From Dryocola sp. LX212 (GTDB lineage: Bacteria > Pseudomonadota > Gammaproteobacteria > Enterobacterales > Enterobacteriaceae): DNA of 64,000 bases. The position numbers were made by a program, and so were the translations under genes. Below are positions 1 through 64,000 of this stretch, in pieces (the first letter of the stretch is position 1; every line of letters begins with the position of its first letter). The notes beneath the pieces were generated by a model, which was not told where the DNA came from, did not search any database, and worked only from the letters and a program-made list of their open reading frames with translations. The DNA lies in assembly GCA_041504365.1 (NCBI GenBank), contig CP167917.1, positions 4,216,001 through 4,280,000 on the forward strand, in the 5' to 3' direction.

Positions 1-745
1 TAGGCCCCGGCGTGTCAAGCAGGGTCAGTTGCCCGTGCCCCTTGCCCAGCCCAGCCAGGTGGATAAACTCCACTTCTATCACCGGCACGTGCTCGATAGC
101 GGCATAGGCTTTAAACGGGAAAGCGACATCCAGCACTTTGGATAAGCGCACCAGGTCGTTAAGGCTTTTCAGGCAGTGGAAAATAGGCTGCGCCCCAAGA
201 TAATGCTTTTCGAACCTGCCGCCGCTGGCAATGCGCGTCAGCAGGTCCTCCATGTCACGGTCGATCTCCAACTGCTGCGCCAGAAAATCACGCGGCGTAG
301 TTTTCAGCTTCGCTTCAAGCTCCCCCATAAGGGCTTCAATGGGCTGGACGTACGGGAAATGCAGCACCGGCTCGCGCTGGCCCGGCGTGTGGCGTATCAG
401 GGTGGGTAGAGCGGTCATCGGCCTGTTGCGGTTGGGCAGGACTTCGGTGCCGATAATCGCATTAATGGTCGTTGATTTTCCCGCCTTCATGGTGCCAACA
501 ATCGCCAGCACCATCTCATTTTGCGTCACCTTGCGCAGCTCGTTTTGCAGCATCGCCTGCTGAGCCTGAATACCCCGTGCGCTGAAACGCAGCGGAACGA
601 CGCTTGCTGCCTGCGGCGAAGAGGGGTCATGCTGTTCATTCTGCGTAGCCAGCGGAATGCTTTTTAACGCGTTAAGATTCATCAGGGCGAGCTGCAATAG
701 CCGCTCCGCCTCCTGACTTAATTCAAAAATTGTTTGCGTGTGCAT
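1..745 (-). CDS. crfC: Dynamin-like GTPase CrfC (YjdA), 5' part only
   Basis: About 248 N-terminal codons are inside the window; the rest runs off the left edge. The ATG at 745 is preceded by AAGGAAA. Visible GTPase motifs are the P-loop GTMKAGKST near residues 84-92 and the G3 motif LLDTPGP close to the edge. CrfC is known in E. coli as a dynamin-type GTPase that co-localises with replication foci and supports nascent-strand cohesion. Its place beside yjdM matches E. coli. The family assignment is firm; any role in this strain is taken from the E. coli protein. Confidence 0.9.
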   Translation of the reverse strand, partial: MHTQTIFELSQEAERLLQLALMNLNALKSIPLATQNEQHDPSSPQAASVVPLRFSARGIQAQQAMLQNELRKVTQNEMVLAIVGTMKAGKSTTINAIIGTEVLPNRNRPMTALPTLIRHTPGQREPVLHFPYVQPIEALMGELEAKLKTTPRDFLAQQLEIDRDMEDLLTRIASGGRFEKHYLGAQPIFHCLKSLNDLVRLSKVLDVAFPFKAYAAIEHVPVIEVEFIHLAGLGKGHGQLTLLDTPGP

Positions 746-1377
746 AAAAAATGTTTCCTTAACTCAAATTATCCGGTTTTTAAAAGGCCATTATTTTTAT
801 CAACGAACAGCCACCGGCTTTTATAATTACGTGAGGAAAATATTTTATTGTTCTGCCCACACCCGTTCGCAAAGCTGGGTTTAAAAGCATGACGCTTAAT
901 TCCAGGGAATTGCTTTTTTTAAACTTTTATGTATCGGTGTGAGGATATATTGTGCGCCATAAAAACCCGCCCCAGAGCAAGGCTCAGAGAGCGTAGTGCC
1001 GCATAGCGTAGCGCATTTTTTTTGATCCATTGGCAATAATGCCGTGAATTTAACAGATTATTTAATTAATAAAAACAGCCGCGTCAATGGGCGCAATTTA
1101 TTTATTCATTTTTGCCAATATTAAACAGGCGTTGATCGCCAATGTTTAAAAGCTGTTCAGGGTATTATAGCGTCAGCGGAATAATTCCCAGCCGCTCCTG
1201 CGTAGTTTTCGTCCTGCCACAGCGCTTTACCATACTGTGGCGAGCTGCTGAATAATCCCTACAACCGTAGGGATTTGATGTATAATCCTGATACTTTTCA
1301 GCGGTTCGTCTCAATTGTTAATGAAACCCCTGATTTTCAGTCATTTTCCCAAATTACTCATGTTCGAGGTTACTGAT
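746..1377. promoter_or_regulatory. Divergent crfC/yjdM intergenic region
   Basis: This AT-rich stretch of 632 bp separates two divergent genes and must hold both promoters. A TATAAT hexamer at 1281-1286 is the best -10 for yjdM, about 90 bp upstream of its start; no good -35 lies at the right distance. I see no convincing small ORF or structured RNA here. Confidence 0.4.
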
Positions 1378-1713
1378 ATGCAACTCCCTCATTGCCCACA
1401 ATGCAATTCCGAATACACCTATGAAGATAACGGTATGTATGTTTGCCCGGAATGTGCGCATGAATGGAACGACGCAGCGCCTGCGCAGGATGCGGACGAA
1501 CTTATCGTGAAAGATGCTAACGGCAACCTGCTGGCCGACGGCGATAACGTCACCGTGGTCAAAGACCTGAAGGTGAAAGGCAGCTCTTCCATGCTGAAAA
1601 TTGGCACCAAAGTGAAGGGCATTCGCCTGGTAGAAGGTGACCACAACATCGACTGCAAAATTGATGGTTTTGGCCCGATGAAGCTGAAATCTGAGTTTGT
1701 GAAGAAAAACTAA
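1378..1713 (+). CDS. yjdM: Zinc-ribbon protein YjdM (formerly PhnA)
   Basis: The product has 111 residues. The start is taken at MQLPHCPQC, which aligns with E. coli YjdM and has GAGG upstream; the frame is open further upstream but has no support there. An N-terminal zinc ribbon shows two pairs, CPQC and CPEC, followed by the PhnA-type C-terminal domain ending KSEFVKKN. Despite its old name it is not part of the C-P lyase machinery, and its function is unknown. It forms a pair with yjdN downstream, with a REP palindrome between them. Confidence 0.93.
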
Positions 1714-1726
1714 AGGTTTTCAGTTT

Positions 1727-1757
1727 GTAGGGTGGATAGCGCTTCGCTTACCCACCC
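1727..1757. repeat. REP-type palindrome between yjdM and yjdN
   Basis: Imperfect inverted repeat of the form GTAGGGTGG ... CCACCCT around a GCG/CGC core. It belongs to the same family as the other REP sites in this window. Confidence 0.75.
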
Positions 1758-1841
1758 TGCGTAAATCACCGCCCCGCCTGGCTTGCCCCAAATCCGACAG
1801 CTACACTTCATAGGCTCCTGTTCCCCACTGAGGAAAGGCTT

Positions 1842-2282
1842 ATGTCTGTCAGTCCCTACATCTTTTTCGACGGTACCTGTGAAGAGGCCATTGCTTTTTA
1901 TCAGCAGGCGATTGGTGCCGAACTGCTTTTTAAAATGACCTTCGGCGAAATGCCGAAAGACGGCGAAACCGCAGAAGCTGAAGGCTGCGGCAGCGGATTT
2001 AACTGGCCGGATGATAAAATCATGCACGCCAGCTTGCGCATTGGCGACGGTGAAGTGATGCTGAGCGACGGGAATATGTGTGCTGATAAAGTCAAACATA
2101 CGGGATATTGCCTAAGCCTTTCGTCAAAAGATCTCGCGGAGGGAGAGCGTTGGTTTAATAATCTTGCGGCGGGCGGCGACGTCACCATGCCGTGGGGAGA
2201 AACCTTCTGGGCAAAAGGATTTGGTATGCTAACGGATAAATACGGCATCCCCTGGATGGTGAATGTCGAGAAACCCATGTAA
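1842..2282 (+). CDS. yjdN: VOC-superfamily protein YjdN (formerly PhnB)
   Basis: The product has 146 residues and opens with MSVSPYIFFDGTCEEAIAFY, the usual beginning of a PhnB-like glyoxalase/bleomycin-resistance fold. A second half-module (GYCLSLSSKDLAEGERWF, then WGETFWAKGFGMLTDKYG) shows the paired beta-alpha-beta-beta-beta units of the fold. No enzymatic activity is established for the E. coli protein. An AGGAAAGG Shine-Dalgarno sequence precedes the ATG. A strong terminator follows, so yjdM-yjdN is closed off from the accessory block downstream. Confidence 0.92.
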   Translation: MSVSPYIFFDGTCEEAIAFYQQAIGAELLFKMTFGEMPKDGETAEAEGCGSGFNWPDDKIMHASLRIGDGEVMLSDGNMCADKVKHTGYCLSLSSKDLAEGERWFNNLAAGGDVTMPWGETFWAKGFGMLTDKYGIPWMVNVEKPM

Positions 2283-2303
2283 CGCCTTTATCCGTCGAAT
2301 AAT

Positions 2304-2333
2304 TAAGGCTTGCTGCGGCAAGCCTTACGTTTT
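2304..2333 (+). terminator. Rho-independent terminator after yjdN
   Basis: A perfect 10-bp stem TAAGGCTTGC/GCAAGCCTTA with a 4-nt loop, followed by CGTTTT. It lies 22 bp after the yjdN stop and could also serve the convergent LysR gene. Confidence 0.85.
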
Positions 2334-2442
2334 AGATTGATAAACCAACGTGGCTTCGACAACCGCCCGAACATTCCCTGCCGAATTCCACCGCCCCTTT
2401 TCTTATAAGAGGATTTTATTCCCAACGATCTTCATTTACCGC

Positions 2443-3366
2443 TTACATATTGGCAGCTATGCATATTTTTTTCTTAATGAGGGGTAAAGCAAAATCCAGG
2501 AAGGTTCGCACGCTGGAAGACATATTCTTGCGGCTCGGCATCAGGGCATAGGCCCACGAAGACTCTGGCAGCCATCCCGTCTGGAAAGGAAGGGGTTCAA
2601 TCAGCGATCTGTTATTCAGGTCGGTGTTACACAGGTAACGAGGTACCACAGCAGCGCCAATGCCAGAATGTACTAATGCAAGCAATGTCTGCATATTACC
2701 ACTGACAACATGAGGCGAAAAAGTGAAATTAAACACCGCTTCATTAGGACCGCAGAAAATAACTTGCTGTTCTCCACTACGGTTGGCTAATGCCAGCATG
2801 GGGATTTCCGTTAGTTGAGCCGGATTAAATAGGTCTTTAGTCATACTTAATTGTGGATGAGAAACCAGAGCCAACGGTAAACGGCAAATATGACGACAAA
2901 TTAAGGATGAATCATCGGGGAGCTGCGCGGAAATACGAAATGACAGATCTAACCGATCATTAATCAAATCAGAAAACTGATCTTTTACGCAGAGTTCAAA
3001 TTTTATTTCACCGAATCTGGTATTAAAATCGGTAATTATTTCTGGCAATACATGTGTTGCAAATGTAGGTGAACAACCGATACGTAAAATACCCGCCGGG
3101 ACAGATGCGTAGCTTTCAGCAACTAAGAAGGCTTCAGACGCGGCCTTCTCTACCGTAACTCCTTGATTATAAATCATCTCCCCTACGGTGATCAGAGAAA
3201 TATGTCGCGAATTACGTTGTAAAAGACGAACGCCCATTCGCTGTTCAAGCTCCCCTATACGGCGGCTTAGCTTCGATCGCTGCATCCCTAAGTGACGAGC
3301 TGCTTCTGAAAAACCCCCTCGTTTTACTACCTCAACTAATAGTATCAAATCATCTAATCTTTTCAT
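2443..3366 (-). CDS. LysR-family transcriptional regulator
   Basis: The product has 307 residues. An N-terminal winged helix-turn-helix (residues about 1-60, with GGFSEAARHLGMQRSKLSRRIGELE) is followed by a LysR substrate-binding domain (about 90-295). It is divergent from the alpha-hydroxy-acid oxidase gene, with 131 bp between the two starts. That is the classic layout of a LysR protein controlling its neighbour, so the oxidase gene is the likely target (inference). The ligand cannot be told from sequence. The gene is AT-rich compared with the phn genes, which fits the accessory character of the block. Confidence 0.9.
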   Translation of the reverse strand: MKRLDDLILLVEVVKRGGFSEAARHLGMQRSKLSRRIGELEQRMGVRLLQRNSRHISLITVGEMIYNQGVTVEKAASEAFLVAESYASVPAGILRIGCSPTFATHVLPEIITDFNTRFGEIKFELCVKDQFSDLINDRLDLSFRISAQLPDDSSLICRHICRLPLALVSHPQLSMTKDLFNPAQLTEIPMLALANRSGEQQVIFCGPNEAVFNFTFSPHVVSGNMQTLLALVHSGIGAAVVPRYLCNTDLNNRSLIEPLPFQTGWLPESSWAYALMPSRKNMSSSVRTFLDFALPLIKKKICIAANM

Positions 3367-3497
3367 TATCTCATCTTTTATCGTAGTGTTTTTCAGGACA
3401 ATACGTCCTATTTTTACTCATATCTCTCATGAAACATCATTGATATATTCAGTGCCAGGCAAGCATAAAAATATTTTAATATTATGGAGCAATATCA

Positions 3498-4700
3498 ATG
3501 AATTATACAAGACGCAATTTAATTCAATTTGCAGGAGCTGGTCTCACACTTGCTGTAGTTAAACCGTCCGCCGAAGCGGGAATGAAACCTCCGGTAGCCA
3601 CAGGAAATATAAAAGCTGTAAATAAAGATGCGGATGATTCAAAAATTATAAGCTTAGACCGTCTGGAGCAGCAGGCCAAAGAAGTGATGTCACCCGGAGC
3701 CTATGCCTTTATTTCGGGGGCATCTGGCGCTGAATGGACTTTGCATGAAAATCGTCGTGCATTTAACGATTATCCCATTTTGACTCATCGTTTAGCGGAT
3801 ATTCTGGAAGAGGATATTGATCTATCAACTGAGCTTCTCGGCCATCAAATTCCTTATCCTGTTATTTGTGCCCCCGCCGGTGTGCATACTTTTGTTCACC
3901 CAGAAGGGGAACTTGTCAGCGCAAAAGGTGTTAGTGATGCTGGCACTATTTTTCAGTGCTCTGGCGCGTCAGCTAAACCACTTGAAGCCATTGCTGAAGC
4001 CAGTACAGGTCCAAAATGGTTTCAGCTATACTTTAATGCCGACCTCGGCGTGACAAAAGATCTCTTACTTCGGGCTAAACATTCTGGGTATAACGCAATT
4101 ATCTTAACAACAGATGCGCTGGGGCCCGGTAGCAGCGAGGGATTCAGCAGTCTTGGACGCCCTTTTCCGTCTGGGTTTACATTCGGAAATCATGATCCCC
4201 GCTTTGGCGGCCGAGGGGATTTTAGAAACCAAAAAGCTAACCTAACACCTAAAGATATTGAATTTGTCGCTTCCGTTAGCGGTCTCCCGGTGATTGTAAA
4301 AGGTATTATGCGCGGAAAAGATGCGGATAATGCAATTAGCGCGGGCGCAGCAGCTATCCAGGTTTCTAATCATGGCGGACGCCAGTTGGATGGATTACCT
4401 GCGGCAATATCAGTCCTGCCCGAGGTGGCCAACCATGTAAAAAAGCGCGTACCCATTATCTTTGACAGCGGCATACGCCGCGGCATTGATGTTTTCAGAG
4501 CCCTGTGCCTGGGTGCTGATGCAGTCGCAATTGGCAGACCGATGTTATATGGCCTGAGTGTCGGCGGTGCAAAAGGCGTACAAAACGTTTTTGAACATCT
4601 TAGAGATGAATTAAGAATTGCAATGTTATTAGCCGGATGTGCATCGACAAAAAATCTTTCTTCTGATTTTCTAATGAATACGATGAAAAATAATACTTAA
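3498..4700 (+). CDS. FMN-dependent alpha-hydroxy-acid oxidase/dehydrogenase with Tat-type leader
   Basis: The product has 400 residues. It begins MNYTRRNLIQFAGAG, a twin-arginine-like leader, so export of the folded flavoprotein is predicted. The TIM-barrel flavin domain covers about residues 50-385. Family residues seen are K268 (VKGIM), the SNHGGRQLDG block with the catalytic His292 and substrate-binding Arg295, DSGIRRGID at 323-331 and IGRPMLYG. Relatives oxidise L-lactate, glycolate or mandelate; the substrate here is not known. It is preceded by AGGAGC-like AT-rich sequence, is divergent from a LysR gene and is followed by a terminator. An exported member is unusual, since most bacterial relatives are cytoplasmic or peripheral inner-membrane proteins. 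Confidence 0.88.
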   Translation: MNYTRRNLIQFAGAGLTLAVVKPSAEAGMKPPVATGNIKAVNKDADDSKIISLDRLEQQAKEVMSPGAYAFISGASGAEWTLHENRRAFNDYPILTHRLADILEEDIDLSTELLGHQIPYPVICAPAGVHTFVHPEGELVSAKGVSDAGTIFQCSGASAKPLEAIAEASTGPKWFQLYFNADLGVTKDLLLRAKHSGYNAIILTTDALGPGSSEGFSSLGRPFPSGFTFGNHDPRFGGRGDFRNQKANLTPKDIEFVASVSGLPVIVKGIMRGKDADNAISAGAAAIQVSNHGGRQLDGLPAAISVLPEVANHVKKRVPIIFDSGIRRGIDVFRALCLGADAVAIGRPMLYGLSVGGAKGVQNVFEHLRDELRIAMLLAGCASTKNLSSDFLMNTMKNNT

Positions 4701-4831
4701 TCTTAGTCTGCATTATATAGTTAGTTATTAGTAACCTTGTGGTCGGTTTATTAATCGCAGTTATATTTAAAATGATAAAATAATGTAAAGCAGCGCTCTT
4801 AATTCCACAGGAGATCGGTGGCTGTTTACAT

Positions 4832-4858
4832 GATGCCCGGCTATGCCGGGCATCTTTT
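4832..4858 (+). terminator. Rho-independent terminator
   Basis: Perfect 10-bp stem GATGCCCGGC/GCCGGGCATC with a TAT loop and a TTTT tail, 131 bp after the oxidase gene. It separates that gene from the convergent hydrolase gene. Confidence 0.85.
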
Positions 4859-4881
4859 ATAGGCTTAATCCCTCTCGACGA

Positions 4882-5838
4882 TTACCACTCTCCGCGGCGA
4901 TGGTTGGTCACCCAACGATACATGCCAAGAACATTAAGCGTTTTCATCGTACTGAAACCAATCCAGCTTTGTACTTCAGGGCTGAATTTGACGTTGCGAT
5001 AGAGCTGATCCCAGGATTGCCCTTCGCGGACAAGGTTCAGCACCTGCTGATGGAGGTCAACCAGATAGGCACGTTCAGCAATAATGTCGTCTTTGGTGGC
5101 TGGTGTATAATGACCCACATCGATGACATCAACATCCTGATTAATTACCCAATCAAGGGTTTCCACCCAGCCGTCATAATAAAAGTCGAGAAAATCGTTA
5201 TAGGGCATGGACTTGCTTTCACAGACGTCCGTGCACTGAAGCGCTTTATAGCCCGGAAAATGGACCATCACCATACTGTTAGAGTGGCTTGCTGCGACCC
5301 GATAAAGATCAACCGTTTCTCCTCCCAGTAAGATCGTCATTTTATCCTTGAAGACTTTATCCGGAAGCGCGGTTGGAATTTTCTCACCGATAATGGGTTC
5401 TACCGCCCGTTCGTGGGCTACCACGATTGCCCCCGCCTTTTGAAAGATTTGTCCCCCGCTAATATGATCGGCGTGGGCATGGGTGTAAACGACATACTTC
5501 ACCGGTACCTTGAAGCGTTTCATGATTTCGTCTTTAAGCCAATCAGAGGTGCAGGACATTGCCGGGTCGATTACCAGAGCACCTTCTTTGGTAATTAACA
5601 CCAGACCGCTGTGAACAGCAAGGCCTGCTCCCGTTGTATGACGGTAAAGATTACCTTTAATCTGCGTCAGATCGCGCGGGCTTTCAGGACAGTCTGCAAC
5701 GGTAAAATCATTTAACACCGCTCTGTTTACATACGCCGAGTGGTCGAGCGTAGTACCATTATCCGTTGCGGCTAACGTGACCGATGACGATATGGCAGTC
5801 ATTATTAACGCTGCGGCTAAACCTAATTTTAATTTCAT
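4882..5838 (-). CDS. Secreted metallo-beta-lactamase-fold hydrolase
   Basis: The product has 318 residues. A Sec signal peptide (MKLKLGLAAALIMTAISSSVTLAA) precedes the MBL domain. The metal-binding motif HAHADH is at residues 120-125; further likely ligands are His185 (AASHSNS), Asp204 (CTDVC) and His243 (VGHY). This set implies a two-metal site. The substrate is unknown, and I would not call it an antibiotic resistance gene from sequence alone. It is convergent with the exported oxidase, so the two may act on related compounds in the periplasm (inference). The 279 bp upstream are AT-rich and must hold its promoter; no further gene is visible there. Confidence 0.88.
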   Translation of the reverse strand: MKLKLGLAAALIMTAISSSVTLAATDNGTTLDHSAYVNRAVLNDFTVADCPESPRDLTQIKGNLYRHTTGAGLAVHSGLVLITKEGALVIDPAMSCTSDWLKDEIMKRFKVPVKYVVYTHAHADHISGGQIFQKAGAIVVAHERAVEPIIGEKIPTALPDKVFKDKMTILLGGETVDLYRVAASHSNSMVMVHFPGYKALQCTDVCESKSMPYNDFLDFYYDGWVETLDWVINQDVDVIDVGHYTPATKDDIIAERAYLVDLHQQVLNLVREGQSWDQLYRNVKFSPEVQSWIGFSTMKTLNVLGMYRWVTNHRRGEW

Positions 5839-6117
5839 TATATACTTCTTTTCATTGTAAATGTTCTCTTTTCAGGCGTATAAATATCCAAAAGAGGCCT
5901 TAATTAAATCTGCAAAATAAATATCACTGATTTGATAGATATAAACAGGCAATAAACCAGACTACATGTAAATCACTCTCTCAATATGTCTTGCGGGTAT
6001 ACTTTTGGTATAGCCATGCGTTCTTTTTCCCAAAAAAGTTATACCTCTTTCTCTTATCTATAAATTTCTGCTTAATTTTATTCCGCTATAGACATTTCAA
6101 ATATAGCCCTGTTTTAT

Positions 6118-7002
6118 TTATGGGTACGATACAAACAGGACACCCGATCCTTCAAACGAACCCGTGGATCTCGGCGTACCGCTCAGGATAGAGGTGATGC
6201 TGACAGTATTTCGCCCGGGATTGCCCGATAGCGCGGAGTTAAGTGGGAGATTATTTGCCAGCAAATTGGCCGTCATGCCATTAGACAACGCTATACCCTG
6301 CGGGGAACGCAGGCGCAGCGTGTATTTCATTCCCGTCGTGCATTCAACAGCAACTACGCCACGCACTCTGGCCCCTTCAGCGTTTGCGATATTCATTTTA
6401 TCGTAGTCCAGAGTCAATTGCGGAGTAATTAGCGCACACCACTCATTGACGGGAGGCGTACCGATACAACTGTCAATTGCCGAGGTCACTCCACCGTTCC
6501 AGGTACGCATCTGCCAGATGTCAAAATAAGTTTGTGGAGCGGCTTCGAATCCAAGTGTGGTTCCTACACATTCGTTTCCGTTCTTTGAGCCAAAATGCGT
6601 CACTTTACGAGTGCCTCGACCAAACCGGGTTGTGATTAATTGTGCGAAATCCTTGAATGTCATTTTCGCGCTTTCTGCCATCAAAGGAACTGCGGTGACT
6701 AATGGACGTGAGTCATTGGGAGACGGGTTATTGTGACGATGGTAAGAGTAGAAAGACACTTTACTGCCGTAAGCGCCTAATTTCTGTGAGACAACACTTT
6801 GAAGCGTTGTATGATCTTCAATACTTGGATCTGTGACATTGGCTATAAAGATATGCTGGGTGTAAGTAGCCGAGGTTGGGCCCGTTACTTCTACGTCCAC
6901 CTGTGCTGTATAGGGCCACTGGTATGTAAGACCAAATGAAAATGGTGTCCATAACAAGCTGCTTAAACATAAATAATTTATATTTTGAATCATTTTTCTC
7001 AT
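6118..7002 (-). CDS. Two-domain fimbrial tip adhesin, MrpH-like (distal copy)
   Basis: The product has 294 residues from the ATG at 7002 (an upstream TTG at 7008 is also possible). After the signal peptide comes a lectin-like N-domain starting LTYQWPY, then a pilin-like C-domain ending GSGVLFVSYP. His88 and His90 (YHRHNN) and His136 (VTHFG) have the HxH...H spacing of the zinc site described for the Proteus MrpH adhesin. Cysteines include a conserved NGxEC and the DSC...WC pair. It is the last gene of the fimbrial cluster and a clear paralogue of the gene upstream. The metal-site assignment is inferred from spacing. Confidence 0.82.
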   Translation of the reverse strand: MRKMIQNINYLCLSSLLWTPFSFGLTYQWPYTAQVDVEVTGPTSATYTQHIFIANVTDPSIEDHTTLQSVVSQKLGAYGSKVSFYSYHRHNNPSPNDSRPLVTAVPLMAESAKMTFKDFAQLITTRFGRGTRKVTHFGSKNGNECVGTTLGFEAAPQTYFDIWQMRTWNGGVTSAIDSCIGTPPVNEWCALITPQLTLDYDKMNIANAEGARVRGVVAVECTTGMKYTLRLRSPQGIALSNGMTANLLANNLPLNSALSGNPGRNTVSITSILSGTPRSTGSFEGSGVLFVSYP

Positions 7003-7051
7003 TCTCAATTAAGCCTTCGCGACCAATTTGATTGTTACTACTCTCATTTTT

Positions 7052-7933
7052 TTACGGGTACGATACAAACAGGACACCCGATCCTTCAAACGGCCCCGTG
7101 GATCTCGGCGTACCGCTCAGGACAGAAGTAATTTCGACGTTGTTTCGCCCGGTCTTCCCCGATAGCGCGGAATTAAGCGGAAGATTGTTCGCCAGTAGAT
7201 TAGCCGTCATGCCGTTGGACAGTGGAATGCCCTGCGGATTACGCACGCGAAGCGTATATTTCATTCCCGTCGTGCATTCCACGGCAACCTGCCCGCTTAC
7301 GCGAGCACCGGGGGCGTTTGCCAGGTTCATTTTCTCGTAGTTAAGCGTCAGTTGGGGTGTGATTAGCGCACACCACTGATTGGGAGGTGGGGTACCGTAG
7401 CAGCTATCGGCCACGCTGGTCGCCCCACCGTTCCAGGTCTGGGTTATCCAAGATTCATAAAAGGTTGGTTCCGTGGTAGGTGAAGGGCCCAATGTGATTC
7501 CCACACATTCGCCACCGTTTGGCGATCCTTGATGTATCGATAACCACACACCTTTTCCAAATCTGCCGGTTATGTATGCCGCATAACTGGCAAATGTATC
7601 GGTGCCGCGAAATCCTTTTGTTAAAGTGTTATAGGAGAGTAATGCTGGTAAATGTGTTCGTGGGTTATTGTGGCGATGGAACATCATGAATTCCACCTGA
7701 TCAATATTCTTGCCCATTTTTTTATTAAGGACTTCGTTGACTGTTGCATCACTATTAATCTCTGGATCATCAACGGTAATCGTGCCTGTAGCTATACTGA
7801 AGTGGGCGGTGGTGCTATCCATGATTCTTACATTAAGTGTCTGAATATATGGCCACTGGTAAACAAGCGCAGCGACAGGATTACTGATCGCCAGAGTAAG
7901 AGTTAAGAATAAAGGTGCCGTGATTTTTTTCAT
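7052..7933 (-). CDS. Two-domain fimbrial tip adhesin, MrpH-like (proximal copy)
   Basis: The product has 293 residues with signal peptide MKKITAPLFLTLTLAISNPV. The N-domain starts LVYQWPY and carries His86, His88 (FHRHNN) and His134 (SIHQG), the same 46-residue spacing as the neighbouring copy. The C-terminal pilin-like domain is almost the same as in the distal copy (CALITPQLTL, VECTTGMKYTLR, GMTANLLANNLPLNSALSG), while the N-domains differ widely. The pair looks like a tandem duplication whose receptor-binding halves have diverged. Confidence 0.82.
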   Translation of the reverse strand: MKKITAPLFLTLTLAISNPVAALVYQWPYIQTLNVRIMDSTTAHFSIATGTITVDDPEINSDATVNEVLNKKMGKNIDQVEFMMFHRHNNPRTHLPALLSYNTLTKGFRGTDTFASYAAYITGRFGKGVWLSIHQGSPNGGECVGITLGPSPTTEPTFYESWITQTWNGGATSVADSCYGTPPPNQWCALITPQLTLNYEKMNLANAPGARVSGQVAVECTTGMKYTLRVRNPQGIPLSNGMTANLLANNLPLNSALSGKTGRNNVEITSVLSGTPRSTGPFEGSGVLFVSYP

Positions 7934-7966
7934 TATCCAGAAGTCCTTCCTTGCTTATCAGCGCAG

Positions 7967-8467
7967 TTACTGATATTCCGCCCGCACGGTGGCCTGCGCC
8001 GTAAAGCTGCCTTCCACAAGCACCGCCTCATCACGCTGGACCAGCACCGCCTCAATTTCCGGCAGCGTATTGCCGTTTACCTTCAGCGGCGTGTCCAGTT
8101 CAAACGGCTCCCCCCCGACGTACAGCTTCACCCCAAGGTCGGCCTGCTCTGCGCTGACCACCGTCGCCTTGTCAACATCAAACCCCGCCGCGTTCCCCCG
8201 CACCGTCAGCACCAGCTGCCACGCCAGGCTGCTTTCTTGACACTTCAGCGTCAGCGGCACCTGCTCGCGGTAAATCCCGCTCGGCACCTTGCGGATACCC
8301 ACCTGGTCACCGAACTCCACCTTCACCGTCCCGCTCTCATCCAGCGTGCACGGCGGCGGCGTATTCAGGGTGCCCTTAAACTCCAGGTTCTGCGGGTCCT
8401 CTGCCTGAACCGTACCCGCCGCCAGCAGCAGGGCCACACAGCACATCCGGTATGTCATTACGTTCAT
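7967..8467 (-). CDS. Minor fimbrial subunit (MrpG-like position)
   Basis: The product has 166 residues with signal peptide and the pilin fold: GTLNTPPPCTLDESG near the N-terminus, a second cysteine in LTLKCQES for the conserved disulfide, and the C-terminal beta-strand ending ATVRAEYQ. It lies directly upstream of the adhesin genes, where tip-fibrillum adaptor subunits are coded in mrp-type operons. The adaptor role is inferred from order and length. Confidence 0.85.
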   Translation of the reverse strand: MNVMTYRMCCVALLLAAGTVQAEDPQNLEFKGTLNTPPPCTLDESGTVKVEFGDQVGIRKVPSGIYREQVPLTLKCQESSLAWQLVLTVRGNAAGFDVDKATVVSAEQADLGVKLYVGGEPFELDTPLKVNGNTLPEIEAVLVQRDEAVLVEGSFTAQATVRAEYQ

Positions 8468-8476
8468 TTCTGTCCC

Positions 8477-8971
8477 CTACTGATAATCCACCACCAGGGA
8501 AGCCAGCACGCTGAACGCTCCCCCCGCCGGCTCCGCACCGCTCAGCCGGACCGGCACGACATACAGCTCCGGCACGTCCGGAGCCGTAAAGGCTATCCAT
8601 TTCCCCGGCGTGTAGCGCGCTTCTCCCTGATACAGCGCCAGCCCCAGCCCGCCAAGCGGCGTGCTTAACACCTCTCCGCCCGGGGTACCGACGCTCGCGC
8701 CGCTGATGCGGATCTTTTGCTCCAGGGCAATGGCCTCTGAGCAGTCGAGGGTAAACGCAATTTTTTGCCGGTACTTCGTGCCATCGATGCGGGTGGTCAT
8801 CATGTCGTCGCCGAAATCAACGATGACGTTGTCGCCCCCGTTCACCACGCACGGCGGAGAGGCAAGCAGCGTGCCGTGAAAAGTAATATCCGTATCAGCA
8901 CAGGCCTGATGGCTGATGCCCCAGGCCAGCGCAAACGCTGCTGGCAGGGTAAAACTCAGGATGGTCTTCAT
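8477..8971 (-). CDS. Minor fimbrial subunit (MrpF-like position)
   Basis: The product has 164 residues with signal peptide (ending SHQACA), GTLLASPPCVVNGGDNVIVDFGDD, the paired cysteine in FTLDCSEA and C-terminal strand ASLVVDYQ. It is 9 bp from the next subunit gene and shares the VDFGxxV...Y+ pattern with its two neighbours, so the three minor subunits probably arose by duplication. Confidence 0.85.
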   Translation of the reverse strand: MKTILSFTLPAAFALAWGISHQACADTDITFHGTLLASPPCVVNGGDNVIVDFGDDMMTTRIDGTKYRQKIAFTLDCSEAIALEQKIRISGASVGTPGGEVLSTPLGGLGLALYQGEARYTPGKWIAFTAPDVPELYVVPVRLSGAEPAGGAFSVLASLVVDYQ

Positions 8972-8990
8972 GATGCTCCTTACAAACCGC

Positions 8991-9554
8991 CTACTGATAG
9001 GTAATCACCAGCGTGCCGCTGCCGTTAAACGCCCCCGGTTTTAAGGTTGCGATATTCTCGGCAACCGGCACCGCGTACAGCGCAGGCCCGCTGCCCGGGC
9101 CGTTCCAGGTAAAATTCACGTATCTGGCTACGCCATCTCCTGCCGGAATGACCGTATTGTCGTTATAAATCCGGATCCCCAGCCCGGCTTTGTCGGTGCC
9201 GAGCAGCCCGCTGCCGAAGGCTGCCGGCCTGCCGGTAATGGCGAGCTTGAGCTTTGTATCCTTCAGGGACGTACAGCTCAGGGCGTAGGCCAGCTGCGTT
9301 TTCTTATAGCTGCTGCCGTCAATTTCGCGGATAAATACCTCTTCACCAAAATCCACGTCAATGCGGTTATTGCCGTTCACGGTACACTCCGGCGCCTCCA
9401 CCAGAACACCCGATACGGTGACCGTGGTGGTGTCGCCTTCGGCCGCCGCCCGCGCGGGCGTCGACTGAAAGGCAGCCAGCAGGGGTAACGCCAGCAGCAG
9501 GCGGAACGCCTGAACGGAAGGGCTCTTCACGGGCTTCTCCTTTATATCCGGCAT
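8991..9554 (-). CDS. Minor fimbrial subunit (MrpE-like position)
   Basis: The product has 187 residues: a cytoplasmic run MPDIKEKPVKSPS, a hydrophobic signal segment ending TPARA, then GVLVEAPECTVNGNNRIDVDFGEE and partner cysteine ALSCTSL, closing GSGTLVITYQ. Its ATG overlaps the stop of the second chaperone gene by one base (TAATG), so translation is probably coupled. Confidence 0.85.
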   Translation of the reverse strand: MPDIKEKPVKSPSVQAFRLLLALPLLAAFQSTPARAAAEGDTTTVTVSGVLVEAPECTVNGNNRIDVDFGEEVFIREIDGSSYKKTQLAYALSCTSLKDTKLKLAITGRPAAFGSGLLGTDKAGLGIRIYNDNTVIPAGDGVARYVNFTWNGPGSGPALYAVPVAENIATLKPGAFNGSGTLVITYQ

Positions 9555-10321
9555 TAAGGGTTTCCCTCCTGCACCGCCACCTTCCCGGCCTGACAGACGT
9601 TGCCGGTACAGCTGAACGGCAGCAGGCGCTGGCTGCCGTAGTCATTGACGAAGACCAGCACCGGCGAAGTGCCGTATTTCGCGGCCGCCACCGGCAGGGA
9701 CAGCGTTCCCTTCGGGGCCACCATCACCGGCTCAAACCCCTCCAGCCCTGCCGCCTTCAGGCTGCTGCGCCCTTCCACAAAGGTGAAGTGATACGGCGTA
9801 GGGTTGTGGACGATAAATCTGCCCCCTTCGCGGCGCAGCGTCAGCGTTTCCGTGCCCGGCACCGTGTCCGCCATCGGGTCAACCTTCAGCGCCTTTGGCC
9901 GGTAGAAAACCTTCAGCCGGGACTGCATGGCCAGCATCAGGACGTTCGGCCTGTCCGACTTCGGCGGGATTTCCCGCAGGTTAAACCAGAAGACGCTCTC
10001 CCGATCCTGCGGCAGGGCAGGCGTACCCGGTACCGCCTGGAGCCTGACCCGCGTTTTCCCTCCCGCCTCTACCCGCTGGACCGGCGGCAGGACCATAAGA
10101 GGCCCCGTCAGTTTCTTTTCCTGCTCGTCATCCAGCCACGCCTGGGCGAGGTAGGGGTCCCGTTCGTTGCGGTTGGTCACGTTGACGCTGATCGACTTAT
10201 CCCCTTCATTAAATATCAGCCGCGAACGGTCCACCGTCAGGGCGGCCTGCGAACTCATCGCTGCCAGTCCGCTCAGGACGGGCAGCAGAATGCTGAATAG
10301 TGCTGTCGTGCGTATGTTCAT
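9554..10321 (-). CDS. Second periplasmic fimbrial chaperone
   Basis: The product has 255 residues from the ATG at 10321. It is a PapD-like two-domain chaperone: ALTVDRSRLIFNEGDKSISV gives the conserved G1/A1 arginine, PQDRESVFWFNLREIPPKS is the family signature, and RLKVFYRPKAL supplies the F1-G1 lysine. The protein carries a FGL/FGS-type G1 strand but I did not settle the subclass. It is the second chaperone gene in the cluster. It probably serves the three minor subunits and the adhesins coded after it (inference). Confidence 0.9.
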   Translation of the reverse strand: MNIRTTALFSILLPVLSGLAAMSSQAALTVDRSRLIFNEGDKSISVNVTNRNERDPYLAQAWLDDEQEKKLTGPLMVLPPVQRVEAGGKTRVRLQAVPGTPALPQDRESVFWFNLREIPPKSDRPNVLMLAMQSRLKVFYRPKALKVDPMADTVPGTETLTLRREGGRFIVHNPTPYHFTFVEGRSSLKAAGLEGFEPVMVAPKGTLSLPVAAAKYGTSPVLVFVNDYGSQRLLPFSCTGNVCQAGKVAVQEGNP

Positions 10322-10406
10322 GCTGCTCACTCTGCAAATTCACTGTTATGGGATCGCCTTCGGGGGGCGCCTGCCGCACGTTATGTCACTTTTCCATGTA
10401 CTGCTT

Positions 10407-10928
10407 TTAGTCATACCGCAGCGCAAAGATCACCACCGAACTGAACTCTCCCTCCCCGACGTGCCGCCCGGCCGTCGACTGCACCCGCGTCTGCCAGGTC
10501 AGCGTGTTGTCTCCTTCCGTCAGCGTCACCGCCTGCTGCTCGCCGTCCGGCGTCACCGCGCGACCTTCGCTGTCCGCAATCGCAAGGGCTATTCCCCTGG
10601 CGCTGCCGCTCACCCTGAACAGCGTCGGCTCAGACGCGTCTTTCTCGCCGCTGAACGTAAACGAAACCTGCGATCCCAGCGAGAGGTCGCACTCCTTCAG
10701 GTGCACATGGAAGGTCTTCGGCACCGTCTGCACCGCGTCAATAAACGTCTTCGACGGGATCGCGCCAAACTCCACCGTCTGCGCTTCCGAGTCGGTTTCC
10801 ACCCGGCACGGGTCGGCGACCAGCGCACCGCTGAATTCAACGTTCGTGTCCGCCATGGCCCAGGCAGCGAAGAGCGCGATACCCGGCAGCAGCACCGCCG
10901 CCTGACGGCGTAAAAACGTGCGTTTCAT
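10407..10928 (-). CDS. Fimbrial subunit Y
   Basis: The product has 173 residues if started at MKRTFLRRQAAV, whose ATG overlaps the stop of the preceding subunit gene by one base. A longer reading exists but lacks support. Signal peptide ends AMA; DTNVEFSGALVADPCRVE and HLKECDLS hold the disulfide cysteines; the C-terminus is GEFSSVVIFALRYD. It resembles the MrpB-like subunit at 15098-15634 more than the small subunits downstream. Confidence 0.82.
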   Translation of the reverse strand: MKRTFLRRQAAVLLPGIALFAAWAMADTNVEFSGALVADPCRVETDSEAQTVEFGAIPSKTFIDAVQTVPKTFHVHLKECDLSLGSQVSFTFSGEKDASEPTLFRVSGSARGIALAIADSEGRAVTPDGEQQAVTLTEGDNTLTWQTRVQSTAGRHVGEGEFSSVVIFALRYD

Positions 10929-11572
10929 TATTCGTACTCCAGGCCAATCTGCACCACCGAGGTCCACTCCCCGGCCCGCAGCGGCGCGGCATTGCGCAAC
11001 AGCTGGGCCTTCAGCGGCAGAACGTTACGCCCCGGGTACAGCGGCAGCGGGCGGGCAGAGACGCCCGGCGACATCAGCTCCCCGTCCGGCGCTTCCAGGC
11101 GCAACGACACCCCCAAAGCGCTGCCGTGCACCTGGAAAAAGCGGCTGTCATGCGGATCGGCCTTACCCGTTACCGTCATGCGCACCGCGTCCTGCCCTGA
11201 AAGCCACAGCCCGCCACGCAGCGTCTGCAGATCGTCCAGGGCATGGTTGCCCCCCGGACAGCCGTCCAGCACCACGTGCACCGTGACCGGCACCGTCATA
11301 TCGCCGGTATGCATCAGTGACGGGAGGGCCGTGCGCCCCAGGCTAATCTCCTGCTCCTGCGACTCCGGCGTCAGCACGCACGGCGCGCTGACCAGGCTGC
11401 CGGAGACGTGAAGCTCACCGTTGAGGCCGTCCACATGCCAGTTATCGGTGCGCGCGCTGACGCTGAGGGAAGCCATCAGCAGCGGCAGGGCGGCGGCCAG
11501 AAAGGCCAGCCACAGCATCACCGTCACGTGCCGCTCGCCCCGCGTTGCCCTGACGTCTTCCTTTTTCATCAT
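10928..11572 (-). CDS. Fimbrial subunit X
   Basis: The product has 214 residues from the ATG at 11572, one base after the chaperone stop; the open frame extends upstream inside the chaperone gene, which is not plausible. The hydrophobic segment MLWLAFLAAALPLLMASLSVSA is a signal peptide preceded by a charged run. Pilin marks are GSLVSAPCVLTPESQEQEISLG, a second cysteine in LDGCPGG and C-terminal GEWTSVVQIGLEYE. It sits with subunit Y between the two chaperone genes, an arrangement not found in the basic mrp layout. Confidence 0.82.
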   Translation of the reverse strand: MMKKEDVRATRGERHVTVMLWLAFLAAALPLLMASLSVSARTDNWHVDGLNGELHVSGSLVSAPCVLTPESQEQEISLGRTALPSLMHTGDMTVPVTVHVVLDGCPGGNHALDDLQTLRGGLWLSGQDAVRMTVTGKADPHDSRFFQVHGSALGVSLRLEAPDGELMSPGVSARPLPLYPGRNVLPLKAQLLRNAAPLRAGEWTSVVQIGLEYE

Positions 11573-11573
11573 T

Positions 11574-12368
11574 TCAGCGGTCCCGTGTGGCGGCAGGATC
11601 CGCCCGACATACCGTCCCCTGACAGACGAACGGCAGTACCGGCTTTCCGCCAAAATCATTGATGGTGATAAGGTGCGGCTGCGCGAACACCTGGCTGCGT
11701 ACCGTTGCGCTGGATTTTGGCGCAATCATCACCGTCTTAAAGTCCTTCGCGACCGACTGCTTCAGCCCGCCGGTGATGCCCAGAACCGTCATGTAATAGG
11801 GCGTGGGGTTCTCTACCCGGAAACCGTCGCTCACCTTATGCAGGATGAGCCTGTCGTCCTGACGGCTGAAGCGCGCGGGCGTGATGGCGGCCGGGCGGTA
11901 AAACAGCTTTATTTTGGTCTGCAGCGCCAGCTGCAGAACGTTGGGACGGTCGCTCTTGGGCGGCACTTCACGCACGCTGAAATAGAACAGGCTCTCCCGA
12001 TCCTGCGGCAGGCTGGCCGCCGACGGCAGGGCCCTGACCCTGACAACGCTCTTCTGCCCCGGCTCCAGCCGCTGCATGGGAGGCGACACCATCAGGTAAT
12101 CCTTCAGGGGGTTGCCCTGGGCATCCTCCAGCCACGCCTGGGCCAGGTAGGGTTTCTGGCTGCTGTCGTTGCTGATGTTCATCACCAGCCCCTTGTCTGC
12201 ACCGGGATAAATTGCCCGGGTGCGATCCAGAGCGATGGCGCTCTGCGCCGCCGGACTCAGCCCGACGCACAGCACGCATGCGGCCAGTCGTAACGCTACG
12301 CCTTTTAACACCGTGTCACGGTGCGTTACGTCCGCACGCCGTTGTCTCATTTTTTCTTGTTGCATCAT
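11574..12368 (-). CDS. First periplasmic fimbrial chaperone
   Basis: The product has 264 residues from the ATG at 12368. A charged N-terminus and a signal segment ending AAQSA lead into AIALDRTRAIYPGADKGLVM, then PQDRESLFYFSVREVPPKS (chaperone signature) and KIKLFYRPAAI (lysine of the carboxylate anchor). It lies 30 bp from the usher gene, as papD-type genes do. It shares the same domain plan with the second chaperone but is only moderately similar, so the two are not a recent copy. Confidence 0.92.
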   Translation of the reverse strand: MMQQEKMRQRRADVTHRDTVLKGVALRLAACVLCVGLSPAAQSAIALDRTRAIYPGADKGLVMNISNDSSQKPYLAQAWLEDAQGNPLKDYLMVSPPMQRLEPGQKSVVRVRALPSAASLPQDRESLFYFSVREVPPKSDRPNVLQLALQTKIKLFYRPAAITPARFSRQDDRLILHKVSDGFRVENPTPYYMTVLGITGGLKQSVAKDFKTVMIAPKSSATVRSQVFAQPHLITINDFGGKPVLPFVCQGTVCRADPAATRDR

Positions 12369-12398
12369 GGTCAAAGTCCACTCTCTTTCGCGTTATGT

Positions 12399-14918
12399 TT
12401 ATTCACTCGCCCTGTCGGCCTGCGCGGTCACCCTGCGGCACGGCAGCAGAAGCTGACCGGCGGTCAGGGTATCCGGCAGCGTGGTCATGCACTGCACCCT
12501 GCCGTCCCAGTACACGTCCAGGCGCTCGCCGGGGTTGACCCCGGATATCCACGCCAGGCCGGCGTCGCTGAGCATGCCCACTTCACGCGCCTTCGCATTA
12601 CGCACGCTGGCGCCAAAAGGCGGGTGCGTACCGTCCGCCATCGCCAGAATGCCCACGACCTTGCTCCCCTTCAGGACGTCAAAGTGGCGGAAACCGATAG
12701 CCCCCTCCGTGAGGGCGGCTTCGGCCACCGGCGAGCCGCTGACCTCAATGTCTTCCGGGAGTCGGTTGACATCCACGCTGGTTGTTGAACGGTAATAGCT
12801 GGGTACGGACGGCTCCACGGCAATGCCGAACAGGTTGGTGCTGCCGTTTCGCCCGACCGGTACCCCGGACACGCCGTCGGCGCTGACCAGCATCCGGGTC
12901 CCGCCCGGGGTGCCGCCGCCGTGCAGCGCGGCCCCTTTCAGGGTCGCGGTGGCCCCGCCGCTCAGCGACAAGCCGAGGGAGGTGTAGCCTTTTTCCTGCC
13001 AGCCAAAATTGCCCGTCACGTCCGCAAGGTTGCCGCTGTGGCTGTACAGGCCGCTGGCCTGCGTGGTCATGCGTTCACCTTTATCGTTGCGGGTGCCGCC
13101 GCTTAAGCGGTAGTTGTCGCCGTTGTCCAGGCGCTGGTACCAGCCGGCCGTCTGGCTGAAGCTGTCCCTGCTCCAGTTACCGTTGTAGCTGGCGGTACCG
13201 CGGCCCAGCGGCAGGCTCAGGCTCAGCCAGGCCGTATCATCCCGCCGGCCGTTATACTCGCTGCGGCTTGCCGACAGCGAGAAGGAGGCATTGCGCCAGT
13301 CGCCCAAATCGAAATAACGGCTGATGGACAGGCTGTGCCGGTTTGATTCCGGGCGGTTCCAGTAGGTCTGGTGCGACCAGCTCAGGTAGGCCGACAGCCG
13401 CAGGTCCGTGAAGCTCTTGCTGGCCGTGATCGTGTACAGCTCCTTGCTGTTACCGAGGCTGCCGTCGCGATAGCGGTTGTCCAGATATTCGGACATGGTC
13501 AGATAGTTTCGGTCCGAAAAGCGGTAGCCCGCAAACGTCAGGTCGCTGTTGATTTCGTCGAAACGTTTGGAGTAGCTCACCCGGTACGAACGTCCCTGCA
13601 GCGAACCTTCGCCGGGCAGGCGCGCCACCGACTGGGTGACGTCCGCCGACAGGGCGCCAAACTGATACAGATCCCGTCCGACCCCCAGCGCCATGCTGCT
13701 GTAGTCCTGCGCCAGAATGCCCCCGCCGTACAGCGACCAGCTGTTGCTGATCCCCCAGGACACCTCGCCGGTGCCGAAGACCGGCCCCTCAACGCGGTGG
13801 CCGTAATCGGAAGGTCGCCCGGCCGCCAGGCGATAACGCACCTGTCCCGGGCGGGTCAGATAAGGAATGGTGGCGGTGGTGACTGTGAAGGCCTGTACGC
13901 TGCCGTCCTGCTCCTCCACCCGCACGTCAAGCTCCCCGCTGACCGCGCTGCTCAGCTCCTGAATGCGGAACGGACCGGCCGCCACCGTGGTTTCATGGAT
14001 CACGCGCCCCTGCTGGCTGACCGTCACCTTCGCGTTGGTCCGGGCTATGCCGCTGACTTCCGGCGCATAGCCGCGCAGCTTAGGCGGAAGCTGGCTTTCA
14101 TCACTGACCAGCGACGCGCCGGTAAACCGCCAGGCGTCAAACAGATCCGACTGCAGGTAATCTTCCCCGACCGTCATTTTGGCCATCAGACCCGGCAGCG
14201 CGCGGTAGGCGTAGATCCGGCTCCAGTCAAAATTACGTCTGGAGCCCTGATAACCGGTGGTGTGGCTGTAGCTGCCCTGCCAGTCGCCGCGCAGACGCCA
14301 CGGCCCCAGGTTGGCCCCGGCCGTGCCGCTGGCACTGGCGCTCTGCGAAGACTTACTCTGTTCAGAACGGGTTGCCGTCGCGTTTACGTTGTAATCCAGC
14401 AGCAGTCCGGGAATGCCCTCTTCCCAGCGGGACGGCGGCAGCCAGGTCGCATCCTGGTATTCCAGCCAGGCCTGGGGAACAGAGACAGCCAGCGTGGAGT
14501 CCGGCAGGTTGCCCTGCAGCAGCACCCCGTCGAGGGCTGAAAAGTCCGCGCAGCGTCCGTCCTCGCTGAATAACACCCGGGCCAGCGCGTCCGGACGCAG
14601 CCCCAGCATCGCCACCTGGTCACGGGTCAGACAGGCGCGGCTGAGGGGGCTTCCTCCTTCATTCGCCGGCGGCGTTTCTATGAAGTGGATTTCCTGCTCA
14701 GAAATCTTCTGCCCGTTAAGCTTGATTCCCAGAATATAGGTGCCGGGCATAATGTAGCCGGCCTGTGAAAAACGGGACAAATCAATATTATTTCGATCTT
14801 CCGCACTGAGAATATCGGTATTAAACTCTACGGCAAATGCGCGAAGGGAATAGCCCTGCAGGAGTACGGAAATACAGACTCCAAGCACGGTGCGCTTAAA
14901 TAACAGTGATTTATCCAT
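12399..14918 (-). CDS. Fimbrial outer-membrane usher
   Basis: The product has 839 residues from MDKSLLFKRT. Order of parts: signal peptide; usher N-domain (FNTDILSAEDRNNIDLSRFSQAG); 24-stranded barrel with plug; C-terminal domains with the family block SYYRSTTSVDVNRLPEDIEV and the terminal cysteine pair in VQCMTTLPDTLTAGQLLLPC. It forms the outer-membrane assembly and secretion channel for the pilus. High GC gives long spurious antisense frames across this gene. The next upstream gene is a pilin, 179 bp away. Confidence 0.95.
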   Translation of the reverse strand: MDKSLLFKRTVLGVCISVLLQGYSLRAFAVEFNTDILSAEDRNNIDLSRFSQAGYIMPGTYILGIKLNGQKISEQEIHFIETPPANEGGSPLSRACLTRDQVAMLGLRPDALARVLFSEDGRCADFSALDGVLLQGNLPDSTLAVSVPQAWLEYQDATWLPPSRWEEGIPGLLLDYNVNATATRSEQSKSSQSASASGTAGANLGPWRLRGDWQGSYSHTTGYQGSRRNFDWSRIYAYRALPGLMAKMTVGEDYLQSDLFDAWRFTGASLVSDESQLPPKLRGYAPEVSGIARTNAKVTVSQQGRVIHETTVAAGPFRIQELSSAVSGELDVRVEEQDGSVQAFTVTTATIPYLTRPGQVRYRLAAGRPSDYGHRVEGPVFGTGEVSWGISNSWSLYGGGILAQDYSSMALGVGRDLYQFGALSADVTQSVARLPGEGSLQGRSYRVSYSKRFDEINSDLTFAGYRFSDRNYLTMSEYLDNRYRDGSLGNSKELYTITASKSFTDLRLSAYLSWSHQTYWNRPESNRHSLSISRYFDLGDWRNASFSLSASRSEYNGRRDDTAWLSLSLPLGRGTASYNGNWSRDSFSQTAGWYQRLDNGDNYRLSGGTRNDKGERMTTQASGLYSHSGNLADVTGNFGWQEKGYTSLGLSLSGGATATLKGAALHGGGTPGGTRMLVSADGVSGVPVGRNGSTNLFGIAVEPSVPSYYRSTTSVDVNRLPEDIEVSGSPVAEAALTEGAIGFRHFDVLKGSKVVGILAMADGTHPPFGASVRNAKAREVGMLSDAGLAWISGVNPGERLDVYWDGRVQCMTTLPDTLTAGQLLLPCRRVTAQADRASE

Positions 14919-15097
14919 TTTATATATCGTCGCATCCAGCATTCACGTCTGAAACCAGTGTCGGGTGGAGCTAACCACGCTAAATAACACCAGTAATAAA
15001 AAACAGGGTTACGGCTTATGATCCACAGCGCTAATTAAGGCAGACGACCCGGAGAGTCACTTAAAGAGAAATAAATATTACAGAGTATCTATTTCTT

Positions 15098-15634
15098 TTA
15101 TTCATAGGCCACCATAAAACGCAGCGCCGCGGACCATCCCCCTTCCTTTAAAGGCTGACCGTTGCGCACCAGCCGCAGGTGGTAATTGAGTTGGTTATCC
15201 CCTTCCCTGAGGCTGATGGCATTCAGGGCATTTCCGGACACAGCACGCTGGCCGCTGGCATCCGTTAGCTGTAACGCCAGCCCTTCCGCTTCGCCCTCCA
15301 GCGCAAATAACGCATCATTCGTTTCATCCTGCTTTCCGTCGAAGGTAACAACCACGCCCTGCCAGCGCGAACCGTTTTGCTTCTCCAGCTCACAGTTCAC
15401 CAGACGCAGCGAGAAGTCTTTTTCCGGCGCGGACGCGTCAGAATACATATCCCGCGTCGCCTGTGGCGCAAACACAATCTCCTGCCAGACATCGTCGGTA
15501 TGCAGACTGCATGCCGACTCCTGCACCTGACCGTTCATCTGTACCCGCCCGTGTCCCCTGTCACTCCACTGGCCCAAAGCGCCGGCGCTGAAGCCAAGCA
15601 GGAGTACCGCAGGGTAAATACAGCGTAACCGCAT
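15098..15634 (-). CDS. Fimbrial subunit B (MrpB-like, possible terminator/anchor subunit)
   Basis: The product has 178 residues with signal peptide ending ALG, GQVQESACSLHTDDVWQEIVF, cysteine in LVNCELE and C-terminus GGWSAALRFMVAYE. It comes directly after the major subunit gene and before the usher, where PapH/MrpB-type anchoring subunits are found. The anchor role is inferred from position only. Confidence 0.82.
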   Translation of the reverse strand: MRLRCIYPAVLLLGFSAGALGQWSDRGHGRVQMNGQVQESACSLHTDDVWQEIVFAPQATRDMYSDASAPEKDFSLRLVNCELEKQNGSRWQGVVVTFDGKQDETNDALFALEGEAEGLALQLTDASGQRAVSGNALNAISLREGDNQLNYHLRLVRNGQPLKEGGWSAALRFMVAYE

Positions 15635-15652
15635 CGCATCTCTCCGTCCTGA

Positions 15653-15674
15653 ACCCCGGGCTGACGCCCGGGGT
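15653..15674 (-). other. GC-rich hairpin after the major pilin gene
   Basis: Perfect 9-bp stem ACCCCGGGC/GCCCGGGGT with a 4-nt loop, 23 bp after the major subunit stop. No U-run follows, so it is more likely an mRNA 3'-stabilising or attenuating structure than a full terminator. Confidence 0.6.
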
Positions 15675-15696
15675 GGTCTTCAGGTCTGTCCCGTAA

Positions 15697-16275
15697 TTAT
15701 TCGTAGGCCAGGGTGAAGTCAGCGATAGACTGGAAGTCACCGGTCTGAATGGTTTGACCCAGACCCTGCAGGTACGCGGAGAAACCGAGGGTGTTATCAC
15801 CTTCAATCAGTTCACGGGCTGCAGAAGTGCCGCCTACCGGGATCTTGTTGCTTGCGCCATCAGTGATAACCACACCTGCGCCGGAGGCGGTACCAGTGAT
15901 ACCAAACCAGGTGTTATCGTCAGCCACGGCCGGAGAACCACCGAAGGTAACTTTTACGGAAGGTGCGGTAGTAACCGGAGTTTCCGCGCCCGGATTTTCT
16001 GGATCGGTTACAGTCGTTTCGGTGAGGCTGCAGTTTTTCAGCAGGATCTGGAAGCTCTGAGGCGTAGAAGTGCCGTTATTTTCCAGCTGAGATTTAGCAA
16101 CCTGACCCAGGTTTACTTCCTGATCGGAAGACTCAGGGTCAATAGAGCATGGCGCATCAATAATAGAACCGGTAAAGGTAACCTTGCCGCTGCCTGCGTC
16201 AGCTGCTGCCTGAGCACCCGCAGCAGACATACCCATAGCAATAACAAATACAGAGGCCAGTTTATTCAGTTTCAT
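15697..16275 (-). CDS. Major fimbrial subunit (type 1/MrpA-like pilin)
   Basis: The product has 192 residues with signal peptide MKLNKLASVFVIAMGMSAAGAQA. Typical pilin features follow: GKVTFTGSIIDAPCSIDPESSDQEVNLGQV, partner cysteine in LLKNCSLTE, and C-terminal GDFQSIADFTLAYE with the penultimate tyrosine. It is the first structural gene and has the least GC-biased, most expression-adapted codons of the cluster, as expected for the shaft protein. An AAGGAAAA Shine-Dalgarno sequence precedes the ATG. Confidence 0.93.
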   Translation of the reverse strand: MKLNKLASVFVIAMGMSAAGAQAAADAGSGKVTFTGSIIDAPCSIDPESSDQEVNLGQVAKSQLENNGTSTPQSFQILLKNCSLTETTVTDPENPGAETPVTTAPSVKVTFGGSPAVADDNTWFGITGTASGAGVVITDGASNKIPVGGTSAARELIEGDNTLGFSAYLQGLGQTIQTGDFQSIADFTLAYE

Positions 16276-16361
16276 TAAATTTTCCTTAATTCAAATAATA
16301 TAAAATTCCATGTAAATACATGGCGTACGGCATTGCAAATTCGCTGACACTTGCAGCGGCT

Positions 16362-16973
16362 TCACATCTTTTCATTACAAAGCGTTGCTGGTGCAGCTTG
16401 CTTGTAATAAATCATCAAAAACTTATAGAACTCTATTTTGTTATCACAGCCAATCTTGCGCATAATATTTCTGATGTAGGCGCTTACCGACTTTACATTT
16501 ATACCCAGGTTAAGCCCAATAAATTTGGATGGATAACCTTTAGCTATGTAATAACAGACACGCTTTTCTTTCCTGGTTAAGGATTGGATTTGCATTTGTT
16601 TACCGTTAATGAGCTGTAAACTTCTGGTATACAAACCATGCAGCTTTTTATCTGCTATCACTTCAATGAAGTCATGCTTACATGAAGCCAGGTCCATGAA
16701 AATCACATTATCTTTTTTAACTATCGATAAACCAATAGCGCCTAACATGTCATTATCAGCAATGATGACGGCATGACTGCTGCTGCCTCTCTCATTAATT
16801 TCTTTTGAGATATAGTGTACGCTACTGATGGAGTAATCTGCGCTCTCACAAGTGAAGTTCAGCGCATCACTTTTATTCGTACGCTCAAGCAAAGAACGAA
16901 ATCCATTCACAAAAAAAATATTATCTGTCACGATATAGATGTATACATCATTCTTTGTAGTTGCCATCGCCAT
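16362..16973 (-). CDS. LuxR-type helix-turn-helix regulator upstream of the fimbrial genes
   Basis: The start is uncertain: ATGs at 16967, 16973 and 16994 and a longer frame to 17108 are all open; 16973 has GAGTGGG just upstream. The C-terminal part shows SLTRKEKRVCYYIAKGYPSKFIGLNLGINVKSVSAYIRNIMRKIG, a LuxR/GerE DNA-binding helix-turn-helix. The N-terminal part is a degenerate receiver-like fold (VYIYIVTDNIFFVNGFRSLL) with no clear phospho-acceptor. It is very AT-rich and reads in the same direction as the pilin gene 86 bp downstream, so it may be the first gene of that unit and control it (inference). Confidence 0.8.
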   Translation of the reverse strand: MAMATTKNDVYIYIVTDNIFFVNGFRSLLERTNKSDALNFTCESADYSISSVHYISKEINERGSSSHAVIIADNDMLGAIGLSIVKKDNVIFMDLASCKHDFIEVIADKKLHGLYTRSLQLINGKQMQIQSLTRKEKRVCYYIAKGYPSKFIGLNLGINVKSVSAYIRNIMRKIGCDNKIEFYKFLMIYYKQAAPATLCNEKM

Positions 16974-17403
16974 TGACCCACTCAAAATATCCATATTCGG
17001 TGTTACATAGTAGAGATACGCAATCTGCATATAACAAGAATAAAACCTCACTCGTTTCTGGTTGCTAATTATCCATGACAAAGCTAAAACCCAAAAATCA
17101 AATCCCATTAATTAACAAAATAACAAACAAAATGTAACTTTCTTAAATTTCGAATATGGGCATTTAACAAAAAAATAACCAACATGAACTCTTAAATAGC
17201 CCACGATACAATATTAACTCATTGATAAATATGAAATTTAAAACCATCAGCCACCCAGCCCAAATTCAGAATGTAAACATAATGTCAAAAATAAATAGCT
17301 TGTTTTTTGACCACTGCGAATATTCTTAGATGGAACGTGACGGCTTTTAAAGTTATATTAAGCACGGAATTAATGCGCTTTGAGAAATAGCAGGAGGGAG
17401 AAA
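16974..17403. promoter_or_regulatory. AT-rich divergent control region of the two regulators
   Basis: About 430 bp of very AT-rich DNA between two divergent regulator genes. Such composition is typical of H-NS-silenced promoters of acquired genes. I see no convincing invertible element and no perfect operator. Confidence 0.4.
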
Positions 17404-18222
17404 ATGAATTCTGAAGATGAAGTTTTGTATCTTATTGAAGGGATTGTAGAATTTAAGCCGCATGATAATTGCCTGATTTCTTTGACGACAGGGGAAAAGA
17501 AAACGCTACTGGCAGCTGCGTCAAGCTGCCTACATTTATTGTTACAGCATCAAGGAACGCTGGTCACAAAGAAGGCGCTATTCGAAGCAGGCTGGGAAAA
17601 GGATGGGTTGCATGTTACAGACAATACTTTTTATCAAAATGTTTTAACATTAAGACGCTCGTTGAGCTCGCTGGGTATTGAAAGGAATATTATTATTACG
17701 GTTACCCGTAAAGGCCTGATGATTCCAAATGATGTCAACGCAAAGAAGCTGACGGAAGAAAATGCTAGCGCCAGTCCAAAGGAGGATGATCCCCCGCAGT
17801 CTCTTGAAAAGAAATCTCTTTTAAAAGAGGGTATTACACGAAAGCCTAATAAGATAGGTAGCGCAGTTCAGACCTGGTTTAAATTTTGTTTTTTCCTTGC
17901 CATTCTTTTTTTAACGATTTCGGGAGTATACTGCGTAATTAACACTACAGATGAAAATAATTTTTTTGCGGACTATAAGCTTTTCGGGAAGACCAATGGC
18001 TGCATAATTTTCATTAATAACAAACATGATAACATTGAAGAATACCAGCTTTTTACAAAAAACAACCCATTGAACTGTGATTCTCAGAATTACATTTATC
18101 TTACGGTTGTACCTTTTCTGCAGCGAGTGTCGGCGATCCGATGTAAGAAGCCATTATTAAATGAGCCTACAACGCAGTGTGTTTCTGATTACTACCTTTC
18201 AAGGGATGAGAAATTAAAATGA
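17404..18222 (+). CDS. ToxR/CadC-type membrane-bound winged-helix regulator (MarT-like)
   Basis: The product has 272 residues from the ATG at 17404, which has a strong GGAGGGAG upstream; eight more codons are open before it. An OmpR/PhoB-type winged helix fills residues about 10-105 (FEAGWEKDGLHVTDNTFYQNVLTLRRSL). A lysine-rich linker follows, then one membrane segment (WFKFCFFLAILFLTISGVYC) and a periplasmic tail with several cysteines. This is the ToxR plan. Together with the small membrane protein overlapping its end it resembles the Salmonella marT-fidL pair. Control of the neighbouring fimbriae is inferred from position. Confidence 0.85.
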   Translation: MNSEDEVLYLIEGIVEFKPHDNCLISLTTGEKKTLLAAASSCLHLLLQHQGTLVTKKALFEAGWEKDGLHVTDNTFYQNVLTLRRSLSSLGIERNIIITVTRKGLMIPNDVNAKKLTEENASASPKEDDPPQSLEKKSLLKEGITRKPNKIGSAVQTWFKFCFFLAILFLTISGVYCVINTTDENNFFADYKLFGKTNGCIIFINNKHDNIEEYQLFTKNNPLNCDSQNYIYLTVVPFLQRVSAIRCKKPLLNEPTTQCVSDYYLSRDEKLK

Positions 18223-18689
18223 AAAAAGCCCTTACTTACATGAATATCATTCTGGTTTTACTGGCATTACTCATTATTATTTTAGTAATAGGTTATAATA
18301 GTTATCATCGTGATTATTATACTTGTGAATCCGATCTCATTATACATGCGCAGGATGCCAGAATTGAAGCCTCAGTGACCTATTATTTCCAGGGCAAAAA
18401 AGGGGTTTCCTTGCTCAAAGGCGCGATTATCAAAGGAGAGAAAGTAACCACGATTAGCAGGAAAAACCACTTTCGAATCAATAAGAATGATAAAGGCTAT
18501 CTGCATCTGGTGACAACCCAAACCCTTACGGCTCCTTCAGACGAAGCCGCGGTCCAGGATCTACAACGCTACCTGCCTGATTTTTATTTCACAAAAAACG
18601 CAAGCAGAGATTTCGTCATCCATAAACAAGGAGACGGGCTGGTGTTTTCCACGGGCTATATGCCGGCTTTTTACTGCGTAAAAGAGTAA
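18219..18689 (+). CDS. FidL-like inner-membrane protein
   Basis: The product has 156 residues. Its ATG overlaps the stop of the regulator gene (ATGA), so translation is probably coupled. One N-terminal membrane anchor (MNIILVLLALLIIILVIGY) leads to a periplasmic domain with two cysteines (YYTCES and AFYCVKE). Proteins of this form partner ToxR-like regulators, as ToxS and FidL do; a role in sensing or stabilising the regulator is inferred. Confidence 0.72.
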   Translation: MKKALTYMNIILVLLALLIIILVIGYNSYHRDYYTCESDLIIHAQDARIEASVTYYFQGKKGVSLLKGAIIKGEKVTTISRKNHFRINKNDKGYLHLVTTQTLTAPSDEAAVQDLQRYLPDFYFTKNASRDFVIHKQGDGLVFSTGYMPAFYCVKE

Positions 18690-18755
18690 CAGGCATGTCT
18701 GACCTTATATCAGCACATTCGGAAAAACCTGCCGAAACTGCACCTGCGCACTGAC

Positions 18756-18785
18756 CCCATACAGGTAATCTGTATGGGCTTGTTC
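18756..18785 (+). terminator. Terminator after the fidL-like gene
   Basis: Perfect 9-bp stem CCCATACAG/CTGTATGGG, loop GTAAT, followed by CTTGTTCT. It lies 67 bp after the stop. Confidence 0.65.
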
Positions 18786-18840
18786 TAAAAGCTTAGATGC
18801 ATATTTATGTCCCATAACCTCTCCTCAGATCAATCAAACA

Positions 18841-18861
18841 GCCGGACCGCAAGGATCCGGC
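18841..18861 (-). terminator. Probable terminator of the DUF2235 gene
   Basis: On the minus strand the stem GCCGGA/TCCGGC is followed by TGTTTGATT. It lies about 100 bp past the stop of the hydrolase gene; the stem is short. Confidence 0.5.
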
Positions 18862-18958
18862 CATCAGTTGGGCGTAATCTTAAATGTAATATCTATCTGA
18901 AGAATTAGTAATGCTTTGAATTAATTTAAGTTATTACCAGCACTGCCGTCACCGAACT

Positions 18959-20173
18959 CTAGCGCGATACCGCCCATTCCCGCGGCACCTCACCAGGCTG
19001 TGGCAAATCATTTTGCAGTGAGGTGGGCAGATATCTTCCGTAAAGCCATTCTCCCCCCAGTGCCGACTGCCAGGGCACAGGTACCCCGGATTTATAGCGG
19101 TCTACCGCCGAATGGTGGATCATCATTGACGAAGACAGCGGCGCGGGCAGTCTTCTTGGGGAAATGCGCTGCCAGGTCGTTGGCGGGTACCATTCGCAGT
19201 GTAAACGCCCCAGGGGATCGGCTTTCATCTCGCTGGGCGCAAGGTGCATCCCCAAATCGTCCAGCGCGTCATGCATCCACAGATACGCCCCGTTTGACAG
19301 ACCGCAATCTGCTTCACTGCAGTTGTAGCCTCCTCCCACGTCCTGGTGAATGCCAGGAAAAAGCACCTGTACGATACGGTCCCTGTTGTCCCAGACGGCA
19401 GGAGTTAAATCGACGCGCTGTTCGTCGATGGCAATCGCCTGCAATCCGTATTTAACGCGGGCGTGCAACTCGTTGTCCGTCAAGCGGAAAACGTCCATCC
19501 GCTTATCATTAAAGTACTTAGGGATCCCCAGATGCCCCACCGTTTCCCAGACAGCCACGGCTTCCACCGGCACGCTGGACGTCATGCAGAGCGGATCGAC
19601 GCTGTCGCAGAAGAAAGCAGGGAAATCCCGAAGGACAGCACCAAGCAGATTACTGCTTATCCCCGGCGTATGCGCGCGATGCAGCGCCCAGACGGACGCC
19701 GCCATCCGCCAGGCCTCATCTTTATGACGCTCATCAAGGTGAAGTCTGTCCCGATTGAGCAGCCCCCGGTCAATGATCATATTCGCCAGCGCACGGGCCG
19801 TGTAAGCGCCGCGGCTGAAGCCGATCAGATAGATGCGATCCCCCGGCTCCCAGTAGCGGCTAAGAAAGGTATATCCCCGAATAATCGGCGTGATCATACT
19901 GGCGCCAAAAGTGCCGCCGAGCAGCTTTACCAAGCTGTTGTGCGGATCCCCCACGCCGTGAATGTACTTTGCAACCTGTGCCACCTGCCCGCTGCTGTCC
20001 AGCCAGAATTTCTCTTGTTCGTTAGCCAGCAGCAGACTCTGCTTATCCCCTACCCCTTTCATATCAACGAACAGCTGATAGACATTGCTGACAACCAGAT
20101 CATCGTCCGGAAGTTCATCGACGCCGGGTGGGTTCCATGTGCCGTCGGCACAAAAAATTATATTTTTCCCCAT
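18959..20173 (-). CDS. DUF2235 alpha/beta-hydrolase (Tle1-like phospholipase family)
   Basis: The product has 404 residues. It begins NIIFCADGTWN, the usual DUF2235 opening, and has the nucleophile elbow GFSRGAYTAR with Ser120. The late histidine motif is FPGIHQDVGGGY (His276). Where most family members show a D-T-V block, this protein has WETVGHLG with Glu210, so the acid of the triad may differ. Some relatives are type VI secretion phospholipase effectors (Tle1). No vgrG, immunity gene or signal peptide is next to this one, so effector function is not supported here. The gene is divergent from phnC. Confidence 0.85.
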   Translation of the reverse strand: MGKNIIFCADGTWNPPGVDELPDDDLVVSNVYQLFVDMKGVGDKQSLLLANEQEKFWLDSSGQVAQVAKYIHGVGDPHNSLVKLLGGTFGASMITPIIRGYTFLSRYWEPGDRIYLIGFSRGAYTARALANMIIDRGLLNRDRLHLDERHKDEAWRMAASVWALHRAHTPGISSNLLGAVLRDFPAFFCDSVDPLCMTSSVPVEAVAVWETVGHLGIPKYFNDKRMDVFRLTDNELHARVKYGLQAIAIDEQRVDLTPAVWDNRDRIVQVLFPGIHQDVGGGYNCSEADCGLSNGAYLWMHDALDDLGMHLAPSEMKADPLGRLHCEWYPPTTWQRISPRRLPAPLSSSMMIHHSAVDRYKSGVPVPWQSALGGEWLYGRYLPTSLQNDLPQPGEVPREWAVSR

Positions 20174-20313
20174 GTGTGTTCCTCGCCCAGAAGGAATCCT
20201 TTAAGAAAAGGCAAAAACGCCCCGTCCCGCAATACGACAAATAGCTGATTAGGCTGATGACTTCTCGCTGGCCGTCGGCGCCCTCCTCACTCTTCATCTT
20301 TTAGAAACCAATA

Positions 20314-20331
20314 CTTAACAAAAGCGTCACA
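20314..20331 (+). promoter_or_regulatory. Candidate Pho box upstream of phnC
   Basis: CTTAACAAAAGCGTCACA resembles two PhoB half-sites (CTGTCAT-like heptamers) with a 4-bp spacer. It lies 41 bp before the phnC start. PhoB control of the phn operon is established in E. coli; this match is imperfect. Confidence 0.45.
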
Positions 20332-20371
20332 TTTCATCGGCACCATGGGGCAACTTTTATGGAGGCCGCCA

Positions 20372-21154
20372 ATGCAAACAATTATTCGCGTCAACAAGCT
20401 GAGCAAAACCTTCAACCACCACCAGGCGCTAAGCGCGGTGGATTTGCAGGTCTGCGAAGGTGAGATGGTGGCACTGCTGGGGCCTTCAGGCTCCGGTAAA
20501 TCGACGCTGTTACGCCACCTGAGCGGGCTGATAACGTCTGACAGAACTGCAGAGTGCCGGGTCGAACTGCTGGGTCGCACCGTGCAAAAGGCAGGCCGCC
20601 TGGCGAGCGACATCCGCAAAAGCCGCGCCCATACCGGCTGCATTTTTCAGCAGTTCAATCTGGTTAACCGGCTAACGGTGCTCGAAAACGTGCTGATCGG
20701 CGCGCTGGGCTCTACTCCCTTCTGGCGCACCTGCCTGAAATTATTCACTTGGGAACAAAAGCAGCGCGCGCTACGGGCGCTGACACGCGTGGGCATGGCG
20801 CAGTTTGCTTATCAGCGAGTCTCCACCCTGTCCGGTGGGCAGCAGCAGCGCGTGGCGATAGCCCGCGCGCTGATGCAGCAGGCAAAAGTCATTCTCGCCG
20901 ATGAGCCCATCGCCTCTCTTGACCCGGAATCCGCCCGCATCGTCATGGAAACCCTGCACGACATTAACCGCCTGGACGGCATTACCGTTGTGGTGACGCT
21001 GCATCAGGTGGATTACGCCCTGCGCTATTGCGAACGCATAGTCGCGCTGCGTCAGGGGCACGTGTTTTACGACGGAAGCAGCTCGGCGTTCGACAGCGAA
21101 CGGCTGGGGAATCTCTACCGCAGCATCGCCCGCGTTGACGCGGTGGCTGCCTGA
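20372..21154 (+). CDS. phnC: Phosphonate ABC transporter ATPase PhnC
   Basis: The product has 260 residues from [10 protein letters not shown], preceded by GGAGG. Walker [10 protein letters not shown], signature [15 protein letters not shown], Walker B VILADEP and the H-loop [12 protein letters not shown] are complete. It powers uptake of phosphonates, and of phosphite in E. coli, with PhnD and PhnE. It is the first gene of the phn operon. Unlike in E. coli, yjdN is not next to it but 18 kb away. Confidence 0.96.
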
Positions 21155-21181
21155 TATTTTCATCTACCTTAAGGAATGGTC

Positions 21182-22198
21182 ATGAGCTACAAAAAAGTTG
21201 CCGCCCTCGCTTTTACCAGCCTGCTGAGCGTCAGCACCCTGTTTGCCCCGGCCCATGCGGATGAACAGGAAAAATCGATTAACTTCGGCATTATCTCCAC
21301 CGAATCCCAGCAAAACCTCAGGCCGCAGTGGGACCCGTTCCTCAAGGATATGGAAAAGAAGCTGGGCATGAAGGTGAACGCTTTCTTCGCCCCGGACTAC
21401 GCGGGGATCATCCAGGGCATGCGCTTTAACAAAGTGGATATCGCCTGGTACGGCAACCTTTCCGCGATGGAAGCGGTGGACAGGGCAAACGGCCAGGTCT
21501 TCGCCCAGACCGTTGCAGCAGACGGATCGCCCGGTTACTGGAGCGTATTGATCGTTAATAAAGACAGCCCGATCAACAACCTTCATGATCTGCTGGCCAA
21601 ACGCAAAGATCTGACCTTCGGCAACGGCGACCCCAACTCTACTTCTGGTTACCTCGTCCCCGGCTACTACGTCTTCGCAAAAAATAACGTCACCGTGAAC
21701 GAGTTTAAGCGCTCCGTAAACGCCAGCCATGAGACCAACGCGCTGGCCGTCGCCAACGGGCAGGTGGACGTGGCGACCAACAACACCGAAAACCTCGACA
21801 AGCTGAAGACCTCCGCGCCGGACAAGCTCAAAGCGCTGAAGGTGATCTGGAAGTCGCCGCTGATCCCGGGCGACCCTATCGTGTGGCGTAAAAACCTCTC
21901 CGAAGCCACGAAGGACAAAATCTACGACTTCTTTATGAGCTACGGCAAAACCCCGGAAGAGAAAGACGTGCTGACCCGCCTGGGCTGGGCGCCGTTCCGC
22001 GCCTCAAGCGACCTGCAGCTGGTGCCGATTCGCCAGCTGGCGCTGTTCAAACAGATGCAGGGCGTGAAGGACAACAAGGGGTTGGATGACAAAGAGAAGG
22101 TCAGCAAGGTCAGCGAACTGCAAAACCAGCTTAACGATCTGGACCGCCTGACCGCGGCCCTGACGGCGATGACCGGCGTGAATAAAGCGGTGCAGTGA
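21182..22198 (+). CDS. phnD: Phosphonate-binding periplasmic protein PhnD
   Basis: The product has 338 residues from the ATG at 21182, eight bases after AAGGA. A signal peptide ends in PAHA. The mature part shows the PhnD blocks INFGIISTESQQN, FFAPDYAGIIQGMRF and WYGNLSAMEAVDRA. It delivers 2-aminoethylphosphonate and other phosphonates to PhnE/PhnC. A large REP hairpin follows, which may protect the phnCD message from 3' decay and raise its level over the permease. Confidence 0.96.
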   Translation: MSYKKVAALAFTSLLSVSTLFAPAHADEQEKSINFGIISTESQQNLRPQWDPFLKDMEKKLGMKVNAFFAPDYAGIIQGMRFNKVDIAWYGNLSAMEAVDRANGQVFAQTVAADGSPGYWSVLIVNKDSPINNLHDLLAKRKDLTFGNGDPNSTSGYLVPGYYVFAKNNVTVNEFKRSVNASHETNALAVANGQVDVATNNTENLDKLKTSAPDKLKALKVIWKSPLIPGDPIVWRKNLSEATKDKIYDFFMSYGKTPEEKDVLTRLGWAPFRASSDLQLVPIRQLALFKQMQGVKDNKGLDDKEKVSKVSELQNQLNDLDRLTAALTAMTGVNKAVQ

Positions 22199-22207
22199 TT
22201 TTTGGTA

Positions 22208-22264
22208 GATGACGCTGCGCTTATCCATCCGATGTTGGTCGGATAAGCGTTAGCGTCATCCGAC
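22208..22264. repeat. REP/BIME palindrome between phnD and phnE
   Basis: Two inverted arms, GATGACGCT-GCGCTTATCC and GGATAAGCG-AGCGTCATC, fold into a long hairpin inside the operon. Confidence 0.85.
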
Positions 22265-22290
22265 AAAAGCGACATTTTTACGGAGTCACC

Positions 22291-23073
22291 ATGCAACAAA
22301 CAATCCACATCGCCGCCCCGAAGCGCAGCTGGTTTTCGCTGTTAAGCTGGGGGATTTTGCTGGCGGTGCTCGCCGTCTCCTGGCAGGGCGCAGAAATGGC
22401 GCCGCTCAACCTGTTCCGCGACGCGGGCAATATGGCGACCTTCGCCGCCGACTTTTTCCCGCCTGACTTCAGCGACTGGCGCGTCTACCTGGGCGAAATG
22501 GGTATCACCCTGCAAATCGCCGTCTGGGGCACCGCCCTGTCCATCGTACTGTCCATTCCCTGCGGCCTGATGTGCGCCGACAACCTCGTCCCGTGGTGGG
22601 TTTACCAGCCGATGCGCCGCCTGATGGACGCCTGCCGCGCCATCAACGAAATGGTCTTTGCGATGCTGTTCGTGGTCGCCGTTGGCCTGGGGCCTTTCGC
22701 TGGCGTACTGGCCCTGTTCATCCATACCACCGGCGTGCTCTCGAAATTACTTTCTGAAGCCGTTGAAGCTATCGAGCCCGGCCCGGTTGAAGGCATTCGC
22801 GCCACCGGGGCGAACAAGCTGGAAGAGATCCTTTACGGCGTGCTGCCCCAGGTGATGCCGCTGCTGATCTCCTACTCCCTTTACCGCTTCGAGTCGAACG
22901 TCCGTTCGGCAACCGTGGTCGGCATGGTGGGCGCAGGCGGCATCGGCGTGACGCTGTGGGAGGCGATTCGCGGCTTCCAGTTCCAGCAAACCTGCGCGCT
23001 GATGATTGTCATCATCATCACCGTCAGCCTGCTGGATTTCATGTCCCAGCGTCTGCGTAAGCATTTCATTTGA
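22291..23073 (+). CDS. phnE: Phosphonate ABC transporter permease PhnE
   Basis: The product has 260 residues with about six membrane segments and the permease EAA-type loop ([25 protein letters not shown]). The reading frame is intact; E. coli K-12 carries an 8-bp duplication that breaks it, so this strain should be able to import phosphonates. GGAG precedes the ATG. REP palindromes lie on both sides of the gene. Confidence 0.95.
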
Positions 23074-23112
23074 AGGGACGAAGGATGCCGTGGATGACGA
23101 AAACGGATAGCT

Positions 23113-23142
23113 GTAGGTCGGGTAAGCGCAGCGTCACCCGAC
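23113..23142. repeat. REP palindrome between phnE and phnF
   Basis: GTAGGTCGGGTAAGCG and CGTCACCCGAC arms; single REP unit of the local family. Confidence 0.8.
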
Positions 23143-23172
23143 AAATCAAAAACAAGCAGAGGATTGACTGAC

Positions 23173-23898
23173 ATGCACTTATCCAGACATCCGACCAGTT
23201 ACCCCACCCGCTACCAGGAGATCGCCGCCCTGCTTGAGCTGGAGCTGCGTAACCATTACCGCTGCGGCGACTACCTGCCCGCAGAAGGTCAGCTGGCGGC
23301 GCGCTACGAAGTCAACCGCCACACCCTGCGCCGCGCCATCGACCAACTGGTGGAAAAAGGCTGGGTGCAGCGCCGTCAGGGCGTTGGCGTGCTGGTTTTA
23401 ATGCGCCCGTTCGACTACCCGCTGAACGCCCAGGCGCGCTTCAGCCAGAACCTGCTCGACCAGGGCAGCCACCCCACCAGCGAGCGCTTACTTGCCGTTT
23501 TGCGCCCGGCCTCCAGCCACGTTGCCGATGCACTAGGGGTAGCCGAAGGCGAAGAAGTTATTCACCTGCGCACCCTAAGGCGCGTTAACGGCATCGCCGT
23601 TTGCCTTATCGACCACTATTTTGCCGATCTGAGCTGGTGGCCCGCGCTGCAGCAGTTCCACAGCGGATCGCTGCACGACGTTATAAGCAGCCAGCTCGGC
23701 ATTCATCTTAAACGAACGCAGACCCGCATTAGCGCCCGGCGCGCACAGGCCAAAGAGAGCCGCCTGCTGGAGATCCCCAACATGGCTCCGCTGCTGTGCG
23801 TGCGCACCCTTAACCACCGTGAAGGCGAGGCAAACCCGGCGGAATACTCCGTCAGCCTGACCCGCGCCGACATGATCGAATTCACTATGGAGCACTAA
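23173..23898 (+). CDS. phnF: GntR/HutC-family regulator PhnF
   Basis: The product has 241 residues from MHLSRHPTS, as in E. coli. Winged helix (about 15-80: LPAEGQLAARYEVNRHTLRRAIDQLVEKGWV) and UTRA ligand-binding domain (about 95-240) are complete. It is thought to repress the phn operon, though its ligand is not settled. GAGGATTGAC lies just upstream. Confidence 0.94.
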   Translation: MHLSRHPTSYPTRYQEIAALLELELRNHYRCGDYLPAEGQLAARYEVNRHTLRRAIDQLVEKGWVQRRQGVGVLVLMRPFDYPLNAQARFSQNLLDQGSHPTSERLLAVLRPASSHVADALGVAEGEEVIHLRTLRRVNGIAVCLIDHYFADLSWWPALQQFHSGSLHDVISSQLGIHLKRTQTRISARRAQAKESRLLEIPNMAPLLCVRTLNHREGEANPAEYSVSLTRADMIEFTMEH

Positions 23899-24360
23899 AT
23901 GGACGCCACGCAGAACGATACCGCACAGCGCCAGAAGTGGATGGCCGTGCTCGCCCACAGCCTGCCGCAGGAGCTGGCGGAACGCTGGGCCGCACTGAAG
24001 TTAAACCCTGTTTATCAGGTCATTCGCCAGCCGGAAGTAGGACTGGTGCAGATCCAGGCGCGCATGGGCGCAACGGGGCAACGTTTCTTCGCAGGGGACG
24101 CCACCCTAACCCGCGCCGTTGTGCAGCTGGATAACGGCACCTACGGCTACAGCTATTTATTAGGGCGAGATAAAGCCCACGCCGAGCGCTGCGCGGCGAT
24201 CGACGCGCTGATGCAGGAAGAAAGCCTGCGCATAACGTTACAGGAAACCTTAATTGCGCCGCTGGCGGCTAACCGGGAGCAGCGCCTTGCCAAAAGGCGT
24301 GCCCAGGTGAACAGCAGCCGCGTCGACTTCTTTACCCTGGTTCGCGGAGATAACGCATGA
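23899..24360 (+). CDS. phnG: C-P lyase core complex subunit PhnG
   Basis: The product has 153 residues; the ATG directly follows the phnF stop. With PhnH, PhnI and PhnJ it forms the C-P lyase core. Together with PhnI, PhnH and PhnL it is needed to transfer the phosphonate to the 1' position of ribose from ATP. The block [22 protein letters not shown] is conserved. Confidence 0.95.
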
Positions 24361-24941
24361 CCTTAATGACCGCATTCACCCTGCCCGTGCAGGACGCCCA
24401 GCAGAGCTTCCGCCGCCTGCTAAAAGCCATGAGCGAGCCGGGCGTTATCGTCGCGCTGCATTCGCTTCATCAGGGCTGGACGCCGCTGAACGTTGCCTCC
24501 ACCAGCGTGCTGCTGACGCTGGCCGACAACGACACCCCGGTATGGATCAGCGATGCGCTGAATAGTGAAGCCACCTCGCAAAATACGCGTTTTCATACAA
24601 ATGCTCCGCTCGCCCGGACGCCGGAAACGGCCCAGTTTGCCATAGCCGATGCCAACATCTCGGGCGAACAACTCAACGCCCTCGCCCAGGGAACGGACGT
24701 CGCCCCCGATACCAGCGCCACGCTGATTTTGCAGGTCAGCAGCCTGAGCGGTGGCCGCATGCTGCGCCTGACCGGCGCGGGCATTCAGGAAGAGCGCATG
24801 ATTGCCCCGCAGCTGCCGGACTGCGTGATCCACGAGTTAACCGAGCGCCCGCACCCGTTCCCGCTGGGCATCGACCTGATCCTCACCTGCGGCGAGCGCC
24901 TGCTGGCTATCCCTCGAACCACCCACGTGGAGGTGTGCTGA
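24357..24941 (+). CDS. phnH: C-P lyase core complex subunit PhnH
   Basis: The product has 194 residues; start overlaps the phnG stop by four bases (ATGA). Conserved blocks [29 protein letters not shown] and the C-terminal [22 protein letters not shown] identify PhnH, a PLP-transferase-like fold without the cofactor. Confidence 0.95.
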
Positions 24942-26005
24942 TGTACGTCGCCGTGAAAGGGGGCGAGAAGGCGATTGCCGCCGCCCACACGCTGCAGGAG
25001 CTGAACCGCCGGGGTGAACAGAGCCTCGCCGAGCTGAGCGTGGCGCAAATCGAACAGCAGCTGGGCCTGGCGGTAGACCGCGTGATGACCGAAGGTGGTA
25101 TTGCCGACCGCGAACTCGCGGCCCTTGCCATCAAGCAGGCGAGCGGCGATATGGTCGAAGCCATCTTCCTGCTGCGCGCTTACCGCACCACGCTGCCGCG
25201 TTTAGCCGTGAGCGAACCGCTGAATACCGCAGAGATGCGGCTGGAGCGACGCATTTCGGCCACTTACAAAGACATTCCCGGCGGCCAGCTGCTCGGCCCG
25301 ACCTACGACTACACCCACCGCCTGCTGGACTTCACGCTGCTGGCCAACGGCGAAACCCCGGAGCTAAAAGCGGGCGATATACACACCGACCCGGCCCCCC
25401 ACGTGTTCAGCATGCTGGTGAAGCAGGGCCTGGCGAAAGCCGAAGAAGATGACGGCGAACAGCCGGACGATATCACTCGCCAGCCGCCGGCTTATCCGTG
25501 CTCCCGCTCCTCCCGCTTACAGCAGCTGGTGCGCGGCGACGAAGGTTATCTGCTGGCGCTGGCCTACTCCACCCAGCGCGGCTACGGGCGCAACCACCCG
25601 TTCGCCGGGGAGATCCGCAGCGGCTACGTTGATATCGAAATCGTGCCGGAAGAGCTGGGATTTGCGGTGAACGTCGGCGAACTGCTGCTGACCGAGTGTG
25701 AAATGGTCAACGGTTTTATCGCCCCCGAAGAAGAAGCCCCACACTTTACGCGCGGCTACGGGTTGGTGTTCGGCATGAGTGAACGCAAGGCGATGGCGAT
25801 GGCGCTGGTCGACCGCGCGCTGCAGGCCCCGGACTACGACGAAACCGTTGCCGGCCCGGCTCAGGACGAAGAGTTTGTGCTCTCGCACGCGGATAACGTG
25901 GAGGCTGCGGGCTTCGTCTCGCACCTCAAGCTGCCGCACTACGTCGATTTCCAGGCCGAGCTGGAACTGCTGAACCGCCTGATTAAGGAGCGCGACCATG
26001 GCTAA
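24941..26005 (+). CDS. phnI: C-P lyase subunit PhnI (nucleosidase)
   Basis: The product has 354 residues from [12 protein letters not shown]; the ATG shares a base with the phnH stop (TGATG). PhnI is the catalytic nucleosidase that removes adenine from ATP in the first C-P lyase step. The blocks RISATYKDIPGGQLLGPTYDYTHR, YPCSRSSRLQQL and GYGRNHPFAGEIRSGY match the E. coli protein closely. Confidence 0.96.
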   Translation: MYVAVKGGEKAIAAAHTLQELNRRGEQSLAELSVAQIEQQLGLAVDRVMTEGGIADRELAALAIKQASGDMVEAIFLLRAYRTTLPRLAVSEPLNTAEMRLERRISATYKDIPGGQLLGPTYDYTHRLLDFTLLANGETPELKAGDIHTDPAPHVFSMLVKQGLAKAEEDDGEQPDDITRQPPAYPCSRSSRLQQLVRGDEGYLLALAYSTQRGYGRNHPFAGEIRSGYVDIEIVPEELGFAVNVGELLLTECEMVNGFIAPEEEAPHFTRGYGLVFGMSERKAMAMALVDRALQAPDYDETVAGPAQDEEFVLSHADNVEAAGFVSHLKLPHYVDFQAELELLNRLIKERDHG

Positions 26006-26843
26006 CCTAAGCGGCTACAATTTCGCCTATCTGGACGAGCAAACCAAACGCATGATCCGCCGCGCCATCCTCAAGGCCGTGGCTATTCCCGGCTATCAGG
26101 TGCCGTTTGGCGGACGCGAGATGCCGATGCCCTACGGCTGGGGCACGGGCGGCATTCAGATTACCGCCAGCGTAATTGGTGAAGCAGACGTGCTGAAGGT
26201 CATCGACCAGGGCGCGGACGACACTACTAACGCCGTGTCGATCCGCAACTTCTTCAGGCGCGTGACTGGCGTGAACACCACCGAGCGCACGGAAGACGCG
26301 ACGCTGATCCAGACCCGCCACCGAATCCCGGAAACGCCGCTCGCTGAAGACCAGATCCTGATTTACCAGGTGCCGATCCCCGAGCCGCTGCGCTTTATCG
26401 AACCGCGCGAAACGGAGACCCGCACCATGCACGCGCTGGAAGAGTACGGCGTGATGCAGGTGAAGCTTTACGAAGATATCGCCCGCTTCGGCCACATCGC
26501 CACCACCTACGCCTATCCGGTGAAGGTCAATGAGCGATACGTGATGGACCCGTCGCCGATCCCGAAATTCGACAACCCGAAGATGGACAGGATGCCCGCG
26601 CTGCAGCTGTTCGGGGCCGGACGCGAGAAGCGCATTTACGCCGTGCCGCCGTTTACCCGCGTGGAGAGCCTCGATTTCGACGACCATCCGTTCACCGTTC
26701 AGCAATGGGAAGAACCGTGCGCCATTTGCGGTTCGCGCCACAGCTACCTGGATGAAGTGGTGCTGGACGACGCGGGCAGCCGCATGTTCGTCTGCTCCGA
26801 TACCGATTACTGCCGCCAGAACAGCGAGGCCGCCGCCCAATGA
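25998..26843 (+). CDS. phnJ: C-P lyase radical SAM subunit PhnJ
   Basis: The product has 281 residues, the same as E. coli; its start overlaps phnI by eight bases. PhnJ cleaves the carbon-phosphorus bond by radical chemistry. The C-terminal cysteine cluster is complete: CAIC, then CSDTDYC, giving four cysteines for the 4Fe-4S cluster and catalysis. The glycine-rich YGWGTGGIQ segment that harbours the glycyl radical site is present. Confidence 0.97.
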   Translation: MANLSGYNFAYLDEQTKRMIRRAILKAVAIPGYQVPFGGREMPMPYGWGTGGIQITASVIGEADVLKVIDQGADDTTNAVSIRNFFRRVTGVNTTERTEDATLIQTRHRIPETPLAEDQILIYQVPIPEPLRFIEPRETETRTMHALEEYGVMQVKLYEDIARFGHIATTYAYPVKVNERYVMDPSPIPKFDNPKMDRMPALQLFGAGREKRIYAVPPFTRVESLDFDDHPFTVQQWEEPCAICGSRHSYLDEVVLDDAGSRMFVCSDTDYCRQNSEAAAQ

Positions 26844-27598
26844 TCCAGCCACTCCTTTCGGTCAACAACCTGACCCACCTGTACGCCCCCGGCAAAGGCT
26901 TCAGCGACGTGTCGTTTGAGCTGTACCCCGGCGAAGTGCTGGGGATTGTCGGCGAGTCCGGCTCCGGCAAGACCACGCTGTTAAAGTCGATTTCTGCCCG
27001 CCTCGCGCCGCAGAACGGCGAAGTGATTTACCTGGATGAGTCGCTGTACGGCATGAGTGAAGGCGACCGCCGCCGTCTGCTGCGTACCGAGTGGGGTGTG
27101 GTTCATCAGCATGCCATGGACGGCCTGCGCCGCCACGTCTCCGCCGGTGGCAACATCGGCGAGCGGCTGATGGCGACCGGCGCACGCCATTACGGTGAGA
27201 TCCGCGCCACGGCCCAGCGCTGGCTGGAAGAGGTGGAAATCCCTGCGTCACGTATCGATGACCTGCCAACGACGTTTTCCGGCGGCATGCAGCAGCGCCT
27301 GCAAATCGCCCGCAACCTGGTGACGCATCCGAAGCTGGTATTTATGGATGAGCCAACCGGCGGGCTGGACGTGTCGGTTCAGGCGCGCCTGCTCGACCTG
27401 CTACGAGGCCTGGTGCGGGAGCTGAACCTGGCGGTGGTCATTGTCACCCATGATTTAGGCGTGGCACGCCTGCTGGCCGATCGTCTGCTGGTCATGAAGC
27501 AGGGCCAGGTGGTGGAGAGCGGGCTGACCGACCGCGTGCTGGACGACCCGCACCACCCTTACACCCAGCTGCTGGTGTCATCGGTGCTGCAGAACTGA
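26840..27598 (+). CDS. phnK: C-P lyase ABC-type ATPase subunit PhnK
   Basis: The product has 252 residues, start overlapping the phnJ stop by four bases. Walker A GESGSGKTT, signature FSGGMQQRLQIARNL, Walker B LVFMDEP and the VTHDLG H-loop are present. PhnK binds the PhnGHIJ core rather than a membrane permease. A double REP element follows and separates it from phnL. Confidence 0.95.
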   Translation: MIQPLLSVNNLTHLYAPGKGFSDVSFELYPGEVLGIVGESGSGKTTLLKSISARLAPQNGEVIYLDESLYGMSEGDRRRLLRTEWGVVHQHAMDGLRRHVSAGGNIGERLMATGARHYGEIRATAQRWLEEVEIPASRIDDLPTTFSGGMQQRLQIARNLVTHPKLVFMDEPTGGLDVSVQARLLDLLRGLVRELNLAVVIVTHDLGVARLLADRLLVMKQGQVVESGLTDRVLDDPHHPYTQLLVSSVLQN

Positions 27599-27600
27599 TT

Positions 27601-27685
27601 TTGCCGGATGGCGACGCCTGCGCGTCTTATCCGACTTACGCACCTGTACCCCGTAGGTCGGATAAGGCGCCAGCCGCCATCCGAC
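27601..27685. repeat. Double REP (BIME) between phnK and phnL
   Basis: Two units of opposite orientation: GCCGGATGGCGACGCC...TTATCCGAC and GTAGGTCGGATAAGG...CCATCCGAC. Intra-operon palindromes of this size can set differential message stability. Confidence 0.85.
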
Positions 27686-27713
27686 GTTATGGCAACCCTT
27701 TCAAGGAATCACT

Positions 27714-28418
27714 ATGTCCCGCTTACGGGTAGAAAACCTCAGCAAAACCTTTGTGCTGCACCACCAGCACGGTATCCGCCTGCCGGTGCTGGCTAACGCC
27801 TCTTTAGAAGTTAAAGGTGGGGAATGCGTGGTGCTGCACGGCCATTCCGGCAGCGGCAAATCCACACTGCTGCGTTCGCTGTACGCCAACTATCTGCCGG
27901 ATGAAGGCCATATCTGGGTGAAGCATGACGACGCCTGGCTGGATATCGTGCGGGCTCCGGCGCGGGACGTGCTGGCGGTACGCCGCAAAACCATCGGCTG
28001 GGTGAGCCAGTTTTTGCGCGTCATCCCGCGTATTTCAGCTTTGGAGGTGGTGATGCAGCCGCTGCTGGATTTGGGCGTTCCCCGTGAAGAGTGCGTGGCG
28101 AAAGCCTCTCGCCTGTTAATTCGCCTGAACGTGCCGGAACGTTTGTGGAGCCTTGCGCCCTCGACGTTTTCCGGGGGCGAACAGCAGCGCGTGAACATCG
28201 CCCGCGGGTTTATCGTCGACTACCCGATTTTGCTGCTCGATGAGCCGACCGCCTCGCTGGATGCCAAAAACAGCGCCGCCGTGGTATCGCTGATTCAGGA
28301 GGCAAAAGCGCGGGGCGCGGCGGTTGTCGGGATATTCCACGACGAAGCGGTACGCAATCTGGTGGCGGACCGCCTGCATTCCATGACTACGGTAGAGGCG
28401 CAACATGATTATCAATAA
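27714..28418 (+). CDS. phnL: C-P lyase ABC-type ATPase subunit PhnL
   Basis: The product has 234 residues. Walker [10 protein letters not shown], signature [15 protein letters not shown], Walker B ILLLDEP and the H-loop GIFHDEA are complete. It is required with PhnGHI for 5'-triphosphate ribose phosphonate formation. AAGGAATC precedes the ATG; its 3' end overlaps phnM by 14 bases. Confidence 0.95.
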
Positions 28419-29541
28419 CGTCAGGCTGGTGCTGGAAAACGAAGTGGTTAGCGGCTCGCTGGAAGTGGCCGACGGAGTGATCCGAAACTTTGCCGACAGC
28501 CCAAGCAGCCTGCCACAAGCACACGACGGCGAAGGCGGCTGGCTGCTGCCGGGGCTTATCGAGCTGCATACCGATAACCTGGATAAGTTCTTCACCCCGC
28601 GTCCGAAGGTAGACTGGCCTGCCCACTCTGCCATGAGCAGCCACGACGCGCTGATGGTGGCAAGCGGCATCACCACCGTGCTGGATGCGGTCGCGCTGGG
28701 CGACGTGCGGGACGGTGGCGACCGGCTGGAAAACTTAGAGAAGATGATCAACGCGGTAATGCAGACCCAGGCACAGGGCATCAACCGCGCCGAGCACCGT
28801 CTGCACCTGCGCTGCGAACTGCCGCACCACACGACCCTGCCGCTCTTCCAGCAGCTTATCGACCGGGGCGGCGTCTCGCTGGTGTCACTGATGGACCACT
28901 CACCGGGCCAGCGCCAGTTCTCTAATCTGGTTAAGTATCGCGAATACTATCAGGGAAAATATTCCCTGAACGACACGGAGATGAACCGCTACGAAGCGGA
29001 TCAGCTGGCGCTGGCGGAACGCTGGTCACAGCCGAACCGCCTGGCGATTGCCGCCGAGTGTCGTGCACGAAACATCGCCCTTGCCAGCCATGATGACGCA
29101 ACTGCCGCGCACGTAGCGGAATCTCATGAGCTGGGCAGCGTTATCGCAGAGTTCCCGACGACCCTTGAAGCCGCACAGGCCTCTCGCCGGCACGGTCTGA
29201 GCGTGCTGATGGGCGCACCGAATATTGTTCGGGGCGGCTCGCATTCTGGCAACGTGGCCGCGCATCAGCTGGCCCAGGCGGGGCTGCTGGACATCCTTTC
29301 TTCCGACTACTACCCGGCGAGCATGCTGGATGCGGCCTTCCGCGTGGCGCACGACGAGTCAAACAGCTTCACGCTCCCGCAGTCTGTGGCGCTGGTGACG
29401 CGTAACCCGGCGCGGGCGCTCAGTCTGGAAGATCGCGGCGTGCTGGCGGAAGGAAAACGGGCGGATATGGTACTGGCCCATCAGCACGGCGACCACGTTT
29501 ACGTCGGGCACGTCTGGCGTCAGGGAATGCGGGTGTTCTGA
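28405..29541 (+). CDS. phnM: Ribose-phosphonate triphosphate pyrophosphohydrolase PhnM
   Basis: The product has 378 residues, identical in length to the E. coli enzyme. It is an amidohydrolase-superfamily protein: [13 protein letters not shown] near the N-terminus is the metal-binding variant of HxH, and later metal ligands appear in SHDDATAAH and [10 protein letters not shown]. It removes pyrophosphate from the triphosphate intermediate to give the substrate for PhnJ. Confidence 0.96.
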
Positions 29542-30128
29542 TGAGCAAAATGGTCTGGTTGATGGGGCCGTCCGGCTCCGGGAAAGACAGCCTGCTGACG
29601 GCGCTCCGCCAGCAGGAGAACAATCGGCTGCTGGTGGCGCACCGCTATATAACCCGCGCAGCCGATGCTGGCTGCGAAAATCACGTCGCGCTCAGCGAAA
29701 AGGAGTTCGCTCTGCGGCAGGAGCAGGGGCTGTTTGCCCTGAGCTGGCAGGCGCATCATCAGAGCTACGGCGTCGGCGTGGAGCTGGATATCTGGCTTGA
29801 GGCGGGCTTTGACGTGGTAGTGAACGGCTCGCGCCAGCACCTGAAGCAGGCACGACGGCGCTACGGCGACGCGCTGGTGCCCATTTGCCTGCACGTTTCA
29901 ACGGAAGTGCTGCGCCAGCGGCTCGAACTGCGCGGACGGGAAACGCCGCAGCAGATAGAGCAGCGCCTGCAGCGGGCGGCTTTTTATGCGCCGGATCTGG
30001 ACGACTGTCTGGTACTTCATAATGACGGCAGTCTGCTACAGTCAGTCGAGTCGTTTATGCGCATGGTAAACGGCCAGCGCAACGCCAACGTCGTCCACTT
30101 TCGCCGTAAGGAGCCACGCCATGTCTGA
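29541..30128 (+). CDS. phnN: Ribose 1,5-bisphosphate phosphokinase PhnN
   Basis: The product has 195 residues with P-loop [11 protein letters not shown] and a guanylate-kinase-like fold. It phosphorylates ribose 1,5-bisphosphate to PRPP, recycling the ribose moiety of C-P lyase products. The ATG overlaps the phnM stop by one base (TGATG). Confidence 0.95.
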
Positions 30129-30585
30129 AGTTGAATTTCGCCGCGCCACAATTGCCGACGGCGATATTGTTTACGCCCTGATCTGCGAGCTGAAGCAGGC
30201 GGAGTTTGACCGGCAGGCTTTTAATGCTGGCTTTGCAGCGAATCTTGAAGATCACAACCTATGCTATCAGCTTGCCCTGCTTAACGGCGACGTTGTCGGC
30301 ATGATTGGGCTACATATGCAGTTTCACCTGCATCATGTGAACTGGATTGCGGAGATCCAGGAGCTGGTGGTGATGCCCCAGGCGCGAGGCCACGGCGTTG
30401 GCAGCAAGCTGATGGCGTGGGCGGAAGAGCAGGCGCGTATCGCGGGGGCAGAGCTAACGGAGCTCTCGACCAGTACCGGACGACTGGACGCGCACCGTTT
30501 TTACCAGCGGGAGGGCTATAAACAGACCCATTTTCGCTTTACCAAAGCGGTGGAGATCAACAATGAGCCTGAAAATCACCCTTAG
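30121..30585 (+). CDS. phnO: Aminoalkylphosphonate N-acetyltransferase PhnO
   Basis: The product has 154 residues, a GNAT acetyltransferase. The acetyl-CoA loop is at [12 protein letters not shown], with the LVVMPQARG strand before it. It acetylates aminoalkylphosphonates such as 1-aminomethylphosphonate before C-P cleavage. Overlaps phnN by eight bases and phnP by 23. Confidence 0.94.
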
Positions 30586-31321
30586 CGGCACCGGTGGTGC
30601 GCAGCTGATTCCCGCTTTTGGCTGCCGCTGTGCTGCATGCGAACGCGCCCGCAACAACCCACAGTATCGCCGCAAGCCCTGCAGCGCGGTGGTGAAGTTC
30701 AACAAGGCGATAACGCTGCTGGACGCGGGGATTCCCGACCTGATGGATTGCTGGCAGCCCGAAGAGATCCACCAGTTTCTGCTCACCCATTACCATATGG
30801 ATCATGTGCAGGGCCTGTTCCCGCTGCGCTGGGGCGTTGGCGAGAAAATCCGTGTCTACGGCCCGCCGGACGAACGGGGCTGCGACGATCTCTTTAAGCA
30901 CCCCGGCTTGCTGGATTTCAGCCCTACGCTGGAGCCGTTCGTCTGGTTCACCCTGCAGGCGCTGCGCGTGACTCCCCTGCCCCTTAACCACTCAAAGCTG
31001 ACCTACGGCTACCTGTTTGAAACGCCCCATAGCCGCGTCGCCTGGCTGTGCGATACGGCAGGGCTGCCGGACAAAACGCTGAAGTTTCTGGTGAACAACA
31101 GGCCCGAAGTGGTGGTGATTGATTGCAGCCACGAGCCGAGAGCAGAAACGCCAAAAAACCATTGCGATTTGAATACCGTGATAGCTCTGAATGAACACAT
31201 CGGCTGCCCGCGCGTGATCCTCACGCATATCAGCCACCAGTTCGACTGCTGGCTGATGGAAAACGATTTACCGCCGGGATTCGAAGCCGGATTTGACGGG
31301 CTTGTGATTGAGGTGGATTAA
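30563..31321 (+). CDS. phnP: Phosphoribosyl cyclic phosphodiesterase PhnP
   Basis: The product has 252 residues with an MBL fold. Metal motif THYHMDH, structural zinc cysteines CRCAAC near the N-terminus, later ligands in LCDTAG and ILTHISHQF. It opens the 1,2-cyclic phosphate of ribose produced by C-P lyase. It is the last gene of the operon; REP elements and the RAYT follow. Confidence 0.96.
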
Positions 31322-31325
31322 CGTC

Positions 31326-31454
31326 TTTTGCCGGATGACGCTTCGCTTATCCGGCCTACGAAGGTGTTACCCATGTGGTCGGTATGTACCCCTCGCTAAT
31401 CCAGCCTACGTTCCGTTGAAGTTGTAGGGTGGATAAGCGCAGCGTCATCCACCG
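31326..31454. repeat. REP cluster left of the RAYT gene
   Basis: Three REP-like units in a row after phnP. The last 61 bp (31394-31454) recur exactly at 32000-32060. The RAYT stop codon lies inside the last unit. Confidence 0.9.
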
Positions 31455-31951
31455 AAATATTTACGTTCACCGGCATTAACAATCTCATCCGTTCCCGCCC
31501 AATCCCCCGGGTACAAACCTCTTTGCACATCACGGTGAAACGTTGAAAACGGCCAGTCTCTCACTCTTGTCACCAGGCCATGCTTAACCGGGTTGATATA
31601 AATGTAATCCATGTGCGCCCTGTAATCTTTTTCATCCCGGATGCAGTGCTCCCAGTACCTTTTCTGCCAGACCTGACCGTTGCAGGCTAGTGACTTCGTG
31701 AATGATTTTTTGATAGCCCGCCAGCGACCGGGAAAATCATTTTCTCCCGCAGGGAGCGTCCAGATGCAATGCATATGCTCGGGTAAAACAACCCATGCGT
31801 TGATATCGAAAGGATGGCGTGTCTTTACTTGCCGAATGGCAGCTCGTAGCGCATGGATGTGCCTGGTAAGCAAATCGCTGTGTCGGTCATGAAGATTAAC
31901 GGTAAAAAAGAAGGTGCCACCGTTATGAAAAGCACGACGATAGTTCGACAT
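31445..31951 (-). CDS. REP-associated tyrosine transposase (RAYT, TnpA-REP)
   Basis: The product has 168 residues of the IS200/IS605-like Y1 superfamily. The HUH metal motif is HMH in VVLPEHMHCIW, and the catalytic tyrosine is in YIYINPVKHGLV. The RWRAIKKSFTK and WQKRYWEHCI segments are typical of RAYTs. Such proteins nick and join REP hairpins in single-stranded DNA and are thought to spread REPs. The last codons and the TGA stop are supplied by the REP itself. The gene sits between exact 61-bp direct repeats. The local REP family occurs at ten further sites in the window. Confidence 0.93.
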   Translation of the reverse strand: MSNYRRAFHNGGTFFFTVNLHDRHSDLLTRHIHALRAAIRQVKTRHPFDINAWVVLPEHMHCIWTLPAGENDFPGRWRAIKKSFTKSLACNGQVWQKRYWEHCIRDEKDYRAHMDYIYINPVKHGLVTRVRDWPFSTFHRDVQRGLYPGDWAGTDEIVNAGERKYFGG

Positions 31952-31983
31952 GGTTCAGCTTCCTTGCATGAAATGTCCCTGTA

Positions 31984-32060
31984 TTGCCGGATGGCGCTAC
32001 GCTAATCCAGCCTACGTTCCGTTGAAGTTGTAGGGTGGATAAGCGCAGCGTCATCCACCG
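31984..32060. repeat. REP element right of the RAYT gene
   Basis: GCCGGATGGCGCTACGC unit followed by the exact 61-bp copy (32000-32060) of 31394-31454, in the same orientation. Confidence 0.92.
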
Positions 32061-32135
32061 TTAGTTCTGTACCCTATCACATTAAAATCAGCAGCTTATT
32101 AGCGAAAGAAAATTTCAGAACCCAGTTCGCATTCG

Positions 32136-32480
32136 CTACCGAAAATCATCATCAAGCCGGCGCTCGTCGTCTTCAAGCTGGCGGCGCTGTTCATCCAGCT
32201 GACGCTGTTGGTCGTCCAACTGACGGCGGCGGTCTTCCAGCTGCCGGTGACGGTCTTCGTAGCGGCGCTGGTCGTCAGAATTTCGCTGCCTGTCGTCCTC
32301 GTACGGGCGGCGATCTTCGTCGTCACCGTTCTGGCTGCCGTTGGGGTTATAGGCGTCGTTAATAGCCTGCGAAATTGAGCTGACGATGGAGTTATCGAAC
32401 AGGCCGTCCAGCTCGTCTGCGTGGACAAGCGAAGTCATGCTCAAGGCGGATAACAGCACGGTGGTGGCATATCGGTTCAT
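32136..32480 (-). CDS. yjdP: Periplasmic coiled-coil protein YjdP
   Basis: The product has 114 residues with signal peptide ending VHA. SSISQAINDAYNPNGSQ matches the E. coli YjdP core. The second half is a highly charged run of repeated R-R-x-L-D/E-D units (RQLEDRRRQLDDQQRQLDEQ), predicted to be a long helix or coiled coil. The function is not established. Position after phnP is the same as in E. coli apart from the RAYT insertion. Confidence 0.88.
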   Translation of the reverse strand: MNRYATTVLLSALSMTSLVHADELDGLFDNSIVSSISQAINDAYNPNGSQNGDDEDRRPYEDDRQRNSDDQRRYEDRHRQLEDRRRQLDDQQRQLDEQRRQLEDDERRLDDDFR

Positions 32481-32575
32481 AAGTCAGTCTCAGAAAAGGT
32501 CTGCGGCTAGCGTATGAAAGGCGCACGGAGCGCGACAGCAGAGAATTCCCATATTCGGCGAGGTGTCTGAAAGTC

Positions 32576-32597
32576 AGCCCCTCTTTGCAGAGGGGCT
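32576..32597 (-). terminator. Hairpin downstream of the histidine kinase gene
   Basis: Perfect 9-bp stem AGCCCCTCT/AGAGGGGCT with a 4-nt loop, 165 bp after the kinase stop and 96 bp before the yjdP start. The minus-strand tail GACTTTC is weakly U-rich. Confidence 0.5.
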
Positions 32598-32761
32598 GAG
32601 TCCTTGCTACAGGATATTTGATGAGGTGCATAGTTTAATGAAGCGCTCAGGTGACTTTCCGGTTCCGCCCGCTTCCTCCTGGAGGCCCTGAAGGGGCAAT
32701 CTATTAATGTCCGCTTCCGTCCGCCGAGTCAATTGTTTGCCGTTGACCTTTTTTCTTTTTG

Positions 32762-35335
32762 TCATGCCGATGAAGCATGCCACGCGCGGCGCAAGGCCTG
32801 GGCAAGCTGAAGCTGACTAAATGGTTTCCGCAGCAGCTCTACGTCCGGCAGTCGCCGCCCGCTGGCGCGCAGGTCCTGACCGCTGATTAACAATAATGTG
32901 AGCTGCGGATAATACTCCCGCGCGTGCTGTAAAACCTCCGCTCCGCTCTTGCTTCCGGGCAGCATTAAATCACTGATGAGAATGCTGATATCCGGTACCT
33001 CAGCCAGCATGCTGATAGCCTGTTCGCTGTCTGCCGTTTCCAGCGTCAGATATCCCAACTGATGGAGCTGTTCGCACAATGTCTGACGGACATCATGTTC
33101 ATCCTCCAGCACCAGCACCAGCTGGTCCTGAATCTCATTAGCGGGGGGCATCAATGGCGAAGGACGCTCCACCGCCTGTGCGGGCGCTCGCGGCAACTGT
33201 AACCGTACCAGTGTCCCCTGTCCTGGCGCGCTTTCAATCTGCACACAGCCTCCGGACTGGCGCACAAAGCCGTAGACCATCGACAGGCCAAGACCGCTGC
33301 CGCTGCCGGTCTGTTTGGTGGTAAAGAACGGCTCAAAAACCTGCGCTTTTATCTCAGCCGACATCCCGTGCCCGGCATCAATCACTTCAAGGGCGACCAT
33401 ATCCTGCTTACGCCCACTGGCGCGCACTACCCGCTGATTCCAGGTGCGGATTTTTATGCTCCCCGCCTGCCCGTCCATGGCGTCCCGGGCGTTCATGACC
33501 AGGTTGATAATAGCATTCTCCAGCTGATTCACGTCAATCCATGCGGGCCATGCCGGCTGCTGCGCTTCAATGTCCAGCGACAGTCCGGCAGGAAGCGAAT
33601 GGCGTATCAGCGGGTCGAGGTTCTCCAGCAGGCTTTTCATGGCGACGGCGTGCGGATGCAGCGATTGCTTGCGCGAAAACGCCAGCAGACGCTGGGTCAG
33701 CTGCGCGCCGCGTTCCGCAGCTCTAAGGGAACGGGTAACGCGTGCGGCATCCGGCGAATCCGTGGGAATAAGCTCGAGGCTGCCTACGATCACCGCCAGC
33801 AGGTTATTGAAATCATGCGCCAGACCGCCGGTAAGCTGCCCCACCGCCTTCATTTTCTGGCCGTGTACCAGCGCTTCCTCCAGCGCCTTACGCTCGCTTC
33901 TCTCCAGCACCAGGTTGACCATGCCGCGCCCCGGCACCGGGCTGAAGCGCAGTTCGATGGTTCTGTTATCTTCCAGCCGCAGCTCCTGCGGCTTTGGCCG
34001 CGGTCGGGAGAGATTTTCCAGAATATGCTGCTGCAAAGAGGTGACCTGCTTTAACAGAGCCAGATAGTGCTGGCCGCGCTGTAGCTGCTCCGGCTTTAGT
34101 CCCAGCAGCAGCGGATAATGCGGATTCCACACCACCAGACAACCGTCGTTATCAAACAGGGCAAAACCGTCCCGCATGGCGTGGAAGGTCGTTTCCAGCT
34201 GCGTGCTTTTTTCCTTCAGCAGCTTCGAGGTATGTTCCAGAGAGGCGGTATTGCGCGCAAAAACGTTAAACGCGCGTGCCAGCTCGCCAAGTTCATCCCG
34301 CCGATGTAATGCCGGGACGCTGACATCCCGCTCCCCACGGGCCAGCCGAGTCATAGCTTGCGAAATAGCCGTCAGGTTTGAACCCAGATTGCGGTAGATA
34401 TACCAGCCGGCAAATCCGGTGATAACCAGCGCCAGCAGGGCGAAAAGCCCGATAAAGGAGATGATGGACTGGAGATCTATATGGCTTTGCTCCGTGCGGT
34501 TCAGCGACTCCCGCCCGACCTTTTGCACATAAAGATTGATGTCCTGATTCAGGAACGCCACCAGCGCCTTGATGTGATACATAAACCAGGCGATGGCGAG
34601 ATCGCTGTTATCAAGCTGCTGAGAAAGCGGCAGCAAAAGGCGCAAATGAGCGCGCATCTCCTGCAAAATATCATTTACCGGCGGCGACTGAGCAGCAGCG
34701 GGTAGCGTAGCCATGACTTCGGTTAACTGCGCTACCGTGGCTTTGGGGGACGGCGTCTGGATGGCAATCAGAATCAGCCGATCCAGCTCTGCGAGCAGGG
34801 CCGCATCCGGCACGTTCAGCCCGTCACGGGCGTTGATATCCTGAATGTGGTGTAAATAACTCTGATTCTGGTAGAGCGCGCTGAGCAGGTCGTTACGCTC
34901 CAGGTGACGGTGATGGCCCAGCTCCAGCATGCGCGTCACGCTGCTTTCCAGCTCGTTGCTTCTTTCGGTAATGCGCGCCACCAGCTGCGGCTCATGGCGG
35001 GCGAGCGGCGCGTTCGCCAGATGGCTCAGGGAGTTCTGCAAAGCCAGCTGCGTTTGCTTAAGCTGCGCGGCTTCGCTCTGGTATTCCAACGCCCCCACAA
35101 CCTGCGTCAGCCGCACCGCCGCCGTCGCCACGTTTGCCGTATCCCTCGCCAGCTCCATGCTGCCGGACATGTCGCTTAGCGTTTGTCCCTGCACCTGCTC
35201 CTGTAAACGGCTGGCGTGCTGGAAGCCCAGCACCGCCACGCCGCAGACCATCAACGTTACCGCCATCACCAACAAATTGAAGGACAGCAGGCGGCCACGA
35301 GCGCTGGAAAAAAACGGTGTTTTGGGTTGCGGCAT
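32762..35335 (-). CDS. Hybrid sensor histidine kinase
   Basis: The product has 857 residues from the ATG at 35335 (GGAG upstream); six more codons are open. Counting from that open-frame start: membrane segment about 22-44, long periplasmic helical region, second membrane segment about 296-318, HAMP about 320-372, PAS-like about 385-480, HisKA with GLAHDFNN (His513), HATPase with [16 protein letters not shown] and GSGLGLSM, and a C-terminal receiver with Asp795 ([10 protein letters not shown]). No HPt domain is present. It diverges from the sugar transporter operon; the lone response regulator at 40433-41167 is the best candidate partner. Confidence 0.9.
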
Positions 35336-35357
35336 GCTGGCTCCGGTCTGCATTAAC

Positions 35358-35386
35358 GGTGGATGCGCATCGCTTATCCACCCTAC
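35358..35386. repeat. REP palindrome in the kinase/transporter intergenic region
   Basis: GGTGGATGCG ... CGCTTATCCACCC arms; single unit next to the kinase start. Confidence 0.75.
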
Positions 35387-35549
35387 AGGTTTAGCCTATG
35401 ACATCTGTTATCGAATCATTCCCAGCCGGTAATGTGATCGCGGTTAACTATTCACTACTATGACAAATATGAACGGCTTCTGACATTTTGCATTTACCCG
35501 CGTGTGGTTGACTGGCAGCAATCGAAACCTTATCCGCAGGAGCCGCGCC

Positions 35550-37076
35550 ATGAGTAGCGTTCCCATTCTGGAGATGCGCAATATTGCCAAATCTTTTGGC
35601 AAGTTCTATGCGCTGAAAGGCGTCGACCTGACGGTGTTCCCCGGCGAAATTCACTCGTTGATGGGCGAAAACGGCGCGGGTAAAAGCACGCTAATGAAAA
35701 TTCTCGCCGGGGCCTACACCGCCACCAGCGGCGAAATCCTTATTGAAGGGCAGCCCTACAGCATTAAGGGGCCAAAAGACGCGCTCAGCGCAGGCATCAC
35801 GCTTATCTATCAGGAAATGCAGCTGGCCCCTAACCTCACCGTTGCGGAGAACATCTTCCTCGGCAGCGAACTTTCACGCGGCGGGCTGGTGCAGCGCAAA
35901 GCGATGGTGATACAGGCCCAGACGGTGATTGACCGCCTCGGCGCCCAGTTTAAGGCCAGCGATTTAGTGATGAAGCTGACCATTGCCGAACAGCAGCAGG
36001 TAGAGATTGCCCGTGCGCTGCACCGCAACAGCCGAATTTTAGTCATGGATGAGCCAACCGCTGCGCTTTCGTCGCGTGAAACCCACCGTCTTTTCGAGCT
36101 GATTATGCGACTGCGCGATGAGGGAATGGCGATTATCTATATAAGCCACCGGATGGCGGAGGTTTATGAATTATCGGATCGGGTTAGCGTGCTGCGCGAC
36201 GGGCAGTACGTTGGCAGCCTGACGCGCGAAAATCTCAACGCCAGCGAGCTGGTTCGTATGATGGTTGGGCGTCCGCTGAGCGATCTGTTCAATAAAGAAC
36301 GAGATATCCCGTTAGGTAACCCGCGCCTCAACGTCCACCACCTGACGGACGGCGGTAAAGTCCAGCCGGTGAGCTTGCAGGTACGCTCCGGGGAAATCGT
36401 CGGCCTTGCTGGGCTGGTCGGAGCCGGACGTTCTGAGCTGGCACAGCTAATTTTTGGCGTCCGTAAATCCTCCGGCGGTACGGTAGAAATCGACGGGAAT
36501 CCCGTCACTATCCGCTCCCCGCGAGAAGCTATTCAACACGGCATCGGCTTTCTGACCGAGAACCGTAAAGAACAGGGTCTGTTCCTGGAGCTGGCGGCGC
36601 AGGACAACATCACCATGGCCACGCTCGAACGCGATGCCCGCTACGGCTGGCTGGATCGCAAGAAGGCCCAGACGATTTCTGACGATGCCATCAGCCTGCT
36701 GAATATCCGCGTGCCGCATGCGCAGGTGCGCGCCGGGGGCCTGTCCGGCGGCAACCAGCAGAAGCTACTGATCTCCCGCTGGGTGGCGATCGGCCCGCGT
36801 ATTTTGATCCTCGACGAGCCAACCCGTGGGGTAGACGTTGGGGCGAAAAGTGAGATCTACCGGATCATGAGCCAGATGGCCCGTCAGGGCGTGGCGATCC
36901 TGATGATCTCAAGCGAGCTGCCGGAAGTCGTCGGCATGAGCGATCGCGTTTACGTGATGCGGGAAGGCAGCATTGCGGGTGAACTTCACGGTAGAGATAT
37001 CACGCAAGAGAACATTATGACGCTGGCAACCGGCGTGGAAGATGCCCAGAAAAAGGTGGTGCAGCATGGCAATTGA
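35550..37076 (+). CDS. Sugar ABC transporter ATPase (ribose/allose class, two ATPase domains)
   Basis: The product has 508 residues from [16 protein letters not shown]. The N-terminal ATPase has GENGAGKST and [15 protein letters not shown] with Walker B ILVMDEP. The C-terminal one has the degenerate P-loop [12 protein letters not shown] but an intact [14 protein letters not shown] and ILILDEP. This is the RbsA/AlsA/XylG plan. Together with the permease, binding protein and D-lyxose isomerase it points to a pentose importer, with lyxose or a related sugar the likely substrate. Confidence 0.92.
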
Positions 37077-38088
37077 TCAACCTAAAGACACGCGGCAGGC
37101 ACCAGTGCCTCCACGTGAGGTCGCTAAATCGGCCTCGCTGAAAAAAGCGCTTTTTGGCGATTTGATGCAAACGGTGGGGATATTGCCCATTCTGATCCTG
37201 ATCGTCGCCGTTTTTGGCTTTATCACCCCGAACTTCTTTACCGAATCTAACCTGCTTAACATCGCCAGGCAGTCTTCGATCAATATCGTTCTCGCCGCTG
37301 GGATGACCTTCATCATTCTGACCGGAGGGATTGACCTGTCCGTGGGCTCGATTCTGGGCACCACGGCGGTGACGGCGATGGTGGTGTCGCTGATGCCGGG
37401 CTGGGAGTCGCTGTCGATTCCCGCCGCGCTGATGATGGGCACCGGGCTTGGGCTGTTTAACGGCATGTTGGTTGCCTGGGCGGGACTGCCGCCCTTTATC
37501 GTCACGCTCGGCACCTATACCGCCCTGCGCGGCGCGGCTTACCTGCTGGCGGACGGCACCACGGTCATCAACTCCAATATTAACTTTGAATGGATAGGCA
37601 ACTCGTATCTTGGCCCCATTCCCTGGCTGGTGGTTATTGCCCTGGCGGTGATTGTGGTGTGTTGGTTCATCCTGCGTCGTACCACGCTCGGCGTACATAT
37701 CTACGCTGTGGGCGGCAACATGCAGGCCGCACGCCTGACGGGCATTAAGGTCTGGCTGGTGCTGCTGTTTGTCTACGGCATGAGCGGGCTGCTTTCCGGG
37801 CTTGGGGGCGTGATGAGCGCTTCCCGACTGTACAGCGCCAACGGCAACCTTGGCATGGGCTACGAGCTTGACGCCATCGCGGCGGTGATCCTTGGCGGCA
37901 CCAGCTTTGTGGGCGGGATTGGCACCATTACCGGCACCCTGGTGGGAGCGCTGATTATCGCCACGCTCAACAACGGCATGACGTTGATGGGGGTCTCCTA
38001 TTTCTGGCAGCTGGTGATCAAAGGGGCGGTGATCATCATAGCGGTGCTGATCGATAAATACCGTACCCGGCACCATCAAAGTTCATAA
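37066..38088 (+). CDS. Sugar ABC transporter permease (RbsC/AlsC family)
   Basis: The product has 340 residues from the ATG at 37066, overlapping the ATPase gene by 11 bases, with AGGTGG upstream. About ten membrane segments; family blocks [40 protein letters not shown] and [14 protein letters not shown] are all present. Confidence 0.92.
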
Positions 38089-38138
38089 CAACATCGCTCT
38101 TTCACAGGTCGGGTTCAGCCGACAAAACGGGCGCAAAC

Positions 38139-38170
38139 GGTGGATGACGCTATCGCTTATCCACCCTACA
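38139..38170. repeat. REP palindrome between permease and binding-protein genes
   Basis: GGTGGATGACGCT ... CGCTTATCCACCC arms immediately before the Shine-Dalgarno of the binding-protein gene. Confidence 0.8.
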
Positions 38171-38185
38171 AATGAGGAAAAGACC

Positions 38186-39118
38186 ATGCGTTTAAAGCTA
38201 ATTGCCACGGCTCTCATGATTGCCGCAGCGCCTTTTGTTCAGGCAAAAGAGCTGAAATCCATCGGGGTGACGGTGGGCGATCTCGCCAACCCGTTCTTCG
38301 TACAGATTACCAAGGGTGCCGAGCTTGAGGCACGCAAGCTGGCGGGGGATAACGTGAAGGTTACGCTGGTCTCCAGCGGTTACGATCTGGGTCAGCAGGT
38401 TTCGCAGATCGATAACTTTATTGCCGCGAAGGTAGACATGATCATCCTGAACGCGGCGGATTCGAAAGGGATCGGGCCGGCGGTAAAACGTGCGAAAGAT
38501 GCGGGGATCGTCGTTGTCGCCGTTGACGTCGCAGCGGAAGGTGCGGATGCGACGATCACCTCGAACAACACCCAGGCGGGCGAAATGGCCTGTAAGTACA
38601 TTGCGGAGCGCTTAAAAGAGAAAGGCAACGTGGTGATCATCAACGGGCCGCCGGTATCCGCCGTGCAGAACCGTGTCGAAGGCTGCGTGACCGAATTTAA
38701 AAAGCACCCGGATATCAAGATCCTCTCCTCTAATCAGAACGCTAAAGGCAGCCGTGAAGGTGGCCTTGAAGTCATGACCTCCCTGCTGGCGGCGAATCCG
38801 AAGATCGACGGCGTGTTTGCGATCAACGATCCGACGGCGATCGGCGCCGATCTCGCGGCGAAACAGGCACAGCGTAACGAGTTCTTCATCGTTGGCGTGG
38901 ACGGGAGTCCGGACGCAGAAGAAGCGCTGAAGCGCGGCGGCAATACGCTGTTCGTGGCGACGCCAGCCCAGGATCCACAGGTCATGGCGGCTAAAGCCGT
39001 GGAGATCGGTTATGACATCCTTCAGGGCAAACCAGCCCCTAAAGAACCCGTGCTGATCCCGGTAACAATGATTGATAAGAACAATATCGGCACCTATAAG
39101 GGCTGGACGGTGAAGTAA
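38186..39118 (+). CDS. Periplasmic sugar-binding protein (RbsB family)
   Basis: The product has 310 residues from MRLKLIATAL (GAGGAAAAG upstream). Signal peptide ends FVQA. Type I periplasmic binding fold: IGVTVGDLANPFFVQITKGAE, KVDMIILNAADSKGIGPAVKRA, VVAVDV, NDPTAIGADLAAKQA and VGVDGSPDAEEAL. It is the substrate-recognition part of the importer; I cannot read the sugar from sequence. Confidence 0.92.
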   Translation: MRLKLIATALMIAAAPFVQAKELKSIGVTVGDLANPFFVQITKGAELEARKLAGDNVKVTLVSSGYDLGQQVSQIDNFIAAKVDMIILNAADSKGIGPAVKRAKDAGIVVVAVDVAAEGADATITSNNTQAGEMACKYIAERLKEKGNVVIINGPPVSAVQNRVEGCVTEFKKHPDIKILSSNQNAKGSREGGLEVMTSLLAANPKIDGVFAINDPTAIGADLAAKQAQRNEFFIVGVDGSPDAEEALKRGGNTLFVATPAQDPQVMAAKAVEIGYDILQGKPAPKEPVLIPVTMIDKNNIGTYKGWTVK

Positions 39119-39120
39119 GA

Positions 39121-39166
39121 TTTTCCCCTCACCCCTGCCCTCTCCCCAAAGGGGCGAGGGGGAAAA
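39121..39166. repeat. C-rich/G-rich inverted repeat before the isomerase gene
   Basis: TTTTCCCCTC ... CTCTCCCC-AAA-GGGGCGAG ... GGGGAAAA: nested complementary arms that can form one long hairpin in the 60-bp gap between the binding-protein and isomerase genes. Similar blocks are common between enterobacterial genes. Confidence 0.65.
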
Positions 39167-39178
39167 CCTGGAGGCGCG

Positions 39179-39862
39179 ATGAAACGTTCAGAAGTGAACC
39201 AGATCCTTTCTCAAACTCGTGATTTCTTTATGCAGCACGACGTGCATTTGCCTCCCTTCGCCGCATACGATCTGACGAAGTGGCAACAGCTGGATAAAGA
39301 ACTCTGGCAAGAAGTGTTCGATCTTAAACTCGGCTGGGATGTGACGGCCTTTGGCGGCGACGATTTCCTGGCTCAGGGGTTGACGCTATTCACCTTGCGT
39401 AACGGCTCGCCGGAGGGTGTGCCCTACCCTAAATGTTACGCCGAGAAGATTATGCACGTCCGTGAAGGGCAGCTTACCCCGATGCATTTCCACTGGCGTA
39501 AACGCGAGGACATTATCAATCGCGGCGGCGGCAATCTGGTTGTCGAACTGTGGAATGCAGACCAGTTTGAGCAACCGGAAGAGAGTGACGTTACGGTGGT
39601 TATCGACGGCTGCCGCCAGACCGTAGCGGCGGGAAGCCAGATGCGCCTTTCACCAGGGGAAAGCATCTGTCTTGTACCCGGTGTTTATCACAGTTTCTGG
39701 GGAGAATCTGGCTACGGCGACGTGCTGGTCGGTGAGGTGTCGACAATCAATGACGACGATCGTGATAACCGTTTCCTGAAGCCGCTGGCACGCTTTAATG
39801 GCATCACCGAAGACGAACCGACGCGGCTCCTGTTGTGCAATGAGTATCGCCAGTACTTTTAA
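39179..39862 (+). CDS. D-lyxose ketol-isomerase
   Basis: The product has 227 residues of the cupin-type sugar isomerase family. The metal ligands are His103 and His105 (PMHFHWRK), Glu110 and His171 (VPGVYHSFWG), matching the D-lyxose isomerase described from E. coli O157:H7, which has the same length. It interconverts D-lyxose and D-xylulose and also acts on D-mannose. A GGAGG lies just before the ATG. Fourth gene of the transporter operon. Confidence 0.9.
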   Translation: MKRSEVNQILSQTRDFFMQHDVHLPPFAAYDLTKWQQLDKELWQEVFDLKLGWDVTAFGGDDFLAQGLTLFTLRNGSPEGVPYPKCYAEKIMHVREGQLTPMHFHWRKREDIINRGGGNLVVELWNADQFEQPEESDVTVVIDGCRQTVAAGSQMRLSPGESICLVPGVYHSFWGESGYGDVLVGEVSTINDDDRDNRFLKPLARFNGITEDEPTRLLLCNEYRQYF

Positions 39863-40090
39863 TTATCCAGGCATCACTGCAGAATTTGGGAGCTTTATAG
39901 ATTAAAAACAATCATTATTATTTTTTTAAGTAATAGCTAAGATGCGAAACAGATTACAGAAATATGTAATTGCTCGAACTAAATTACATCAGGTTTCCCA
40001 TTCCAAATATTTAAATTCTCAGTAAACTACATCGCGGGTGCTTAGGGCTTTCTGTCCTGAGCACAGTGAGGGATATTCCTGAACGTCAGG

Positions 40091-40148
40091 AAAAAGAAAG
40101 CCCCGGGCAACTTTAACGTTAACCCGAGGCTATCCCTCAACTCCACAC
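40091..40148 (-). ncRNA. Sok-type antisense RNA
   Basis: A minus-strand promoter is visible: -35 TTGCCT (40183-40178) and -10 TAATCT (40160-40155) with a 17-bp spacer, giving a start near 40148. The RNA would run through AGCCTCGGG and end at the hairpin AGCC-CGGG/CCCG-GGCT followed by TTCTTTTT at 40098-40091. It is complementary to the leader of the hok message just upstream of the toxin start, as in known hok/sok pairs. Confidence 0.75.
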
Positions 40149-40194
40149 AAGTTGAGATTAGCCTCTTATTCGCCGCAAGGCAAGGAGAAGAGGC

Positions 40195-40350
40195 ATGAAG
40201 CCAACAAAATCTATTGTCCTGTGTCTGTTAATTGTTTGCGTAACAATAATAGTCATAACCTTATTAACGCGCCGCGATTTATGTGAAGTGAAAATAAGGA
40301 CCGACAATCAGGAGGTGGTGGCTAAGCTGGCCTGCTCATTCGCGGGCTAG
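40195..40350 (+). CDS. Hok/Gef-family toxin
   Basis: A 51-residue protein beginning MKPTKSIVLCLLIVCV, with one membrane segment followed by LLTRRDLCEVKIRTDNQE. The T-R-(K/R)-x-L-C-E motif is the hallmark of Hok family toxins, closest to HokC (Gef). It depolarises the inner membrane when expressed. AAGGAGAAG precedes the ATG. The upstream overlapping frame that normally couples translation (mok) ends at GCATGA over the hok start but shows no ATG, so coupling may be weak or use another start. Confidence 0.88.
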   Translation: MKPTKSIVLCLLIVCVTIIVITLLTRRDLCEVKIRTDNQEVVAKLACSFAG

Positions 40351-40432
40351 CGCTCAACGGGCGGGGTTCGCCCCGCCCAACTTGTGAAGGTTAAGGGAGA
40401 AGTCTTAAGCACCCATTCTTGACATAAATATT

Positions 40433-41167
40433 TTACGCGGCGTTATTTTCAGAATGAATAATATCTGCGGCGAATACATAACCCACTCCGCGAACGGTTC
40501 TTATTAAAGTGGGCTGATGCGGATTCACCTCTATTTTTCGGCGCAGTCTCATAATGAGAACATCAATCGTTCTGTCGAAGATATCCATAGTTTCACTGTG
40601 CGTTAACTCAAGTAACTTTTCGCGGGATAAAACCTTGCGGGCATTTTGGATAAGTGCCAGCAGCAACCCGTACTCTCCCTGCGTCAGATCCACCTGACCC
40701 GCATGAGGATCGAAAAGCTGGCAACGATCCCTGTCCAGGCACCAGCCGTTAAACTGTAGCCCCCTGCCTCCCTGTGGCAAAGCTTCTGTCGCCAGCACGC
40801 CCGTGCGCCGCAAAGCGGCTTTCAGGCGGGCAACGACAATCCGCGGATTAAAAGGTTTAGCAATGTAGTCATCCGCGCCCATTTCCAGCCCGACCACAAC
40901 GTCTGATTCACTTCCCAGCCCGGTCAGCATTACCACCGGTAATTCGGGCCGCTGCCGCTGGATCTGCTGTAAAACCTGTAGACCGTTAATATCCGGCAGC
41001 ATCATATCCAGCAGAACCAGCGCGATGTCTGGCCGCCCGGCAATCGCCTTCAGCGCCTCGTTGCCCGTATGACAAACCGTCACTGTAAAAACGTGCTCAT
41101 TAAGCGTATCGCGCAGCACCTCGCAAATCGCCAGATCGTCATCCACCACCAGTATCACAGGTTTCAT
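40433..41167 (-). CDS. OmpR-family response regulator
   Basis: The product has 244 residues. Receiver domain with Asp9, Asp10 and phospho-acceptor Asp54 (VLLDMMLPD) and Lys104 (YIAKPFNP), then an OmpR/PhoB winged helix ending RTVRGVGYVFA. No kinase gene is adjacent. The only kinase nearby is the hybrid kinase on the other side of the sugar operon, so the two may form a split system governing the transporter and isomerase genes (inference). Confidence 0.92.
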   Translation of the reverse strand: MKPVILVVDDDLAICEVLRDTLNEHVFTVTVCHTGNEALKAIAGRPDIALVLLDMMLPDINGLQVLQQIQRQRPELPVVMLTGLGSESDVVVGLEMGADDYIAKPFNPRIVVARLKAALRRTGVLATEALPQGGRGLQFNGWCLDRDRCQLFDPHAGQVDLTQGEYGLLLALIQNARKVLSREKLLELTHSETMDIFDRTIDVLIMRLRRKIEVNPHQPTLIRTVRGVGYVFAADIIHSENNAA

Positions 41168-41294
41168 TATTTTCTCCGGGGAGGAGGCCAGGGGAATGGT
41201 AAGAGTGTGGGTGATTGTTGAAGGAGTGCCGCATAAATGGCAACTACGGATGCTGAATATTCAACCAGCGTCACAAAGGGCGGGCAGCTCGTCA

Positions 41295-41308
41295 CGTCAT
41301 TTTTGACG
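41295..41308. promoter_or_regulatory. Candidate FhlA upstream activating site
   Basis: Perfect inverted repeat CGTCA-TTTT-TGACG, about 63 bp upstream of the sigma-54 promoter of fdhF. FhlA activation of fdhF is established in E. coli; the site assignment here is inferred. Confidence 0.5.
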
Positions 41309-41370
41309 ATGTGATGGTTTTCGTCAGGCTTGCATGGCCTCCGGTCGGGCAAATACCCCTAACAATGATG

Positions 41371-41386
41371 TGGCATAGATAATGCA
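41371..41386 (+). promoter_or_regulatory. Sigma-54 promoter of fdhF
   Basis: TGGCATAGATAATGCA has the -24 GG and -12 GC dinucleotides exactly ten bases apart, and closely resembles the E. coli fdhF promoter. Confidence 0.85.
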
Positions 41387-41450
41387 TTACTCGGGTAGAT
41401 GTGACGAACCTACAGGCGTCACACCCTTTAGCATTGACTGGAGCAACAGG

Positions 41451-43598
41451 ATGAAAAAAGTCGTCACGGTTTGCCCCTATTGCGCCTCGGGTTGCAAAAT
41501 CAACCTGGTGGTCGATAACGGCAAAATCGTCAAGGCGGAAGGCGCGCAGGGTAAGACCAATCAGGGCGATCTGTGCCTGAAAGGCTATTACGGCTGGGAT
41601 TTCATTAATGATACTAAAATCCTCACCCCGCGCCTGAAATCGCCAATGATCCGCCGCCAGAAAGGCGGAAAGCTTGAATCCGTAAGCTGGGATGAGGCGC
41701 TGAACTATGTGAGCACTCGCCTTAGCGAAATCAAAGCGAAGCATGGCCCGGATGCCATCATGACCACGGGTTCATCCCGTGGTACGGGCAACGAGACTAA
41801 CTACATCATGCAAAAATTTGCGCGCGCCGTTATTGGTACCAATAACGTTGACTGCTGCGCACGCGTCTGACACGGCCCATCGGTTGCAGGTCTGCACCAG
41901 TCGGTCGGTAACGGCGCTATGAGCAACTCAATCGTCGAGATTGAGGATACCGATTTAGTCTTTGTCTTCGGGTATAACCCGGCTGATTCACACCCGATCG
42001 TGGCAAATCGCGTTATTCGTGCGAAGCAGAAAGGGGCGCAAATCGTGGTTATCGATCCGCGTAAAATTGAAACCGCGCGTATTGCCGACCTCCATTTGCA
42101 GCTGAAAAATGGATCTAACATCGCCCTGCTTAACGCGATTGGGCATGTGATCATCGAAGAGAATCTTTACGACAAAGCCTTCGTGGCGGAGCGTACTGAA
42201 GGCTTCGATGAGTACCGTAAAATTGTGGAGGGCTACACGCCTGAATCCGTGGAGGAGATAACCGGCCTGAAGGCTGCTGATATCCGCACGGCGGCACGTA
42301 TGTACGCGAATGCAAAAACGGCGACCATCCTGTGGGGCATGGGTGTTACCCAGTTCTATCAGGGCGTGGAAACCGTGCGCTCGCTGACCAGCCTTGCGCT
42401 GATGACCGGTAACCTTGGCAAGGCCAACGTCGGCGTTAACCCGGTGCGCGGCCAGAACAACGTTCAGGGTGCCTGCGATATGGGCGCGCTGCCGGATACC
42501 TATCCGGGCTACCAGTACGTGAAGGACGAAAAGAGCCGCGAGAAGTTCGCCAAAGCCTGGGGCGTGCCGTCATTACCGGCGCACACGGGTTACCGTATCA
42601 GTGAGATCCCTCACCGCGTTGCGCACGGCGAAGTGCATGCGGCCTATATTATGGGTGAGGATCCGCTACAAACGGATGCGGAACTTTCAGCGGTTCGTCA
42701 GGCGTTTGCCGATATGGAGCTGGTCATCGTGCAGGATATCTTCATGACCAAAACCGCAGCGGCCGCCGATGTGCTTTTGCCGTCCACCTCCTGGGGTGAA
42801 CATGAAGGTGTTTATACCGCCGCCGACCGCGGTTTCCAGCGCTTCTTTAAAGCGGTAGAACCCAAGTGGGATCTGAAAACGGACTGGCAGATCATCAGCG
42901 AAATCGCCACCCGCATGGGTTACGACATGCATTACAACAACACCCAGGAAATCTGGGACGAATTACGTGACCTTTGCCCGGACTTCTTTGGTGCGACCTA
43001 CGAGAAGATGGGCGAGCTGGGGTATATCCAGTGGCCATGCCGCGATACCGATGAGTCGGACCAAGGGACTTCCTTCCTCTATGACGGCAAGTTCGACCGC
43101 GAAAACGGCCTGGGACAATTCTTCACGTGCGACTGGGCGCCGCCGGTCGATCGCATCACCGAAGAGTACCCAATGGTGCTGTCGACGGTGCGAGAAGTGG
43201 GCCATTACTCCTGCCGTTCAATGACCGGTAACTGTGCCGCGCTGGCAGCGCTGGCGGATGAACCTGGCTATGCGCAGATTCATTTCGACGATGCCGCTCG
43301 TCTGGGCATTGAGGATGAAGCGCTGATCTGGGTGCATTCGCGTAAAGGGAAAGTCATTACACGTGCAAACGTGAGTGAACGTCCTAATAAAGGCGCGGTG
43401 TACATGACCTACCAGTGGTGGATCGGTGCCTGTAACGAGCTGGTGACGGAAAACCTCAGCCCGATTACCAAAACGCCGGAGTATAAGTACTGCGCCGTGC
43501 GTGTAGAAAAGATTGCCGATCAGCGGGCAGCCGAGCAGTACGTGATTGATGAGTACAGCAAGCTGAAGGCCAGCCTGCGCGAAAGCGCTGCCGGCTGA
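41451..43598 (+). CDS. fdhF: Formate dehydrogenase H (selenoprotein) FdhF
   Basis: The product has 715 residues when TGA at 41868-41870 (codon 140) is read as selenocysteine, as in E. coli. Upstream part: 4Fe-4S cysteines in CPYCASGC and later DLCLKGYYG; downstream part: molybdopterin domains (GYNPADSHPIVANR, MGVTQFYQGVETVRS, NPVRGQNNVQGACDMGALP). It oxidises formate to CO2 in the formate hydrogenlyase complex. The hyc genes are not in the window. Gene callers that treat TGA as stop will split it in two. Confidence 0.96.
41868..41906 (+). promoter_or_regulatory. Selenocysteine codon and SECIS hairpin of fdhF
   Basis: TGA is followed by CACGGCCCATCGGTTGCAGG and TCTGCACC, which folds GGTTGCA/TGCACC around a GGTC loop. 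This is the bacterial SECIS element bound by SelB. Confidence 0.88.
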
Positions 43599-43797
43599 TA
43601 GCACCAAACGGTCCTGGTGAACCATCATCAGGGCCGTTACCCCCTCCAGAACGCCTCCCCCGACACAGTCAGGCGATCCCTGTTATCGTCAAACAATAAA
43701 TAACCGTGAGCAATATACTCACGTCCTTCCATACTTATGCCATATGGCAAATGTTTGCTTACCTACACTGGATCTCTGCCGCTCCGGGAGAAATAAA

Positions 43798-45489
43798 ATG
43801 AAGTTGCCTTTCAAGCCTCACATTCTCACCCTGCTTTGCAGCGCCGGTATTCTCGCGGCTTCAGGTGTGCTTTATGTCAAAAGCCGTGCGCCTGAGACGG
43901 TGACACCGGCACCAGCTATAGCGGTTCAGTCCGTGGCGACACCAACTCCGACGACGATGCCAGCGCCAGCAACGCCCGCTTATACTACTGCACAGCTCGA
44001 CCAGTTGGTTGCTCCTGTCGCCCTTTACCCTGACGCCCTTCTTTCCCAGGTGCTCATGGCGTCGACCTACCCGGCAAACGTTGTTCAGGCCGTGCAGTGG
44101 TCTCAGGATAATCCCACCCTGCAAGGGGATGCGGCTATTCAGGCGGTGTCGAATCAGCCCTGGGATCCCAGCGTTAAATCACTGGTGGCCTTCCCGCAGC
44201 TGATGGCGCTACTCGGTGAAAACCCTCAGTGGGTGCAGAATCTTGGCGATGCGTTTTTAGCGCAGCCACAAGATGTGATGGATTCGGTGCAGAAATTACG
44301 TGCACTGGCCCAGCAGACCGGCTCGCTGAAATCCACGCCTGAACAAAAGGTTACCAGTACTCCGGTGGTGGTGAATCAGACGAATAATGTAAACACCACC
44401 GGGCAGAAAAGCAGCGTGCCAGCCCCGGCAGCCACGGTCAGCAGCGCTCCGGCACCGCAGGTCATTACTATCGAGCCGGCTAATCCGCAGGTGGTTTACG
44501 TCCCCAATTACAATCCATCGACGGTTTACGGTGCATGGCCAAATACCAGCTATCCGCCGGTATACCTGCCACCGCCTCCGGGGGAACAGTTCACCGACAG
44601 CCTGGTCCGCGGTTTTGGATATAGCCTTGGCATAGCCACCACCTACGCCCTCTTCAGCAGCATCGACTGGCATGATGACGATGATTACCATCATCATGAC
44701 GGCAACTACAACAGCGGCAATAACATCAACGTTAACGTCAATAATTATAACCGGATAACCGGCGGTCATCTGGCGGAGAACGGCGGGCCTGTACACTGGC
44801 AGCACAATCCTGCTTTCCGGGACGGCGTGCCTTACAAGAGCGGTGCCGTAGCCCAGCGCTATCATCAGACTAACGTGGCGGGCGGCCTGAGCGCCACGCA
44901 GCATGGGCTACGAACACGGGACAGCCAGCGTCAGGCCGCAATGCAGCAGCTTCAGCAAAGCACTGGCCTGAACCCACAGGGAAAAAATCTTTCCAACGTT
45001 TCCCGCAACGTGCAGCGCGATAATGCTTCAAAACAGCTCAGCCAGATTGCCCAGCGTAATAACTACCGGGGTTATGATTCCAGTAACCAGGATGCTCGTC
45101 GTGAAGCGGCGCGCAATCAGCTGAAAAACCCAACCGCGACGCAACAGCAGCATCGTGAGGCGGTGAAGAATCAGGTTAAAAACCCAACCGTAGCGCAGCA
45201 GCAGCATCGGGAGGCGGTGAAAAACCAGGTGAAACACCCGACGCAGCAACAGCAGCAGCATCGTGAGTCAGTGAAGAAAAATGTCGCCAGCGCCACGCCG
45301 GCGCAGCGTCAGCAGCATGTCAACGCCTTGCGTAGCAATGCGCTAAGCGGCAATGACAGCCGATCGCCGTCCTGGCAGGCCCAGCACCAGCGCGGGACAC
45401 AAAGCCTAAAGCACGCCAGCTTTAGCGGTCAGAATCGGGCCGCAGTGCGCGAGCGTGCACCAGAACATCGCGAATTTCATCGCCGTTAA
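43798..45489 (+). CDS. DUF3300-domain secreted protein (YacH-like) with C-terminal repeats
   Basis: The product has 563 residues from MKLPFKPHIL (CGGGAG upstream). Signal or anchor segment about 8-27, proline/alanine/threonine-rich linker, DUF3300 domain (LDQLVAPVALYPDALLSQVLMASTYP ... WSQDNP) and a region rich in His, Asn and Gln. Residues before the C-terminus hold three tandem copies of a 17-residue unit built on Q-Q-H-R-E-A/S-V-K-N. The function is unknown. It is followed 14 bp later by a DUF2950 gene, the usual partner. Confidence 0.85.
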   Translation: MKLPFKPHILTLLCSAGILAASGVLYVKSRAPETVTPAPAIAVQSVATPTPTTMPAPATPAYTTAQLDQLVAPVALYPDALLSQVLMASTYPANVVQAVQWSQDNPTLQGDAAIQAVSNQPWDPSVKSLVAFPQLMALLGENPQWVQNLGDAFLAQPQDVMDSVQKLRALAQQTGSLKSTPEQKVTSTPVVVNQTNNVNTTGQKSSVPAPAATVSSAPAPQVITIEPANPQVVYVPNYNPSTVYGAWPNTSYPPVYLPPPPGEQFTDSLVRGFGYSLGIATTYALFSSIDWHDDDDYHHHDGNYNSGNNINVNVNNYNRITGGHLAENGGPVHWQHNPAFRDGVPYKSGAVAQRYHQTNVAGGLSATQHGLRTRDSQRQAAMQQLQQSTGLNPQGKNLSNVSRNVQRDNASKQLSQIAQRNNYRGYDSSNQDARREAARNQLKNPTATQQQHREAVKNQVKNPTVAQQQHREAVKNQVKHPTQQQQQHRESVKKNVASATPAQRQQHVNALRSNALSGNDSRSPSWQAQHQRGTQSLKHASFSGQNRAAVRERAPEHREFHRR

Positions 45490-45503
45490 TAAGGGAAAGG
45501 ATA

Positions 45504-46352
45504 ATGAATAAGTTTCTGTCTTTAAGCGCGCTTTCCCTGTTGATGCTTCCGCTTCTTGCCCAGGCACAACAGACGTTTACCACGCCTGACCAGGCTTCTG
45601 TCGCGCTTCACGAGGCGATAAAAAAACAGGATCGGGCCGCGCTCACCTCATTGCTGGGTGACAACTGGCAGCAGATCCTGCCACCTGAAGGAGTAGACCC
45701 GGCGGCGGTAGCTCGCTTCCTGCGCGACTGGGATCTGGGCCATCGTACCGAGCTGCAGGGCCACGTCGCGCATCTCAACGTCGGTAAACAAGACTGGCAG
45801 CTGCCTCTGCCGATAGTCAAAACTGACAAAGGCTGGCATTTCAACACGCCGGGTGCGGCGGATGAAATCCTCACCCGCACGATTGGCCGCAATGAACTAT
45901 CAGCCATCGAAGCCGCACATGCCTACGTCGCCGCGCAGCAGGATTATTATCAGCTTAATCAGTCCTACGCGCAGAAATTCATGAGTAGCGAGGGCAAAAA
46001 AGACGGGCTCTACTGGCCTGTTTCTGCCGGGGAAGCACCAAGCCCGTTAGGCCCGGCCTTCAGCCCTGAACAACCGGGCATGGGTTACCACGGTTACCAT
46101 TTCCGCATCCTGACAGCACAGGGAGCCAAAGCCGAGGGAGGGGAAAAACAGTACCTGAAAGAGGGCAGGATGACCGACGGTTTCGCGATGATTGCCTGGC
46201 CGGTGACCTACGGAGAGACGGGCATCGCCACCTTTATTGTCGATAGCCAGGACCAGGTTTATCAGGCTGACTTAGGCGAAGAGACGGCGAAGAAAGTAGA
46301 AGCTATCACCTCCTTTGCCCCTGATAATAGCTGGCAGGTTGTGACGCAATAA
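45504..46352 (+). CDS. DUF2950 secreted protein
   Basis: The product has 282 residues with signal peptide ending LAQAQ. DUF2950 marks are FTTPDQASVALHEAIKKQD, GKQDWQLPLPIVK and GWHFNTPGAADEILTRTIGRNEL, and the late GYHFRILTAQG. Paired with the DUF3300 gene in one operon; function unknown, probably a periplasmic or envelope partner. Confidence 0.85.
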   Translation: MNKFLSLSALSLLMLPLLAQAQQTFTTPDQASVALHEAIKKQDRAALTSLLGDNWQQILPPEGVDPAAVARFLRDWDLGHRTELQGHVAHLNVGKQDWQLPLPIVKTDKGWHFNTPGAADEILTRTIGRNELSAIEAAHAYVAAQQDYYQLNQSYAQKFMSSEGKKDGLYWPVSAGEAPSPLGPAFSPEQPGMGYHGYHFRILTAQGAKAEGGEKQYLKEGRMTDGFAMIAWPVTYGETGIATFIVDSQDQVYQADLGEETAKKVEAITSFAPDNSWQVVTQ

Positions 46353-46375
46353 GTCAGATCGATTATTTTCGAAGA

Positions 46376-46400
46376 GTGGATAAGCGAGATAGCATCCACC
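46376..46400. repeat. REP palindrome after the DUF2950 gene
   Basis: GTGGATAAGCG ... GCATCCACC arms; shorter than the other copies. Confidence 0.65.
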
Positions 46401-46441
46401 AAAAAAATCAGGGCGGGAGAAGCGCATGCTTGCCCGCCCTG
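46401..46441 (-). terminator. Terminator of gltP
   Basis: Stem CAGGGCGGG/CCCGCCCTG with an inner AGC/GCT; on the minus strand it is followed by a run of seven T. Lies 19 bp after the gltP stop. Confidence 0.85.
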
Positions 46442-46459
46442 CTTCACTGTTTATAGCCT

Positions 46460-47773
46460 TTAAGTATTTGCTTTATCTGAGAATTTCCCCAGCATCTCCC
46501 GCTCATAAGCGGCTGCTTTTTTCGCGTCGAACTTATGCTCCCACTTGGCGATAACCAGCACCGCCAGCGCGTTGCCCACTACGTTAAGCGCGGTACGCGC
46601 CATATCGAGGATGCGGTCCACGCCCGCGATAAAGGCCAGACCTTCCAGCGGAATACCCACACTCCCCAGCGTAGCCAGCAGTACGACGAACGAGACGCCC
46701 GGCACGCCCGCAATGCCTTTTGACGTCACCATCAGCGTCAGCACCAGCAGAATTTCCTGTCCCAGGGACAGCTCGATGCCGTAAAGCTGGGCGATGAAGA
46801 TTGCCGCAATGCTCTGGTAAAGCGTTGAGCCATCGAGGTTAAAGGAGTAGCCGGTCGGCACCACGAAGCTGGTGATGGAGGCAGGCGCGCCGTAGGCTTC
46901 CATCTTTTCAATGATGCGTGGCAGCACGCTTTCTGAGCTGGCGGTGGAGTATGCCAGAATGAGTTCGTCTTTGAGAATCCGTATCAAAATGAGAATTCGT
47001 AGGCCGCACAGACGCGCCACCGCGCCCAGCACCATCAGCGCGAAAAAGAGAATCGCGAAGTACACCAGCAGCACCAGCTTAAGCAGCGGCCACAGTGAAG
47101 CAAAACCAAAGTTTGCAACGGTCACCGAGATCAGCGCAAAGACGCCGATCGGGGCGTATCGCATCACCATGTGCGTCACTTTAAACATGGTTTCTGAGAT
47201 AGAGCGGAATACCGTCACCAGCGGCTCCCGATGCGCCGACGGCAGCGACGAAAGGCCCAAACCAAACAGCACCGAGAAGAAGATAATCGGCAGCATGTCA
47301 CCCTTCGCCATGGAGGCAATGATGTTAGTCGGCACCAGGGAGAGAATCGTCCCCATTAAACCGTGGGCATGGCTCTGAACATCCTGAGCGGTGTGTTCGT
47401 ATTTCGAAATATCCACGCTGGCAAGCTGCGCCATATCAATGCCGTGTCCCGGCTGGAACACGTTGGCAAGGGTAATCCCTAGGATGATGGCAACTGTCGT
47501 GATCACTTCGAAATAAAGAATGGTTTTCGCACCGATTCGCCCAAGCTGTTTGGCGTCGCCCACGCCTGCAATCCCGACTATCAGGGTCGAGATAACAATC
47601 GGCACAACAATCATTTTGATCAGGTGAATAAAGATATCCCCTGCCGGAGAGAGCAGGTTGGTGATAAGCCATTCACGGCTGTCACTTTGATAATGCAGGA
47701 CGCTTCCCAGCGCGATACCCAGTACTAACGCGAGCAAAATTTGCCAGGCGAGGCTGACCTTAGGTTGTTTCAT
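46460..47773 (-). CDS. gltP: Proton/glutamate-aspartate symporter GltP
   Basis: The product has 437 residues from MKQPKVSLAW, the same length as E. coli GltP; the extra six upstream codons would need a TTG. DAACS family: SPAGDIFIHLIKMIVVPIV, the hairpin serine motif AYSTASSESVLPRI, SFNLDGSTLYQSIA and the GVDRILDMARTALNVVGN block. Imports glutamate and aspartate with protons. It is divergent from acs; in E. coli the nrf operon lies between them. Confidence 0.96.
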   Translation of the reverse strand: MKQPKVSLAWQILLALVLGIALGSVLHYQSDSREWLITNLLSPAGDIFIHLIKMIVVPIVISTLIVGIAGVGDAKQLGRIGAKTILYFEVITTVAIILGITLANVFQPGHGIDMAQLASVDISKYEHTAQDVQSHAHGLMGTILSLVPTNIIASMAKGDMLPIIFFSVLFGLGLSSLPSAHREPLVTVFRSISETMFKVTHMVMRYAPIGVFALISVTVANFGFASLWPLLKLVLLVYFAILFFALMVLGAVARLCGLRILILIRILKDELILAYSTASSESVLPRIIEKMEAYGAPASITSFVVPTGYSFNLDGSTLYQSIAAIFIAQLYGIELSLGQEILLVLTLMVTSKGIAGVPGVSFVVLLATLGSVGIPLEGLAFIAGVDRILDMARTALNVVGNALAVLVIAKWEHKFDAKKAAAYEREMLGKFSDKANT

Positions 47774-48197
47774 AACGATTTTATTCCTCAATAAAACGCC
47801 GTTCCCACGCTGTAGTCCTGTGAGAACGTCACAAACTGGAAGGGGTAAGACATACGTCAGGTATTACGAGGGGCTTTTTCAAGCGGCGTTATGAGTATCA
47901 TTTGTACGGCGTGCTGCGCAACCCTGCAATTTCAGGGATATACGCTTCAAATGGCATCAATAACAGGACTTTAGATAAATCTTCTGCAGTAACATGTTGT
48001 TATAAAATGTATTTATCTGTTTCATTTTCAATTTATTCATGTTGTGAATTATTTCTCCAGAATCATCTGTTTGTTGGATATTTCGACAAATGAATTAATG
48101 CGTGATCTGTCGCCCAAAAAGTAAACAAAGCTGTTCAACCCCCTACAATTAACGTTTACGTGACATATTATTAACAACCTCAAGGAGAAAAAAAGCC
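47774..48197. promoter_or_regulatory. gltP/acs divergent intergenic region
   Basis: 424 bp with both promoters. GCGTGATCTGTCGCCC at about 48100 resembles half of a CRP site; acs is CRP-activated in E. coli. Another weak half-site TTGTGAATTATTTC lies near 48040. No nrf remnant is recognisable. Confidence 0.45.
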
Positions 48198-50156
48198 ATG
48201 ACACAACTACACAAACACGCCATTCCCGCAAATATTGCGGAACACTGCCTGATAAATTCCGAGCAATACCAGTCCATGTACCAGCAGTCTGTCCACGACC
48301 CGGACGCATTCTGGGGCGAACAGGGGAAAATCCTCGACTGGATCAAACCCTATCAGAAGGTGCAAAACACCTCCTTCGCGCCGGGAAACATCTCTATTCG
48401 CTGGTATGAAGACGGCACGCTGAACCTGGCCGCCAACTGCCTGGATCGCCACCTTAAAGAACGCGGCGACCAGACGGCGATTATCTGGGAAGGCGATGAT
48501 GCCACCCAGAGCAAACACATTACCTACCGTGAGCTGCATCGTGATGTCTGCCGTTTTGCCAATACCCTGGTAGAACTGGGCATCAGGAAAGGCGACGTGG
48601 TGGCGATTTATATGCCGATGGTGCCGGAAGCCGCCGTGGCTATGCTCGCCTGCGCGCGAATTGGCGCCGTGCATTCCGTTATCTTCGGCGGGTTCTCTCC
48701 GGAGGCCGTGGCGGGACGTATTATCGACTCCAGCTCACGCCTGGTGATCACGGCCGATGAGGGCATCCGTGCCGGTCGTTCTATCCCGCTTAAAAAGAAC
48801 GTTGATGACGCGCTGAAAAATCCCAATGTGAAAACCGTCGAGCACGTCGTGGTGCTCAAGCGTACCGGCGGCAGTGTCGAATGGCATGAGGGCCGCGACC
48901 TGTGGTGGAACGAGCTGGTAGAGAAAGCAAGTGCTCACCACCAGCCGGTTGAAATGAACGCGGAAGATCCGCTGTTTATCCTCTACACCTCTGGTTCGAC
49001 CGGCAAGCCGAAGGGCGTGCTGCACACCACCGGCGGCTATCTGGTCTATGCGGCCACCACCTTCAAATACGTCTTCGATTACCATCCGGGCGACGTTTAC
49101 TGGTGTACCGCCGACGTAGGCTGGGTCACAGGGCACAGCTATCTGCTGTATGGCCCGCTCGCCTGCGGTGCCGTCACGCTGATGTTTGAGGGCGTACCGA
49201 ACTGGCCTGCCCCGAACCGCATGGCGCAGGTGGTCGACAAGCATAAGGTGAATATCCTCTATACCGCACCAACCGCCATCCGCGCGCTGATGGCCGAAGG
49301 AGATAAAGCTATCGAAGGGACCGACCGTTCTACACTGCGGATCCTCGGCTCCGTCGGTGAGCCGATCAACCCCGAAGCGTGGGAGTGGTACTGGAAGAAA
49401 ATCGGCAACGAAAAATGCCCGGTGATGGACACCTGGTGGCAGACCGAAACCGGCGGCTTTATGATCACCCCGCTGCCGGGCGCTACAGAGCTTAAAGCCG
49501 GGTCCGCTTCACGGCCATTCTTCGGCGTGCAGCCAGCGCTGGTGGACAACGAAGGTCATCCGCAGCAGGGCGCAACCGAGGGCAATCTTGTGATTACGGA
49601 CTCCTGGCCCGGCCAGGCGCGTACGCTGTTCGGGGATCATGAACGCTTCGAGCAGACCTACTTCTCCACCTTTAAAAATATGTATTTTAGCGGTGATGGC
49701 GCCCGCCGTGACGAAGACGGCTATTTCTGGATAACTGGCCGCGTGGACGATGTGTTAAACGTCTCCGGGCACCGTCTGGGAACGGCAGAAATCGAATCCG
49801 CACTGGTATCGCATCCGAAGGTTGCCGAAGCCGCTGTCGTTGGCATCCCGCACACTATCAAAGGCCAGGCGATTTATGCCTACGTCACGTTAAACCACGG
49901 CGAAGAGCCGACACCGGAGCTGTATACCGAAGTACGCAACTGGGTACGTAAGGAAATCGGCCCGCTTGCCACGCCGGATATTCTGCACTGGACCGACTCG
50001 CTGCCGAAAACCCGCTCCGGCAAGATTATGCGCCGCATTCTGCGCAAAATCGCCGCCGGGGATACCAGCAACCTTGGCGATACCTCGACGCTTGCCGATC
50101 CGGGCGTCGTCGAAAAGCTGCTGGAAGAGAAACAAGCCTTAACCATGCCTTCATAA
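48198..50156 (+). CDS. acs: Acetyl-CoA synthetase Acs
   Basis: The product has 652 residues, as in E. coli. AMP-forming motifs [28 protein letters not shown] and [20 protein letters not shown]; the regulatory lysine, acetylated in relatives, is Lys609 in [11 protein letters not shown]. Activates acetate to acetyl-CoA at low acetate levels. Forms an operon with yjcH and actP, with a double REP between acs and yjcH. Confidence 0.97.
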
Positions 50157-50190
50157 CCACTCTGTAGTTGATCCGCCCTCTCATCTGACG

Positions 50191-50263
50191 TTGTAGGGCG
50201 GATAAGCGAAGCGTCATCCACCGCCTTTTTTCGTGGATGGCGCTTCGCTTATCCACCCTACGG
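50191..50263. repeat. Double REP (BIME) between acs and yjcH
   Basis: Two units in inverted orientation: GTAGGGCGGATAAGCGAAGCG... and ...CGCTTCGCTTATCCACCCTAC, joined by CGCCTTTTTTCG. It can form a long cruciform and may set the ratio of acs to actP message. Confidence 0.85.
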
Positions 50264-50317
50264 CTTTCTTCAGGTGAAGAGGGATATAAAAATAACCCTA
50301 CCTCTGGAGACTCTGTG

Positions 50318-50650
50318 ATGAATGAACTCATTTATCAACGGATAGAAGAAAGTGCGCATTTCAGGGAGCTGGTCGCTAAAAGGCAACGGTTTGCCACCAT
50401 TCTGTCACTGATTATGCTGGTGATTTACGTTGGATTTATCCTGCTGATTGCTTTTGCCCCCGGCTGGCTGGGCACGCCTTTGCACGCCGGGACAACCGTC
50501 ACCAGAGGCATTCCGATCGGTATTGGGGTGATTGTTATTTCATTTGTGCTGACGGCGATTTACGTCTGGCGTGCCAACGGCGAATTTGACCGTCTGACCC
50601 ATGACGTCATACGCGAGGTGGATGTCCTGCGCGAGGTAAAAGCATCATGA
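50318..50650 (+). CDS. yjcH: DUF485 inner-membrane protein YjcH
   Basis: The product has 110 residues from [12 protein letters not shown]. Two membrane segments ([19 protein letters not shown] and [20 protein letters not shown]) are typical of DUF485. It is always next to actP and is probably an accessory of acetate uptake. Confidence 0.93.
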
Positions 50651-52305
50651 AGCGTCTTCTTACCGCCCTTGCGGCTCCCCTTCTTACCTTGCCCGTTACC
50701 GTGCTGGCCGCCGACGCCATTACCGGCGACGTGCAGCGCCAGCCGACCAACTGGCAGGCGATTATGATGTTCGTTATTTTCGTCGCCCTGACGCTATACA
50801 TCACCTACTGGGCCTCGAAAAAGACCCGTTCACGCAGCGATTATTACACTGCGGGCGGCAATATTACCGGCTTCCAGAACGGGCTGGCGATCGCGGGCGA
50901 CTTTATGTCGGCGGCGTCGTTCCTCGGCATTTCCGCGCTGGTTTACACCTCCGGCTACGACGGCCTGATCTACTCGCTGGGCTTCCTGGTCGGCTGGCCG
51001 ATTATTCTGTTCCTGATTGCCGAACGCCTGCGGAATCTCGGGCGCTATACTTTTGCCGATGTCGCATCATACCGCCTGAAGCAAGGGCCGATTCGTACGC
51101 TATCTGCATGTGGTTCACTGGTTGTTGTCGCGCTCTATCTCATCGCGCAGATGGTCGGTGCCGGTAAGCTCATTGAGCTGCTGTTCGGCCTGAACTACCA
51201 CGTTGCGGTAGTGCTGGTGGGCGTGCTGATGGTGATGTACGTGCTGTTTGGCGGCATGCTCGCCACCACGTGGGTGCAGATTATCAAAGCCGTTCTGCTG
51301 CTGTTCGGCGCGAGCTTCATGGCCTTTATGGTGATGAAGCACGTCGGCTTCAGCTTTAACAATCTCTTCGCCGAGGCGATGGCGGTGCATCCGAAAGGTG
51401 CGGCCATTATGAGCCCCGGCGGGCTGGTGAAAGATCCGATTTCTGCCCTGTCCCTGGGGCTTGGCCTGATGTTTGGTACGGCCGGTTTGCCGCACATTCT
51501 TATGCGCTTCTTCACGGTCAGCGATGCCCGCGAGGCGCGTAAAAGCGTGCTCTACGCCACCGGCTTTATGGGTTACTTCTACATCCTGACCTTTATCATC
51601 GGCTTCGGTGCGATCATGCTGGTCGGTGCGAACCCGGCGTTTAAAGACGCGGCAGGCGCGCTTATCGGCGGTAACAATATGGCGGCGGTTCATCTGGCAG
51701 ATGCGGTGGGTGGCAACCTGTTCCTCGGCTTTATCTCTGCGGTCGCCTTCGCCACGATTCTGGCGGTGGTGGCAGGGCTGACGCTGGCGGGCGCTTCGGC
51801 GGTATCCCACGACCTGTACGCCAACGTGTTCCGCAAAGGGGCTTCCGAGCGGGATGAAATTCGCGTCTCGAAAATAACGGTGCTGATCCTCGGCGTGGTC
51901 GCCATTGCGCTGGGCATTCTGTTCGAGAAACAAAACATCGCGTTCATGGTGGGACTGGCCTTCTCCATTGCCGCGAGCTGTAACTTCCCGATTATCCTGC
52001 TGTCCATGTACTGGTCGAAGCTGACCACGCGCGGCGCGATGATTGGTGGCTGGCTCGGCCTGCTGACGGCGGTGATTCTGATGATCCTTGGCCCGACGGT
52101 ATGGGTGCAGGTTCTGGGTCATGCGACGGCTATCTTCCCGTACGAATACCCGGCGCTGTTCTCGATTCTGGTAGCGTTCGTTGGGATCTGGGTCTTTTCG
52201 GCGACCGATAACAGCCCTGAAGGCAACCTGGAACGCGAGAAGTTCCGCGCCCAGTTCATCCGTTCCCAGACCGGGATCGGCATTGAGCAGGGTCGCGCGC
52301 ATTAA
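50647..52305 (+). CDS. actP: Acetate/glycolate permease ActP
   Basis: The product has 552 residues, a sodium:solute symporter-family member with signal sequence (ending VLAAD) and about 13 membrane segments. Blocks [32 protein letters not shown] and [16 protein letters not shown] are diagnostic. The start overlaps the yjcH stop by four bases (ATGA). Confidence 0.96.
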
Positions 52306-52314
52306 GCAATTTCC

Positions 52315-52341
52315 CCCGGCGCGCTCTGCGCCGGGTTCTTT
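52315..52341 (+). terminator. Terminator of the acs-yjcH-actP operon
   Basis: Perfect 8-bp stem CCCGGCGC/GCGCCGGG, loop GCTCT, tail TTCTTT, ten bases after the actP stop. Confidence 0.88.
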
Positions 52342-52363
52342 AAAACATCAGCCAGCCAATTAA

Positions 52364-52501
52364 AGATTTACGCCGCAAATTGCCGTGCGCAGCGGGCCGT
52401 GGGATTTTCTCGCGTCGATAGTGCAGGCAGGCATTGTGCCGGCGCCTATCTGTGAGAATCTGGATGACCCCACGCTGATGTGGATGCCGGTAGCTTGCTG
52501 A
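52364..52501 (+). pseudogene. Remnant of a LysR-type regulator, C-terminal end
   Basis: About 45 codons are open without a start. The translation contains IAVRSGPWDFLASIVQAG and PAPICENLDDP, which resembles the effector-domain end of LysR regulators (W-x-F-I/L-A-x-M/I-V-x-A-G-x-G-I...P). Glycine residues normally found after the AG are lost. It ends one base before the yjcE stop. Its sequence resemblance is by eye only. Confidence 0.5.
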
Positions 52502-54148
52502 TTAATGCCGCTCTACTAACAGCGCCTCCAGTAAATCGAGGTCGTACAGCAGCTTCATCAGCGTGTCATTGCTGATTTTTTGCGTCGCGCGCAGATGATA
52601 AAGCTCGGCACGTTCGGACCGTAAAGCCGCCAGTCGGAAGCGGCGCTCGAGGTTCTCTTCCAGCACACTGCTCTCCATGTCGTTGCGCCCGGCGGCCCGG
52701 CGGCGAAGATTCCCGATAACCCGCGAGCTGACCTCTTTGAGCAGCTGATCGTCGATATTCTCTTTAGTATCCGCCGCCAGCCGCTCTTCCATCTTCTGAA
52801 TCGCCACAATCGCCACCTCCGCCGTTGTCGAGCGGGCTAGCCTCTCCTCCGTGCGGGCAACTGCTGAATCCGGCACATCTACGTTACGCAGCAGGATCGG
52901 CAGCATCACCACGCCCACCAGCAGCGAGAAGAGAATGACCCCTGCAGAAAGGAAGATTAGCTCATAGCGCGCCGGGAAAGGTGATCCATCCCCTAACAGC
53001 AGCGGAATAGAGAGTACGCCCGCAAGGGTTATCGCCCCGCGCACCCCTGCGAAAGAGGCAATAGCCAGCTCGCGCGTCGTGTAGTTGCCAAACTCCAGCG
53101 GCCGCTTTTTCAGGAACCGCAGGCTAAGTCGCTTCATTGACCACAGCCACAGGAAGCGCACGCCAATCAGCGCGATGTAAATCAACCCGATATCTAGGAA
53201 CAGCATCCACAGTTCGACATTTGGATCGGCGTTTGCCGCAGCGACGGAGGTTTCGAGAATGCCCGGCAGCTGTAGTCCCAGCATCAGGAAGACCATGCCG
53301 TTGAAGACAAACTCCAGCATCGCCCAGACGCTGTTAGCGCGCAGGCGCATCGCCAGCGGCGCGCTGCGCAGCACGCCGGAACGGGTAATGGTCATCCCCG
53401 CCGCCACGGCAGCCAGAATGCCCGACACGCCGATGTGTTCCGCAATCAGATAGGAGGCGAACGGCAGCAGAAGCAGCAGCAGGATTTGCGTGGCAGGCTC
53501 ATCGCCGCTCCAGCGGCTCATCAGGCGCAGTGATTTACCGTACAGCCAGCTCACCGCAATCCCCGCCAGCAGGCCGCCAATCGCAACTTTAAAGAACTCA
53601 ACTGTCGCGCCGCCTACGGTGAACACCATCGTTCCTACCGCAACGGCGACGGCCATCTTCAGCGAGACCAGGCCCGAGGCGTCGTTCATTAACGCCTCAC
53701 CCTGCAATATCCCCATGATTTTCTTCGGGATACGTCCTTCGCCGACAATACCCGACAGCGCCACGGCATCCGTTGGCGACAGCACCGCCGCCAGTGCAAA
53801 GGCCGGAATAAGCGGAATGCCCGGTACCAGGTAGTAAATCAGGAAGCCGATGCCGACTACGGTGACCAGCACCAGCACCAGTGCCAGCCCGATTATCTCC
53901 CGCCCGTGGTTCAGAAACTCATGGGTTGGCGTCTTCCAGCCGTCCGCAAATAGCAGCGGCGGAATGAACAGCACGAGGAACAGCTCGGGATTGAAATCGA
54001 CGTGCAGACCGAAGTGAGGCCAGGCCAGCACCGCACCAATAGCGATTTGCATTAACGGCAGCGGGATCTGGAACGGCAACATACGCGTCGCGACCCCGGA
54101 GAGTGAAACCACAAGGGTCATGATGAGAATGGTAAAGAAAATTTCCAT
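52502..54148 (-). CDS. yjcE: CPA1-family Na+(K+)/H+ antiporter YjcE
   Basis: The product has 548 residues with about 12 membrane segments (LIIYYLVPGIPLIPAFALAAVLSPTDAVALSG contains the ion-binding ND/TD-type motif SPTDAV) and a C-terminal cytosolic helical tail. GEALMNDASGLV is the second family motif. It exchanges cations for protons. Neighbour yjcF of E. coli is missing here. Confidence 0.93.
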   Translation of the reverse strand: MEIFFTILIMTLVVSLSGVATRMLPFQIPLPLMQIAIGAVLAWPHFGLHVDFNPELFLVLFIPPLLFADGWKTPTHEFLNHGREIIGLALVLVLVTVVGIGFLIYYLVPGIPLIPAFALAAVLSPTDAVALSGIVGEGRIPKKIMGILQGEALMNDASGLVSLKMAVAVAVGTMVFTVGGATVEFFKVAIGGLLAGIAVSWLYGKSLRLMSRWSGDEPATQILLLLLLPFASYLIAEHIGVSGILAAVAAGMTITRSGVLRSAPLAMRLRANSVWAMLEFVFNGMVFLMLGLQLPGILETSVAAANADPNVELWMLFLDIGLIYIALIGVRFLWLWSMKRLSLRFLKKRPLEFGNYTTRELAIASFAGVRGAITLAGVLSIPLLLGDGSPFPARYELIFLSAGVILFSLLVGVVMLPILLRNVDVPDSAVARTEERLARSTTAEVAIVAIQKMEERLAADTKENIDDQLLKEVSSRVIGNLRRRAAGRNDMESSVLEENLERRFRLAALRSERAELYHLRATQKISNDTLMKLLYDLDLLEALLVERH

Positions 54149-54263
54149 GCTTTCCTTCAGTTCGGTGTGTTGTGAAGCCCTTTTTTCAGGAGGTTGCTCC
54201 CATAATAGAACAACTTTCTACACCGGAAGGAAACAGGAAATGCCTTGAAGGAAATTAACGTAG

Positions 54264-54347
54264 AGAGTCAAAGAGTGCTTTGACTCTAAATAATTCACGC
54301 TGCAGCCAGGCGGCAAGGGAGTGCAGCCAACACCCCTGCAGCGTGAA
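54264..54347 (-). repeat. Two hairpins in the ghxP 3' region
   Basis: AGAGTCAAAG/CTTTGACTCT (10-bp stem, loop AGTG) at 54264-54287, and a 12-bp inverted repeat CTGCAGCGTGAA/TTCACGCTGCAG at 54294-54347 with 30 bases between. They form two stem-loops after the ghxP stop. Blocks of this type recur between genes in many Enterobacteriaceae; a short ORF here is not likely to be real. Confidence 0.6.
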
Positions 54348-54362
54348 GTATGACGAGTAAAG

Positions 54363-55712
54363 TTAGATTGCCCAGCCGCCCGCGTAGAACGCGACCAGCG
54401 CAATCGCGATAACTACCGTGCCGATGTTCAGCTTGCGCCATTCACCGGATACCAGACGACCAATCACCAGCGTGGCGAAGCCGATCATGATGCCGGTAAC
54501 GATGTTACAGGTCAGCACGATGAATACCGCAGTGATCAGGCCAGCCATCGCATCCACAAAGTCAGCAAAATCGATTTTCGCCACGTTGCTCAGCATCAGC
54601 AGGCCGACGTACATCAGCGCAGGCGCGGTTGCGTAGGCAGGCACCAGGTAAGACAGCGGGGAGAGGAACAGGATCAGCAGGAACAGGACGCCAACGGTGA
54701 TGGCCGTCAGGCCCGTTTTGCCGCCCGCTGCCGTACCCGCCGCTGACTCGATGTAAACCGCCGCAGGGGCTGCACCCACAAGGCCGGAGAACACGCTGCT
54801 GAGGGAGTCCGTGGTCAGCGCTTTACCGCCGTCAATAATCTGCCCGTCTTTATCCAGCAGGTTCGCCTGACCGGCTACCGCGCGGATAGTCCCGGTGGCA
54901 TCGAACACCGCCGTCATGACCAGCGCAAGCACGCTCGGCAATACAACGGGATTCAGCGCGCCCATAATATCCAGGCTGCCGATAAGCGAATGGCCGGATT
55001 CATCTTTCAGCGACGGCATGGCGAAAATGCCGGAGAAATGTACGGTTGGATCGAAGATCAGACCAACGACGGAAACGCCGATAATGGTCAGCAGAATGCC
55101 GCCGGGGACTTTTAATTTCTCAAGGCCAATAATGACGGCCAGGCCAATCAGCGACATGATCACCGGGAAGCTGGCGAAGTTGCCCAGGGCAACCGGCAGG
55201 CCTTCCAGCGGATTCTTGACCACCAGACCCACGCCGTTGGCGGCAATCAGCAGCAGGAACAGGCCGATACCGATACCCGTACCGTGCGCCACGCCCATCG
55301 GCAGGTTGCGCAAAATCCAGCTGCGAATGCCGGTGGCGGAGATAATGGTAAACAGCACGCCCATCAGGAATACCGCACCTAAGGCAACGGGAACGCTGAT
55401 GTGCTGGCCCAGCACCAGGCTAAACGCGGTGAAGGCGGTCAGCGAGATGGCACAGCCGATAGCCAGCGGCAGGTTCGCCCACAGGCCCATAACCAGCGAG
55501 CCAACGCCCGCGACCAGACAAGTTGCCACAAAGACCGCTGCCGGCGGGAAACCCGCTTTGCCCAGCATGCCCGGTACAACAATGACGGAATAGACCATCG
55601 CGAGGAAGGTGGTCAGCCCGGCCACGACTTCCTGACGAACGGTGCTGCCACGTGCAGATATTTTGAACCAGGCGTCAAGACCGCCGGTCGCACGCGGTGA
55701 AGGAGTAGACAT
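54363..55712 (-). CDS. ghxP: Guanine/hypoxanthine permease GhxP
   Basis: The product has 449 residues from [11 protein letters not shown], the E. coli length. AzgA-type NCS2-like transporter: [68 protein letters not shown]. It takes up guanine and hypoxanthine with protons. Three PurR-like boxes upstream (see below) fit purine repression. Confidence 0.95.
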
Positions 55713-55826
55713 AGTGAAAAATCCCCTGAGATTTTTATGATTACGTTGATACACGTGACGGACTTCCCGCTGCCGATTAAACGTCTAATCCCTGGCCTTG
55801 ATTGCGACAAAATGGGGCATCGCAAA

Positions 55827-55990
55827 ATAGCAAACGTTTAACTCCACGTGTAAAAACTGTGCGTCAAATTGAAGGCAAACGATTATCCGGTCTTCTGGAG
55901 TGGAGTTTCAACCGAACTTTCTCGGTTTTTGCTGAAAATTGCGCTGGACGAACAAATTATCGCCACGTCGTGCGCAAACGATATCGTTGA
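55827..55990. promoter_or_regulatory. Three PurR-like boxes upstream of ghxP
   Basis: GCAAACGTTT at 55830-55839, GGCAAACGATTATC at 55874-55887 and GCAAACGATATCG at 55974-55986 each contain the GCAAnCGnTT core. The third includes a perfect 12-bp palindrome AACGATATCGTT. The first lies about 115 bp from the gene start. Repression by PurR is known for the E. coli gene; the number of boxes is unusual. Confidence 0.5.
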
Positions 55991-56061
55991 TGCGCAATTT
56001 CGCAACAATACTGCAAGATACCGATAATATTTTTCACTGACTCATAGGATTTTGGAATAGG

Positions 56062-56730
56062 TTAGCCGCCCGGGATGCCGAAGGGTCCGCCCTGGGTAAT
56101 GGCACGTTGCCAGGCCGGACGCTGCTGCGCGTTTTTCAGCCACGCCTGAAGATTTGGCAGGTTGTTAAGTCCCCCTCTCTCCAGCAGAGCGATAACCGGG
56201 AAAATCATCTGAATATCCGCCGCGCTGAAAGCGTGCCCGGCAAACCAGGGAGAAGTGCCGAGATAGTTTTCAATGAACCGGGCATGCGTGAGGATCTGCT
56301 TATTAAGATACGCTTTCTGTACGCCCTGGCCCAGAACGTTCCCTACCGGGCGCAGCAGCCAAGGCACGGGAGCCTTACCAAGGCTGTTGAAAACCAGCTT
56401 CATCATTAAAAGCGGCATCAGCGATCCTTCGGCATAGTGCAGCCAGAAGCGGTATTGCAGCCTGTCCTGGGCGGCGATAGGCTTCAGGCGACTTTCGGGA
56501 TCGTAGGTCTCCTGGAGATATTCAATGATAGCGCCGGACTCCACCAGCACATTGCCGTTGTCCTCCACCACCGGGGATTTGCCCAACGGGTGTACTTTTT
56601 TGAGCGACTCGGGCGCCAGCATCGTGGGTTCACGCTGGTAACGCACGATCTCGTAGGGCTGTTCAAGTTCTTCAAGCATCCACAGCACGCGCTGCGAGCG
56701 GGAGTTGTTAAGGTGATGGACGACGATCAT
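56062..56730 (-). CDS. Glutathione S-transferase family protein
   Basis: The product has 222 residues. Thioredoxin-like N-domain with SRSQRVLWMLEELEQPYEIV and the cis-proline/glutathione-binding block LGKSPVVEDNGNVLVESGAIIEYL, then an all-helical C-domain (FSAADIQMIFPV is the N-capping box). It conjugates or reduces small electrophiles; substrates are unknown. Found beside soxR, so a role in stress defence is plausible. Confidence 0.9.
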   Translation of the reverse strand: MIVVHHLNNSRSQRVLWMLEELEQPYEIVRYQREPTMLAPESLKKVHPLGKSPVVEDNGNVLVESGAIIEYLQETYDPESRLKPIAAQDRLQYRFWLHYAEGSLMPLLMMKLVFNSLGKAPVPWLLRPVGNVLGQGVQKAYLNKQILTHARFIENYLGTSPWFAGHAFSAADIQMIFPVIALLERGGLNNLPNLQAWLKNAQQRPAWQRAITQGGPFGIPGG

Positions 56731-56857
56731 GGGCTAACCTTTTGTTTTCTGGGATGGGATAACTATAGGAAACGCTGCGTAAAATGGGGAATAAAAATCG
56801 CTCAAAAAACACACAATTTTTCTTGCTTACTCGCCAGCGGGTTCTACACTTAAGTTA

Positions 56858-56998
56858 TCAGCGCAATCCGGAACCTCCTGAGAACGTGTAATTGAGGGGC
56901 GCTGACGTCGGGGGAAACCCTCCTTGCGAAAAGCGGGATAGATCGAAAGACAAAGACCGGGAACAAACTAAAGCGCCGAAGTCGGGCGCTTTAGTTTT
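56858..56998 (+). ncRNA. sraL: SraL (RyjA) small RNA
   Basis: A sigma-S-type -10 CTACACTTAA lies at 56844-56853, so transcription should start near 56858. A strong terminator, CTAAAGCGCC/GGCGCTTTAG with TTTT, ends at 56998. The predicted length is about 140 nt, equal to SraL, and its place and orientation, convergent with the soxR 3' end, match E. coli and Salmonella. SraL acts on tig and rho mRNA there. The sequence itself was not compared with a database. Confidence 0.78.
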
Positions 56999-57031
56999 GG
57001 GTGGAACGCCGGAAATCCCGATCAATGTGGC

Positions 57032-57061
57032 GTAGGCTGGATATGCGAAGCGTCATCCGGC
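57032..57061. repeat. REP palindrome downstream of soxR
   Basis: GTAGGCTGGATATGCGAAGCG followed by CATCCGGC; one degenerate unit between SraL and soxR. Confidence 0.65.
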
Positions 57062-57082
57062 AATTTATCTCCAACGTTTATT

Positions 57083-57538
57083 CTAATCCTCCAGCAGGCG
57101 TGCGCCCGTTCCCTGCTCGCCGAGCCTGTCCCCCGGGTTACGCAAAGGACAGTCCGCGCCGGACAAACAGCCGCAGCCGATACAGCCGTCCAGCTCATCC
57201 CTTAATGCGGTTAGCGTATTAATACGACGATCCAGCTCCTCGCGCCACAGGGACGAGAGCTTCTTCCAGTCATTCTTATTGATTGAATGCCCGTCCGGCA
57301 ACACGCCGAACGCTTCGCCAATCGTCGCCAGCGGAATGCCGATGCGCTGGGCAATTTTAATGATCGCGACCGTCCGCAGCACGTCGCGGGCGTAGCGCCG
57401 CTGGTTTCCGCTATTGCGCGAACTTTTTATCAGTCCTTTACTTTCGTAAAAGTGCAGCGCCGAAACGGCCACGCCGGTGCGCTTCGCCACTTCACCCGGC
57501 GACAGCAGGGATTTAAAACGGGGGGCTCTCTTTTCCAA
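57083..57538 (-). CDS. soxR: Redox-sensing regulator SoxR
   Basis: The product has 151 residues, MerR family. Winged helix with [23 protein letters not shown] and the [2Fe-2S] cysteines Cys119, Cys122, Cys124 and Cys130 (CIGCGC and C in SGADC). The start is the TTG at 57538, aligned with the E. coli start MEKK; GAGGTAA lies just before it and no ATG is available. It activates soxS on oxidation or nitrosylation of the cluster. Confidence 0.95.
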
Positions 57539-57545
57539 AATGCGC

Positions 57546-57576
57546 TTTACCTCAAGTTAACTTGAGGAATTATACT
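57546..57576 (+). promoter_or_regulatory. soxS promoter and SoxR operator
   Basis: A perfect 18-bp palindrome CCTCAAGTTAACTTGAGG lies at 57550-57567 between -35 TTTACC (57546-57551) and -10 TATACT (57571-57576). The spacer is 19 bp, the overlong spacing remodelled by MerR-family activators. Confidence 0.93.
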
Positions 57577-57624
57577 CGCTGCCAGTAAACCCTGCTAATC
57601 GATAACGTTGATTAAGGAAGGCCC

Positions 57625-57948
57625 ATGGCACACCAGGACATCATTTATACCCTGACTGAATGGATTGATGAGCATATCGACCAGCCGCTGAACATTGATG
57701 TGGTGGCGAAGAAATCGGGCTACTCCAAGTGGTACCTGCAAAGAATGTTCCGCGCCGTAATGCGCCAGACGCTGGGCGAGTACATTCGTCAGCGCCGCCT
57801 GCTGCTGGCCGCAAGAGAGCTGCGCTCCACTCAGCGACCTATTTTTGATATCGCGATGGATTACGGCTACGTCTCCCAGCAAACCTTCTCACGCGTTTTC
57901 CGCCGGGAGTTTGACCGTACGCCGACGGACTACCGCCACCACGCCTGA
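57625..57948 (+). CDS. soxS: AraC-family superoxide response activator SoxS
   Basis: The product has 107 residues, same as E. coli. Two helix-turn-helix units: VVAKKSGYSKWYLQRMFR and IAMDYGYVSQQTFSRVFRR. It binds sox boxes to activate sodA, zwf, fumC and others. Divergent from soxR with the operator between. Confidence 0.97.
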   Translation: MAHQDIIYTLTEWIDEHIDQPLNIDVVAKKSGYSKWYLQRMFRAVMRQTLGEYIRQRRLLLAARELRSTQRPIFDIAMDYGYVSQQTFSRVFRREFDRTPTDYRHHA

Positions 57949-57967
57949 ACTATCGGGCGGGGCTGGT

Positions 57968-59545
57968 TTACAGCGGAGGGTGCTGGCCTGCCAGAGCAAG
58001 CCAGTTTATAAAGTCATGCGGAGGCATCGCCTTTGCAAAGTGCCAGCCCTGGCAATATTGCACGCCACGCGCCTGCAGCCAGTCAACCTGCTCCTGCGTT
58101 TCGACGCCTTCCGCAATGGTTTTCAAATCCAGACTGCGGGCCATATCAATAATGTGTTCCGCAATGAGATAGCAGGCTTTATCCGTGGTGAGATTATCAA
58201 TAAAGGACTTATCAATCTTCAGGATATCCACGTTTAAAAACTGCAGATTATGCAGGTTGGAATAGCCCGTTCCGAAATCGTCGATGGCAATTTCAAACCC
58301 CGCCTGCCGGAAGGCCTGAATCACTGGCCTGGTTTTCGGCACGTCAATAAAGCCCCGCTCGGTTACCTCAACCTTTATCTGGTGGGCTTTCATGCCGTAC
58401 TGCTCAATTTTCTCCTCCAGCACCGACACCAGGCGCGGGCAGTGGAAATCCGTGGCGGACAAATTTACGGACACATAAAGCTCCGGATGCATCGCCATAA
58501 AATCCCCCAGATCGTTGAACAAAGCATCCACCACGTAATCCGAAATTCGCTGAATCAGCCCCTCCGCCTCGGCCAGTGGAATAAAGCTGCCGGGACTAAC
58601 AGACTGGCCACTGTAATTTACCCAGCGCAGCAGGGCCTCTGCGCCGACGCATCTCCCTGTATGGATATCAACGATCGGCTGGTAATGCAGCTTGAGAAGA
58701 TTTTTCTCGATAGCTCGCAGCAGCAGGCGTCGGGGAGAATTAAGCTGCTGGCGAGTACGCGACCACATCAGCAGAAGAATAATGCTGCAGATCACCCCCA
58801 GCGGTACGGTCAGCGTCAGCTGGTGAAACCACTCTTTATTAAAGCGCTCACCGGACGTGGAGACGATCACCGCGATGGGCCGCTGCGGGGACTTTTCAAC
58901 GGCGTAAACCCGGTCATTATCCGTAAAGTACTTTTGGTTACCGAGAATAAACTGGTGCAAATGCTGTTTGTTGACCTGTTCGCTTAACGAGAAAAACTCT
59001 TTTGTGACAGTATCATAGACGCCATAATCCAGTGTGCGGTCATCTGACATGACGTCGGTGTATGCCCGGGGATTAACCAGCACAATATAATTCCCACGCT
59101 GCATGTAAGTCATTTTATGGTCAGCAAAAAAGGGCGTGTCCAGATAATAGTAAATTGACACGTTTGGCTTACGGGTATAATTCGGTTTTGGCGCAGTGAA
59201 CGGCACCGGAGGCTTATAAGTGGTAGAGCATAAAAATTCATTGCTCCTGCTGTAAATCACATCTTCGACATAAAGTTTGCTGCGCGCGACATCCAGCATT
59301 TTCTGCATATGCTTTGGGCTGCAAACCTGCCCGGAAAACTGCCCTGCCTCCGCCTGTGCAGAAGTGACCTGCTGGATAACAAGCTCTGTTTTTTCGATCG
59401 CTAATTGCGCAAAAGAGCGTAGATGCTGCCTTATCTCAGACGCAGCTCGAACGTGCGCAAAATATACTGCCAGCATAACGGGCAAAAACACCGTTAGTAT
59501 CAGCCCCGCCGTCCGAAATATAAGCAGGCTCTTCCGTCTTGTCAT
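57968..59545 (-). CDS. pdeC: Cyclic-di-GMP phosphodiesterase PdeC (YjcC)
   Basis: The product has 525 residues. Membrane segments about 11-30 and 242-262 enclose a periplasmic CSS domain with Cys75-Ser76 and Cys106-Ser107, whose disulfide state controls the enzyme in E. coli. The cytosolic EAL domain (about 275-520) has GAEALLRW, the DDFGTGYSN loop and EGVETQEQ; catalytic motifs look intact. Position next to soxS matches E. coli. Confidence 0.94.
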   Translation of the reverse strand: MTRRKSLLIFRTAGLILTVFLPVMLAVYFAHVRAASEIRQHLRSFAQLAIEKTELVIQQVTSAQAEAGQFSGQVCSPKHMQKMLDVARSKLYVEDVIYSRSNEFLCSTTYKPPVPFTAPKPNYTRKPNVSIYYYLDTPFFADHKMTYMQRGNYIVLVNPRAYTDVMSDDRTLDYGVYDTVTKEFFSLSEQVNKQHLHQFILGNQKYFTDNDRVYAVEKSPQRPIAVIVSTSGERFNKEWFHQLTLTVPLGVICSIILLLMWSRTRQQLNSPRRLLLRAIEKNLLKLHYQPIVDIHTGRCVGAEALLRWVNYSGQSVSPGSFIPLAEAEGLIQRISDYVVDALFNDLGDFMAMHPELYVSVNLSATDFHCPRLVSVLEEKIEQYGMKAHQIKVEVTERGFIDVPKTRPVIQAFRQAGFEIAIDDFGTGYSNLHNLQFLNVDILKIDKSFIDNLTTDKACYLIAEHIIDMARSLDLKTIAEGVETQEQVDWLQARGVQYCQGWHFAKAMPPHDFINWLALAGQHPPL

Positions 59546-60066
59546 GGTGGCCTCATGTCCCTGCTATTACCGCCTTTTACCCTTTAACCGGAACACTCCC
59601 GCAATGTCTCGATTAAATTGCATGAATATTCATGCATAAGCAACAGGCGTTTTTTCCTTACCGACAAAGCTTAGAGCAAAATAAGTCATTACGTAGCGAT
59701 GGCCAGGAATAACTGGCGATAAGTTTTAGCTTACGGACTAAAAATGGGCATTATTTTTATTAAACCAGCAGTGAATACCCCATTAACTGAAATTAGTCAG
59801 TATTCCGGGAATTTGATCCCAGCGGCAAAATGACGGCGGCAGCCCCTCCTTCGGGAAAGTCACCGTTTGAGCAAAACGTGTGAAAAACGCACAGCGCTTC
59901 TGGCGATTAAAAAAGCAAATGTGATATAGTTCACAACTTCGCTGCAAGCGTAATTTTGTTTACATTTTCTGCAACCACTCATACTGACGGTTCTGTTCTG
60001 CTCTCTGGCGCACCTCACGATGCGACACCGTTACAGGTAATGAGTTTGCCTCTGAGGATCGGCTCC
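59546..60066. promoter_or_regulatory. pdeC/yjcB divergent region with a consensus CRP site
   Basis: 521 bp without a gene. TGTGATATAGTTCACA at 59920-59935 is a perfect TGTGA-N6-TCACA CRP palindrome, 132 bp before the yjcB start. No clear -10/-35 pair could be chosen. Confidence 0.75.
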
Positions 60067-60348
60067 ATGACTGCAATCACTACCGGCGTTTTACTTATGC
60101 GCTGGCCGTTAGTAAGTGCCGTGCTGATGTTTCTCGCCAGCACGCTGAATATTCAATTTCGAAAGTCCGACTATGCGTTTTTAGCCGTCATCAGCAGCCT
60201 GCTGGGCATCGCCGCCGCTCTCTGGTTTGCCACCGGCCTGCTGGGCCTGACATCGGCAGACTTCGCCGTCATGTGGTCGTCGTTTAAAGATGTGATGGTA
60301 GAGATTTCCAGCCACGCACCGCCTGAATGGCCGATGGTGATGACCTGA
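60067..60348 (+). CDS. yjcB: Inner-membrane protein YjcB
   Basis: The product has 93 residues from MTAITTGVLLMRW, with GAGGA upstream; E. coli YjcB also has 93. Two membrane segments (LLMRWPLVSAVLMFLASTL and FLAVISSLLGIAAALWFATG). Function unknown. The longer open frame upstream is ignored because it has no similarity support. Confidence 0.88.
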   Translation: MTAITTGVLLMRWPLVSAVLMFLASTLNIQFRKSDYAFLAVISSLLGIAAALWFATGLLGLTSADFAVMWSSFKDVMVEISSHAPPEWPMVMT

Positions 60349-60445
60349 TAAGCCTCTCCGGTAGCCGCCGTCATTGTGTGCTGATCTAAGGCGAAGTGCT
60401 CCAGTTTGACTAGAATGAATAGATGAAATCTATGGAGTCAGCTCC

Positions 60446-61987
60446 ATGAACGTCATCTCTCTTTCGCGACTCGCCGTCACCTGCTTCGCCTGCCTTTTCG
60501 CTTTTTTAATGATTAACAGAGTCTCTGCCGCTGCCCCCGTAGAGGCTTTACCGGCACAGGCGGAACAAACGGATCTGGCACTCAGCGCGGACGCGATACT
60601 GCAGCCATGGAAAGGTGATTTACCCGGCATGCTCGACCGACGCGTCATCCGGGTTCTCACGACCTACAGCAAAACGTTTTACTTCCTCGATAAAGGCACC
60701 CAGCGCGGACTTACCCACGACGCGTTTATCGCGTTAGAAAGCGATCTGAACCGCAGGCTCATCAAGGACAAAAAGCTTCAGCATCGCCATCTCCGGATAC
60801 AAATCATCTTCGTGCCGGTAGCCCGGGACAGGCTGTTTGCAGCCCTCAACGAAGGCAGGGGAGATATCGCGGCGGCTAACCTCAGCGTGACGCCCTCGCG
60901 TGAGAAGCTAGTGTCCTTTACAACCCCTCTGTATTCCAACGTTAAAGAACTTCTCGTCTCCGGGCCTTCGTCCCCCAACGTGGCGACGCTGGAACAGCTC
61001 TCCGGCAAAACCGTCTTTGTGCGTTTTTCATCAAGCTATTACGAAAGCCTGCGGGCACTCAATGCGCGTTTTGCGCGCGAATCTCTTCCCCCAATAACGC
61101 TGGAGCCAGCCCCCGAGGCGCTCGAAGATGAGGATCTGATCGAGATGCTCAACTCGGGGCTCATACCGCCGATCGTCGTCGATCGTCACAAGGCTGTTTT
61201 TTGGAAACAGGTATTTCCGAAAATTCAGGTGCATGAAGATGTGGTGCTGCGCGACGAGGCGGACATCGCCTGGGCGGTGCGCAAAAACAGTCCTCAGCTT
61301 CTCGCGCTGCTTAATAGCTTCGTTGAGGAGAACGGCAAGGGCAGCCTGCTGGGCAATATCCTGCTTACCCGCTACCTGAAGAGCGTCAAATACGTCAAGA
61401 ATGCCGCGGCTGATGAAGAGCGACGCAAGCTGCTGGCGATGGTGGAGCTGTTCAGAAAGTATGGTGACCAGTATGACGTGGACTGGCTGCTGATGGTGGC
61501 GCAGGGCTATCAGGAATCTCGTCTCGATCAGAACGCCCGTAGTAAGGCCGGGGCGATTGGCGTGATGCAGGTCTTACCGAGCACCGGCAGGGAGCTGAAC
61601 GTCGGGGATATCCGCAAACTGTCTCCCAACATCAATGCCGGGGTGAAATATATGCGCTGGATGATCGATCATTATTACCGCGAAGAACCCATGACGCCTC
61701 TCGACAAGGCTCTCTTCACATTCGCCTCTTACAACGCAGGCCCGGCACGCATCGCCCGACTGCGTGTCGAAACGCAAAAGCGCGGCTTCGATCCCAACGT
61801 CTGGTTTGGCAACGTGGAATATCTGGCCGCCGAGAAGATCGGCACCGAAACGGTGACCTATGTCAGCAACATTTATAAGTATTACATCGCGTACCAGCTC
61901 ATCATGAAGGAGCGGGCGCTCCAGCAGAAGGCGCGGGAACAATCGATGGCCCAGCCGGTGCCGGAAAAGGCGAAGGTGGCAGAATGA
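60446..61987 (+). CDS. MltF-like membrane-bound lytic transglycosylase
   Basis: The product has 513 residues with signal segment ending SAAA. Residues about 65-315 form a periplasmic solute-binding-like domain (SBP_bac_3) and about 335-450 a transglycosylase domain with catalytic Glu357 (QGYQESRL), GAIGVMQV and ASYNAGP. This is the MltF domain order, but the protein is not the usual MltF locus (mltF is next to purL) and no orthologue sits here in E. coli. It cleaves peptidoglycan; the binding domain may sense muropeptides. Confidence 0.88.
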   Translation: MNVISLSRLAVTCFACLFAFLMINRVSAAAPVEALPAQAEQTDLALSADAILQPWKGDLPGMLDRRVIRVLTTYSKTFYFLDKGTQRGLTHDAFIALESDLNRRLIKDKKLQHRHLRIQIIFVPVARDRLFAALNEGRGDIAAANLSVTPSREKLVSFTTPLYSNVKELLVSGPSSPNVATLEQLSGKTVFVRFSSSYYESLRALNARFARESLPPITLEPAPEALEDEDLIEMLNSGLIPPIVVDRHKAVFWKQVFPKIQVHEDVVLRDEADIAWAVRKNSPQLLALLNSFVEENGKGSLLGNILLTRYLKSVKYVKNAAADEERRKLLAMVELFRKYGDQYDVDWLLMVAQGYQESRLDQNARSKAGAIGVMQVLPSTGRELNVGDIRKLSPNINAGVKYMRWMIDHYYREEPMTPLDKALFTFASYNAGPARIARLRVETQKRGFDPNVWFGNVEYLAAEKIGTETVTYVSNIYKYYIAYQLIMKERALQQKAREQSMAQPVPEKAKVAE

Positions 61988-61991
61988 ACAA

Positions 61992-62180
61992 TAAAAAAGC
62001 CCCGTAAAACGGGGCTTCAAACTGATGACAAACCTACAGCGAACTAATTTCGCAAAGATCTCATTGAATTAATAACAAGGAAAATCAATTCATTGATTTT
62101 CGCCTGCTTACCACAAAGAAGGAAAAACCACGCTTTTTCCTTCTTTGTCAGCCATCTAAAGCCCCGTAAAACGGGGCCTT
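61992..62180. terminator. Cluster of four hairpins between the transglycosylase and ssb
   Basis: Stem AAGCCCCGT/ACGGGGCTT at 61997-62017 with a run of six T on the minus strand; AAAATCAAT/ATTGATTTT at 62081-62100; a 15-bp stem (62113-62127 with 62134-62148); and a second GCCCCGT/ACGGGGC at 62161-62177. The outer two copies match each other. They probably terminate ssb and the convergent gene. Confidence 0.75.
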
Positions 62181-62202
62181 GTGAGATATTTTTTAGGGAT
62201 TA

Positions 62203-62742
62203 TCAGAACGGGATATCGTCGTCAAAATCCATTGGTGGCTCATTGTTAGCCGGAGCCGCTGGTGCGCTCTGCTGCGGACGAGACTGCGCGCCGCCGCTGA
62301 ACTGGTTGCCGCCCTGCGGCTGCTGAGGCTGACCCCAACCACCCTGCTGCTGACCACCGTTGCCACCAGCCGGCGCGCCTGCGCCACCACCAGCACGGCC
62401 ACCCAGCATCTGCATGGTGCCGCCCACGTTGACGACGACTTCAGTGGTGTATTTTTCAACGCCAGCCTGGTCGGTCCATTTGCGCGTCTGCAGCGCACCC
62501 TCAATATACACCTGGGAGCCTTTACGCAGATATTCACCGGCCACTTCCGCCAGTTTGCCAAACAGCACAACGCGGTGCCATTCAGTCTTCTCTTTAGTTT
62601 CGCCGGTTTGCTTATCGCGCCAGGACTCTGACGTGGCCAGGGTAATGTTGGCGACAGCGCCCCCATTTGGCATGTAGCGTACTTCCGGGTCCTGACCCAG
62701 ATTCCCGACGAGAATCACCTTGTTTACGCCTCTGCTGGCCAT
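62203..62742 (-). CDS. ssb: Single-stranded DNA-binding protein SSB
   Basis: The product has 179 residues: OB fold (about 1-110), glycine/glutamine-rich linker with [17 protein letters not shown], and the acidic tip MDFDDDIPF that binds partner proteins. Divergent from uvrA, as in E. coli, sharing a LexA-controlled region. Confidence 0.97.
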
Positions 62743-62868
62743 GATCGTGTCTCCTGAAACGTTTTATGAATAGTGTAAACCCTCGATTCTACCATGCCAC
62801 CCCCAATGTTTATAGCTGCGGGATGGATTCCAGAATCTCTCATCGCTATACATTATTGCATTAAAGCA

Positions 62869-62884
62869 CTGGATATCCATTCAG
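62869..62884 (+). promoter_or_regulatory. LexA box of uvrA/ssb
   Basis: CTGGATATCCATTCAG fits CTG-N10-CAG and differs little from the E. coli uvrA box. It lies 85 bp upstream of uvrA. Confidence 0.88.
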
Positions 62885-62969
62885 GTTTTATTGTGTCATA
62901 ATTAGTCGTTTGCGATCTCCGGTGGCAATCCGTGCGCCGGGCATAAAGCGTTTAATCCGGGAAAGGTGA

Positions 62970-64000
62970 ATGGATAAGATCGAAGTTCGGGGCGCCCGCA
63001 CCCACAATCTCAAGAATATCAACCTCGTCATCCCTCGCGACAAACTCATTGTCGTGACCGGGCTGTCGGGTTCTGGCAAATCCTCACTGGCTTTTGACAC
63101 GCTGTACGCCGAAGGGCAACGTCGCTACGTTGAGTCCCTTTCTGCCTATGCACGTCAGTTCCTGTCGCTGATGGAAAAGCCGGATGTCGACCACATTGAA
63201 GGGCTGTCGCCGGCGATTTCTATCGAGCAGAAATCCACTTCGCACAACCCGCGATCCACCGTCGGCACCATTACGGAAATCCACGACTACCTGCGTCTGC
63301 TTTATGCCCGCGTCGGCGAACCACGTTGCCCGGACCACGACGTCCCGCTGGCGGCGCAAACCGTCAGCCAGATGGTGGACAACGTGCTGGCCGAGCCGGA
63401 AGGCCGCCGCCTGATGCTGCTTGCGCCGATCATTAAAGACCGTAAGGGCGAGCACACCAAAACGCTGGAAAACCTGGCAAGCCAGGGGTATATCCGCGCC
63501 CGTATCGACGGCGAGGTCTGCGACCTCTCCGATCCGCCGAAGCTGGAATTACAAAAAAAACATACCATTGAAGTGGTTGTTGACCGTTTCAAGGTTCGTG
63601 AAGATATCGGCCAGCGCCTGGCAGAATCCTTCGAGACCGCGCTGGAGCTCTCCGGCGGCTCCGCCGTCGTGGCGGATATGGACGACGAAAAAGCAGAAGA
63701 GATGCTGTTCTCTGCCAACTTCGCCTGCCCGATTTGCGGCTACAGCATGCGCGAACTGGAACCGCGCCTGTTCTCGTTCAACAACCCGGCTGGCGCATGC
63801 CCAACCTGCGACGGCCTGGGCGTACAGCAGTATTTCGATCCGGATCGCGTGGTGCAAAACGGCGAGCTGTCGCTGGCCGGTGGCGCAATCCGCGGCTGGG
63901 ATCGCCGCAACTTCTACTATTTCACCATGCTGCGGTCTCTGGCGGAGCATTATAAGTTCGACGTAGAAACGCCGTGGAACGATCTGAGCGCATCGGTGAA
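62970..64000 (+). CDS. uvrA: Excinuclease ABC subunit UvrA, 5' part only
   Basis: About 343 codons are in the window. [19 protein letters not shown] is the typical start, with GAAAGGTG upstream. First Walker [10 protein letters not shown], the UvrB-binding block and the first zinc module CPICGY ... CPTCDG are visible; the rest lies beyond the right edge. UvrA recognises DNA damage and loads UvrB. Confidence 0.97.

Follow-up and report, generated by a model that had tools for sequence, protein, structure and literature searches.

Tandem MrpH-like adhesin genes with diverged binding halves and a probably converted 3′ end in an Stf/Ste-like pilus operon

Two described systems are close to the locus reported here. 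MrpH, the adhesin of the Proteus mirabilis MR/P pilus, is marked by three metal-binding histidines (His72, His74 and His117), a strictly conserved Cys128–Cys152 pair with a proline linker after it, and a second disulfide (PMC7444556). The Salmonella ste fimbriae carry two adhesin genes in tandem, and some strains have a single gene that resembles a recombinant of the two (PMC3373541).

Here, positions are those of the window, the whole stretch of 64,000 nucleotides that was analysed. An earlier note on this DNA had described two neighbouring genes for two-domain adhesins. This was borne out by two uninterrupted open reading frames on the minus strand, called A and B below.

6118 to 7002, minus strand: adhesin A, 294 aa; intact open reading frame, distal last gene of the operon, 55% identical to B
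6118 to 6441, minus strand: C-terminal pilin domain of A; model residues 185–294 match the PapG pilin domain 2wmp
6442 to 6930, minus strand: N-terminal binding domain of A, with His88, His90, His136 and Cys145/Cys179; from alignment columns
7052 to 7933, minus strand: adhesin B, 293 aa; intact open reading frame, directly upstream of A in transcription order
7052 to 7375, minus strand: C-terminal pilin domain of B; 86% identical to that of A, with a Foldseek match to the PapG pilin domain
7376 to 7867, minus strand: N-terminal binding domain of B, with His86, His88, His134 and Cys143/Cys178; from alignment

The better choice of start for A is the ATG at 7002 (or a TTG at 7008). About 50 bp lie between B and A, and a purine-rich ribosome-binding sequence stands ahead of both genes. 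In the structural models, both proteins combine an N-terminal binding domain with a C-terminal pilin domain that ends in a chaperone-recognition strand; the modelled pilin domain of A superposes on PapG 2wmp with a Z score of 11.2 and 2.8 Å over 109 residues. Neither model has a donor strand at the N terminus, and the mature proteins begin with the binding domain. Because this strand is lacking, A and B should each occupy the tip of a pilus.

The C-domains, described earlier as nearly identical, share 86% of their protein and 80% of their DNA sequence, the latter over a direct repeat (6113–6412 and 7047–7346). This is well above what unrelated adhesins share: the next best C-domain, from Pantoea allii, is 52% identical, and the others range from 21 to 46%. 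The N halves do differ, as the earlier note had it; at 37% identity over the whole half and 39% over the mature part, they are diverged homologues, not unrelated domains. Within the repeat, the 37-bp block at 6122–6158 and 7056–7092 is exactly identical between the genes. It forms the sole such pair in the 4.70-Mb assembly with up to 3 mismatches permitted, and a reversed-pattern control returned none. A wider repeated element was ruled out for this block, which has just these two copies in the assembly. Pilus chaperones hold a C-terminal strand with a penultimate tyrosine and a glycine at −14; the block codes for the C-terminal strand FEGSGVLFVSYP, and both proteins have the penultimate Tyr and the Gly at −14.

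To which class do the binding halves belong? The histidine triad is retained in both (His88/90/136 in A, His86/88/134 in B), as is a cysteine pair followed by the proline linker GTPP (Cys145/179 in A, Cys143/178 in B), and triad, pair and linker recur in relatives from Pantoea allii, Hafnia alvei, Enterobacter sp. Cy-643 and others. Since both proteins keep these marks of Proteus MrpH, they are probably zinc-type adhesins, for which zinc-dependent binding would be expected. The second disulfide of MrpH, Cys60–Cys66, has no counterpart: no cysteine lies ahead of the HRH motif in mature A or B, and a Hafnia relative has a pair there. Arg118 of MrpH, the residue after the third histidine, is not conserved, being Phe in A and Gln in B. 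Pfam MrpH_N gave no match to A or B at E values up to 1, and their MrpH_C scores, 18.3 for A and 23.4 for B, fall below the cut-off of 27 bits. Profile–profile comparison with hhalign, against an alignment of MrpH-type proteins of which two are Pfam-confirmed, one of these matching the MrpH crystal structure at 3.5e-37, returned a probability of 98.9 and an E value of 2.3e-17 over 261 columns spanning both domains. A profile of the five nearest sequences did not find the MrpH structure; a wider profile, which itself includes MrpH-type members, reached it at 7e-22. Foldseek and VIA-align runs with full-length models returned mainly pilin domains, which filled the matches. Because the hhalign match covers both domains, yet the Pfam thresholds are not reached and the second disulfide is lacking, we call A and B MrpH-like, as a probable distant branch, and do not file them as MrpH. 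They suggest that MrpH-like adhesins, probably of zinc type, include a branch that escapes the current Pfam models. The same genome (G000) also has a clear MrpH_C match, at C4:3676–3987 of an 8.4-kb contig.

The pair stands at the end of a pilus operon, which lies in an insertion.

7967 to 8467, minus strand: minor pilin (StfF-like), neighbour of B; Pfam Fimbrial, NCBIfam StfF below cut-off
8477 to 8971, minus strand: minor pilin (SteE/StfF-like); Pfam, NCBIfam
8991 to 9554, minus strand: minor pilin (StfE-like); Pfam, NCBIfam
9554 to 10330, minus strand: second periplasmic chaperone (StfD-like); PapD_N and PapD_C
10407 to 10967, minus strand: minor pilin; Pfam Fimbrial
10928 to 11725, minus strand: minor pilin; Pfam Fimbrial at residues 106–264, first possible start given, true start probably further downstream
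11574 to 12374, minus strand: first periplasmic chaperone; homologous to the same-place chaperones of related operons
12399 to 14942, minus strand: outer-membrane usher (StfC/SteB-like); Pfam Usher 526 bits, NCBIfam NF011812 932 bits against a cut-off of 972
15098 to 15634, minus strand: minor pilin; same-place homologues in related operons
15697 to 16275, minus strand: probable major pilin; Pfam Fimbrial, first gene of the operon
2328 to 18960, no strand: insertion carrying the operon, 16.6 kb; absent from the closest congener examined, G002

The operon thus reads major pilin, minor pilin, usher, chaperone, two minor pilins, second chaperone, three minor pilins, B, A. Its best NCBIfam matches are PRK15284 and a SteB-type usher with StfD and SteC chaperones, all under their cut-offs; usher and chaperones are nearest to Stf/Ste, and the operon is thus a relative of Stf rather than Stf itself. 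A scan for promoters and terminators found no more than in shuffled sequence, so that co-transcription is suggested by gene order and spacing. No invertible promoter was evident, the inverted repeats ahead of the major pilin gene being apparently fortuitous. Across the operon (6118–16275), G+C falls sharply at the end, from 58–68% in the usher, chaperones and minor pilins to 47–49% in the adhesin genes. A second pilus operon of related type is present in the same genome (L073, G000:C2:5137–12037, on a 52.8-kb contig).

In the sister genome G002, window positions 2327 and 18961 are separated by 66 bp, and A and B were found in none of the five congeners examined. The insertion lies between yjdN(phnB)-like and phnC-side genes and carries a LysR regulator, an lldD-like gene, a metallo-hydrolase, the pilus operon, and LuxR- and CadC-like regulators; its ends show no tRNA and no shared 9-mers.

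Relatives were sought more widely. The plasmid and E. coli collections gave no DNA match, and a tblastn search of the plasmids yielded a distant C-domain in Lelliottia and nothing else. A scan of genome contigs with B alone as query found nothing; with an alignment as query it found Pantoea allii, Hafnia alvei and Enterobacter sp. Cy-643. Related operons located through their ushers mostly end in one adhesin, whose N half is often unalignable, and two more paired adhesin arrangements were seen in another genus. In genome G022, two orphan MrpH-like adhesin genes lie 1.3 kb apart (pair L020, 7395–8246 and 9548–10399 of G022:C1:988000–1006000), with no usher recognised in that interval. Their N halves are ~80% alike with 6% silent four-fold differences, and dN/dS is 1.43 in the mature N half and 0.26 in C; the former is not significant alone as a sign of positive selection (Fisher p = 0.36). 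Another operon of this genome has two 345-aa adhesin-like genes flanking a small pilin gene (L029, 6068–7105 and 7698–8735), and in a related operon the sole adhesin is frameshifted near its 3′ end, the rest of the C terminus lying in another frame (L019, 9217–10137). In genome G318, a pilin-adjacent adhesin-like gene stops early in the C-domain, with a complete second adhesin 2 kb on (L021, 4963–5670 and 2013–2861).

How did the A/B pair arise? The earlier proposal of duplication with a diversified binding half is supported: dN between A and B is 0.73 in the N half versus 0.10 in C, and the two are sisters in both trees (99/97 in the C tree; 92/93, not starred, in the N tree). The L020 pair offers an independent, younger comparison from another genus. 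Its silent divergence is equal in both halves, with dN of 0.127 in N and 0.020 in C. There is thus ~6-fold more amino-acid change in N at equal silent divergence, so that the trend of A and B recurs here with no conversion, and plain divergence after duplication is a sufficient account.

Alternatively, one N-domain could have been imported by recombination onto a shared C-domain, with no divergence after duplication. The N-domain of A is as near to that of Pantoea allii (39.9% identity) as to that of B (39.3%), while the C-domains stand at 52% and 86%, and in both genes G+C is lower in the N halves (0.44–0.46) than in the C halves (0.51–0.57), as a domain swap might leave it. The N tree nonetheless pairs A with B, a tree joining A to Pantoea being 5.9 log units worse (p-AU 0.056), and the N-to-C dN ratio of the pair, ~7, is near the ~6 of the clean young pair. 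We consider import unlikely and retain duplication followed by divergence of the binding half.

Silent sites separate two causes of the likeness between the pilin halves. Between A and B, 22 of 35 four-fold sites differ in the N half; when C is cut into thirds, the counts from its start to its end are 11 of 16, 7 of 19 and 4 of 23. Silent sites are hence close to saturation in the adhesin half and the first third of the pilin half, and dS in C is ~0.8. The drop along C is significant by permutation (p = 0.002), with the best split ~24 codons from the end (p = 0.008, for a split point chosen from the same data and few silent sites). A recent conversion of the entire C-domain was rejected because silent sites in its first third are saturated.

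6121 to 6192, minus strand: last 24 codons of A, apparent silently homogenised tract; contains block 6122–6158
7055 to 7126, minus strand: last 24 codons of B, apparent silently homogenised tract; contains block 7056–7092

Within these tracts, 2 of 16 four-fold sites differ, versus 24 of 42 in the control (p = 0.003), for which the final 24 codons of four pilins were set against their orthologues from another genus. Against the Pantoea homologue, the same 24 codons differ at 11 of 12 four-fold sites in A and 10 of 12 in B. Because silent sites are far more diverged over the rest of C, its protein identity appears to be mainly the product of an old duplication plus purifying selection; the last ~24 codons (~70 bp), alone silently alike, look recently converted, which points to a short gene-conversion event. 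The earlier suggestion that conversion keeps the 3′ ends similar is thus supported for about the last 24 codons only. Taking silent divergence as a measure of age, A and B would have existed as a pair before they arrived in this genome.

An explanation without conversion would have purifying selection and codon preference on the chaperone-contacting C-terminal strand produce the likeness. The block does code for that conserved strand, with its penultimate Tyr and Gly at −14, and the longest identical run is not significant alone as a test for conversion (p = 0.08). Selection of this kind, however, leaves similarly constrained orthologous pilins, and A and B against Pantoea, silently different at most or many of the sites just counted, and would have to produce the gradient along C as well; we regard it as rather improbable and keep a short recent conversion as the preferred account. 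That either gene is a redundant copy, silent or in decay, and plays no part at the tip is very unlikely: loss does happen, as the frameshifted single-copy adhesin of another genus illustrates, but both reading frames are intact, dN in C is low against dS, and the His triad, cysteines, C-terminal chaperone motif and ribosome-binding sequence are retained in A and B.

Taken together, we give a probability of about three in four to the whole of the following reading. A and B, the distal genes of an Stf/Ste-like operon, would stem from an old tandem duplication of a single MrpH-like two-domain tip adhesin. Each N-domain may bind a metal, probably zinc, and may contact a ligand of its own through the diverged residues that surround this metal, while the C-domain would be constrained by its fit to chaperone, usher and adaptor pilin, with the last ~70 bp homogenised recently by gene conversion. 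Both proteins would pass through one assembly machinery to a common usher. Two tip adhesins in series within a single pilus are unlikely, given that both proteins lack a donor strand at the N terminus; A and B would cap different pili, and are likely alternative tips, mixed on one cell. A is probably less expressed than B because it is distal in the operon. A more specific picture is tentative and perhaps doubtful, namely that two metal-dependent tips, mixed among the pili of each cell, use the same zinc site to recognise distinct ligands, specificity being set by residues beside the metal (Phe in A, Gln in B, Arg118 in MrpH).

The earlier note had further proposed that recombination at the shared block could change binding specificity, and this we do not support. 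With B transcribed ahead of A and the block at the 3′ end of each gene, a crossover would delete A and spare the binding half of B; conversion inside the C-domain stops short of the N halves, where DNA identity is 47%. The shared block is a route to copy loss or homogenisation, not to new specificities.

Compared with known systems, the Pantoea allii locus (L074) is alike in being a related operon with two adhesin genes at its end, the first with the same HRH motif; unlike A and B, its two adhesins share 13% aligned identity in N and 38% in C, with ~1 kb between them. PapG of P pili has the same fold of the C-terminal pilin domain and the same role as chaperone-bound tip subunit; its N-domain is different and is not known to carry the metal triad. 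MrpH of Proteus mirabilis MR/P (PMC7444556; PDB 6y4e, 6y4f) is likewise a two-domain tip adhesin that ends its operon, with an HxH motif plus third histidine and a cysteine pair before the proline linker; A and B are ~20% identical to MrpH-type members and lack Cys60–Cys66, and MrpH is single-copy in MR/P. The Salmonella ste locus shares the Stf/Ste-type operon with tandem adhesins, the likeness to the Ste adhesins being by description (PMC3373541); the present pair comes from a different enterobacterium, has measured silent-site homogenisation at its 3′ end and carries the MrpH-type histidine triad in both N-domains. The tandem arrangement is already known from ste. A and B add a clearer molecular record, in which silent sites allow selection and gene conversion to be told apart, and a clean natural example of how pili gain specificities, the assembly half frozen and the gripping half drifting.
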